From IMG/VR virus record IMGVR_UViG_3300020477_000072, positions 1 to 36,160 of that record: a stretch of 36,160 nucleotides of DNA; one strand, 5' to 3'. Positions 1 to 36,160 of this stretch are shown here, piece by piece. The translations under genes were made by a program, and so were the position numbers. Every line of letters starts with the position of its first letter. Position 1 is the first letter of the stretch. The stretch is from a virus. Under the pieces are notes generated by a model. The model saw only the letters and a program-made list of their open reading frames with translations, was not told the DNA's origin and did no database searches.

Positions 1-108
1 TTTTAACTCTTGGGTGGGGTTAAAAACTCGTTAATGTTACAGCGAGGTGGGGTTATACACGCAATATAGTTCTTTAACATTCGTTCTACTTATGTTATCA
101 ACTTATCG
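1..108. repeat. Left copy of 108-bp terminal direct repeat
   Basis: Bases 1-108 reappear at 36053-36160 with two substitutions (T11 versus A36063; T32 versus G36084). The repeat lies between the small terminase gene (end of window) and the large terminase operon (start), where T7-like phages and pac/cos phages carry packaging signals. It holds two copies of GGTGGGGTTA at 13-22 and 46-55, 33 bases apart, which are unusually G-rich for this genome. It may be a true direct terminal repeat or the redundancy of a circular assembly; the mismatches suggest sequencing error or population variation. Confidence 0.9.
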
Positions 109-266
109 TGAAGTATCTTGTGCTTATTTGGGGAAGAGATGATTCCGAATTGCAGGAAAAGAAATTGGTTGAGGCAAAGGATGATATGGACCTCTTGAAA
201 AAAATTTCAGTTCCTGTAGGTTCAAGAGCAACATATGAAGAAATGAAAGAAGAGGAGAAACAATGA
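108..266 (+). CDS. Hypothetical 52-aa protein
   Basis: This open frame starts with GTG at 108, exactly at the edge of the terminal repeat, and ends with TGA at 264-266. The product is charged, begins KYLVLIWGRDD after the start residue, and has a Glu/Lys-rich C-terminus. No clear ribosome site precedes the GTG; GTG at 120 is an alternative. The last bases contain GAGGAG followed by ATGA, so its end could couple to the next ORF. I do not recognise the family and the call rests on an open frame in a dense operon. Confidence 0.35.
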   Translation: MKYLVLIWGRDDSELQEKKLVEAKDDMDLLKKISVPVGSRATYEEMKEEEKQ

Positions 267-433
267 AGTTCGTACCTAAAGCAGACACGCCTAGTGGAAG
301 AAATGATTCAAGGAGGAATTATGAAGAATCAAGAAAAATCAGAAAAAGAAGTTACCAAGAACAACAAGTCTTCGAAAGCATCTCAAATGATGAAAGCAAA
401 TCAGATGAGAGCAAAGAAGATGGTGGCGAATGA
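263..433 (+). CDS. Possible 56-aa ORF overlapping the next gene
   Basis: ATG at 263 overlaps the upstream TGA (ATGA) and is preceded by a good GAGGAG site at 252-257. The frame stays open to TGA at 431-433 and encodes a small Ser/Lys/Glu/Arg-rich protein ending SKEDGGE. It shares 113 bases in a different frame with the ORF that starts at 321, so at most one of the two may be expressed as a conserved protein. The good ribosome site is the main argument for it; low-complexity content argues against it. No family recognised. Confidence 0.35.
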   Translation: MKFVPKADTPSGRNDSRRNYEESRKIRKRSYQEQQVFESISNDESKSDESKEDGGE

Positions 434-566
434 GAACAAGGATAAAAAGTCTAGGCAAGAAAAAGCCATCGAGCAATACAAGCAAGTCAAAATCCTCAAA
501 GGGCATAGCGAGGAAGAAGCCGAAAGGATGGCAAAAGAACAAATACTAAATCAATGGGAAGTATGA
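321..566 (+). CDS. Hypothetical Lys/Glu-rich 81-aa protein
   Basis: ATG at 321 is chosen because AGGAGG lies at 311-316; an in-frame GTG at 294 would add nine residues but has no such site. The first half is very rich in Lys, Asn and Ser and probably disordered. The C-terminal part (EQYKQVKILKG, then EEEAERMAKEQILNQWEV) looks like an amphipathic helix. It ends in an ATGA overlap with the next gene, so it belongs to the chain of small genes before the large terminase. Function unknown. Confidence 0.6.
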   Translation: MKNQEKSEKEVTKNNKSSKASQMMKANQMRAKKMVANENKDKKSRQEKAIEQYKQVKILKGHSEEEAERMAKEQILNQWEV

Positions 567-739
567 CGGAAGATCGTGGTCCATTAGATTTAACAAGACG
601 GATAGAAGAACAATCTATTCAGATCAACGAATTAAAAGAAATCAATTCTTATCATAGAAAGTATGTTGGTGATCTACTTAAAGAATTAGATCATTACAAA
701 GCTCAAGTTTTAAAATTAGAAAAAGAATTAGGAAGATGA
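563..739 (+). CDS. Hypothetical coiled-coil protein, 58 aa
   Basis: ATG at 563 overlaps the preceding TGA (ATGA), favouring it over the in-frame ATG at 554. The product shows heptad-like spacing of Ile/Leu with Glu and Lys from about residue 12 to the end (IEEQSIQINELKEINSY, then LLKELDHYKAQVLKLEKEL), so a coiled coil is likely. It ends in another ATGA overlap with the next gene. Small coiled-coil proteins are common before terminase genes, but I cannot assign a role. Confidence 0.6.
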   Translation: MTEDRGPLDLTRRIEEQSIQINELKEINSYHRKYVGDLLKELDHYKAQVLKLEKELGR

Positions 740-930
740 ATATCTTTACTAAATATTCTTTGCAGGAAATTAAAACCTTGCGTACTGTCGTTAAGAATGT
801 ACATATGAAACATTATCCTACTGAAAAGAAAACAGATAAGGAAGCAGATAGGATATTAGAAACAATTTCTCCTGAAACATTAGAGAAGTTGCACAAACTG
901 GCAGTAGATTATGGGATCACTAACTTATAA
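736..930 (+). CDS. Hypothetical 64-aa protein upstream of large terminase
   Basis: This short helical protein overlaps its upstream neighbour by ATGA and the large terminase gene by 20 bases, indicating co-translation. It has a basic N-terminal half and a C-terminal segment (ETISPETLEKLHKLAVDYGI) that looks helical. No domain recognised. Being next to terL it could serve in packaging, but a better small-terminase candidate is the gene at 35627-36031. Confidence 0.6.
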   Translation: MNIFTKYSLQEIKTLRTVVKNVHMKHYPTEKKTDKEADRILETISPETLEKLHKLAVDYGITNL

Positions 931-2416
931 ACCTGATGGACAGGTTCTAAAAAATTTTTTAAAGGATGTAAGTTTCTTTAGAGGATTAAGAGGTCCAGTA
1001 GGTTCAGGTAAGTCTGTTGCTTGTTGCATAGAAATTATTAGAAGAGCCATATCTCAAAAGCCATCAGAAGATGGTAAAAGAAAATCGAGATGGGCTGTCA
1101 TTAGAAATACTAATCCACAATTAAAAACAACAACCATTAAGACTTGGCTTGATTGGTTTCCTGAACAAGAGTGGGGTCCGTTTATTTGGTCTGTTCCTTA
1201 TACTCATAGAATATCCAAAGGAGATATTGAATTAGAAGTTATCTTCTTAGCGTTAGATAGACCTGAAGATGTTAAAAAATTATTATCATTAGAATTAACT
1301 GGAGTATGGATTAATGAAGCAAGAGAAATACCTAAGTCTATTGTTGATGCTTGTTCAATGAGGGTAGGTCGTTTTCCAAGTATGAGAGAGGGTGGAGCAT
1401 CTTGGTATGGAGTTATAGCAGATACCAATCCTCCTGACTCAGATCATTGGTGGGCTATCCTTGCAGGAGAAACAATCATTCCTGATTACATTACAAAACA
1501 AGAAGCTAAGATGTTAATTAAACCTGCTAACTGGAAGTTCTATAATCAACCTCCAGCTATGTTTGAAAATCGAAATAAAGAAAATGAAATAGAGGGATAT
1601 GAATTTAATAAAGAAGCTGAGAATCAAAAGAACCTAACACCAATGTATTATAAAAATATTATTCAAGGTAAAACTAAATCTTGGATAGATGTCTATATTT
1701 TAAATAAACTAGGACAAATAGAAGATGGTAAACCAGTTTATGAATCCTTTAGATCAGATGTTCATATAGCAAAAGGAGATGTTGCTGTAGCTAAAGGTGT
1801 TCCTATATTTATGGGATTAGACTTTGGATTAACACCAGCTTGTGTTTTTGCACAAAGAATAAGAGGTCGATGGGTTATTATTGATGAATTAGTTGCTGAA
1901 GATATGGGTATTGTTAAATTTTCAAAACTTATGAAACAACATATGGCAACTTATCTTCCTAGAGATTTTTATATATATGGCGATCCAGCAGGGGATCATA
2001 GAGTACAAACAGATGAAAGTACACCTTTTCAAATCTTAAGAGGTAATGGAATTATTGCTAGACCTGCACCATCAAATGATGTAACTCTCCGATTGGAGTC
2101 AGTTACTACTGTTTTATCAAGAATGGTTGATGGAGATAGTGGAATGTTAATTGATCCCAAGTGTAACAATTTAATTAAAGGATTTACAGGTGGTTATCAC
2201 TATAGAAGACTTCAGGTATCAGGAGAACGATATGATGAAAAGCCCAATAAAAACAGGTTCTCTCATATACACGATGCTCTTCAATATTTATTATTGGGTG
2301 CAGGAGAGGGAAGAACTTTGACAATGGGCAAAAAAATTAGTAAACCAGTAGTAGCAAAGAGAAATTATAATGTTTTTGATGTTAAACCAAAATCTGTATA
2401 TGAAAGGAGAAACTAA
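911..2416 (+). CDS. terL: Terminase large subunit (packaging ATPase/nuclease)
   Basis: The 501-aa product is the DNA-packaging motor. The N-terminal ATPase domain carries Walker A GPVGSGKS at residues 28-35 and a Walker B-like stretch LTGVWINEARE ending in the acidic pair around E136. The C-terminal RNase H-like nuclease domain shows the expected acidic residues: D304 in MGLDFG, D358 in YGDPAG and D455 in SHIHDALQYL. Length and motif order fit podovirus large terminases. In the cell it would dock on the portal encoded at 2687 and cut replicated DNA; the small subunit is probably the product at 35627. No strong ribosome site precedes ATG 911, which overlaps the previous gene. Confidence 0.96.
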   Translation: MGSLTYKPDGQVLKNFLKDVSFFRGLRGPVGSGKSVACCIEIIRRAISQKPSEDGKRKSRWAVIRNTNPQLKTTTIKTWLDWFPEQEWGPFIWSVPYTHRISKGDIELEVIFLALDRPEDVKKLLSLELTGVWINEAREIPKSIVDACSMRVGRFPSMREGGASWYGVIADTNPPDSDHWWAILAGETIIPDYITKQEAKMLIKPANWKFYNQPPAMFENRNKENEIEGYEFNKEAENQKNLTPMYYKNIIQGKTKSWIDVYILNKLGQIEDGKPVYESFRSDVHIAKGDVAVAKGVPIFMGLDFGLTPACVFAQRIRGRWVIIDELVAEDMGIVKFSKLMKQHMATYLPRDFYIYGDPAGDHRVQTDESTPFQILRGNGIIARPAPSNDVTLRLESVTTVLSRMVDGDSGMLIDPKCNNLIKGFTGGYHYRRLQVSGERYDEKPNKNRFSHIHDALQYLLLGAGEGRTLTMGKKISKPVVAKRNYNVFDVKPKSVYERRN

Positions 2417-2418
2417 GT

Positions 2419-2682
2419 ATGTGTGCTGGTCCATTTAAATCGCCATCAATTCCTGCTCCTCCACCACCTCCACCAGAAGAGGAAAGTGTGAGGCAACAGC
2501 GACAAAGACTTCGTAGAGAACAACAAGCTGAAAAAACGAAAAACAAACAACAGCAGTACGAAGAAAGAGTTGCGGCTTACCAAGGTAGAAGAGGAAGAAG
2601 ATCACTTCTAACTGGAAGAAGAGGCGGACAAGGATATGAAATTGCATCTAGCTTGATGAGTAATCAAACTTTAGGAGCATAA
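2419..2682 (+). CDS. Small proline/arginine-rich structural-region protein
   Basis: The 87-aa product begins MCAGPF, has a polyproline run near residues 14-20, a Gln/Arg/Lys-rich central helix, and a C-terminal GRRGRRSLLTGRRGGQG segment. Short proteins with a Pro-rich start and an RRSLLTG-like glycine tail sit between large terminase and portal in many podoviruses; their role is not established to my knowledge. A strong AAAGGAGA site precedes the ATG, and the gene sits 2 bases after terL and 4 before the portal gene, so it is translated with the head genes. Confidence 0.75.
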   Translation: MCAGPFKSPSIPAPPPPPPEEESVRQQRQRLRREQQAEKTKNKQQQYEERVAAYQGRRGRRSLLTGRRGGQGYEIASSLMSNQTLGA

Positions 2683-2686
2683 TATT

Positions 2687-4300
2687 ATGGTAGTAGAAGT
2701 TAAACCACAGTTGGATGTCAATCCAAATGATGGAGGTGTAAGACAATTACTTACTCGATATAACCACGCTAAAGCTATTAAAGATATGTGGTTACCAACA
2801 TTCGAGGAATGTTATGAGTTTGCTTTACCTCAAAGAGAAAGTTTTTATACTGAGTCTGTTGGTCGTAGAAGATCAGATAGAATCTTTGATGAAACAGCAG
2901 TAGTTGGTGTTCAAGAGTTTGCATCAAGATTACAAGCTGGTATTGTTCCTAACTATGCAAGATGGGCTGACTTAGTTGCAGGTACAGAAATTCCAAAAGA
3001 ACAACAAAAAGAAGTTAATCTTAATTTAGATCAAGTAACAGAATATGTATTTGAAATTTTACAGAACTCAAACTTCTCTCAAGAAGTACACGAAACATTT
3101 TTAGATATAGCTTTAGGTACTGGATGTTTATTAGTTGAAGAGGGAGATGCAGTACAACCAATTAGATTCAAAGCAATACCATTACCACAAGTAGTTTTAG
3201 ATTCAGGACACGATGATAGGATAGATCATATCTACAGAAAAAGAACAATCAGATTTAAAGAAATATTAATTGCATATCCTGACGGAAATTTATCAGAAAG
3301 AATGATAATGGATATGGAAAAAAACCCAGACCACGAATGCGAAGTAGTGGAAATGGTTTATAAAAATTATTCCAATACAAAAGAAGATGAACATCATTTC
3401 TGCGTAATTGCTCCAATGTATGAACACAAAATATTCGATCAAACATTTAAAGGTTTAGGATCAAATCCATACATAGTTTATAGATGGTCTAAAGTTGCAG
3501 GAGAAGTTTATGGAAGAGGACCATTACAATTAGCGTTACCTGCAATTAAAACTTCTAACTTAGTTATAGAATTAATTTTAGAAAATGCACAAATGTCCAT
3601 CTCAGGAATGTATCAAGTAGAAGATGATGGAGTTATTAATGTCGATAATATTTCTTTAATCCCAGGAACAATCATTCCGAAAGCGGCTGGATCATCAGGA
3701 CTTCAACCAATCGCACCAGCAGGAAATTTTAATGTAAGCGATTTAGTTTTAAGAGATATGAGAACTAATATTAAAAAAGCATTATACAATGAAATGTTAG
3801 GAGTACCGAATGAAAAAACTCCTATGTCTGCAACAGAAGTAGCAGAAAGAATGGCTGACCTTTCAAGACAAATTGGTTCTGCATTCGGAAGATTACAAGC
3901 TGAATTAGTTAATCCAGTACTACAAAGAATAATTTATATATTAAAAAAACAAGGAAGAATTAAAATCCCAGTAGTTAATGGTAGAGAAATTAAAATTAAA
4001 TCTTCTTCTCCATTAGCACAAGCACAACATCAACAAGATGTAGCAACAGTAGATAGATTTTTAGGAATGGTTCAAGCAAGAGTAGGACCACAATTATTAA
4101 ACATATTAGTTAAACAAGATGAAGTAGCTAAATATGTTGCTAAGAAATTAGGAATACCTGAAGAATTAATTAGATCACAAGAGGAAATGGCAATAGCGGC
4201 AGGTCAAATGCAACAAATGATGAACCAAGCCCAAGGTGCTATGGGAGGTCAAGCTAATGGAGCAACACCACCTGCACCACCAACAGAACCCACGCAGTAA
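2687..4300 (+). CDS. Portal protein (T7 gp8-like head-tail connector)
   Basis: The 537-aa product matches the T7-type head-tail connector family in length and landmarks: an N-terminal LLTRYNHAKAIKDMWLP helix, the FALPQRESFY and RIFDETAVVGVQEFASRLQAG segments, and the stretch MSATEVAERMADLSRQIGSA typical of the crown/wing region. The C-terminus is Gln/Met rich and ends in a flexible Ala/Pro tail. It forms the dodecameric ring through which terminase pumps DNA and onto which the gp11-like adaptor docks. An AGGAG site lies upstream. It is followed by accessory genes rather than directly by the scaffold. Confidence 0.95.
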   Translation: MVVEVKPQLDVNPNDGGVRQLLTRYNHAKAIKDMWLPTFEECYEFALPQRESFYTESVGRRRSDRIFDETAVVGVQEFASRLQAGIVPNYARWADLVAGTEIPKEQQKEVNLNLDQVTEYVFEILQNSNFSQEVHETFLDIALGTGCLLVEEGDAVQPIRFKAIPLPQVVLDSGHDDRIDHIYRKRTIRFKEILIAYPDGNLSERMIMDMEKNPDHECEVVEMVYKNYSNTKEDEHHFCVIAPMYEHKIFDQTFKGLGSNPYIVYRWSKVAGEVYGRGPLQLALPAIKTSNLVIELILENAQMSISGMYQVEDDGVINVDNISLIPGTIIPKAAGSSGLQPIAPAGNFNVSDLVLRDMRTNIKKALYNEMLGVPNEKTPMSATEVAERMADLSRQIGSAFGRLQAELVNPVLQRIIYILKKQGRIKIPVVNGREIKIKSSSPLAQAQHQQDVATVDRFLGMVQARVGPQLLNILVKQDEVAKYVAKKLGIPEELIRSQEEMAIAAGQMQQMMNQAQGAMGGQANGATPPAPPTEPTQ

Positions 4301-4314
4301 AAACAATATGATTT

Positions 4315-5013
4315 ATGTATAAATCCATATTAGTAATATCTGATTTACATATACCTTATCATCACAAAGACAGTTTCGCTTTCCTTAAAGCAATTAAAAA
4401 AGAATTTAAACCTGACTATATAGTTAATATTGGCGATCTATTAGATTTTCACGCAATCAATATGCATATGCACGATCCTGATTTATATTCAGCAGGACAC
4501 GAATTAAAAGCATCAAGAAAATATATTAAAGAATTAGAATCTATATTTCCAAAAATGATTGAAGTAGATTCAAATCATTCTAGCTTAGTTTATAGAAGAG
4601 CATTAAAGTATGGAATGAGTAGAGAATTTTTAAAAGACTATGGAGAATTTTTAGGAACTAAGAAATGGAAGTGGATAGATGATCTAACATTAACAATGTC
4701 TAATGGACAAAGATGTTTCTTTACTCACGGAAGATCAGCAGATATTTTAAAAGTTTCTCAAACAATGGGAATGTCAGCAGTACAAGGACACTACCATACA
4801 AAATTTGTGATTAGCTGGTGGGCTAATCCTGATAACTTATTTTTTGGTATGAATGTTGGATGTTTAATAAATCAAAAATCTTTAGCTATGTCATATGCAA
4901 AAAATTTTAGAACACGCTTTATAGTAGGATGTGGAATAATATTAGGAGGAATACCAAGATTACTTCCTCTTGTATTAGATAAGAAAGGAGATTGGATAGG
5001 AAAGATTGTATGA
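4315..5013 (+). CDS. Calcineurin-like metallophosphoesterase
   Basis: The 232-aa product carries the metallophosphoesterase signature blocks in order: D10-x-H12 (SDLHIPYH), GD41-x-x-D44 (NIGDLLDF), N87-H88 (DSNHSS, with Ser where Gly is usual), H138 (FTHG) and GH159YH161. All di-metal ligands are present, so a phosphodiesterase or phosphatase activity is likely; the substrate cannot be told. It lies between portal and scaffold genes as a small accessory cluster with the DUF3310 gene. No strong ribosome site is visible before ATG 4315. A role in nucleotide or nucleic-acid metabolism is inference. Confidence 0.88.
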   Translation: MYKSILVISDLHIPYHHKDSFAFLKAIKKEFKPDYIVNIGDLLDFHAINMHMHDPDLYSAGHELKASRKYIKELESIFPKMIEVDSNHSSLVYRRALKYGMSREFLKDYGEFLGTKKWKWIDDLTLTMSNGQRCFFTHGRSADILKVSQTMGMSAVQGHYHTKFVISWWANPDNLFFGMNVGCLINQKSLAMSYAKNFRTRFIVGCGIILGGIPRLLPLVLDKKGDWIGKIV

Positions 5014-5234
5014 TCGAAGATGATAAAATTAACCCAAAGTATTACCAAGCAGGTAAATGCTCTTGTGGTAGAACATTACAAACATATGAATATGTAAAAC
5101 ATTTACCATATGCAGATGCTACTGCAATTAAGTATATCACTAGACATAGGTTAAAAGGTGGCTCAACTGATATTAGAAAAGCTATATGGTTTTTAAAAGC
5201 GATACTAAAAGATGAGTATAAGGAAACCGAGTAA
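5010..5234 (+). CDS. DUF3310 family protein
   Basis: The 74-aa product (ATG 5010, an ATGA overlap with the phosphoesterase; a TTG at 4992 is possible but less likely) has the layout of DUF3310: NPKYYQ near the start, then ADATAIKYITRHRLKGG and IRKAIWFLKAIL. The AIKYI-R-KGG-KAIWFL pattern is diagnostic. DUF3310 proteins are common in phages and are sometimes annotated as nucleotide-kinase-like, but their activity is not established. Translation is probably coupled to the upstream gene. Confidence 0.8.
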   Translation: MIEDDKINPKYYQAGKCSCGRTLQTYEYVKHLPYADATAIKYITRHRLKGGSTDIRKAIWFLKAILKDEYKETE

Positions 5235-5493
5235 ACCTATAATTATAGGAGATAAACGATATTATAAATATCTTATAATATGGGAAGATATTGTTGGGGA
5301 TTCTACATTAACTGATTATAATGATTTCGATCATATGAAATGTGCATTAATTCATACTGAAGCATATATATTTAAGAAAGGTAAAAAGTATCTATACTCA
5401 TTTGCTAGTTATCAAAATAGTGATGGAGAAGTAGGATTTGGGGATAGAAATATTTACCCTAGAAGTGTAATCAAAAAAGTGATAAGGATATAG
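5212..5493 (+). CDS. Hypothetical 93-aa protein
   Basis: This gene overlaps the DUF3310 gene by 23 bases and is followed one base later by the next gene. The product has a basic start, a YYKYLIIWEDIVGDSTL strand-like stretch and a basic C-terminus (RSVIKKVIRI), and is predicted mainly beta by its hydrophobic alternation. No motif recognised. Its place in the portal-to-scaffold accessory cluster suggests a late accessory function only by context. Confidence 0.65.
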   Translation: MSIRKPSKPIIIGDKRYYKYLIIWEDIVGDSTLTDYNDFDHMKCALIHTEAYIFKKGKKYLYSFASYQNSDGEVGFGDRNIYPRSVIKKVIRI

Positions 5494-5494
5494 A

Positions 5495-5779
5495 ATGAAA
5501 GCAGAACAAAATAAACCTTTAATTGGTTTAGATAATTATACACGCAGTCCTGCTGAAGAAGAAAGACTAAATATGGTATTTGTTGAAACCTTTAATACCG
5601 CATCTGGTAAAGAAGTATTAAAATCTCTTAGAGCAATAACTCTTGAGTCTGTTGCTGGAGGAGAAGTATCAAATGAAACATTAAGACATTTAGAGGGGCA
5701 AAGATATTTAGTTGGTCTTATTCAAAGACGGATAAATAAAGGTGCAAGTCAAAAAATAATAAAGGAGCAAATAAAATAA
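5495..5779 (+). CDS. Bbp19-like small structural-region protein
   Basis: The 94-aa product shows FVETFNTASGKEVLKSLRAIT in the middle and HLEGQRYLVGLIQRRIN near the end. This matches the pattern of the small Bbp19-like phage domain (an F-x-x-F-x-T-G-x-x-VL segment followed by EGQR and a terminal helix) that is usually found just before the scaffold gene in podoviruses. Its role is unclear, perhaps head assembly. It ends one base before the scaffold gene. The family assignment rests on remembered pattern, not on a search. Confidence 0.7.
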   Translation: MKAEQNKPLIGLDNYTRSPAEEERLNMVFVETFNTASGKEVLKSLRAITLESVAGGEVSNETLRHLEGQRYLVGLIQRRINKGASQKIIKEQIK

Positions 5780-5780
5780 A

Positions 5781-6596
5781 ATGGCTGAAGCAGAAACACA
5801 AACACAAGAACAACCTCAGGTTCAACCACAAGAACAACCTAAGGAACAACCACAAGAAACACAACCTCAGGAAACTCAACCTGTTCAACAAGAACAAGTT
5901 AAAAGAGAAAGACCTGAGTATATTCCTGAAAAGTTTTGGAATAAAGAGACTAGCGAACCTATCTTAGATGAATTAGGTAAATCATATCTTAATCTTGAAA
6001 AATATGTTGGTGGCAAAAAAGAAGAAATGAAAAAAATTGTTGCTGATGAACTTCAAGTTGAAGCACAAAAGAATCGACCTGAAACAAAAGAAAAATATGA
6101 ATTACCAAAACTTCCTGATGGAGTTACAGAAGATATAGTGAATGCAAATCCTATGACAGAATGGTGGAAAGATTATTGTTGGAAACAATCAGGTAATCAA
6201 GAAATGTTCCAAGAGGGAATTAATAAATATGTTGATATGTATTTAGGTTCTCAAGTTAATGTCGATGAACAAAAACAAAAACTAGGAGAAAATGCTGAAG
6301 CAAGAATAGATGCAGTTAATAGTTGGGCATCAACATTTTTTAATCAAGAACAATTCGAAAGTATTGCAGGAACATTAGGGCAAACAGCCGAGGGTATTGA
6401 AGCATTAGAAAAAGTAATTGATGCAACAAAACAAAATGTTTCTCGTGCTAACCAAGTTACGCAACCTGAAAGACCTTTAACATTAGCAGATGTTAGAACT
6501 ATGATGAAAGACAAAAGGTATTATGATTCAAAAGATCGTGATCCTAATTTTGTCAGACGAGTGGATGAAGCATTCAGTCGTTTATATCGTGGCTAA
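5781..6596 (+). CDS. Capsid assembly scaffolding protein
   Basis: The 271-aa product has a long Gln/Pro/Glu-rich disordered N-terminus (residues about 4-45), then RPEYIPEKFWNKETSEP, a motif shared by T7-like scaffold proteins, a helical acidic body, and a short basic C-terminal helix ending FVRRVDEAFSRLYRG, suited to capsid binding. Composition, size and position two genes before the capsid gene fit a scaffold. It would fill the procapsid and leave before or during packaging. Its TAA overlaps the ATG of the next gene (TAATG). Confidence 0.85.
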   Translation: MAEAETQTQEQPQVQPQEQPKEQPQETQPQETQPVQQEQVKRERPEYIPEKFWNKETSEPILDELGKSYLNLEKYVGGKKEEMKKIVADELQVEAQKNRPETKEKYELPKLPDGVTEDIVNANPMTEWWKDYCWKQSGNQEMFQEGINKYVDMYLGSQVNVDEQKQKLGENAEARIDAVNSWASTFFNQEQFESIAGTLGQTAEGIEALEKVIDATKQNVSRANQVTQPERPLTLADVRTMMKDKRYYDSKDRDPNFVRRVDEAFSRLYRG

Positions 6597-7138
6597 TGCT
6601 ATATGTTGAAAAGACTATACCAGACCATTGTTTTGATTTAGCTCCAAGACTTAAGTCTTTAGACAGGTACGAGATAGCAGTATTAGGGCTTGATCCATTA
6701 CACGCCTTATTACTGCCATTTCGTTATAACAGACCAAATATCCATACATTTACAATTTTAACAGAACATACAAAAGAAGTAGTAGCTATATTTGGTGTTA
6801 TACCTACTAAAACTAATCCAAGAGTAGGATATATTTGGTTTCTAGCATCAGATTTATTAGATAAATACTATAGATATTTCCTTAGGGGGAATAAAAGATG
6901 GTTAGGATATATGGAAGAACACTTTGATTATCTATGTAATTGGATCATTGAAGAACATACAGTAAGTATCAGATGGTTAAAGTGGCAAGGATTTAATTTT
7001 TCTCACGCAACACTTGTAAAAGATGTAAAAATGTTATACTTCTATAAACGAATACATAATGTATTCAAAAAAGGTACACTGCCTTTATTGAAAGAGATTG
7101 GTCCAATTTGGACAACCAAAATTAATCAAGAAAGATAA
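6596..7138 (+). CDS. T7 gp13-like (DUF2833) protein
   Basis: The 180-aa product resembles the DUF2833/T7 gp13 group, a GNAT-like fold: an N-terminal DRYEIAVLGLDPLHALLLPF segment, a central TKEVVAIFGVIPT-x-x-NPRVGYIWFLASDLL strand-turn-helix, and a C-terminal NWIIEEHTVSIRWLKWQGF. T7 gp13 is needed for virion morphogenesis. Acetyltransferase catalysis is not evident. It is translationally coupled to scaffold (TAATG) and precedes the capsid gene by 40 bases. Confidence 0.72.
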   Translation: MLYVEKTIPDHCFDLAPRLKSLDRYEIAVLGLDPLHALLLPFRYNRPNIHTFTILTEHTKEVVAIFGVIPTKTNPRVGYIWFLASDLLDKYYRYFLRGNKRWLGYMEEHFDYLCNWIIEEHTVSIRWLKWQGFNFSHATLVKDVKMLYFYKRIHNVFKKGTLPLLKEIGPIWTTKINQER

Positions 7139-7178
7139 CAGTTTTTTATTAACAACAAACTGACAAGGAGAAAAAGTT

Positions 7179-8003
7179 ATGAGTACATCTATTTCTACTG
7201 CGTTTATTAAACAGTTTGAGTCAGAAGTTCATATGGCTTATCAGCGTATGGGTTCGAAACTTAGAAATACTGTTAGGCAGATAAATAATGTTACTGGTAG
7301 CCAAGCGAGATTCCAAAAAGTGGGTACAGGTACTGCTGTGTCTAAATCAAGACACGCACAAGTTCCTACTATGGATATTTCGCATAGTACAGTTGATGTT
7401 ACTTTAGCAGACTACTATGCGGCAGATTATGTCGATAGATTAGACGAACTAAAAACTAACATTGACGAAAGACAAATACTATCTCAGTCGGCGGCGGCGG
7501 CTCTTGGAAGAAAAACAGATTCATTAATTACTACTGTTTTAGATGCTGGTTCAAACTCGAACAATGTGGCTCACGGTTCAGCAGGTTTAACACTTGCTAA
7601 AGCATTGACGGTTTACGAAGCATTCGGTGGTAGCGATGTTCCTGACGATGGCGGAAGATACTTTGTTGTATCTCCTGCTGGATGGGCTGATTTATTACAA
7701 GTAGATCAGTTCTCTCGTGCAGAATACATCGGAGAAGCTGGACTTCCTTATGCTGGCGGTATGACTGCTAAAAGATGGTTATCTTTCACTTGGTTTGTAC
7801 ATTCAGGTCTTTCTATATCTAGTACAACTAGAGAATGCCACGCATTTCACAAATCTGCGGTTGGTGTTGCTAGTGGTGCTGACATTAGAACTGAGATCAA
7901 TTACATTCCAGAAAAAGTCAGTAATCTAATCACATCTTATATGTCAATGGGTGCAGTAATGATTGACAATAACGGTGCGATTAAGGTTCAAATAACAGAA
8001 TAG
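7179..8003 (+). CDS. Major capsid protein
   Basis: The 274-aa product begins MSTSISTAFIKQFESEVHMAYQ, contains VTLADYYAADYVDRLDELKTNID and the helix SAAAALGRKTDSLI, and a P-domain-like FVVSPAGWADLLQVDQF, all typical of podovirus HK97-fold coat proteins. It is the first gene after scaffold and gp13, has a strong AAGGAGAAAAAG ribosome site with a 40-base leader, and uses slightly richer codons, consistent with high expression. The four-alanine run SAAAAL at about residues 103-108 is written GCG GCG GCG GCT, part of the genome-wide avoidance pattern. Confidence 0.88.
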   Translation: MSTSISTAFIKQFESEVHMAYQRMGSKLRNTVRQINNVTGSQARFQKVGTGTAVSKSRHAQVPTMDISHSTVDVTLADYYAADYVDRLDELKTNIDERQILSQSAAAALGRKTDSLITTVLDAGSNSNNVAHGSAGLTLAKALTVYEAFGGSDVPDDGGRYFVVSPAGWADLLQVDQFSRAEYIGEAGLPYAGGMTAKRWLSFTWFVHSGLSISSTTRECHAFHKSAVGVASGADIRTEINYIPEKVSNLITSYMSMGAVMIDNNGAIKVQITE

Positions 8004-8015
8004 GAGATAAATAAT

Positions 8016-8258
8016 ATGGCATTTGTAGCGGCAGACTTGAAAAAGGTTGCAGGTGGAGCTGTAGGACTTTGGTACTATTCTTCAACTGACGCAATCGGTA
8101 CTATAGATGATGCAGACTATTTTCTTGGTGCAACCAACGAACTTAAAGTTAGCGATGTTATAATCGCTGTAGGTGCGACTGGTGGTACTAGAACAGTAGA
8201 TATGTTAGTGGTTCAAACCAATACTGGTTCGGCATTAACAACTGTATTAGGCACATAG
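8016..8258 (+). CDS. Putative head decoration / capsid-associated protein
   Basis: The 80-aa product (FVAADLKKVAGGAVGLWYYSS, then DAIGTIDDADYF and ELKVSDVIIAV) resembles small beta-rich proteins encoded just after the major capsid gene in many phages, often guessed to decorate capsids or form head fibres. It has an AGGAG site, lies 12 bases after the capsid gene and 15 bases before the start of a terminator hairpin, so it shares the capsid transcript. The decoration role is inferred from position and pattern. Confidence 0.6.
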   Translation: MAFVAADLKKVAGGAVGLWYYSSTDAIGTIDDADYFLGATNELKVSDVIIAVGATGGTRTVDMLVVQTNTGSALTTVLGT

Positions 8259-8273
8259 TAATAACTATAAGAT

Positions 8274-8304
8274 TGAGGGGCGGACTTGCGTTTGCCCCTC
8301 ATTT
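8274..8304 (+). terminator. Intrinsic terminator after capsid operon
   Basis: TGAGGGGC at 8274-8281 pairs perfectly with GCCCCTCA at 8294-8301, leaving a 12-base loop and followed by TTT. The GC-rich stem stands out in this AT-rich genome and lies between the decoration-like gene and the gp11-like gene, the place where T7 puts its late terminator. The U tract is short, so read-through into the tail genes is expected, which would set capsid transcripts above tail transcripts. Confidence 0.75.
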
Positions 8305-8320
8305 AAGATAAGAAGAAAAA

Positions 8321-8929
8321 ATGGCAGACAGTAAATTTGATATATGTAGTAAAGCATTAGTATTAGTAGGTGCGAATACAATCGCAAGTTTTACTGAAAG
8401 CACAACCGAATCAAAGGTTGCAAGTCAATTATACGAATCAACATTAGAGAATTTATTAACAAGATGCAGATGGAGATTTGCATCAAAACAAGCACAATTA
8501 AGTAAAAACACAACCAATCCTAACGCAAGATATGAATCATCTTATGCATTACCAACAGATGCATTTATTGTTCATACTGTAACAGTAGCAGATGATGTAA
8601 TTAAATATGATAGATATGGACAAAACATATTTACAAATACATCTTCAACTGATACAGTAATAGCGGATTATACCTTTCAACCATCCGAAAGCGATTTTCC
8701 TCCCTACTTTAAACAGACGCTAGTTTTCGAACTAGCGTCTTTGTTTGCTGGAGCAATAGCAAGAAACGATCAATTATCTGAACTGTATCACAAAAGAGCA
8801 GTAGCACAGATGGCGATAGCAAAAGCTACAGATTCCCAAGCACAAACAACTAGAAGACTTGATGTTGATAGATTTAGAAATGTTAGAAATGTAACAGCAT
8901 TAAATCGCATAGATGCTAAATCGCCATAG
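8321..8929 (+). CDS. Tail tubular protein A / adaptor (T7 gp11-like)
   Basis: The 202-aa product starts DSKFDICSKALVLVGANTI and has LENLLTRCRWRFASKQAQL, ALPTDAFIVHTV, FQPSESDFPPYFKQTLVFELA and a C-terminal helix, matching gp11-type adaptor proteins in length and motif order. It would form the dodecameric ring below the portal. The coding sequence contains an unusual perfect hairpin at 8711-8746, described separately. It is followed by the gp12-like nozzle gene after 10 bases. Confidence 0.9.
   Translation: MADSKFDICSKALVLVGANTIASFTESTTESKVASQLYESTLENLLTRCRWRFASKQAQLSKNTTNPNARYESSYALPTDAFIVHTVTVADDVIKYDRYGQNIFTNTSSTDTVIADYTFQPSESDFPPYFKQTLVFELASLFAGAIARNDQLSELYHKRAVAQMAIAKATDSQAQTTRRLDVDRFRNVRNVTALNRIDAKSP
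8711..8746 (+). other. Intragenic hairpin with UUCG tetraloop
   Basis: Within the gp11-like gene, AGACGCTAGTT at 8715-8725 pairs without mismatch with AACTAGCGTCT at 8730-8740 around a TTCG loop; AAAC at 8711-8714 can also pair with GTTT at 8743-8746 across a two-base TT bulge. The codons used here (ACG, CTA, GCG) are rarer in this genome than ACA, TTA and GCA, suggesting the RNA shape is selected. It looks like a bidirectional intrinsic terminator or an RNA processing/stability element. Confidence 0.8.
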
Positions 8930-8939
8930 GAAATGAACT

Positions 8940-11405
8940 ATGGCAAGACAAAGAGTACATCAATCTAGTTTCTTACGAGGAGAACTCGATCCCACAATTA
9001 TATCTCGTGTCGATGTTGCGGCATATGCACAAGGTTTAAAGAAAGCAAGAAATGTTATTCCTTTAAACCAAGGTGGAGTAGAGAGAAGAGGTGGAACTTT
9101 ATTTAGAGCAGACTTAGGTGGAGTAACTAGATTAGAAAGTTTTATATTTAACTCAACTCAAGAATATATCTTTGCTTTTCAAAGTACTATATTAAAAATC
9201 TATTCAACAGCAGGAGTATTAGTAGCAACATTTACTTCTTGTCCTTGGATTTCCGATGACTTGTATGAATTAAATTTTACACAACAAGGAGATACAATGA
9301 TTATTGTTCACGAAAATATTGTACCTCAAATTATTACAAGAATAGGATCAACTTCATTTACTAGAGTAGCATTTGGTTTTGAAATGAGTGTTAATGGAGA
9401 AAAAACATATCAACCTTATTTTAAATTTGCAGATGATAGTATTACATTAGATATTGATAGTACAACAAAAGGAACAACAGGAGTAACTTGTACAACATCA
9501 AGTGCATATTGGACAAGTGCTTATGTAGGTATGGTTATAAGATACCACGGAGCAGAATTAACAATTACAGGATATACTTCATCAACTGTAGTAACAGCTA
9601 CATTAAATGATGATGTGGAAATAGAATTAGATGATGATCCTCTTGCAAGTAAACAAGGATCAGGTTTAATAACAGTAACTCAAGTAGGACACGGATTTTC
9701 AACAGGAGCATCTGTAACTCTTTCAGGAGCAGAAGATATTTTTGATGCAGATGGAAATGGAATATCATCAGGAAACTTAAATGGAACATTTACTATAACA
9801 GTAGTTGATGACGATCATTGGCAATATACTGCTGGTTCAAGTGATACAGCTACTGAATCTGTAGATGGTGGTGGAGTAAGAGTTATTATTTCAGGACACC
9901 CTCCTACAAGAAATTGGGATGAACAAGTATTCTCAGCAGTTAATGGTTATCCAAAAACTGCAACATTTCACGAACAAAGATTATTTTTTGGTGGTGTTAC
10001 TGGTTTACCTGATGGAATACAAGGAAGTAAAGTAGCAGACTTCTATAACTTTGATGTTGGAGAAGCACAAGATTCTGATTCAGTACAAATACAAATAGCA
10101 TCAGACCAAATTAATGAGATTAGACATTTAGTATCAGGAAAATTATTACAGATATTAACAAGTACTTCTGAATTTTATTTAAAACCACAAGTATCAAAAC
10201 CAATTACACCTACTGATATACAAATTGTAAGACAAACAAGTTTAGGTTGCCAGTTAAAAGCTATGCCTAGATTGTTTGATGGTGCTACTATTTATGTACA
10301 GAATAATGGAAAAACTATAAGAGAATTTTACTTTAATGCAGGAACAGAAGAATTTACTTCTAACTCTATTAGTTTATTATCTAATCATTTAATATCAAAC
10401 CCACAAGATTCAGCGAAGATTACATCTCTCCCTAATCGAACAGAACAATTTTATTTTCTCGTTAATACAGATGGTACAATGGGGATATTTACATCACAAC
10501 GAGCAGAAAAAATTGCAGGATGGATGTTATGGTCCACAGATGGAACTATTCAATCTGTTGCTTGTACAACTAGCAATATCTATATTGCAGTAAAACGAAA
10601 CATTAATGGCTCAGATGTTTATTATCTTGAACAATTTGCATCTACAGCTTTTGATCTGCCAACAGATATGACTGTTACTAAAACTATTTCAGGAAGTTAT
10701 CAACCACACGGAACTCCCTTAGTAAACGGAGCATTTAGTAGTACTACTACATTTATTGTAGATGGTTTTACAAATGCTCCAAGTCAAGGAGAAACATTCC
10801 AATTTGGAGGAGCAGGAACAACTTATACAATTCAAAGTGCAACTGCTACTGGTAATAGTGGAGAATATACAATCGTTATAAATGCGGCAACATCACAATC
10901 AGATAACACAGCATTACAATTTGTTACATCTAAAGTATTCTCAGGATTAAATAGTAATCCTGATATGAGAGGTAAAAAAGTTTATCTAACTTCAGGTTCA
11001 ACTGAGGGTGGCAATATATATTATTATGGATCAGGAACTGTAGATTCAAATGGAGTAGTATCAAGCACAACAGCTACATCATCTGCTGATATAGGATTAG
11101 ATTATACAATTACTCTTCATACTTTACCAATAGATTCAACAATACAAAATGGACAACTTACTGGTTATCCTAGGAAAATTGCTAAAGCTGTTGTAGAACT
11201 ATCTTCAACATATAATATGAAAGTTAATACAAATGATGTTATTCTTACAGATACAACTTTAAATACATCAACTGGATTAACAAGCTATACAGGAAAAAAA
11301 GAAGTGTATTTTTTAGGATATAATTTAGAACCAAATTTAGAGATTACTCAATCAGCACCAGTACCTATGAGATTGCTGGGATTAACAACGGAGGTATATT
11401 ACTAA
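8940..11405 (+). CDS. Tail tubular protein B / nozzle (T7 gp12-like)
   Basis: The 821-aa product opens with QSSFLRGELDPTIISRVDV, AYAQGLKKARNVIPLNQGGV and ERRGGTLFRA, the hallmark of gp12-like nozzle proteins, and contains NWDEQVFSAVNGYPKTATFHEQRLFFGG, split here by context into the family's YP-x-x-x-x-FHEQRL core. Large central Thr/Ser/Gly-rich beta regions are expected for the nozzle. It closes the tail below the gp11 ring and carries the fibres. Its TAA overlaps the ATG of the gp14-like gene. Confidence 0.93.
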   Translation: MARQRVHQSSFLRGELDPTIISRVDVAAYAQGLKKARNVIPLNQGGVERRGGTLFRADLGGVTRLESFIFNSTQEYIFAFQSTILKIYSTAGVLVATFTSCPWISDDLYELNFTQQGDTMIIVHENIVPQIITRIGSTSFTRVAFGFEMSVNGEKTYQPYFKFADDSITLDIDSTTKGTTGVTCTTSSAYWTSAYVGMVIRYHGAELTITGYTSSTVVTATLNDDVEIELDDDPLASKQGSGLITVTQVGHGFSTGASVTLSGAEDIFDADGNGISSGNLNGTFTITVVDDDHWQYTAGSSDTATESVDGGGVRVIISGHPPTRNWDEQVFSAVNGYPKTATFHEQRLFFGGVTGLPDGIQGSKVADFYNFDVGEAQDSDSVQIQIASDQINEIRHLVSGKLLQILTSTSEFYLKPQVSKPITPTDIQIVRQTSLGCQLKAMPRLFDGATIYVQNNGKTIREFYFNAGTEEFTSNSISLLSNHLISNPQDSAKITSLPNRTEQFYFLVNTDGTMGIFTSQRAEKIAGWMLWSTDGTIQSVACTTSNIYIAVKRNINGSDVYYLEQFASTAFDLPTDMTVTKTISGSYQPHGTPLVNGAFSSTTTFIVDGFTNAPSQGETFQFGGAGTTYTIQSATATGNSGEYTIVINAATSQSDNTALQFVTSKVFSGLNSNPDMRGKKVYLTSGSTEGGNIYYYGSGTVDSNGVVSSTTATSSADIGLDYTITLHTLPIDSTIQNGQLTGYPRKIAKAVVELSSTYNMKVNTNDVILTDTTLNTSTGLTSYTGKKEVYFLGYNLEPNLEITQSAPVPMRLLGLTTEVYY

Positions 11406-11944
11406 TGTGTGTTCCAGCAGTTTTTACAGCGATGGGAGCAACTCAGGGAACTGCGGCAACTCTAGCGGCAGTTTCACAAGTAGGTCTTATTGTTGGTGGT
11501 ACAATGATGAGTGTCAATGCACAAAGACAAGCGGCGGCTTATCAACAAATGCAATATGCGGCTCAACAAAAAGCATATAAAGATCAAGCTGATGCGGCAG
11601 AACTTCAAACACTTATGGATGAGAATGATAGAAAAAGAAAATACTTAGCACAACTATCTCAGAATAGAGCATTACTATCTATCTCAGGTACTACAGTAGA
11701 TTCAGCATCAAATAGAGCATTCTTCGCCGCAGGTAAAGAAGTAGTTAAAAGAGATTTACAAAAAATTAAATTAATGGGTACAGAAAAAAGATTAGCGGCT
11801 TTATATGGAAAACAACAAGCTGGATTAGCAAGTTCAGCGGCTGGTTCATCTGCTAAAGCTGGTATCTATGCAACAGCAGGAAGAGGATTAATGTCTTCGT
11901 ATGGTTCAGTAAAAGAATTAAAACCTAAATGGTTTGAGGTATAA
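11405..11944 (+). CDS. Internal virion protein (T7 gp14-like)
   Basis: The 179-aa product has an N-terminal hydrophobic Ala/Gly/Val segment (residues about 10-37), then a long Ala/Gln-rich helix (AQRQAAAYQQMQYAAQQKAY) and the conserved-looking TLMDENDRKRKYLAQLSQNRALLSISGTT region. Size, composition and place between the nozzle and gp15-like genes fit gp14, which inserts into the outer membrane during DNA ejection. It begins with an ATG overlapping the previous stop (TAATG). Confidence 0.8.
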   Translation: MCVPAVFTAMGATQGTAATLAAVSQVGLIVGGTMMSVNAQRQAAAYQQMQYAAQQKAYKDQADAAELQTLMDENDRKRKYLAQLSQNRALLSISGTTVDSASNRAFFAAGKEVVKRDLQKIKLMGTEKRLAALYGKQQAGLASSAAGSSAKAGIYATAGRGLMSSYGSVKELKPKWFEV

Positions 11945-11947
11945 TAG

Positions 11948-14389
11948 ATGGCTAAATTAAAACAAGAAACAGATCAAATAAGATATTCAGAACAAATCGG
12001 TGTTAATCGAGGAGGAGGATTTGCAGTAGCGGCTCAATCATCTATGAATCAAGCTAATGCTTGGAATCAACTTGTTGGAGATTTTGCACAATTTACTTTA
12101 AAAGAAACACAAGACTGGGGAAAAAAACTAGGAGAGAAAACTGCAAAAGAATATGAGATAGGTACTAAAGAAGTAACATACCACGATCCTAAACAACCTA
12201 ATATTACATTAACACAACAAATACCAAGTAAAATACAAATACCCAAGTCTATTAATACAGCTAGTTCAATAGAAGCGTTTGAAAAACATATCTATAATAA
12301 ATATAAAAATGAAGTTCAGGCATCAATTAATGAGATTCTAAATGATGAAAGAGCATTAGCAGAAGAAAATAAAGCACCACCACAAGACTATGAAGCAATC
12401 ATTAATGCAAGATTAGAACCTTTATTAAATAATTTAGAACCAACATTTAAACAAGTTATAGAAACATATTCGAAAGACGCTGTATCAGCAAATACAAGAA
12501 TGGTGGCTAATAGTTATAATCGTCATCAAGAGATGATTAAAAGTGTAGAATATACTTCGAATCTTGAACGAGCAAAAAATGAATTAGATAAAGCACTTAT
12601 TTATGGAGATTCGACTATGATAAATAAAGCAGAATTTGAGATTAAAGATGTTATTAAAACAGCACAAGCTAATAATAATTATCAAGCATTAGGAAATGGT
12701 AAACAATTATTAGAAGATATTTCAACAAAAAAGAAAGTATTTGCATTATTTAACGGAATACATATTCAAGACTTTGATAATGCTACTCCTTTACAATTAA
12801 CAAATGCTATTGAAAATTATAAAAAAGTTGCAAGTCTATTAGCATATCAAGGACCAAAAGAAATTAATTTAACCCTTGCAGATGGTACAATGAAAAAAAT
12901 TACTATGAAGCAAGTTAATAATATTAAAGGTAATAATTTAAAAGTATTCGAAGATATAGGAACAGCATTATATAAACAAGCTAATGTAATGAATAGCATA
13001 TTAGGAAGTAAAGTAGATACTGCGGCACACTTCCAAGCATTCGATTATAATCTAAATAATGAGGGCAAAAATGCGATATTACCTGTAGGAGTAACTAGAG
13101 TTAAATGGGCAAAAGATATTTATTCTCCTCAAAATCTTTCAGTACATATAGCTAAATATAATTCATTATTAGATATATCTGAACATATTACTACACCTGA
13201 TGCACGATTTATCAAATGGGTTTTAACAGAACAACAAGTACTACCACCAAGTAAGTTACAAGAAATAACTACTGCATATACTTCAATGAACCAAGAGGCG
13301 ATCCAACACTTACGAGAAGAATCTTTAATAACTTTTATGATGGATTTTAATCATACTTTTTCCAAAGAAGTTAATGGAATGAATAAAGATTCAGCAGTAA
13401 GTTTAGATATAATGAGTACAGTAGGAATACCTAAAAATATTCAAAATAGAATGTTTGCTATTGAATCAAAATTAAGATTGGACCCTGATGATATAGCAGG
13501 TGCAATAGAAAGTACTAAATCATTTTATGATAAATTTGCTGATGGGGGTGCTTTTAGTACTTATGCTCAAGCATTGGCATTTGGATCAGGTAATAAAATT
13601 ACCAGTCCATCAGAAGTCAATAAATATATTAGTAAAAAAATCGTAGATTTATTAGATCAAAAACTTTTCGGAGAACCAACTATACCGCAATCTTTAGCAT
13701 TATCAGTTAAAAATGAAGTAAAAGAATATATAATGAATGGAGCAGTCATAACAGACTTAGCTGATTTAGATGGTCCAATTAAATCATCTATGCAAAAAGT
13801 TTTAAATGGAGAAACAGGATATGGATGGAGTAATTATACATATAGTCCATTTGTTAATTTTAAATATGATAAAGGAGATTATGTAAAGAAAAGACATTGG
13901 GTAAATCAACCATTAGAAAGATACGAATTACCAGAAACTAAAATTGAGAAAATAAATATCTTAGGAGTAGAGCAAGAACTAGAGGGGCATACAGTACAAG
14001 AAATGAATATAAACTGGATGTTACCACATATACAAAAATTAGTAAAATCATCTGCACAATATGACACTTTAAAACCTTTCTTAAAAAATTTTAAGACAGA
14101 CTTTGGAACTAAAATACAAGTAATGAGTACAGGAATTGGTATGAATCAATTTCCAAAATATAATTTAGTTGCAGTAAATGAAGATGGACAAATGAACTAT
14201 CTTACAGATCAGGGTGGATTGCCTATTTTATTTGATCCTTATCCTTTATATTTAGAAGAAAGTAAAAAAATAAATATTCAAGATACTGAGTTACATACAA
14301 GTTTAGACGACTATAGATTACAAAGAAAAAAAAATTTAAAAAATTATAAACCATACTCAATGGCTCAAATGTTTATGGACTTAGACTAA
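11948..14389 (+). CDS. Internal virion protein (T7 gp15-like)
   Basis: The 813-aa product is a large, mainly helical, hydrophilic protein with no membrane segment. The early GFAVAAQSSMNQANAWNQLVGDFAQF segment and position between gp14- and gp16-like genes identify it as the gp15-like ejectosome protein that crosses into the periplasm and helps build the DNA conduit. Its stop overlaps the next start. No enzymatic motif is seen. Confidence 0.82.
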   Translation: MAKLKQETDQIRYSEQIGVNRGGGFAVAAQSSMNQANAWNQLVGDFAQFTLKETQDWGKKLGEKTAKEYEIGTKEVTYHDPKQPNITLTQQIPSKIQIPKSINTASSIEAFEKHIYNKYKNEVQASINEILNDERALAEENKAPPQDYEAIINARLEPLLNNLEPTFKQVIETYSKDAVSANTRMVANSYNRHQEMIKSVEYTSNLERAKNELDKALIYGDSTMINKAEFEIKDVIKTAQANNNYQALGNGKQLLEDISTKKKVFALFNGIHIQDFDNATPLQLTNAIENYKKVASLLAYQGPKEINLTLADGTMKKITMKQVNNIKGNNLKVFEDIGTALYKQANVMNSILGSKVDTAAHFQAFDYNLNNEGKNAILPVGVTRVKWAKDIYSPQNLSVHIAKYNSLLDISEHITTPDARFIKWVLTEQQVLPPSKLQEITTAYTSMNQEAIQHLREESLITFMMDFNHTFSKEVNGMNKDSAVSLDIMSTVGIPKNIQNRMFAIESKLRLDPDDIAGAIESTKSFYDKFADGGAFSTYAQALAFGSGNKITSPSEVNKYISKKIVDLLDQKLFGEPTIPQSLALSVKNEVKEYIMNGAVITDLADLDGPIKSSMQKVLNGETGYGWSNYTYSPFVNFKYDKGDYVKKRHWVNQPLERYELPETKIEKINILGVEQELEGHTVQEMNINWMLPHIQKLVKSSAQYDTLKPFLKNFKTDFGTKIQVMSTGIGMNQFPKYNLVAVNEDGQMNYLTDQGGLPILFDPYPLYLEESKKINIQDTELHTSLDDYRLQRKKNLKNYKPYSMAQMFMDLD

Positions 14390-17300
14390 TGGCTGATCCA
14401 CATAATGAAAATAAACAAATCTTTAATCCTGATGCAAAAGAAACTGATCTAACAGTTTTTAAAAATATAGAATCAGCTTATTCTCCTCTTCCACCTAATT
14501 ATGGAAAATCAAATATCAAATATGATATGGGATTTGTATCTGATTCTATTGATGAATGGAACTTATACTGGATGGGGCAACTATGGAATCACCGTGATGG
14601 AACTTGGCAAGATAAAGGGGTTGATCCAAACTATGATCCATTTGCAAAAGACAATTTAGAGGGATATGAACAATATGCTAATAAGTTTACTGATGTAATT
14701 AATAAAGAACATCACGACTTCTTAAAAGAAAATATAGATAAGAATTTAGATCGAAGAACAAGATTAGAAGCAAGTGAGAGAGGTATATTACCAGCATTAG
14801 TAGCTGGAGTATTTGATCCTGTTAATTGGATTCCTATTCCATTTGCGGCAGGTATAGGATTTGGTTCAAGATTTTTAAAAGGTGGTTTAATTGCCTCAGG
14901 ATTAGTAGGTGCTACAGAACCTATTAGAAGAACATTAGATCGGACATCTACAAATGAAGAAACATTTGCATATATAGCTGGATCATTTTTTCTTGGAGGT
15001 ATTTTAAGTGGAACATTTGGTAGAAGAATTGCACAAGAAACAATTAGAAGTAAAGGTGGAATAAATGGATTAGCAAAAACTTATTTCAAAGCACATCATA
15101 AAACTGAGGGGAAACCTGATTTTGAAGTAGATGGTTTTGATTGGAAGATAGGAGAAGATGCTTACAATGCAGTAGTAGTTAATGGTAATACTAATAGATT
15201 TGTAGGAAAAAAATATCAACCAGTATGGATGGATGTTATTAAACCATCAACAGTTAAAGTAGTAACAGAATCAGACATTATTAATATCGATAAACAAATT
15301 ACAGATATACAAGACAAGATAGTTAAAGGTGGATTTAAAATTAAACCTGAAGCAAAAACAAAACTACAAAATAAAATTGCAGAATTAGAACAAAAGAAAG
15401 CAGAACTTAAACCTAAAATTGGAGCAGAAGTTTTAACTAAATATAAAATGTATTTAGATGAGGGGCATTTAAGAAATTTATATGAACAAGCTAAAATTCA
15501 TCCTGAAGTTTTTGGAGCAAGTCCAATGAAAAAAGATATATTCAAATCGGCTGATGATTTTATAACATTTATGATGAAAAAAGAAGTATATAAAAAAATA
15601 GGTTACTTTAAAAAACGAGTAGATGAAACACCAGTAGATGCTGAGAATAGACTAAATGCTATGGTGTATGATGACTTATTAAAAACAGCAAAAATCGACC
15701 AAAGTACAGATACTAATAAATATTTAGAATGGGTAGAAGCGTGGTCTAATTATGGTGCGGCGGCAAAACTTTCAAGACAACTTAAGGACCCTTGGTTTGT
15801 GAGAAGAATGCACGAAATTTCAGGAGATTATGGAACTGCAACATATGGTAATAAATATGATGTAGCAACTATGCCATCAGCATATATGGAATCAAGTACA
15901 AAATGGTTTAGTCTATATAGAAATACTATTCACGGAATCAAAGATGATTTTAATGAATACAGATCAGGTAATGCAAATTCTGATAGAGTATTAGATATGA
16001 ACCTTTCTAAAGGAATTATCCAAACACAAGATGCTATGGATTATGCAATTACAAAAATGAATGGCAGAAATGATAATGTTAATCCAGTTAAAATGACTTG
16101 GAATGAATATAGTAGTAAAACATTTCACGCAGTAGTAGATGAAAAAGTTTATGGAGATTCAGCATTACCTCCAATGATAAGAAAATCAGCAGATAGAGTT
16201 AGAAAAATGATGAAGACAATGGGAGATGATGCAGAAGAATTAAAAATGTTTACATCTCAAGGTGCATATAAACAATTAATGGAAAAAAGATTAGGTCGTA
16301 TAGAAGAATTAGAAGCATTACTTGGAAAAACATCAGATGATATTGGAATTGCTATTAACAACTTTAATAAGTTAGAAAAATTTGTAGCAAGAATTAGAAA
16401 AACTAATCCAGACAAAACAATAGAAAATCAATATTTTAAAAAAGGTAAAGATTTTGATCTCGATAGAGGAACAGCACGATATATTAACAAACATTATAAA
16501 GAATTACCTGAAGAGTTAGATAGATTTTTAATGGAACAAAATGTTAAGGATTTAGAAACAGGAGAAATTCTAACTGCTGGAGTAGAAATTAGAGGAGGAC
16601 ATATCGGACAATTAAGAAGATTGTCGGAAGAACAAACATTTCCAGAATTCGTTACAGATACAAAGGCATTAAACAAATGGCAAATAGCACGATATAAAAA
16701 GATGCTAGATAAAGAAAATAATAGATATAAAGAAATTAAAAAAGAATTAGAAGATTATAATTTAGATAGTATCTCTCCACCCAACGAAACTAAAAATACA
16801 TATTTAACTAGAATGTGGAGATTAGAAAAGATTGAACAAAATCCTGAAAAATTAAAAGCTATATTACATAAACATTTTACAGCTCATCCTCTTAGATTAA
16901 GAAAAAATAAAAAGAATGCCTTAACAGGAGAACGACAAATTGAATATATATCAACTGATCCTGATAAAGTACAAGCAAGAGTAGATGATGCATTTGAAAC
17001 AATAACAGAACAAGCAAGATTAATGGATGCCGAGGGTTTTGCAGGTTTCCATAGAGGAAGAGCAGGAGCAAAACCTTTAATGACAAGAAAAATAGATATT
17101 CCTAATCGAGAGGTAATGGAGTTTATTGAAACAGATGTAGAGTATGTGTTGCGTCAATATTATTTAAGAATGGGTCCATCTATAGAACTAGCAAGAAATT
17201 TTGGAGATAAAAATTTAGAAAGTTTTATGCATCAAGCTGAAATGAGATTAGTCCGTAAACATTTAAAAAAAGAAGCAGATAATAATATGGTTGATAGAAT

Positions 17301-18720
17301 GCTTAATTACTTTGAAGATGAAAAAGATAAGTTACTAGGACATCTTAATTTAGAGGATCCATCAACTTTATCAAAAAGATCAGCATCTCTTTTACGAGAT
17401 TGGGCAAGTACAGCATTTATGGGTAAAGTTATATTTTCTGCACAAGTAGATATGGCAAGACCAATAGCAGTTAATGGATTTAAAGAAACTTTTAAACACG
17501 GAAGATTACCTAAATTTTTAAGAAATATGGGAGCATATAAAGATGCTATTGCTGAATTAAAAGAACTATCTCCTGCGGCTGAAATTGTAATGGGTTCGGC
17601 TCGTAAAAGAGTAATGGAAGATGGAGGACAAATTGGTTTAGGTCGAACATCATTAGGAAGAATTTTTGATAAATATGTTGCACAACCATTACATAAAATA
17701 CAAGGACCATTTTATATAGCAAACTTATTAGCACCTTGGACAGTATTATGGAAAGATTTTCAAGGCATTCTTTCTGCACATAGATTAATACAAGATTCAA
17801 TAAAAGTATCTAAAGGCACAGCAACTCAATTTGAATTAACAAGATTAGCAAGTTATGGAATAGATATTAAAACAGCTAAACTAATATCAAGAATGCCTTA
17901 TGAACTAATAGATGGAAATTTATATGTATCTAATTCTAGTAAATGGCAAAATTATAATGGAGGATTACAAGCGATACATAAATTTAGACAAGCAATATAT
18001 GGAGATGTAAATCGTACAATTATAACACCAACTCCAACAGATCAATTTAATTTAATGCACGGAGTTTTTAGAGTTAATAACGATCAAATAGCTAAACAAT
18101 TCGATGAGGGATTAATAGGACCTGATAGACATATTTGGAAATTACTTGGTTTTCAAAAAACAGAAAGAGGAGGAAAATTTAGTAACTCGTGGGGAGGTTT
18201 ACCATTCCAATTCTTTTCTTGGGCAGTAGCGGCAAATAGAAAATTAGTTATATCAGGATTACAAGGAAGAGAATTAAATGCTATGGCAGGGATAGTAGCT
18301 ATGATTTCATTTGGAATGATGGGAGATTATTTTAAAAACCCTAGGTACTGGGTACAAAAATCTATGGAAGAAAAAATAATTAGAGGAGTAGAATTATCAG
18401 GAATACTTGGTATATTTACAGATGTTAATTTTATGTTAGAAACTATATCAGGTGGTATGTTTGATACTCCTATAGGAATTAGACCAATGACAGGACAAAA
18501 TTTAAGATTTGGTGATCCTGATGTAGCAGATGCATTAGGAGAATTTTCAGGAGCAGGACCATCTATACCATTAGATTTATTATATGCTTTTATGACGAAT
18601 CAAGATTATGATGAAAAATCAGCAACAATGAGAAGAATAATTCCCTTGAATACTTTATGGTTCTGGGATAGAACATTTAAAAACCTATGGGATTGGGGCG
18701 AAGAAAAATTAAGATATTAA
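14389..18720 (+). CDS. Internal virion protein (T7 gp16-like), no transglycosylase motif
   Basis: The 1443-aa product is the largest in the genome and follows the gp15-like gene with a TAATG overlap. It begins with a soluble region, then a hydrophobic Gly/Ala-rich stretch (LVAGVFDPVNWIPIPFAAGIGFG and following, residues about 134-215) and a long helical body. Position and size fit gp16, which lines the inner-membrane channel during ejection. Unlike T7 gp16, I do not see the ES-x-F lytic transglycosylase motif near the N-terminus, so cell-wall cutting at entry would need another virion enzyme. Confidence 0.82.
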   Translation: MADPHNENKQIFNPDAKETDLTVFKNIESAYSPLPPNYGKSNIKYDMGFVSDSIDEWNLYWMGQLWNHRDGTWQDKGVDPNYDPFAKDNLEGYEQYANKFTDVINKEHHDFLKENIDKNLDRRTRLEASERGILPALVAGVFDPVNWIPIPFAAGIGFGSRFLKGGLIASGLVGATEPIRRTLDRTSTNEETFAYIAGSFFLGGILSGTFGRRIAQETIRSKGGINGLAKTYFKAHHKTEGKPDFEVDGFDWKIGEDAYNAVVVNGNTNRFVGKKYQPVWMDVIKPSTVKVVTESDIINIDKQITDIQDKIVKGGFKIKPEAKTKLQNKIAELEQKKAELKPKIGAEVLTKYKMYLDEGHLRNLYEQAKIHPEVFGASPMKKDIFKSADDFITFMMKKEVYKKIGYFKKRVDETPVDAENRLNAMVYDDLLKTAKIDQSTDTNKYLEWVEAWSNYGAAAKLSRQLKDPWFVRRMHEISGDYGTATYGNKYDVATMPSAYMESSTKWFSLYRNTIHGIKDDFNEYRSGNANSDRVLDMNLSKGIIQTQDAMDYAITKMNGRNDNVNPVKMTWNEYSSKTFHAVVDEKVYGDSALPPMIRKSADRVRKMMKTMGDDAEELKMFTSQGAYKQLMEKRLGRIEELEALLGKTSDDIGIAINNFNKLEKFVARIRKTNPDKTIENQYFKKGKDFDLDRGTARYINKHYKELPEELDRFLMEQNVKDLETGEILTAGVEIRGGHIGQLRRLSEEQTFPEFVTDTKALNKWQIARYKKMLDKENNRYKEIKKELEDYNLDSISPPNETKNTYLTRMWRLEKIEQNPEKLKAILHKHFTAHPLRLRKNKKNALTGERQIEYISTDPDKVQARVDDAFETITEQARLMDAEGFAGFHRGRAGAKPLMTRKIDIPNREVMEFIETDVEYVLRQYYLRMGPSIELARNFGDKNLESFMHQAEMRLVRKHLKKEADNNMVDRMLNYFEDEKDKLLGHLNLEDPSTLSKRSASLLRDWASTAFMGKVIFSAQVDMARPIAVNGFKETFKHGRLPKFLRNMGAYKDAIAELKELSPAAEIVMGSARKRVMEDGGQIGLGRTSLGRIFDKYVAQPLHKIQGPFYIANLLAPWTVLWKDFQGILSAHRLIQDSIKVSKGTATQFELTRLASYGIDIKTAKLISRMPYELIDGNLYVSNSSKWQNYNGGLQAIHKFRQAIYGDVNRTIITPTPTDQFNLMHGVFRVNNDQIAKQFDEGLIGPDRHIWKLLGFQKTERGGKFSNSWGGLPFQFFSWAVAANRKLVISGLQGRELNAMAGIVAMISFGMMGDYFKNPRYWVQKSMEEKIIRGVELSGILGIFTDVNFMLETISGGMFDTPIGIRPMTGQNLRFGDPDVADALGEFSGAGPSIPLDLLYAFMTNQDYDEKSATMRRIIPLNTLWFWDRTFKNLWDWGEEKLRY

Positions 18721-18721
18721 A

Positions 18722-19822
18722 ATGACAATAGCTAGTAGTAAAAATACACCTAGAGCATCTTATACAGCATCAGCTAGTCAAACTAGCTTTGCTATACCTT
18801 TTGAATTTTTTAGTACAAATGATGTAAAGGTTTATAATGGAACAACTTTATTAACTTACAATGCATCTCCAAGTAGTGCATCACAATATTCTATAACTGG
18901 AACTGCGGCATCATCCGATGATGCTTATGAATTTGGTTCAGGTGGATCAATAACATTAGGTGGAAGTGGAGCAAGTGCTAATGATATAATTACTATTATA
19001 AGAGATATAACATTAGAAAGAACTTCAGACTTTCCTCCAACTGGATCATTTGATATTGCCACATTAAATACACAATTAGATCAAATCAATGCTCAACTTG
19101 CAGATAGAAAACAACAAAGTGATCGTTCAATAAAATTAGCAGATACTGATTCAGTATCAGCAACATTAACATTACCTCCTAAAGCAACTAGAGCATCTAA
19201 AGTATTAGAATTTGATTCTGATGGAGATGTAGCAACAACTCTTTCAACTGCTAATTTATCAACACTTTCAGGACTTACATCTGAAATAGCAACAGTAGCT
19301 GGAATATCTAGTGAAATTACAACAGTATCAACAAATAATTCTAACATTTCAACTTGTGCGACTAATATTACTGCAATTAATAATGCAGGTACACACGCCA
19401 CAAATGCGGCTAACTCAGCAACAGCGGCGGCAACATCTGAAACTAATGCGGCATCTTCTGAATCAGCGGCGGCGGCTAGTGCTTCTAGTGCGGCGGCATC
19501 AGCAGGTGGTGGTACAGTTAAAGTAACTTCTGCTGATACTTCACCACACGATTTAAACACAAAATTATTAGTATCAGGGAACTTATCCAAAACTGTTAAT
19601 AATGCTGGTGGTAATGAAACATTAACATTATCAACTATCGGCGGAGCAGAAGTTTATGGATTTACAGTAAATGGTACAAATAATTTAATAGTAACAACAA
19701 CAAATAGTGGAGCAGATAGTATATCAAATGCAGATTATGCGTCATTTGATGATAAGCTATTTGCTTCTGTAGGATTTACATGGTCTTTAAATGCCAATGG
19801 AAACCTTATAGCAACGGTATAA
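18722..19822 (+). CDS. Tail fibre anchor protein (T7 gp17 N-terminal domain)
   Basis: The 366-aa product has the T7 tail-fibre N-terminal domain: YTASASQTSFAIPFEFF, NGTTLLTY, ITLGGSGASANDIITIIRDI, then RTSDFPPTGSFD and a helix AQLADRKQQSDRSIKLADTD. Residues about 180-265 are Ser/Thr/Ala/Asn-rich with heptad-like repeats (a trimeric stalk), and the end is a short beta-rich cap. At 366 residues it is far shorter than T7 gp17 (553), so it probably anchors the separate tip proteins encoded downstream. The Ala-rich stalk is written with GCG at every alanine that precedes another alanine. Confidence 0.88.
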   Translation: MTIASSKNTPRASYTASASQTSFAIPFEFFSTNDVKVYNGTTLLTYNASPSSASQYSITGTAASSDDAYEFGSGGSITLGGSGASANDIITIIRDITLERTSDFPPTGSFDIATLNTQLDQINAQLADRKQQSDRSIKLADTDSVSATLTLPPKATRASKVLEFDSDGDVATTLSTANLSTLSGLTSEIATVAGISSEITTVSTNNSNISTCATNITAINNAGTHATNAANSATAAATSETNAASSESAAAASASSAAASAGGGTVKVTSADTSPHDLNTKLLVSGNLSKTVNNAGGNETLTLSTIGGAEVYGFTVNGTNNLIVTTTNSGADSISNADYASFDDKLFASVGFTWSLNANGNLIATV

Positions 19823-19877
19823 AAAAGATGAATTTTAATAGTTTACATGAATTTAAAATAATGATATTTAAAATACT

Positions 19878-20348
19878 ATGGCAACGATAGATTTAGGAAA
19901 ATTAGCTTTTACATTTAGAGGTACTTATGCAGGAGGTACTGATTATACTCCTAGAGATGTAGTAACTTATACTGATGGGGGTGTATTAGGTACTTATATT
20001 TGTACTGCCAATTCAACAGGTAATGCTCCATCATCTGGTGGAACTGCACATGCTTCTTGGACATATATGTCAAAAAGTGCAAGTGGAATTTATGATGGTT
20101 CTTTATCATTAGGTTCTGCTGGTGATGCCTTGAAAGTGAATGGAGCAGGAAACGCATTAGAATTTGGCACGATTGAGGGTTCTGTTATTTCAACAGTCGG
20201 AACTACTTTTGCAAACTGGAATGATATAACTTCTAACTTAACAACTAATTTACCAAGCACACAAAATAAATTTTTAGCTGGACCAATAACTGTTACATCT
20301 CCCGCTGTATGGACAGTAACGGGAACTGGAACTTTAACAATTATATAA
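19878..20348 (+). CDS. Putative tail fibre / carbohydrate-binding protein
   Basis: The 156-aa product has FTFRGTYAGGTDYTPRDVVTYTDGG followed by TYICTANSTGNAP and ASWTYMSKS, split here as the pattern TYAGGTDYTPRDVVTY then W, which resembles small carbohydrate-binding (CBM5/12-like) modules in phage fibres. The C-terminal half is beta-rich and Thr/Ser-rich. It lies directly after the fibre anchor and opens the module in which CATG sites appear. A receptor-contact role is inferred. Confidence 0.65.
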   Translation: MATIDLGKLAFTFRGTYAGGTDYTPRDVVTYTDGGVLGTYICTANSTGNAPSSGGTAHASWTYMSKSASGIYDGSLSLGSAGDALKVNGAGNALEFGTIEGSVISTVGTTFANWNDITSNLTTNLPSTQNKFLAGPITVTSPAVWTVTGTGTLTII

Positions 20349-20350
20349 TT

Positions 20351-20965
20351 ATGACAACTTTAATAGTAGATAAAATTTCTCCAAAAACTGGTACAGGATT
20401 ACAAATAGGAGATAGTGGAGATACTATCACAGTACCATCTGGAGTAACTTTTGAGAATTTAGGAACAGCAACTGGATTTGGAACTGCTGGAATTATTGGA
20501 GTAAAAACAACTTTATTAACGACTTCTGGTGCAATATCTGGTTCTAATTGGCAAGAATGGACTGGGTTAAGAAATGAATATACTGCATCTAGTACATCAA
20601 ATAGATTATTACATCTTTGTCAAACATCAGTAGCAGTTGATTCAACTTCTTGTGTTTTTAAATTTTATAATAATACTACTTCAGCAAATACTGATAATGC
20701 AGTTGCTCCAAACGATAGTAGTAGAGTAGGCGCAACAGCAAGATCCCATGTTGGAGGAACTTCTTGGGGTTATACAACAATGTTTAGTGCATGGAGTACA
20801 CCACCTAATACAACTGCAAACCAATATACTGTAATGGGATGGGAACATAACGCGGGATCAATAAGATATAACAGTAACCATGATAACGGAGATAGTTTTA
20901 CTTGTGATAGAATGAGAGCAATTTCTCAATATACAATAATAGAATTTGCAAGTGGAGTATTATAA
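20351..20965 (+). CDS. Fibre/tip protein, tandem paralogue 1
   Basis: ATG at 20351 is preferred over an in-frame upstream ATG at 20309, because paralogues 2 and 3 begin at the equivalent place. The 204-aa product has an N-terminal module of the type VDKI-P-TGT-LQIGDSGDTITVPSG, then a beta-rich domain with NRLLHLCQTS, VFKFYNNTTSANT, TPPNTTANQYTVMGWEHN and the end QYTIIEFASGVL. The IG-SG-IxIPSG repeat is common in phage fibre proteins; the C-terminal domain is likely a trimeric receptor-binding head. Stop and next start overlap. Confidence 0.72.
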   Translation: MTTLIVDKISPKTGTGLQIGDSGDTITVPSGVTFENLGTATGFGTAGIIGVKTTLLTTSGAISGSNWQEWTGLRNEYTASSTSNRLLHLCQTSVAVDSTSCVFKFYNNTTSANTDNAVAPNDSSRVGATARSHVGGTSWGYTTMFSAWSTPPNTTANQYTVMGWEHNAGSIRYNSNHDNGDSFTCDRMRAISQYTIIEFASGVL

Positions 20966-21588
20966 TGGCTAGTGAAATAAAAGTAGATAAAATAACACCA
21001 TATACTGGAACATCTCTTACATTGGGAGAGAGTGGACAAAAATATCAAATACCATCTGGTGCAACAATAGCCAATAGTGGTACTGTTTCTGGTATAGGTG
21101 GAGCTAATATAGTTAAAGTATCAAGTGTTAGAATGACTGGTAGAGTAGCTTTTTCTGCCTCTGGAACTTCTTGGACAGAGATGACTGGATTACAATTAAC
21201 TCATACAGCGGCAAGTACATCTAATAGATTATTATTTATATGTACTTTTACTGGAACAGAGGATGGAACTTCTTGGCATTGTAAATTTTATAATAACACA
21301 ACATCAGCTAATCCTACGGGTGCAGTACATCCAGGAGAGGGTAGCCGACCAGGTTGCACATCTAAACACAATCAAAATAATGGTTCTTGGGGAACAACTA
21401 TCCCAATGATTACTTGGGTTACACCACCAAATACATCTGCAAATCAATATACAGTTATGGCGGCTAGTCATAGTGGAACTGGTTATGCAAATAGTAATCA
21501 AAATAATTCTGATAGTGGTAATGCTGATAGTGTAAGAACTATTTGTCAATTTACAATCATTGAAGTAGATAGTGGAGGAGTGGCATAA
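20965..21588 (+). CDS. Fibre/tip protein, tandem paralogue 2
   Basis: The 207-aa product aligns with its neighbours from end to end: IKVDKITPYTGTSLTLGESG and YQIPSGATIANSGT, then NRLLFICTFTGTEDGTSWHC, KFYNNTTSANPTG, TPPNTSANQYTVMAASH and QFTIIEVDSGGVA. It is closest to paralogue 1 in the KFYNNTTSAN and PPNT-ANQYTVM blocks. Insert positions between the shared blocks differ, which is expected if exposed loops diversify. Translation is coupled to paralogue 1 by a one-base overlap of TAA and ATG. Confidence 0.72.
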   Translation: MASEIKVDKITPYTGTSLTLGESGQKYQIPSGATIANSGTVSGIGGANIVKVSSVRMTGRVAFSASGTSWTEMTGLQLTHTAASTSNRLLFICTFTGTEDGTSWHCKFYNNTTSANPTGAVHPGEGSRPGCTSKHNQNNGSWGTTIPMITWVTPPNTSANQYTVMAASHSGTGYANSNQNNSDSGNADSVRTICQFTIIEVDSGGVA

Positions 21589-21589
21589 T

Positions 21590-22219
21590 ATGAGTGAATT
21601 AAAAATAGATAAAGCAAGACCAATAAATCCAACTGGAACAATTCAATTATGTGAAAGTGGAGATACTATTACTATTCCTGCTGGTGCGACTTTTGCAAAT
21701 TCTGGAACAACAACGGGTTTAGTGCCTGGTGATGTAGTTAAAATATCCAATGTTAAATATGAGGGTAGAGATAGTCATGGCTCAACTCATACTTGGTATG
21801 CTCTAACTGGTTTAAATTTATCACACCAAGCCGCTAGTACAAATAATAAACTTTTATTTTTGGCTCAAAATGTTGGAACTTTAAATCCAGGAGGTTCTTC
21901 TTTTTCATATAGATTTTATGACAGAACTAATAGTGATGACATGAAAGGTTCTGCTAATGCTCAAACAGATGGGAGCAGACCACTAGGAAATGCTAAATCA
22001 TATTGTGATAGTACATCTTGGGCTACTTGTTCATCAATGATGGCTTGGGTAACTCCAGCTAATACTGGAATAATTCAGTATGGTATTGATGTTATGCACC
22101 AACACGCTGATTTTAGAACAAATGGAAATTATGATAATAGCGATAGTGGAACAGTTGACAGATCAAGAGGTTTATCAACATTTACAATTATTGAATTTGA
22201 TAGTGGAGTAATAAAATAG
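21590..22219 (+). CDS. Fibre/tip protein, tandem paralogue 3
   Basis: ATG at 21590 follows the previous stop by one base; an in-frame upstream ATG at 21572 would overlap paralogue 2. The 209-aa product keeps the module pattern LKIDKARPINPTGTIQLCES, GDTITIPAGATFANSGTTTG, then NNKLLFLAQNVGTL, FSYRFYDRTNSDD, AWVTPANTGIIQYGIDVMHQH and TFTIIEFDSGVIK. It is the most divergent of the three. The set suggests repeated duplication of a receptor-binding gene. Confidence 0.72.
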   Translation: MSELKIDKARPINPTGTIQLCESGDTITIPAGATFANSGTTTGLVPGDVVKISNVKYEGRDSHGSTHTWYALTGLNLSHQAASTNNKLLFLAQNVGTLNPGGSSFSYRFYDRTNSDDMKGSANAQTDGSRPLGNAKSYCDSTSWATCSSMMAWVTPANTGIIQYGIDVMHQHADFRTNGNYDNSDSGTVDRSRGLSTFTIIEFDSGVIK

Positions 22220-22228
22220 GAGAATAAT

Positions 22229-22624
22229 ATGGCAGAAAAAGTAGATAGTTATTTAACATTAAAAGCAATACAGTTGCTTAATCCAAAAGCGGCAGTATCT
22301 GTTATTGATGATCCTGATAATAAAGGAGATGATGGAGAATGGGAAGAAACTATTGCTTGGTCTGGACATTATTATCCTAATGGAGAGGGTACTCCAATAG
22401 AAGTACAACCTAAATTTTCTCTTGAAGAAATACGGGCTAAATATCCAGAGGCACAAATTATTATTAATAATGAACAAGTTGGCAGAACAAGAGAAACTGC
22501 TTATGGAAGATTACAAGATCAATTAGATAAAATATACCACGATATTGATGCTGGTAAATTAGATAAAACTGGAGAATGGTTTAAATCTATTAAAGCTGTC
22601 AAAGACGCAAATCCATTTGAATAA
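22229..22624 (+). CDS. XkdW-like / fibre-associated small protein
   Basis: The 131-aa product ends with RLQDQLDKIYHDIDAGKL, then TGEWFKSIKAVKDANP, a pattern (QLD-x-I/W, short acidic linker, I-x-x-VK-x-x-(Y/N)P) found in XkdW-like small proteins that follow fibre genes in tailed phages and are suspected chaperones or virion accessories. A strong AGGAG site precedes the ATG. The N-terminal part has a PNGEGTPIEVQPKFSLEEI segment of unknown role. Confidence 0.6.
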   Translation: MAEKVDSYLTLKAIQLLNPKAAVSVIDDPDNKGDDGEWEETIAWSGHYYPNGEGTPIEVQPKFSLEEIRAKYPEAQIIINNEQVGRTRETAYGRLQDQLDKIYHDIDAGKLDKTGEWFKSIKAVKDANPFE

Positions 22625-22633
22625 TTTTATTTT

Positions 22634-23236
22634 GTGTTATTTCCTTTAACACCGCAAACAAATAGATTTATTACAACTCAATATAGCCGCACAAAATTTC
22701 TTACCGAACAAGGTATAGAAAAAATAATTAAAGGATTAGATAAAGATAAATGGATTGATGTTGGCGGTTATCAATCAAAAGAAGTTGGAATATCAGAGGA
22801 AGTAAAATCGGCTGATAGGATATGCCAAGCACAGTTCCTTAAAAATGATGTTCTTCCTTTATTTGAAATTAGCCAAGCTTTAAGACAAGCTAATGATGAA
22901 TATTGGAAATTAGAATTAAACCATATTAATTTAATAACCGACAATATAAGCGTTGTTAAATATAATACTGGAGGATTATTGAATTGGCACATGGATATAT
23001 GTGCAACTTTATCAACTAGAAAAATTAGTTTTACTATACAGCTTTCTGATCCAAAAGATTATGAGGGTGGAGATTTACAATTTTTTGAGGGAGATAAAAC
23101 AAAGATTAATCCAGCATTAAGGGAAAAAGGTTTATTAATTGTTTTTCCGTCTTACAGTTGGCATAGGGTTTTACCTATAACAAAAGGAACAAGGTATGCT
23201 CTAGTAGGATGGGTTCATGGACCAACCTTTAAATGA
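22634..23236 (+). CDS. 2-oxoglutarate/Fe(II)-dependent oxygenase 1
   Basis: The 200-aa product shows a complete 2OG-Fe(II) double-stranded beta-helix signature: H119-x-D121 (NWHMDIC), distal H177 (YSWHRVLP) and R187 (GTRYALVGW), which fits the 2-oxoglutarate-binding arginine. The GG-LQFF-G segment matches PKHD-type (PiuC-like) hydroxylases. The only start after the in-frame stop at 22622 is GTG 22634, without a visible ribosome site. It may hydroxylate a protein, DNA base or small molecule; the substrate is unknown. The second oxygenase gene overlaps its end. Confidence 0.88.
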   Translation: MLFPLTPQTNRFITTQYSRTKFLTEQGIEKIIKGLDKDKWIDVGGYQSKEVGISEEVKSADRICQAQFLKNDVLPLFEISQALRQANDEYWKLELNHINLITDNISVVKYNTGGLLNWHMDICATLSTRKISFTIQLSDPKDYEGGDLQFFEGDKTKINPALREKGLLIVFPSYSWHRVLPITKGTRYALVGWVHGPTFK

Positions 23237-23793
23237 TTAAAGTTATAGATAATTTTTTACCTAAACCAATTTTTAACAAACTGTTAAAATGTGTTGAAGA
23301 TGAATTTTTTAACTGGGAATGGCAAAATGACTCTATGGTTAATCCTACAACTGGAATAGGGGATGGAAAATTTAAATTTGGTATGACTTTATTTGTTCAT
23401 CCAAACTTAAAAAGTTCTGGCAGAAGAAGCCACGAATTATTACCATTGTTTTCTTTATTAAAAGATTATCAAGATGAAATAATACCATCTAAAACTTTAG
23501 TAAAATTAAAGTTAAATTTATATCCTAATGAGGGTAAGCAAGTAAAACACGGGAGACATAGCGATATAACTAATAATGGAGAATTAGATAAGAGCATTAT
23601 TACTTCTGTTTTTAATTTTCATACTTGTAATGGATATACAGTAATAGAAAAAGAAGATGGAACTGAACAAAAAGTTCCGTCTGTTGCAAATCAGATTGTT
23701 ATATTTGATAATACTTGGCATTATGGGGTTACTCAATCTGATATTCCTAGAAGAATTTTATTAAATATGAATGTGGCTATAAAATCCCCATAA
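23233..23793 (+). CDS. 2-oxoglutarate/Fe(II)-dependent oxygenase 2
   Basis: The 186-aa product has H109-x-D111 (GRHSDI), distal H163 (NTWHYGVT) and Arg173/174 (PRRILLNMN), all consistent with 2OG-Fe(II) oxygenases; the start IKVIDNFLP is typical of this superfamily's first strand. It overlaps oxygenase 1 by ATGA, so the two are made together, but they share little sequence beyond the signature. Substrate unknown. Similar enzymes are frequent in marine phages. Confidence 0.82.
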   Translation: MIKVIDNFLPKPIFNKLLKCVEDEFFNWEWQNDSMVNPTTGIGDGKFKFGMTLFVHPNLKSSGRRSHELLPLFSLLKDYQDEIIPSKTLVKLKLNLYPNEGKQVKHGRHSDITNNGELDKSIITSVFNFHTCNGYTVIEKEDGTEQKVPSVANQIVIFDNTWHYGVTQSDIPRRILLNMNVAIKSP

Positions 23794-23836
23794 ATTAAAT
23801 CAATAAATCTATTGGTTTCTATCTCTTCTTAGTGTA

Positions 23837-23852
23837 TTCATACTTGTATGAA
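23837..23852. promoter_or_regulatory. Palindrome over a start codon
   Basis: TTCATACTTGTATGAA is a 16-base near-perfect palindrome (7-base arms, TT centre) whose right arm contains the ATG of the following ORF at 23848. As RNA it can form six pairs around a CTTG tetraloop and hide the start codon; as DNA it could be an operator. A weak promoter-like TTGGTT (23812) 17 bases before TATTCA (23835) overlaps it. It sits in the 54-base gap between the oxygenases and the next operon. Confidence 0.45.
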
Positions 23853-24018
23853 GAACTATGAAGTACCCTACAGTTTTGAAATTAAAGAACTAGCAAACGG
23901 AATGTTTGAAATCACTATCCGTGCTACAGGATTCATATCTCCTAGTGATGCAGAAAGATTCTTACACGACATCAATACTTATAGCTTTGATAAAGAAAAT
24001 AAAAGGACTATACACTAA
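23848..24018 (+). CDS. Hypothetical 56-aa protein
   Basis: ATG 23848 begins a 56-codon frame ending TAA 24016-24018; the sequence KNYEVPYSFEIKELANGMFE, ITIRATGFISPSDAERFLHD looks like a compact alpha/beta protein and not random translation. Its stop overlaps the ATG of the Cys-rich gene. No family recognised. The start codon lies inside a palindrome that may control translation. Confidence 0.6.
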   Translation: MKNYEVPYSFEIKELANGMFEITIRATGFISPSDAERFLHDINTYSFDKENKRTIH

Positions 24019-24149
24019 TGGAGAGAATATGTAAAAGCTGTAACCACGATTGTCATTGTACTGACGAACATATTGACGAGTACTTAGATATATGTCCTTG
24101 TAATAAATGTGATTGTGGACAAAAAGCAGAAGATACAACTTATGAATGA
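24018..24149 (+). CDS. Cysteine-rich metal-binding mini-protein
   Basis: This 43-aa product contains eight cysteines (residues 5, 8, 12, 14, 26, 28, 31, 33) and three histidines, arranged ICKSCNHDCHC and CPCNKCDC. Paired CxxC/CxC motifs suggest binding of one or two zinc ions or an iron-sulfur cluster. It is coupled to the gene before (TAATG) and overlaps the next by 8 bases. Tiny Cys-rich proteins of this kind are known in phages but have no assigned function that I can name. Confidence 0.65.
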   Translation: MERICKSCNHDCHCTDEHIDEYLDICPCNKCDCGQKAEDTTYE

Positions 24150-24327
24150 TAAATTAGTAACAGCATTATTAGCAATTCTTTTAGCTTTAGGTGGTTGGAA
24201 TTTATCCCAAACATTTAAACTGTCTAATGATATGATTGAAGTAATAGTTAAAGTTAATCATATTGAAAAAGTATTAGGCAAATCTTTGAAGAAGAAAAAG
24301 AAAAAGAAAAACAGTAATGCACAATGA
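24142..24327 (+). CDS. Small membrane-anchored protein, paralogue A
   Basis: ATG 24142 is preferred because it places the hydrophobic segment (residues about 5-20, LVTALLAILLALGGW) at the N-terminus, as in the paralogue at 24525. The 61-aa product continues NLSQTFKLS, a short helix, and ends in a poly-lysine tail. The LALGGWNLSQTFKLS stretch closely matches IALGGWSLSRTFELS in the gene at 24525-24779. Membrane anchor plus charged tail beside lysozyme suggests a lysis role (holin accessory or inner-membrane spanin), but this is inference. Confidence 0.65.
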   Translation: MNDKLVTALLAILLALGGWNLSQTFKLSNDMIEVIVKVNHIEKVLGKSLKKKKKKKNSNAQ

Positions 24328-24538
24328 AAGAGTAATAATAGTATTCCTTTTCCTAGTCTTAATTGGAGTGGGTTTAGTTGGATGTAAAGCAAATGTTCTT
24401 AATACTGCTGTGTGTCCTGATAAAACAAGTGTAGAAGTTGGAGTAACAGAAACAGATAGTAAGAATGATAAGTTACAAGAAAAGAAATCCATAACTCAAA
24501 CTTGGAAATGGGGAAAGAAAGTTTGTGATGACAGATAA
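24317..24538 (+). CDS. Small lipoprotein (candidate outer-membrane spanin)
   Basis: The 73-aa product has a classic lipoprotein signal: basic start, hydrophobic core VIIVFLFLVLIGVG and lipobox LVGC with Cys23 as the lipidated residue, leaving about 51 mature residues. It overlaps both flanking membrane-protein genes. A short lipoprotein nested with single-pass coiled-coil proteins next to lysozyme fits the outer partner of a two-component spanin, though typical o-spanins are proline-rich and this one is not. Confidence 0.65.
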   Translation: MHNERVIIVFLFLVLIGVGLVGCKANVLNTAVCPDKTSVEVGVTETDSKNDKLQEKKSITQTWKWGKKVCDDR

Positions 24539-24779
24539 AATTATGACATTATTAGTAGGAGTATTGATAGCTTTAGGTGGTTGGTCCTTATCTCGTACCT
24601 TTGAATTATCTACTATACAAGCAGTACACGAAGATAAAGTTGATAAATTAGAAAGACAAGTTATGAAGCTACAAGATAAAATGGATAAGATGATGGATTC
24701 AGATGAAGAGATTATGGAACAACACGAAGAGTTATTTAAAAAATTAGAACAAAGTAATACAGGGTATAGTTATAACTAA
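24525..24779 (+). CDS. Membrane-anchored coiled-coil protein, paralogue B (candidate inner spanin)
   Basis: The 84-aa product has one N-terminal membrane segment (residues about 6-22, IMTLLVGVLIALGGW) followed by SLSRTFELST and a clear coiled coil (DKVDKLERQVMKLQDKMDK). Its first 30 residues repeat the product at 24142. N-in topology with a periplasmic coiled coil is the plan of an inner-membrane spanin. The gene overlaps the lipoprotein gene by 14 bases and the next gene by one base. Confidence 0.65.
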   Translation: MMTDKIMTLLVGVLIALGGWSLSRTFELSTIQAVHEDKVDKLERQVMKLQDKMDKMMDSDEEIMEQHEELFKKLEQSNTGYSYN

Positions 24780-25156
24780 TGAATAAAATTAATGAAGCAA
24801 CAAATTTTAGTACAGATATAAAAACATTAACTATGGTTATTGCTGGTATAGCTGTAGCAGTATGGAGCTGGTCGATGATTAATAATAGATTAACACAATT
24901 AGAAACAGCTAAACAATTAATGCAACAAGATTTACTTGAAGCTAGTACACAAAAACCTATCGACCAAGAACAGTTTATGTTAATAGAACATATGGCAGGA
25001 CAAGTAGAAAAATTAACTACAAGAGTAGATGATATGATGCATAATAAAGTGATGATAAATTCTATTGCTAAAGATTTAGATAAAGCCCTTAATGATATTG
25101 AAAAATTAAAAGATAGTGTTAGAGCAAATATAGGAAAATTAAATGGAGAACATTAA
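24779..25156 (+). CDS. Membrane-anchored coiled-coil protein, 125 aa
   Basis: A hydrophobic segment at residues about 15-33 (TLTMVIAGIAVAVWSWSM) is followed by NNRLTQLETAKQLM and a long heptad-rich helix to the end (MAGQVEKLTTRVDDMM, then KDLDKALNDIEKLKDSV). It has the same plan as the two preceding small membrane proteins but is longer. It could be an inner spanin or a virion-independent membrane protein. ATG overlaps the previous stop (TAATG). Confidence 0.62.
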   Translation: MNKINEATNFSTDIKTLTMVIAGIAVAVWSWSMINNRLTQLETAKQLMQQDLLEASTQKPIDQEQFMLIEHMAGQVEKLTTRVDDMMHNKVMINSIAKDLDKALNDIEKLKDSVRANIGKLNGEH

Positions 25157-25372
25157 ATGATTCTAGAAACTGTATTTGCTTTATTGATGTTTGTAAATAA
25201 TGAGATCAAAGAACATAGAATACAAGATAATTTAAGTCTATGTTTAAAACATAAGAGAGAAGCCACAAGGCAAGTATCTAATTCTGTTACTTACAAGTGT
25301 ATTAAAACTAAAGCAGAAGTTGAAACCAATAAAGATGGTAGTAAAACCATTAAAAAACTGATATTAGAATAA
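25157..25372 (+). CDS. Hypothetical 71-aa protein with N-terminal hydrophobic segment
   Basis: It starts directly after the previous stop. Residues 2-14 (ILETVFALLMFVN) are hydrophobic and could be a signal or anchor; the remainder is hydrophilic with two cysteines (SLCLKHK and TYKCIKTKAEV) that could form a disulfide in the periplasm. It precedes lysozyme by four bases. Similar small proteins accompany lysis genes in marine phages; function unknown. Confidence 0.6.
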   Translation: MILETVFALLMFVNNEIKEHRIQDNLSLCLKHKREATRQVSNSVTYKCIKTKAEVETNKDGSKTIKKLILE

Positions 25373-25376
25373 CCAT

Positions 25377-25796
25377 ATGTCTGATGCTTTAAAAGAAAGA
25401 ATCAAGAAACACGAGGGATTCGTGAATGAAGTATATAAAGATTCCCTTGGAAAGCGAACAGTAGGATATGGACACCTATGCGTTGAAGATCATTGGGAAG
25501 ATGGTAAGAAATATTCTGAAGAATTTTTGAGTGGCATCTTCGATCAAGACTTCGCTAATGCTAACGGCTTAGCTTTAAAATTAATAGGAGATATTCCATT
25601 AAGACAATCTGCTAAAGAAGTAATAACTGAAATGTGTTTTCAACTAGGGTTCAAAGTTTCTCGCTTTGCAAAAATGTGGGATGCTCTTCAAAAGGATGAC
25701 TATGCTACTGCCTCACTCGAAATGTTAGATTCAAACTGGCATAAGCAAACACCTAAGAGATGTGAAGACTTAGCTAAGATAATGAAAGAGGGTTAA
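25377..25796 (+). CDS. Endolysin, T4-type lysozyme (GH24)
   Basis: The 139-aa product carries the T4-lysozyme active-site pattern: E13 in KKHEGF, D22 in VYKDSLG and T28 in RTVGYGH, with family spacing. It cuts the glycan strands of peptidoglycan at the end of infection. No signal peptide or membrane arm is seen, so release would need the holin-like product encoded right after it. The length is slightly below T4 lysozyme (164) but includes the C-terminal helices (SLEMLDSNWHKQTPKRC). Confidence 0.93.
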   Translation: MSDALKERIKKHEGFVNEVYKDSLGKRTVGYGHLCVEDHWEDGKKYSEEFLSGIFDQDFANANGLALKLIGDIPLRQSAKEVITEMCFQLGFKVSRFAKMWDALQKDDYATASLEMLDSNWHKQTPKRCEDLAKIMKEG

Positions 25797-25799
25797 TCA

Positions 25800-26177
25800 A
25801 TGTGGTTTAGTGCAATCAAGTTAGCTTTAAATGCTGGTACTCATATCTATAAGAATAGACAAAAAACTAAAATGTTAATGTCTGATGCTCAAATGAAACA
25901 CGCAGAAAAAATGAGTTCAGGTCAATTAGAATACTCAGGCAAATTATTAGAAGCACGACAATCAGACTGGAAAGACGAGTTCATATTGATACTGTTAAGT
26001 ATTCCTATCGTAATGCTCGGATTTTCAGTATGGTCTGACAATCCTGAACATATGGAAAAGATGAAACTCTTTTTTGAATACTTTTCTAATATGCCTTTTT
26101 GGTATCAATCAATTTTTGTGGGTGTCATAGCTAGTGTCTATGGTCTTAAAGCTACTGACTTGATTAAAAGGAAATAA
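25800..26177 (+). CDS. Holin-like membrane protein
   Basis: The 125-aa product has an amphipathic N-terminal half (about residues 5-50), then two hydrophobic segments at about 61-78 (FILILLSIPIVMLGFSVW) and 103-117 (SIFVGVIASVYGLKA), and a basic end LIKRK. Size, two membrane segments, basic C-terminus and position three bases after the lysozyme gene fit a holin. I do not place it in a named holin family with certainty. Confidence 0.68.
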   Translation: MWFSAIKLALNAGTHIYKNRQKTKMLMSDAQMKHAEKMSSGQLEYSGKLLEARQSDWKDEFILILLSIPIVMLGFSVWSDNPEHMEKMKLFFEYFSNMPFWYQSIFVGVIASVYGLKATDLIKRK

Positions 26178-26194
26178 TACTATAGGTAGAAATT

Positions 26195-26368
26195 ATGGAT
26201 AAAATTAAAATGATACTAGATGATGTGAAAAGACACCTGAAGAACGCATTTAAAGGGGCGTGGATTGACGATATGGGTATTAAGTGTACTCAATGTATGA
26301 ATAATCTAAGTCCTCGTGTATGGCTTTCTTTGGTCGTTCTAGCCCTAATTCTAGGTTTGTTCTTATGA
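26195..26368 (+). CDS. Small C-tail-anchored membrane protein, 57 aa
   Basis: ATG 26195 follows an AGG site and opens a 57-codon frame ending TGA 26366-26368. The N-terminal helix is charged (LDDVKRHLKNAFKGAW), a CTQC pair at residues 31-34 could bind metal or form a disulfide, and the C-terminus is a hydrophobic anchor (WLSLVVLALILGLFL). It may be a second lysis membrane protein. No family recognised. Confidence 0.6.
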   Translation: MDKIKMILDDVKRHLKNAFKGAWIDDMGIKCTQCMNNLSPRVWLSLVVLALILGLFL

Positions 26369-26371
26369 TAG

Positions 26372-26602
26372 ATGAAGTGGATTCTCATAATAACTGTATG
26401 TTCCTCACTCTCTAGTGGAAAAGTATGTGATCCTCCAAGAATCTTTGAGGATTATTCTTCTTGGCATAGTTGTATTGAAAGTGGCTTAGATAAATCTGTC
26501 GAAATTATGGCAGGAATTGATAAAGATATAGTCAATGGTTATCTTCTTGGTCCTAATATTTATTGTCAAAGACAACCTGAACAACCTAAAGTAGATACTT
26601 AA
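26372..26602 (+). CDS. Hypothetical small exported protein
   Basis: The 76-aa product begins KWILIITVCSSLSSGKVC, a short signal-like segment, and has four further-spaced cysteines that could pair in the periplasm. The pattern MKWILI-VCS followed by Cys-rich sequence recurs in small phage proteins of unknown function. It is the last plus-strand gene, and its stop overlaps the stop of the convergent minus-strand gene by four bases. Confidence 0.6.
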   Translation: MKWILIITVCSSLSSGKVCDPPRIFEDYSSWHSCIESGLDKSVEIMAGIDKDIVNGYLLGPNIYCQRQPEQPKVDT

Positions 26603-26850
26603 TCTTTACCATCATTATAACTTACAAAGTATTTACCATCTATACTTGTACAGTAATGGGCAAAGACTATCTTACCTTTATGTTTTCTATGAATCCATAC
26701 TTCTCCGTTACCCTCTTTATAATTTTTATTCTCTTCAAAGTATGTGTATTTATCCATTAGATCAGAACACCAATGACCTACTGCTAGTTGTGCTGGTATC
26801 TTAGATACTTCTCCATTGAGTAAGTGAATCATTAATACGACTAACTTCAT
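26599..26850 (-). CDS. Hypothetical 83-aa protein, last gene of minus operon
   Basis: The start is supported by an AAGGAG site. The product has a hydrophobic, signal-like start (KLVVLMIHLL), then a polar domain with two cysteines and several aromatic residues (SDLMDKYTYFEENKNY, IDGKYFVSYNDGKD). Possibly exported. It converges on and overlaps the plus-strand gene by four bases. No family recognised. Confidence 0.6.
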   Translation of the reverse strand: MKLVVLMIHLLNGEVSKIPAQLAVGHWCSDLMDKYTYFEENKNYKEGNGEVWIHRKHKGKIVFAHYCTSIDGKYFVSYNDGKD

Positions 26851-26861
26851 CTCTTAACTCC

Positions 26862-26996
26862 TTATCTTCCTTGTCCTCTATAGCGTTTTCTTTTGGTTTT
26901 TTTGTTTGGTCTTTTTGTGTGTCTTCCTTTTCTTCTGATTTTTTTTCGTTCAAATACAACTGCATTAAGAAGATTGTTTTTCTTTTTCTTTGCCAT
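26862..26996 (-). CDS. Small basic protein, 44 aa
   Basis: The frame starts at ATG 26996 with AKKKKNNLLNAV and ends GRHTKRPNKKTKRKRYRGQGR split by context; the GRHTK, NKK and KYRGQGR-like elements recur in very small basic phage proteins. It overlaps the zinc-finger gene by 32 bases in another frame and has no clear ribosome site. High Arg/Lys content suggests nucleic-acid binding. The low-complexity composition makes a chance frame possible. Confidence 0.45.
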   Translation of the reverse strand: MAKKKKNNLLNAVVFERKKIRRKGRHTKRPNKKTKRKRYRGQGR

Positions 26997-27243
26997 TTTT
27001 ATTATACTCTCTTGGAAGTTCAGGACATCCTGCACACAACCATTTATCATTGATTCCAAAGCATAAAGGTTCTTTACAATCTTTACATATACGATTGTTT
27101 TCTTTAAACTTTTCCATTTCTTCTCCAGCATTTAACACCTCATCATTTTGGCTAATGCTAACATCTGCTTTTTTATTTTTCATTAACCTTTTGTATTCTT
27201 CTTCTTGTCTTCTGAATCTTTCTTGCTGTTTCCAATTAACCAT
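26965..27243 (-). CDS. Zinc-ribbon-like 92-aa protein
   Basis: The N-terminal half is a charged helix (RFRRQEEEYKRLMKNKK). The C-terminal half has RICKDCKEPLCFG and KWLCAGCPEL, i.e. CxxC at 53-56 and CxxC at 70-73 with an extra Cys61, a plan typical of a single zinc ribbon. It overlaps the upstream gene by 8 bases. A DNA- or protein-binding role is inferred from the zinc site only. Confidence 0.65.
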   Translation of the reverse strand: MVNWKQQERFRRQEEEYKRLMKNKKADVSISQNDEVLNAGEEMEKFKENNRICKDCKEPLCFGINDKWLCAGCPELPREYNKNGKEKEKQSS

Positions 27244-27499
27244 ACCAGTTATATATACCCCATATGCCTAATATTACATAGGTTATCTCCATTAAAAATC
27301 TTCCGTACCCCTCTTGACTTCGATCTTGCCAACCCCAGTACGCCCACATAGAGCAAGATATAACGCCAAGCATCCACCCAAACGATTGATACTCGTTTAT
27401 CTTAAAAGTTGTTAATATAAATACACTACATATTGCTATACAAAATGCAATATACCTAGCTATCTTCGTGTCTAATTTTCTCCTTAATACTTTGTTCAT
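27236..27499 (-). CDS. Small integral membrane protein, three segments
   Basis: The 87-aa product has hydrophobic segments at about 14-32, 39-56 and 66-84 with a basic N-terminus (NKVLRRKLDTKIARY) and the sequence MWAYWGWQDRSQEGYG between segments 2 and 3. It overlaps both neighbours. Small three-segment membrane proteins of this look (GWMLG, WAYWGW) occur in phages; transport, superinfection exclusion or membrane remodelling are all possible. Confidence 0.62.
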   Translation of the reverse strand: MNKVLRRKLDTKIARYIAFCIAICSVFILTTFKINEYQSFGWMLGVISCSMWAYWGWQDRSQEGYGRFLMEITYVILGIWGIYNWYG

Positions 27500-27821
27500 A
27501 GGGCATCCTATATTCCTTATGATTTAAAAGTATGTCTATAAATAAATTGAGGTTAATGCAAACTAAAGTTTCTCCAAAATCTTCGTGTAAAAACAAGGCA
27601 TCTGCACCTTGTTTCCAGCGTTTAAGAGTCTTGAATCCTACTCCTCCTTTACGCCCTTTAACTTCTACATTAATACTGGGATTGTTGATTTGAATATCGT
27701 GTGGAAAATCTTGTAATGCTCCACTCATCGGTTGTCTTCGAGCAGACAAACCTCTCTTCTTCAATAACTTGACTAAATTATTTTCTATTCTGTAACCTTT
27801 TCTTTTGCTTTTATTAGTCAT
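27456..27821 (-). CDS. Hjc-like PD-(D/E)XK nuclease / Holliday junction resolvase
   Basis: ATG 27821 (inside the end of the upstream gene) is preferred over an ATG 21 bases further upstream because the family starts close to the KGYRIENNLVKLLKKRG helix. The 121-aa product has E13, D42 (FPHDIQI) and E53-x-K55 (NVEVKGRKGG), the catalytic set of archaeal Hjc-type resolvases, and the RQPMSGA segment that parallels R-x-P-x-SG in that family. It would cut four-way junctions or branched DNA before packaging and belongs with the recombination genes upstream. Confidence 0.78.
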   Translation of the reverse strand: MTNKSKRKGYRIENNLVKLLKKRGLSARRQPMSGALQDFPHDIQINNPSINVEVKGRKGGVGFKTLKRWKQGADALFLHEDFGETLVCINLNLFIDILLNHKEYRMPYEQSIKEKIRHEDS

Positions 27822-28008
27822 CAGGAATATACTCACTATCATCTCTCAATAATAATGCATTATCTTCCAGCTTAACTAAAGGGAATGCTTCATATGTTTT
27901 CTGAATATAATATTGTAATCTTTTAAACAATACATTATCAGGTTTATCCATCAAAGCATTAGCAATTAACTTAGCATCTAAACTAATTTCCTCTTGTTGC
28001 TTTACCAA
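27814..28008 (-). CDS. Hypothetical 64-aa protein (TTG start)
   Basis: The start is TTG at 28008, supported by AGGAGG eight bases upstream; no ATG is available. The product is helical and acidic with EISLDAKLIANALMDKP and a C-terminus LLLRDDSEYIPDD. It overlaps the LexA-like gene upstream and the nuclease gene downstream. No family recognised. Confidence 0.55.
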   Translation of the reverse strand: MVKQQEEISLDAKLIANALMDKPDNVLFKRLQYYIQKTYEAFPLVKLEDNALLLRDDSEYIPDD

Positions 28009-28240
28009 TTTTTATACCTCCTTTCTCGTAATCTCTATTAATAATTAATCTTCTTGAGTCGCCATACTTACCTACTTTCTTTAGGTAATCTTTTTTAATG
28101 AGTCTTTCTATTGCTCCCCAAGATTGTGAACGAGATTTAAAAGAACAGCCCTCAGTTATTTCTGAATAACTAGGACTGATCTTATGTTCTAAAATAAACT
28201 TCTTACAATATTGATATACTTTGTATTCGTTTCTTGTCAT
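27983..28240 (-). CDS. LexA-type winged-helix DNA-binding protein
   Basis: The 85-aa product TRNEYKVYQYCKKFILEHKI, SPSYSEITEGCSFKSRS, GAIERLIKKDYLKKVGKYGDSRRL follows the LexA N-terminal DNA-binding domain: T-x-x-E-x-x-VY-x-x-I, PSY-EI, SRS in the recognition helix, and a wing. There is no autoprotease domain, so it is a stand-alone regulator, perhaps of its own operon or of the terS promoter. Its ATG overlaps the SSB stop (TAATG). Confidence 0.7.
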   Translation of the reverse strand: MTRNEYKVYQYCKKFILEHKISPSYSEITEGCSFKSRSQSWGAIERLIKKDYLKKVGKYGDSRRLIINRDYEKGGIKIGKATRGN

Positions 28241-28665
28241 TAGAACGGAACCTCATTCTCCTCTTTTGTTTCAACAGTAGATTCTTTCGGCTCATCAATC
28301 CCTCCCTCATCATATGAGGAGGTCTTGGGTTCGCCTCCATTTGTTTTCTTGTCTAGCAATTTCATTTTGCTTTCGAATCTATCCAAATGTATTTCTGCTG
28401 TCTTCATTGGCTGTCCATCTTTTTCCCAAGATCGATATGTTAGTCTTCCTTGCAACAACACCATACTTCCTTTTGTTGTGTACCTTGCAAGTGTATCTGC
28501 GATACGATCATCCCATACTATGACCTTGTGCCAATCAGTTTCTTTTTCTCCTTTGATGGTCCTGTTTGTAGCTACACTTAATATGGCATAGCTACTTCCC
28601 TTTGAAGTTTGTTTTACTTCAGGATCACGACCAAGGTTTCCTATTATTACTATATTGTTATACAT
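28240..28665 (-). CDS. ssb: Single-stranded DNA-binding protein
   Basis: The 141-aa product has the SSB OB fold: NNIVIIGNLGRDPEVK, FAT-like SVATNRTIKGEKETDWHKVIVW split by context, LARYTTKGSMVLLQGRL and a linker rich in Gly/Glu/Ser. It ends EENEVPF, close to the DDIPF-type acidic tip that recruits replication and repair proteins. It follows the annealing protein and exonuclease genes (ATG lies inside the previous gene), forming a recombination set. An AAAGGAGA site lies upstream. Confidence 0.93.
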   Translation of the reverse strand: MYNNIVIIGNLGRDPEVKQTSKGSSYAILSVATNRTIKGEKETDWHKVIVWDDRIADTLARYTTKGSMVLLQGRLTYRSWEKDGQPMKTAEIHLDRFESKMKLLDKKTNGGEPKTSSYDEGGIDEPKESTVETKEENEVPF

Positions 28666-29260
28666 TCTTAGGTTCTCCTTTGTTTAGTTCGCCTAGTTTA
28701 TTTTCATACAATGTCTTAGTATGAAGATATATTGCGTGAGAAGATTGTCTTGCTTTAGCCATATGTACTTTGTACATCTTGCCATAACCTAACAATGCTT
28801 TCTTTGATTTAGAGTTTTTAATTTCCTCTTGAAATTTATTCAACACTTCATCATCACTTGCTCCTACTTTTGCATTAGAAGTTTGTTTAACATCTAACTC
28901 ATCTTCAGAATAAATGAATCCGTGTAAACCAATTAGTTTTAAGATTGCTCTATCTATTGCTCTCTTCTCAGCCATCGCATAAGGGTAAGCATTCCTACTA
29001 TTCTTTGGACTTGCCTCTCCATATGTAATTACTTTCATATCTTTAAGAGATGCATAACATTTGATACAAACTATTCCCTCTTTGGAATTTGTTTCAATCT
29101 CTTCTAATTGATTAATGTTTACTTTTTTCTTTGCACCTGCGATCTCTATGTATCGATGGTACATTACCCAAGTTCCGTGGCAATCCCACAAACATTCTTT
29201 GCCTGTGAATCCAAGGTCCTTGAGTATATCTGTTACTCTTTTGTCTAGTTGTTTAGCCAT
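28658..29260 (-). CDS. Rad52/ERF-like single-strand annealing protein (putative)
   Basis: The 200-aa product has YGEASPKNSRN followed by AYPYAMAEKRAIDRAILKLIGL and HGFIYSEDEL, a conserved core seen in phage proteins encoded beside YqaJ exonucleases and annotated as Rad52/ERF-type annealing proteins. It sits between the exonuclease and SSB genes, overlapping each by 8 bases, as in lambda Red-like modules. The N-terminal KKKVNINQLEEI region is probably strand-rich. Assignment depends on context and remembered motif. Confidence 0.65.
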   Translation of the reverse strand: MAKQLDKRVTDILKDLGFTGKECLWDCHGTWVMYHRYIEIAGAKKKVNINQLEEIETNSKEGIVCIKCYASLKDMKVITYGEASPKNSRNAYPYAMAEKRAIDRAILKLIGLHGFIYSEDELDVKQTSNAKVGASDDEVLNKFQEEIKNSKSKKALLGYGKMYKVHMAKARQSSHAIYLHTKTLYENKLGELNKGEPKNV

Positions 29261-30128
29261 TGTATCTACCTCCTTTGGTTTCTTCTTTAATGGTTAAGTA
29301 CCCAGCTTTAGTTCTTGATATAAGAATACCAGAACCTGTTGCTCTACGACAATTATCAGGTACTTTAGCTTTCAACACTTGTGATATTGCTTTGTGTTCA
29401 TTGGCTTGTAATTTAGTTTCGTGCCAACGAGGAGCTAAAGACATAAACTCATTATCTTTAACTTCATCAAAGTTAATTGTAATCATATCATTGATTTTTA
29501 TTTTACCTGCGAGTTTAGGTAATTCACTTGTGTCAAGTTTTTCAGGTTCTTTATCTTCTTGAACATACTGCCAAAAAGATTTTTCAATTTCATAAAGTTT
29601 TTTCTGATAAGTTTTATCAGCATCAACCTTACAAGTTTCATATCTATTGTTCCCAAAAATAACAGATAGATATATATATGGTGCTTTCGATACCATTAGA
29701 TAATGTTGTAGTTGTGGCATATAATTTTGCACACAGTTATCCATAGTATTGTTTGAGTTTGTATGTTTACATTCAATAGGTAATGGTACTTTAGTTTCTG
29801 CTACACTACCATTATCACTATTCATAACTACACCATCGTATGATGCAAACATAAATTGGTCCTGTTGCCTTAACTCTCCAGCATTAGAAATTACTTTGAA
29901 GTTCTTTTCATATTCAAAGAATCTAATATTAACTGGCTCAGTTATTACACCAATTTGTACTGCAAGATTCTTGGATAAATCCTCAGGTACTTGCTTACCT
30001 GTTTTTTCCAACCATAACTTATGCCAATCTCCTCTCATAATTCGATTAGCATCCGATCCTCCTATACCTTTTGATCTATCAAGAGGTACTACTTTAATGT
30101 TGGAGTTTGATACTACTTTAGTATTCAT
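29253..30128 (-). CDS. YqaJ-type PD-(D/E)XK exonuclease
   Basis: The 291-aa product has the YqaJ landmarks: GIGGSDANRIM at residues 21-31, a helix with E64 (GVITEP), D98 in FASYDGVV, E119-x-K121 in PIECKHT and YMPQLQHYLMV with Q139. These give the metal and phosphate ligands of lambda-type 5'-3' exonucleases. Together with the annealing protein and SSB it can repair breaks and build concatemers. An AAAGGAGGAG site precedes the ATG. Confidence 0.87.
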   Translation of the reverse strand: MNTKVVSNSNIKVVPLDRSKGIGGSDANRIMRGDWHKLWLEKTGKQVPEDLSKNLAVQIGVITEPVNIRFFEYEKNFKVISNAGELRQQDQFMFASYDGVVMNSDNGSVAETKVPLPIECKHTNSNNTMDNCVQNYMPQLQHYLMVSKAPYIYLSVIFGNNRYETCKVDADKTYQKKLYEIEKSFWQYVQEDKEPEKLDTSELPKLAGKIKINDMITINFDEVKDNEFMSLAPRWHETKLQANEHKAISQVLKAKVPDNCRRATGSGILISRTKAGYLTIKEETKGGRYNG

Positions 30129-30131
30129 ATT

Positions 30132-30797
30132 TTACTCCTCCTTTGTTCTATCTATATACGCCTTTTGTTTATAGATTTCAAGTCTATAAAATGTTTTAGT
30201 AACATTCTGCAACCACCTTAAATGATAAGTATATGGTGGTTCTAATCTATCCACAAATTCTTTTGGTAATGGTAAGCGAGGATATTTATAAGATTTAATT
30301 ATATCCTCCATACAATCTTTTAATAGGAATGCAGGGTACTTTAGAAGTATTCTAAAGTATTGTTCTAATCCTACTTCATTCGGTACTTGTATTGAAAATG
30401 TACTAGCTATTGTTTCTAATACAACTGCAACATCTTTCCTTGTACACGGAGATATATATCCTGCCATCCTTGATATAATTTCAGGTGCATCCTTAATTAT
30501 CTTTTCGTTTATTTGGAATGACTCGTCTTTCCCCATCTTGTGTTGTATCTCGAATACCTGCAACATCAAGGATTCGTTTGCGTCTTTCTTGAATGCTTGA
30601 GGTATCGTAGATAGTGTTGCTCGTCTTAGTCTGTCTTCTAGTGTGTCTGAATTGGACTCCTCTCCTGATCCAGTTTCTGAAACAAGCATCCCAGTCTGCT
30701 TTAATGCCTCCATTTGCTTTGTAGTAGTCAATGAATTGTTCTTTTTCATATTCGATATTAACCTCCATTCCATATCGTTCCTTAATCCATTCAACAT
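30132..30797 (-). CDS. Putative replication accessory protein (start uncertain)
   Basis: The frame is open for 221 codons; the region after about residue 45 (DTLEDRLRRATLSTIPQAF, then PNEVGLEQYFRILLKYPAFLL and YKYPRLPLPKEFVDRLEPP) looks like real protein. The KYP...KYPRLPLP pattern resembles phage proteins encoded after O-like initiators, so a helicase-loader-like role is possible. The first 102 codons overlap the initiator gene in another frame, and no start after the initiator motif has a good ribosome site, although AGGAGAGGAG lies at about 30665-30656. A frameshift joining the two frames is an alternative. Confidence 0.6.
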   Translation of the reverse strand: MLNGLRNDMEWRLISNMKKNNSLTTTKQMEALKQTGMLVSETGSGEESNSDTLEDRLRRATLSTIPQAFKKDANESLMLQVFEIQHKMGKDESFQINEKIIKDAPEIISRMAGYISPCTRKDVAVVLETIASTFSIQVPNEVGLEQYFRILLKYPAFLLKDCMEDIIKSYKYPRLPLPKEFVDRLEPPYTYHLRWLQNVTKTFYRLEIYKQKAYIDRTKEE

Positions 30798-31035
30798 CTC
30801 TTGGATTAGGAATATAATTGCGTGATATTGGTTTCTTATGTAAGTAAAGATTAATGTTAAAACCTAATGCATTAATCCAGTTGATTAGATTAGGACCATT
30901 GGGAAATTTCTTTCCACTTTCCCAAGCAGTTATCAATGAGTCAGCTACACCTATAGTCTGTGATAACTCTTGACTACTAATCATTTGTCTTTGTCTAAGA
31001 TACTTGAGTTCGAGTATCATCTCTTTGTATAACAT
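30493..31035 (-). CDS. O-like replication initiator with N-terminal XRE helix-turn-helix
   Basis: The 180-aa frame begins with a helix-turn-helix (ELSQTIGVADSLITAWESGK, residues about 23-42) and has NPRDVEWIKERYGM, then FIDYYKANGGIKADWDACFRNWIRRG at about 101-125, split by context; the DY...ADWDA-FRNW block is the signature of lambda O-like/phage replisome-organiser proteins. The last 55 residues are Arg/Thr-rich and probably shadow the overlapping gene. It would bind an origin and recruit the host helicase. ATG 31035 or ATG 31020 may be the start. Confidence 0.68.
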   Translation of the reverse strand: MLYKEMILELKYLRQRQMISSQELSQTIGVADSLITAWESGKKFPNGPNLINWINALGFNINLYLHKKPISRNYIPNPRDVEWIKERYGMEVNIEYEKEQFIDYYKANGGIKADWDACFRNWIRRGVQFRHTRRQTKTSNTIYDTSSIQERRKRILDVAGIRDTTQDGERRVIPNKRKDN

Positions 31036-31351
31036 AATCTTTCCAATCTATTTTATCTGCATAACTTCCTCTTGTATTAAAGAAGTTATTATATTGTGGA
31101 TGCTCAGCCATAAACATACGAGCATAAAATGGTTTGTAATCATTGTTAATCTTATAACAAGGATCATTTGTTTCTACTTCTGTTTCCCATCTTATTCTAT
31201 TGATAATCATTTCAGATGATAAACGATTATGACCTTTACCTATTGCAAGGTGTGTAAACTTAACAAACAATTTATATATCTGAGGATTCTCTTGATGAAA
31301 TTTTTTAAACTCATCAACTAAATCTTTAAATTCTAAATCTAATTGTGTCAT
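30995..31351 (-). CDS. Conserved phage protein of unknown function, 118 aa
   Basis: A GGAGAGGAGG site supports the start. The pattern FKKFHQENPQIYKLFVKFTH, LSSEMIINRIRWETEV, then YKINNDYKPFYARMFMAEHP recurs in small proteins of many phages, usually near replication or recombination genes, without a named function. The product is helical and basic enough to bind nucleic acid. It overlaps the initiator gene downstream by about 40 bases. Confidence 0.68.
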   Translation of the reverse strand: MTQLDLEFKDLVDEFKKFHQENPQIYKLFVKFTHLAIGKGHNRLSSEMIINRIRWETEVETNDPCYKINNDYKPFYARMFMAEHPQYNNFFNTRGSYADKIDWKDYVIQRDDTRTQVS

Positions 31352-31583
31352 TTATCCTCCTCTCCTTATTACAATCATCACAATAGACACTAGCTGTTTC
31401 ATTACATATAAAATAATCTAATGTTTTTTCTTTGCAATCATCACACTCGATCATTTGACAATCAGCACATTGATAACCATCATAAATTCCATTATCAGCA
31501 GGAATACGATTAACAAATCTTCCTGATCCAAAGGAAGTATCTTTTAAACATTCAACACATTTATTGCCTATATCTTTACTCAT
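31326..31583 (-). CDS. Double zinc-ribbon protein, 85 aa
   Basis: Nine cysteines form four CxxC pairs (9-12, 39-42, 47-50, 68-71) plus Cys60: KCVECLKD, QCADCQMIECDDCKEK and YCDDCNKER. This fits two zinc-binding modules in a compact fold, as in small phage regulators or nucleic-acid-binding proteins. It overlaps the downstream gene by 26 bases. No exact family recognised. Confidence 0.65.
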   Translation of the reverse strand: MSKDIGNKCVECLKDTSFGSGRFVNRIPADNGIYDGYQCADCQMIECDDCKEKTLDYFICNETASVYCDDCNKERRINDTIRFRI

Positions 31584-31585
31584 AA

Positions 31586-31912
31586 TTATACATTACCCTT
31601 TCTTCTTGATGCCTCTAGTGTTCTCCATACTTCTATTCTCATTACTGCACTAAGTCTTTTGTTTCTTAATATGCCTACTTTAGTTTCTAAATCACATAAT
31701 TTTTTATTGTAATTCTTAAACTCATCTGTACTAAAAAATTTTTCTTGTGCTTTAGATACTGGTATGTCTGCATTGGTTATACTAATATACTTTCCTTTAA
31801 TATGTTTAAGGTCGTGTACTTCTTTAGATAATTTTGCAGTAAGTTCAGCATATTCAACATCAGTTTCTGCTATGTATTGAAGATCATTCTCCAATTTCTT
31901 TTGGTCTATCAT
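31586..31912 (-). CDS. Hypothetical coiled-coil protein, 108 aa
   Basis: An AAAGGAGGAAAT site precedes the ATG. The product has two helical regions with heptad character (ELTAKLSKEVHDLKHIKG and KKLCDLETKVGILRNKRL) around a loop, and a basic end. No family recognised. It lies two bases upstream of the zinc-ribbon gene in the same operon. Confidence 0.62.
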   Translation of the reverse strand: MIDQKKLENDLQYIAETDVEYAELTAKLSKEVHDLKHIKGKYISITNADIPVSKAQEKFFSTDEFKNYNKKLCDLETKVGILRNKRLSAVMRIEVWRTLEASRRKGNV

Positions 31913-32075
31913 ATTTCCTCCTTTCTAATTTGTATTCTCGTTTGTTCTTTGCTTTTGTTTCTGTTGTGAGATAACACCATTCATCGAAGTAAGGATTGTT
32001 TGGTCCACAACTCCAACCCTTACTCCGACTTAATCTATTCAATGCGTGTATTCTCTTGTCGATCCAACTGTCCAT
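31884..32075 (-). CDS. Hypothetical basic 63-aa protein
   Basis: ATG 32075 is chosen because AAGGA lies eight bases upstream; ATG 32084 adds three residues. The product (DSWIDKRIHALNRLSRSKGW, then a CGPNNPYFDEWCYLT segment) ends in a strongly basic helix (KAKNKREYKLERRKYDR). It overlaps both neighbours. Possible nucleic-acid binding; no family recognised. Confidence 0.55.
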   Translation of the reverse strand: MDSWIDKRIHALNRLSRSKGWSCGPNNPYFDEWCYLTTETKAKNKREYKLERRKYDRPKEIGE

Positions 32076-32373
32076 TTGTACCATCCTTTTCTACTACCTT
32101 AACTTCAATGAATCCATTGGCTCTTGCAGTATCAATTACATTCTTAGGATTGTGTCCAAAGTAATCACATAATCTAATGAAGTTCCAAAGAGATACATCA
32201 TTACTATTCTTTTCATACTTTTGAATCTGCTGAAAAGTAACTCCAAGATGTTCTCCTAAATTTGTTTGAGTACATCTTTTGTTGTGAGTAGATTTATCAT
32301 CTCTTGATAACTTCATCCACATTCCAACATTAGAAAAGAACTTATGTCTTTTTTCTTTATCGTGTTGATCCAT
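32035..32373 (-). CDS. XRE-family transcriptional regulator
   Basis: The 112-aa product has a Cro/CI-type helix-turn-helix at residues about 33-73: RCTQTNLGEHLGVTFQQIQK with YEKNSNDVS and LWNFIRLCDYFG. A GGGAGGAG site precedes the ATG. It is a candidate for the protein that reads the operator-like repeats near 35581-35628 or the inverted repeats in the minus-strand gaps. No peptidase or dimerisation domain beyond a short tail is seen. Confidence 0.75.
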   Translation of the reverse strand: MDQHDKEKRHKFFSNVGMWMKLSRDDKSTHNKRCTQTNLGEHLGVTFQQIQKYEKNSNDVSLWNFIRLCDYFGHNPKNVIDTARANGFIEVKVVEKDGTNGQLDRQENTRIE

Positions 32374-32374
32374 T

Positions 32375-32815
32375 TTATTCTCCTCCCTCTAATACTATTT
32401 CTTGATTCTTATCATCATACATTTTTAAGGTATTAGTCTTAATAGTATAATGTCCATTGTCAGAATTATCTCCATCATTTGAATTTTTACCTAGATAAAT
32501 GCTATGAGATATATCTGTATTGTGTATAATAGGTTTGTTTATATCAGATGATCCATCTGTTTTTTCAAAACCTGTACACTCTCTTAACTGTTTGTGTTGT
32601 CTAAGTTCTCCAATGAATTGAACCATTATATTTCTTGATTCCATTCTACTTGTTGGATCACTTACTCTTCCTTTTTCTTTTTTTATTCTTGCATTGAAAT
32701 CTTTTATCCAATGCAAAGCAACTTGTGGAAACCACACGCCTCCCCAATGATGAAATAAAACTGGACTTTCATCTCCATCCTTATCTTTAAAAGATATACT
32801 TACTCTATCGCCCAT
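32375..32815 (-). CDS. Hypothetical 146-aa protein, GDR-HWGG family pattern
   Basis: The product begins GDRVSISFKDKDGDESPVLF then HHWGGVWFPQVALHW, a pattern (GDR-x-x-I-F then HWGG) shared by small proteins found in phages, bacteria and archaea with unknown role. The C-terminal half is polar and Asn/Asp-rich. A strong AAGGAGGAAAG site precedes the ATG, and a 245-base structured non-coding gap lies upstream, so this may be the first gene of its own transcript. Confidence 0.6.
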   Translation of the reverse strand: MGDRVSISFKDKDGDESPVLFHHWGGVWFPQVALHWIKDFNARIKKEKGRVSDPTSRMESRNIMVQFIGELRQHKQLRECTGFEKTDGSSDINKPIIHNTDISHSIYLGKNSNDGDNSDNGHYTIKTNTLKMYDDKNQEIVLEGGE

Positions 32816-33060
32816 CTTTCCTCCTTACTTTACGCACCAAGCGAATCACAATGACTCGCTTGATGCCACGCATATAGTGTTCTACTAATTTATTAAAGAT
32901 ATGTAATCCCTCATAAGAGTACATCCTCATATCTATTTGTATGGTATAGTAGATTAAACCATAACAAATTCTTTGCGGTGTAGTAACTCTCGCTACTACA
33001 CCTATCTATTGGTGGATGACAGGTTACAATTATGTCTAGACTACCACCAAATAGAATTCA
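32816..33060 (-). other. Non-coding gap with three inverted repeats
   Basis: I find no gene here. Three stem-loops are visible: CAAGCGA 32838-32844 with TCGCTTG 32856-32862 (plus an inner TCA/TGA); GGTGTAGTA 32977-32985 with TACTACACC 32994-33002; and TTGGTGG 33009-33015 with CCACCAA 33044-33050. The gap separates the ArdC gene from the next minus-strand gene, so it may hold a terminator, a promoter, a structured RNA or an origin. No clear sigma70 promoter is seen. Confidence 0.6.
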
Positions 33061-33963
33061 TTAAGCTACTTTCTCCTCAGTTATTGGTTGCAAACTTTCG
33101 CAATACTTAACTGCTTTACTTGCTAATGTTGATGCTCTTATGATTGCATCTTCATTATCTTCTAAACATTTAATCCAACTATTAAGATATTGTGCGTGAT
33201 CTTCTCTTGGATTAGAAGTTATGTTTAGATTCGTAGCCATAAAACAACTTCCTAATTCTGCTACTAACTCTTCAAATGCATACTCCATCTTAGCAAACTT
33301 GGTTGATAGATTTCGTTTGCATCTTGACTCGTGTCCTGTCCAATGAGTTAGTTCGTGCAACAAAGTACAATAATAATTTTCTGTTGCAGTACTATTCTGT
33401 GTATTAATAAATGATTGTTTAATAGGCATACATATTGCATCTGTTGTTGGATTGTAGTATGCCATCGCCTCTCCTGTTTCGAATATATTTGCTTTAGTAT
33501 TCTTTACAAATTGCTCGGCTTTAACTATATCATTTACTTTATTCTCAAACTTATCAAAGTATTCAAACTTCTTAGTATCTCCAATGACATCCTCAATATT
33601 CCATACATCAAATGCAGTATAAAAATTAAATTTTCTTTTTGCTTTTGATCCATCTCTTAACTCAACTTCTTTTTCAAATGGTTGAGGTCTAATAAGTTTA
33701 ATGCTCTTACCTTTAGGTACTTTGCATCCGTGCTTTGCCCATTGTCTATAAGTTCCCCAAACTTTACGAGTATAATGTTTATCTTTCTTAATGAATGCTA
33801 ATGATAACCATAAAGTATTTAACCCTGTGTAATGATAACCCTCACAAGATATGTATCTTCTATTAGCGAATGGCTTGGTCCAACTTGTACCATCTGCTTT
33901 AGCTTTCTTCATCAAGTCTAATAATATTCCTGTTATGTTTTCAAATATATCTTTTACTTTCAT
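33061..33963 (-). CDS. ArdC-like antirestriction protein
   Basis: The 300-aa product has the two ArdC domains. Residues 1 to about 125 form the single-strand DNA-binding domain, with WTKPFANRRYISCEGYHYTG, NTLWLSLA, VWGTYRQW and KVPKGKSI. The C-terminal zincin-like metallopeptidase domain has H203-E-L-T-H207 (LLHELTHWTGH) and a downstream EELVAELG helix supplying a third ligand. ArdC proteins of plasmids protect incoming DNA from restriction. Here it sits early in the minus operon, with its GGAG site inside the preceding mini-gene and an ATGA overlap. Confidence 0.87.
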   Translation of the reverse strand: MKVKDIFENITGILLDLMKKAKADGTSWTKPFANRRYISCEGYHYTGLNTLWLSLAFIKKDKHYTRKVWGTYRQWAKHGCKVPKGKSIKLIRPQPFEKEVELRDGSKAKRKFNFYTAFDVWNIEDVIGDTKKFEYFDKFENKVNDIVKAEQFVKNTKANIFETGEAMAYYNPTTDAICMPIKQSFINTQNSTATENYYCTLLHELTHWTGHESRCKRNLSTKFAKMEYAFEELVAELGSCFMATNLNITSNPREDHAQYLNSWIKCLEDNEDAIIRASTLASKAVKYCESLQPITEEKVA

Positions 33964-34043
33964 ATCTTACTCCATACTATTATGAATCCAATGAAGTAGA
34001 TTAATAATGTAAACCATAACTCATCTATTAATTGTGCCTCCAT
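33960..34043 (-). CDS. 27-residue membrane mini-protein
   Basis: This tiny frame starts at ATG 34043, overlaps the preceding stop (TAATG), has GGAGG seven bases before the start, and ends in an ATGA overlap with ArdC. The product is an acidic start followed by one hydrophobic span (LWFTLLIYFIGFIIVW) and a basic end. The tight coupling and ribosome site argue that it is translated. Function unknown; it may be a membrane micro-protein or simply a coupling leader. Confidence 0.6.
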   Translation of the reverse strand: MEAQLIDELWFTLLIYFIGFIIVWSKI

Positions 34044-34213
34044 TATTTTACCTCCATTTCTTTTGTTAATATTAATGGTTCTTCTATTGTTTCTGTAAGG
34101 TAATCATCTACTGGTCCACTAACACTATCAGGTAATTTTGTAATTGTTTTAATAAACCAAGTATTATTAGGTCGTAATATTGTACATACTATTGCCCAAT
34201 CTATTACTTTCAT
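34043..34213 (-). CDS. Hypothetical 56-aa protein
   Basis: ATG 34213 is chosen because GGAGG lies just upstream and the ATG overlaps the previous stop (ATGA). The product starts KVIDWAIVCTILRPNNTWFI and ends EEPLILTKEMEVK. Its last codons ATG GAG GTA contain the ribosome site of the next mini-gene. No family recognised. Confidence 0.6.
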   Translation of the reverse strand: MKVIDWAIVCTILRPNNTWFIKTITKLPDSVSGPVDDYLTETIEEPLILTKEMEVK

Positions 34214-34470
34214 AATACCTCCATTTGTTTCTTTATTGCTAAGCATTCTTTATGTGCTTTATGATAAGCATCTTTCCAGTATTGATAGTCTTCTGTTATA
34301 TGAAACTTATCATCCTTATATGTTTTAAGAATTACAAAGATACTTGCTCGTAATCCCTCCCAATATGTAAGCTGAGTATTGAAAACAATCATCTCTTGTT
34401 CTAAATCATAGACAGATTTCTCATCTATTGCATCAGCTACTGCATCTGTTTCAGGAAATATATTAGTCAT
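34210..34470 (-). CDS. Hypothetical helical 86-aa protein
   Basis: An AGGAGGAAGT site precedes the ATG. The product has an acidic start and long helices (SVYDLEQEMIVFNTQLTYWE, then a KDAYHKAHKECLAIKKQMEVL end). The final MEV codons again carry GGAGG for the next gene. No family recognised; position in the early operon suggests a host-takeover or regulatory role only by context. Confidence 0.6.
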   Translation of the reverse strand: MTNIFPETDAVADAIDEKSVYDLEQEMIVFNTQLTYWEGLRASIFVILKTYKDDKFHITEDYQYWKDAYHKAHKECLAIKKQMEVL

Positions 34471-34672
34471 ACTTCCTCCTATATTCTAATTGATTTCCAA
34501 ATTGATTCAGTTTTTTAACGACAAGATTCAATCGAGTTTTCTTGTCTGTTATTAATGAATCAATCTCAGCTATTGTTGTTTCTCTTGATACAATAACACC
34601 AAATTCTTTGGCTATTGCTTTCTTTAAAGCATACAGATCGTAATGCTTAGCTTTACCTTTATACATAATCAT
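34463..34672 (-). CDS. Hypothetical 69-aa protein
   Basis: A GGGAGGACAAGAG site precedes ATG 34672. The product is basic and helical (YDLYALKKAIAKEFGVIVSR, then TIAEIDSLITDKKTRL). It overlaps the next gene by 8 bases and lies downstream of the structured gap at 34673-34828. No family recognised. Confidence 0.6.
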   Translation of the reverse strand: MIMYKGKAKHYDLYALKKAIAKEFGVIVSRETTIAEIDSLITDKKTRLNLVVKKLNQFGNQLEYRRKYD

Positions 34673-34713
34673 ACTCTTGTCCTCCCTAGTTGTATTGTTA
34701 TACTTTTGTTCTA

Positions 34714-34809
34714 CCTAAGTCAAGTATGACTTTAACCAAAGTTTCGCTTTAGTATCATACTTGATTTAAGTTCCTCATCTAAGCGATCAGATAATCCAAT
34801 CGCTTAGAT
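34714..34809. repeat. Cluster of inverted repeats in a minus-strand gap
   Basis: ATCTAAGCGAT 34777-34787 pairs perfectly with ATCGCTTAGAT 34799-34809 (11-base loop). Next to it, TCAAGTATGA 34720-34729 pairs with TCATACTTGA 34755-34764, extendable to 16 pairs (34714-34729 with 34755-34770) with two mismatches, and ACTTT/AAAGT pair in its loop. The 156-base gap has no gene. The stems lack a following T run on the minus strand, so a simple terminator is unlikely; operator, origin or structured leader RNA are possible. Confidence 0.7.
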
Positions 34810-34828
34810 TGTTGTAATTATGCAACAC

Positions 34829-35293
34829 TTATGCGATAACTACTCTTTTTCTTGCTTGTTGCAAAATTACAACAGCATCTTTATATGCCTGTGATTGATC
34901 TTTTACTGGCATATTATATACAGGCATCTTGAAATTAGAGCCATAAGTCTGATTAAATCTAGACTTATAAAGTTCCTCTAATGTTCTTTGAAGATTTTGA
35001 TAGAAAGGTAATTGTACTTCAATCACTTTCTTTAAATCTTCTTGAAGACTTTGCATCTTCTCATCATTCTGAACATCTTTATTCTGTTCATACTGACGAG
35101 TTGCATAATCAAGATTATCAGTTAGTTTTGCTTTAAACTCTACTGATTGTTTCTGCATACTCTTCGTGATACCTATCATCTTTGATAAAAAACCTTTATC
35201 TAAAGTATAAGCACCATCTTTTGTTTTATCCGAAACACCTAGATCAATCATTGTATCTAGTATTTCAGTTACTGGTTTTACTATGTTTGTCAT
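34829..35293 (-). CDS. Hypothetical 154-aa protein, first gene of minus operon
   Basis: The start has the strongest ribosome site seen (AGGAGG with TAGAAA before ATG), typical of the most highly made early protein. The product is helical with long Gln/Lys/Glu-rich stretches (LSKMIGITKSMQKQSVEFKA, then MQSLQEDLKKVIEVQLPFYQ) and a C-terminal domain PVYNMPVKDQSQAYKDAVVI. No family recognised. Being first after the divergent control region, it could be an early host-interaction or replication protein. Confidence 0.68.
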   Translation of the reverse strand: MTNIVKPVTEILDTMIDLGVSDKTKDGAYTLDKGFLSKMIGITKSMQKQSVEFKAKLTDNLDYATRQYEQNKDVQNDEKMQSLQEDLKKVIEVQLPFYQNLQRTLEELYKSRFNQTYGSNFKMPVYNMPVKDQSQAYKDAVVILQQARKRVVIA

Positions 35294-35350
35294 TTTCTAC
35301 CTCCTATGGTTGATTTATTAAACAAACGCCAACCTGCTTTGACGATTCAA

Positions 35351-35445
35351 CAAATCAAATTGCACCGAGGAACGAGGGTAACAGTTAAATTGGGGGTTAC
35401 CTCGAGTTTAGGGGGAGCCAATTTAATTGTTGCAATTATGATTTG
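35351..35445. repeat. Nested inverted repeats (candidate origin)
   Basis: The outer arms CAAATCAAATTGCA 35351-35364 and TGCAATT-A-TGATTTG 35431-35445 pair over 14 positions with one bulged A. Inside, TTAAATTGG 35385-35393 pairs perfectly with CCAATTTAA 35418-35426; an alternative inner stem joins CGAGGGTAAC 35373-35382 and GTTACCTCG 35396-35404 with one bulge. The core also has two G runs. Such layered dyads between divergent transcription units are typical of phage origins or multi-site operators. Confidence 0.65.
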
Positions 35446-35556
35446 TAATCGGCTAGGTTAGGCGTGAAGTTTAATTCAACCATAGAAGAGGTATTGAACA
35501 AACATCTAGTAAAGCGACTGAAATACGATACTATATGTTGTCTGTGTTTCGGTGGC

Positions 35557-35585
35557 TTGACACAAAAGATGGATGCGTCTATACT
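35557..35585 (+). promoter_or_regulatory. Sigma70-type promoter for terS and late genes
   Basis: TTGACA at 35557-35562 and TATACT at 35580-35585 are 17 bases apart, a perfect -35 and a 5-of-6 -10 box with ideal spacing. Transcription would begin near 35592, about 35 bases before the terS ATG. As no phage RNA polymerase gene is present, late genes are expected to use host polymerase, which this site allows. Confidence 0.85.
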
Positions 35586-35628
35586 CTAATAAACTAACTT
35601 CTTAGAGGTATAGTTATACTTAGAGTAT
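35581..35628. promoter_or_regulatory. Operator-like repeats over the terS promoter
   Basis: ATACTCTAA at 35581-35589, overlapping the -10 box, is repeated as a perfect inverted copy TTAGAGTAT at 35620-35628, and a near copy TTAGAGGTAT lies at 35602-35611. The sites bracket the transcription start and the start codon, so a bound repressor could block initiation. Candidate readers are the XRE protein (32035), the initiator with an XRE domain (30493) and the LexA-like protein (27983). Confidence 0.6.
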
Positions 35629-36031
35629 GCAGAATAAAAGATTAGCACTAACTGATAATATGAATACCAAGAGAGTACAACTAACAGGTAAAGCAAAGCT
35701 GTTAGTAGATACGCTGGTATCTTCAGGTTGTACCATCACAGAAGCATCAAAACTCGCAGGTTACAAGGGTAATTCTGCTCGTGTGAGTGCATCAAGGATG
35801 CTACGAAAACCTGAAGTACAGCAGTATATGGCTCAAGAGATACAGCGATCTCTTGGTATTCATTCTGCTAAAGCATCAGCGAAACTTCTGACGCTTTCTC
35901 AGGGTGCTAGATCCGAGTATGTACAGCTTGAAGCTAGTAAGGACATACTCGACAGGGCTGGATTCAAAGCACCTGAGAAACACCAACACTTAGTCGGTGG
36001 AGATTTTCACATTAACATCGACTTGTCTTAG
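35627..36031 (+). CDS. terS: Terminase small subunit (putative)
   Basis: The 134-aa product has an N-terminal helix-turn-helix (TGKAKLLVDTLVSSGCTITE, then ASKLAGYKGNSARVSASRML) followed by RKPEVQQYMAQEIQRSLG and an end LDRAGFKAPEKHQHL. The AGY-x-x-x-x-ARV-x-ASRML-x-PEV pattern is characteristic of small terminases. It binds the packaging site and delivers DNA to TerL. Across the terminal repeat it is the next gene upstream of the terL operon, as expected for a closed genome. ATG 35660 is an alternative start. Confidence 0.82.
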   Translation: MQNKRLALTDNMNTKRVQLTGKAKLLVDTLVSSGCTITEASKLAGYKGNSARVSASRMLRKPEVQQYMAQEIQRSLGIHSAKASAKLLTLSQGARSEYVQLEASKDILDRAGFKAPEKHQHLVGGDFHINIDLS

Positions 36032-36050
36032 AAAATCTCAGCGTCTATCG

Positions 36051-36079
36051 GTTTTTAACTCTAGGGTGGGGTTAAAAAC
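36051..36079. repeat. Inverted repeat at the repeat boundary
   Basis: GTTTTTAAC 36051-36059 and GTTAAAAAC 36071-36079 are perfect 9-base arms around an 11-base G-rich loop, starting two bases outside the terminal repeat. The left copy keeps only seven pairs (TTTTAAC 1-7 with GTTAAAA 19-25). It could end terS transcription or mark the packaging/replication end. Confidence 0.6.
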
Positions 36080-36160
36080 TCGTGAATGTTACAGCGAGGT
36101 GGGGTTATACACGCAATATAGTTCTTTAACATTCGTTCTACTTATGTTATCAACTTATCG
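36053..36160. repeat. Right copy of 108-bp terminal direct repeat
   Basis: This is the second copy of bases 1-108, differing at two positions. It begins 21 bases after the terS stop. Joining the two copies closes the genome and restores a terS to terL gene order. See the left copy for internal GGTGGGGTTA repeats (here 36065-36074 and 36098-36107). Confidence 0.9.

Follow-up and report, generated by a model that had tools for sequence, protein, structure and literature searches.

Genome organization around the tail-fibre gene

The window, meaning the whole 36,160-nucleotide stretch of the metagenomic IMG/VR record analysed here, amounts to a nearly complete phage genome of ~36.05 kb, with a 108-bp overlap of its termini. 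Judging by its genes, it is probably a marine phage of the Hodr-like pelagiphage kind, with SAR11, a group of very abundant ocean bacteria, as host. The window has genes and gene order in common with the Pelagibacter isolate Hodr (Pelagibacter phage EXVC031P, OQ414635), to which it is ~79% identical at the nucleotide level over 39% of the first 25 kb, but Hodr carries another fibre cassette and avoids CATG less strongly. The left backbone resembles Hodr and IMG/VR contigs L004-L006. A link from another compared sequence, L110, to a Rhodobiaceae MAG as host was set aside as probable misbinning. The features of the locus are listed below, with identities to compared sequences given under their L labels.

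1 to 19318: left part of the backbone, encoding terminase, portal, capsid, tail tube, internal virion proteins and the fibre N-terminus (PHROG matches); no CATG
18722 to 19822, + strand: chimeric tail-fibre gene, 366 aa; residues 1-199 of backbone type, ~235-366 of donor type
19323 to 19508: left crossover zone, an Ala/Ser-rich coding stretch of the fibre gene
19427 to 23780: imported module, predicted to be receptor-binding, with all 10 CATG and four of the five CCWGG sites of the genome
19878 to 20348, + strand: fibre-associated protein, 156 aa (85% identical to L084, 75% to L349; PHROG tail fibre)
20309 to 20965, + strand: tip protein 1, paralogue by alignment (58% to L084)
20965 to 21588, + strand: tip protein 2, paralogue, predicted TNF-like/lectin beta-sandwich
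21572 to 22219, + strand: tip protein 3, paralogue (62% to L084; PHROG tail fibre)
22229 to 22624, + strand: 131-aa conserved protein (66-69% to L084, L085 and L349; phrog_9114)
22634 to 23236, + strand: 2OG-Fe(II) oxygenase 1 (PF13640, 59 bits against a cut-off of 27)
23233 to 23793, + strand: 2OG-Fe(II) oxygenase 2 (H109, D111, H163 and R174 invariant in eight homologues)
23781: right crossover; sister contig L334 is 98.6% identical rightwards and unrelated leftwards
23794 to 36160: right part of the backbone; no CATG; L332-L334 are 98.6-99% identical and likewise CATG-free
27456 to 27842, - strand: Holliday-junction resolvase-like protein, candidate recombination gene (phrog_244)
28240 to 28665, - strand: single-strand DNA-binding protein (PF00436)
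29253 to 30128, - strand: YqaJ-type exonuclease, candidate recombination gene (PF09588)
33061 to 33963, - strand: ArdC-like anti-restriction protein (PF08401 and PF18818; phrog_7245)

The three paralogous tip proteins are predicted to be lectin-like. An AlphaFold2 model of tip protein 2 (pLDDT 68, core 85-91) matched the Pgp3 C-terminal domain and the PLTL and BC2L-C lectins in Foldseek, and we assign it a TNF-like/lectin fold with moderate confidence. Oxygenase 1 retains the conserved HxD...H...R residues (H119, D121, H177, R187); a single-protein query returned no close relatives, which were reached with an alignment query, and the gene is missing from the L349 module, where the 131-aa gene is followed directly by oxygenase 2. 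Oxygenase 2 had no Pfam match at E <= 0.001, and its family is named DNA endonuclease V in PHROG. Most of its eight homologues end at, or at most two residues from, the motif NMNV, and the window protein ends in NMNVAIKSP; by this comparison, its last three codons and stop are recipient DNA. A single-strand annealing protein suspected at 28658-29260 found no support in any library and was rejected.

Borders of the module and its carriers

Fibre residues 1-199 share 60-83% identity with backbone relatives, compared with 26% with the module carriers L084 and L349, and the fibre C-terminus is 81% identical to that of L084. Homology to backbone relatives ends at 19322; homology to L084 begins at 19427 (nucleotides) or residue 262 (amino acids), and homology to L349 at 19442. 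The fibre reading frame stays open and in frame across this junction. At the right junction, donor-type and recipient-type sequences have only ~7 nt in common. Borders near 19.82 and 23.24 kb had been proposed in a sequence-only reading, but homology places them at ~19.32-19.51 kb and at 23781, 0.3-0.5 kb beyond those positions at either end. The final third of the fibre gene and the gene for oxygenase 2 therefore fall within the module. CATG positions themselves place the borders no better than ~1 kb.

The same block occurs elsewhere. L084 has syntenic counterparts, 44-85% identical, of the fibre C-terminus and of the seven genes that follow it; the arrangement is similar in L349, the block is also found in L351, and part of it in L085, with the block order kept on other backbones in L084, L349 and L351. 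The best carriers are ~70-73% identical to the module at the nucleotide level, and the actual donor was not found among the compared sequences. GCWGC is present in the fullest carriers (L349, L351 and L084) and absent from the window module. The Skadi phages (OP131293-OP131302) encode an internal virion protein 59% identical to that of carrier L351, although Skadi-1 differs in lacking CTNAG and in having another fibre. A search for relatives with different cargo at the same border, as the sequence-only reading had suggested, was answered by L334, which carries another cassette up to 23781. This sister comparison covers the right border only, as none of the sister contigs reaches across the left junction, and the contigs of the nearest CATG-free relatives end at or near the fibre gene.

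Avoided words in backbone and module

A script count over the whole window found CATG 10 times (19779, 19846, 20049, 20747, 20790, 20879, 21776, 21940, 22990 and 23216) and never outside 19779-23216. Eight sites had been reported by eye, with 19779 and 20790 overlooked; their confinement to the module and the CATG-free backbone both held. Outside the module, 0 sites were observed against 117 expected under a Markov model and 61.5 under synonymous-codon shuffling, compared with 10 against 13.9 inside it (Markov), or 9 against 15.5 in its coding part only (codon shuffle). Depletion within the module is thus at most mild. The probability that ten random sites would all fall within 3.44 kb is ~6e-9, and Fisher's test of cassette versus rest gave p = 6e-9.

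Codon choice in the backbone follows the same pattern. Histidine before G is written CAC 44 times and CAT 0 times, as had been noticed by eye, while elsewhere in the backbone CAT is favoured (109 vs 26 CAC); C precedes a Met codon in 0 of 243 cases. In the module, CAT-G occurs five times and ATG is preceded by C twice. In the alignable backbone, CATG is present in relatives at 501 alignment positions; the window has it at none of these and reads CACG at 274, compared with 65% of control words kept. Three of the 10 module CATG sites are conserved in L084, and the sites therefore look unconstrained. The single GCGC (20730) and CGCG (20851), also proposed as module markers, do lie within it but gave p = 0.15 each and were dropped as evidence, neither being significant alone. 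The earlier statement that the module lacks GCWGC was borne out, with a count of 0 in the whole window.

CATG is one of many missing words. ACGT, GGCC and CCGG occur nowhere in the window, and words at or below 10% of expectation comprise 6 of 16 palindromic tetramers vs 1 of 236 non-palindromic ones, and 8 of 27 palindromic hexamers vs 3 of 1944 non-palindromic ones. GCWGC stands at 0 against 33.7 expected, compared with 27 against 15.2 for GCSGC, and words neighbouring CATG show no depletion. Palindromic sites remained far under expectation after control for codons and composition. Besides CATG, the backbone has been purged of ~15-20 other palindromes typical of restriction-enzyme targets, including W-degenerate pentamers. 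The avoided sets vary among close relatives; for example, avoidance of ACGT is seen in L004-L006 and missing from L008-L010.

The module has a different set. GANTC is at a normal level in the backbone, compared with 3 against 13.9 expected in the module, where CTNAG stands at 1 against 4.6 (codon shuffle). Carriers L349 and L351 have 0 of both words, and most carriers of the same module are also poor in them, although the L084 module does not have this depletion; Skadi, a relative of these carriers, has CTNAG at 0 against 44 expected, and GANTC is also low in the Hodr cassette. Block and backbone shun different words: CATG and CCWGG in the backbone, GANTC and CTNAG in the block. Raw densities of TCGA, GATC, GANTC and CTNAG were rejected as module markers, as other cassettes are low too; only codon-shuffled values were used for these words, because protein composition lowers their raw densities in cassettes. 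A restriction history of its own, as first suggested for the module, is upheld by the donor-type GANTC/CTNAG depletion, but the module is not restriction-naive, given that GCWGC and ACGT are absent and GANTC and CTNAG low. From the absence of GCWGC and the mild CATG depletion, the module is either partly purged or of mixed donor history. Similar breaks were found elsewhere: G002 has seven CATG in a 5 kb cassette vs three in the other 30.2 kb (p = 9e-5), and the three GCWGC sites of Hodr all lie within its cassette (p = 0.004). When the 8-12 kb flanks of 34 loci were tested for taboo words, too few of these words reached the threshold.

Origin of the module and its meaning for pelagiphages

We consider it likely (probability about 0.85) that the receptor-binding cassette was replaced by recombination from another lineage, too recently for CATG to have been purged. 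Import, as the sequence-only reading had proposed, is supported independently of CATG by the in-frame fibre chimera, the synteny of the block on other backbones, and the join at 23781 with a 98.6% identical sister carrying a different cassette. The imported cassette of ~4.4 kb, with its three predicted lectin-like tip proteins and two 2OG oxygenases, is predicted to serve host recognition. The exchange may have occurred during co-infection, probably assisted by the phage's own exonuclease, single-strand DNA-binding protein and resolvase. The CATG-free backbone would record long selection by hosts restricting CATG and many other palindromes, and the module a donor past without CATG restriction, its purge pending. 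With its new tips, the phage probably came to infect a host without CATG cleavage; alternatively, the sites may be masked by ArdC or by modification. Both restriction as the cause and the host switch are what we infer.

An in silico join of one phage's module to another's backbone during metagenomic assembly is quite improbable. The record does come from a metagenome collection, its junctions occur in no independent contig, and the nearest relatives' assemblies stop at or close to the fibre gene; however, the fibre frame is kept across the left junction, a k-mer join would need more than the ~7 nt shared at the right junction, the two genome termini share a 108-bp overlap, and taboo-breaking cassettes recur in the isolate Hodr and in G002. 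That CATG absence reflects backbone composition or codon usage, the module differing through the amino-acid make-up of its fibre proteins, is barely credible: shuffling that keeps proteins and codon usage still predicts 61.5 backbone sites, His codons become CAC only before G, neighbouring words are undepleted and the missing words are palindromes, even if GATC, GANTC and CTNAG are low in several cassettes and do depend on the type of protein. An old, native module, with CATG kept as functional or the module protected (e.g., by methylation), is highly unlikely given the chimeric fibre, the sister's other cassette and the conservation of only 3/10 sites in L084, although mild CATG depletion could represent an equilibrium under weaker selection.

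It is also possible, though unlikely, that the import is real and CATG avoidance arose from a process other than host R-M, phage-encoded or not, such as a nuclease of the phage's own that degrades host DNA. One survey reports no R-M systems in SAR11 proMAGs (PMC9516812), and no cognate system was identified here in any host, in a genome scan that returned no SAR11 contig. Yet the ~15-20 missing palindromes, in sets that shift among close relatives, are too many for one phage enzyme, and changing avoided sets are typical of changing Type II exposure.

Tail-fibre module exchange is known from T-even, lambdoid and many other phages, with a similarly conserved fibre N-terminal anchor, a swapped C-terminus and downstream tip genes, sharp similarity borders and sister phages with different cassettes. 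The window differs in that its module occurs on other backbone lineages and includes two 2OG oxygenases, and in that restriction-site avoidance visibly breaks off at its border. Such avoidance by prokaryotic viruses (Rusinov et al. 2018, PMC6286503) likewise involves missing short palindromes of which composition predicts tens to a hundred, but here it extends to many words, shifts between close relatives, stops at the module border and concerns a probable host group reported to lack R-M. GANTC depletion is known to partition the pelagiphage tree (PMC9516812), in that a methylation-related palindrome is depleted in some pelagiphage lineages only, as in the GANTC-free carriers L349 and L351; the window differs in its contrast within one genome, its many words besides GANTC, and its normal backbone GANTC.

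Many avoided palindromes, and other sets in related lineages, imply numerous Type II-like restriction systems in the hosts. A broader view, which we offer tentatively and at somewhat less than even odds, is that lineages carry restriction barcodes, each purged of the Type II-like targets of its past hosts; the restriction repertoire of SAR11, or of an unrecognised host group, would then be large, fast-changing and overlooked by surveys, cassette swaps would move phages between host sets, and the purging of an imported cassette could be read as a clock and as a label of its original host. According to a 2022 paper (PMC9004378), homologous recombination had not previously been shown for virus-host systems of SAR11/OM43, and the window provides a direct example of receptor-module exchange between lineages of probable SAR11 phages, recent relative to the 98.6% identical sister. 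Two host histories appear to be written in one genome, one in a backbone cleared of CATG and ~15-20 other palindromes, the other in an uncleared host-recognition block. The avoided words predict restriction specificities to seek in SAR11, and would thereby make SAR11 restriction of phage DNA testable.

Import of the receptor-binding module

The window is a podovirus genome. Among isolates, Pelagibacter phage Hodr EXVC031P is closest to it (about 79% nucleotide identity, covering 39% of the initial 25 kb), a relationship that makes SAR11 the likely host. Because its termini share a 108-bp overlap (98% identity) and contig L005 spans both ends, the genome is practically complete (~36.05 kb). The genes at issue are:

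18722..19822 (+), tail-fibre gene, 366 aa
20309..22219 (+), region containing tip proteins 1-3
22634..23236 (+), oxygenase 1
23233..23793 (+), oxygenase 2

Homology demonstrates, independently of site counts, that the module was imported, as a sequence-only reading had proposed. The fibre gene is chimeric: residues 1-199 share 60-83% identity with backbone relatives (L102, L103, L104 and Hodr) and 26% with the module carriers L084 and L349, and L084 matches the C-terminal part at 81%. Gene order from the fibre C-terminus through a 156-aa protein, three paralogous tip proteins, a 131-aa protein and the oxygenases is syntenic in L084 and kept in L349 minus oxygenase 1, which is therefore an optional insert. 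Portions of the module are present in L351 and L085. All four carriers have backbones unlike that of the window; the L351 internal virion protein is 59% identical to Skadi phages. Sister contigs L332-L334 match the window at 98.6-99% across 23.8-32.8 kb, and homology to L334 starts exactly at 23781, left of which L334 carries the end of a Hodr-type cassette; a relative with different cargo at the same border, as the earlier reading suggested seeking, thus exists at the right border. The terminal codons of oxygenase 2 (AAA TCC CCA TAA) are recipient DNA; its homologues terminate at NMNV or no more than two or three residues from it, and the window reads NMNVAIKSP. The chimeric fibre, carrier synteny, L334 junction and oxygenase 2 C-terminus therefore place the borders at ~19.32-19.51 kb and 23781, outside the 19.82 and 23.24 kb initially suggested.

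Elsewhere, identity to L006 is 95% up to 13023 and about 70% past it, a second recombination border. It lies in an internal virion gene, and the two phages concerned are both CATG-free. The lysozyme region (25349-26368) is 88% identical to L103/L107, against ~72-75% for the remainder, and has no CATG in the window and two in L103; the region appears to stem from an earlier, independent exchange. Segments 24148-24767, with tandem small membrane-protein genes, and 31352-31587 are missing from L334.

Site avoidance and two probable restriction histories

A script count over the whole window placed every CATG within 19779-23216 (probability of ten random sites inside 3.44 kb, ~6e-9), upholding the confinement first noticed by eye, although with ten sites and not eight. 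Outside 19.32-23.79 kb, none was observed against 117 expected (Markov model) or 61.5 (synonymous-codon shuffle); the module holds 10 against 13.9 (Markov model) and, in its coding part only, 9 against 15.5 (shuffle). Backbone His before G is indeed always CAC (44 to 0), with CAT preferred elsewhere (109 to 26), and C never precedes any of 243 backbone Met codons. CCWGG, independent of CATG, follows the same pattern (four in the module, one in the remainder of the genome). GCGC and CGCG, also put forward as markers, occur as single sites, neither significant alone.

CATG avoidance is selection acting on palindromes. At 501 alignment positions with CATG in relatives (drawn from several related contigs, hence not independent), the window has no CATG and has CACG at 274; control words are retained at 65%. 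In the backbone, six of 16 palindromic tetramers reach no more than a tenth of their expected count, versus 1 of 236 non-palindromes, and so do 8 of 27 palindromic hexamers, versus 3 of 1,944 non-palindromes. GCWGC is absent (33.7 expected) and GCSGC occurs 27 times (15.2 expected); TGATCA, GATATC, GTTAAC, CAATTG, ACTAGT, AAGCTT, CTGCAG, GTATAC and AGSCT are also missing from the backbone, and CASTG nearly so (1 of 17). Missing-word sets differ among relatives: ACGT is shunned in L004-L006 but not in L008-L010, others shun TCGA, GATC or GGCC, and L059, L287, L090 and L245 have zero palindromes under threshold. Such differences would be the trace expected from changing Type II restriction exposure. 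The analysis turned up no cognate system, and a published survey found R-M absent from SAR11 proMAGs and GANTC depleted in about half of pelagiphages (PMC9516812).

As the sequence-only reading held, module and backbone appear to differ in restriction history. GANTC (3 against 13.9) and CTNAG (1 against 4.6; codon shuffle) are scarce in the module, and the backbone has its full complement of both (95 and 82). Both words are absent from L349 and L351, and CTNAG from L085 and Skadi-1 (0 versus 44 expected in the latter); the module therefore bears a donor-clade mark. There are exceptions: L084 lacks this depletion, and GCWGC, correctly reported as absent from the window's module, is present in L349, L351 and L084. 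This leaves partial purging of the module or a mixed origin.

Proposed mechanism and wider occurrence

The data show a chimeric fibre and clean cassette replacement. These probably arose when two phages co-infected one cell, with likely help from proteins that the phage itself encodes: an exonuclease (29253-30128), an SSB and a resolvase-like protein. According to PMC9004378, earlier work had not demonstrated homologous recombination in SAR11/OM43 virus-host systems. The new tips probably altered the receptor; tip 2 is predicted, with moderate confidence, to be a beta-sandwich resembling the Pgp3 C-terminal domain and TNF-like and BC2L-C lectins. In a host that restricts CATG, carrying ten such sites would put the phage at risk; it would therefore either have moved to a host without CATG restriction or be protected, for example by an ArdC-like protein (33061-33963) or modification.

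Our guess is that the oxygenases modify the tips or host surface molecules. Oxygenase 2 carries the HxD...H...R residues that characterise 2OG-Fe(II) oxygenases, and the label of its PHROG family (phrog_274), DNA endonuclease V, is probably wrong. The nearest other relatives of oxygenase 1 (46-55%) lie on L190, L191, L193 and L194, contigs in which no other part of the module was detected; oxygenase 1 thus seems to move alone.

Among further phage records, 7 of 10 CATG sites in CATG-avoiding G002 (p = 9e-5) and 3 of 5 in G004 (p = 0.03) fall within the 5 kb that follow the fibre N-terminus, with no clear excess there in G003 and G001, and all three GCWGC sites of Hodr lie within its fibre cassette (p = 0.004); these tests are few and the p values uncorrected for the number of words tried. 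Metagenomic contigs from related phages (L006, L102, L331, L321 and L328) often break off inside the fibre gene or shortly ahead of it, as would be expected were cassettes variable within a population.

Both fibre exchange and the avoidance of restriction sites are known phenomena; within the literature library searched, no case of an avoidance break marking receptor-module borders was found. Pelagiphages may possibly bear barcodes of an unseen restriction repertoire.
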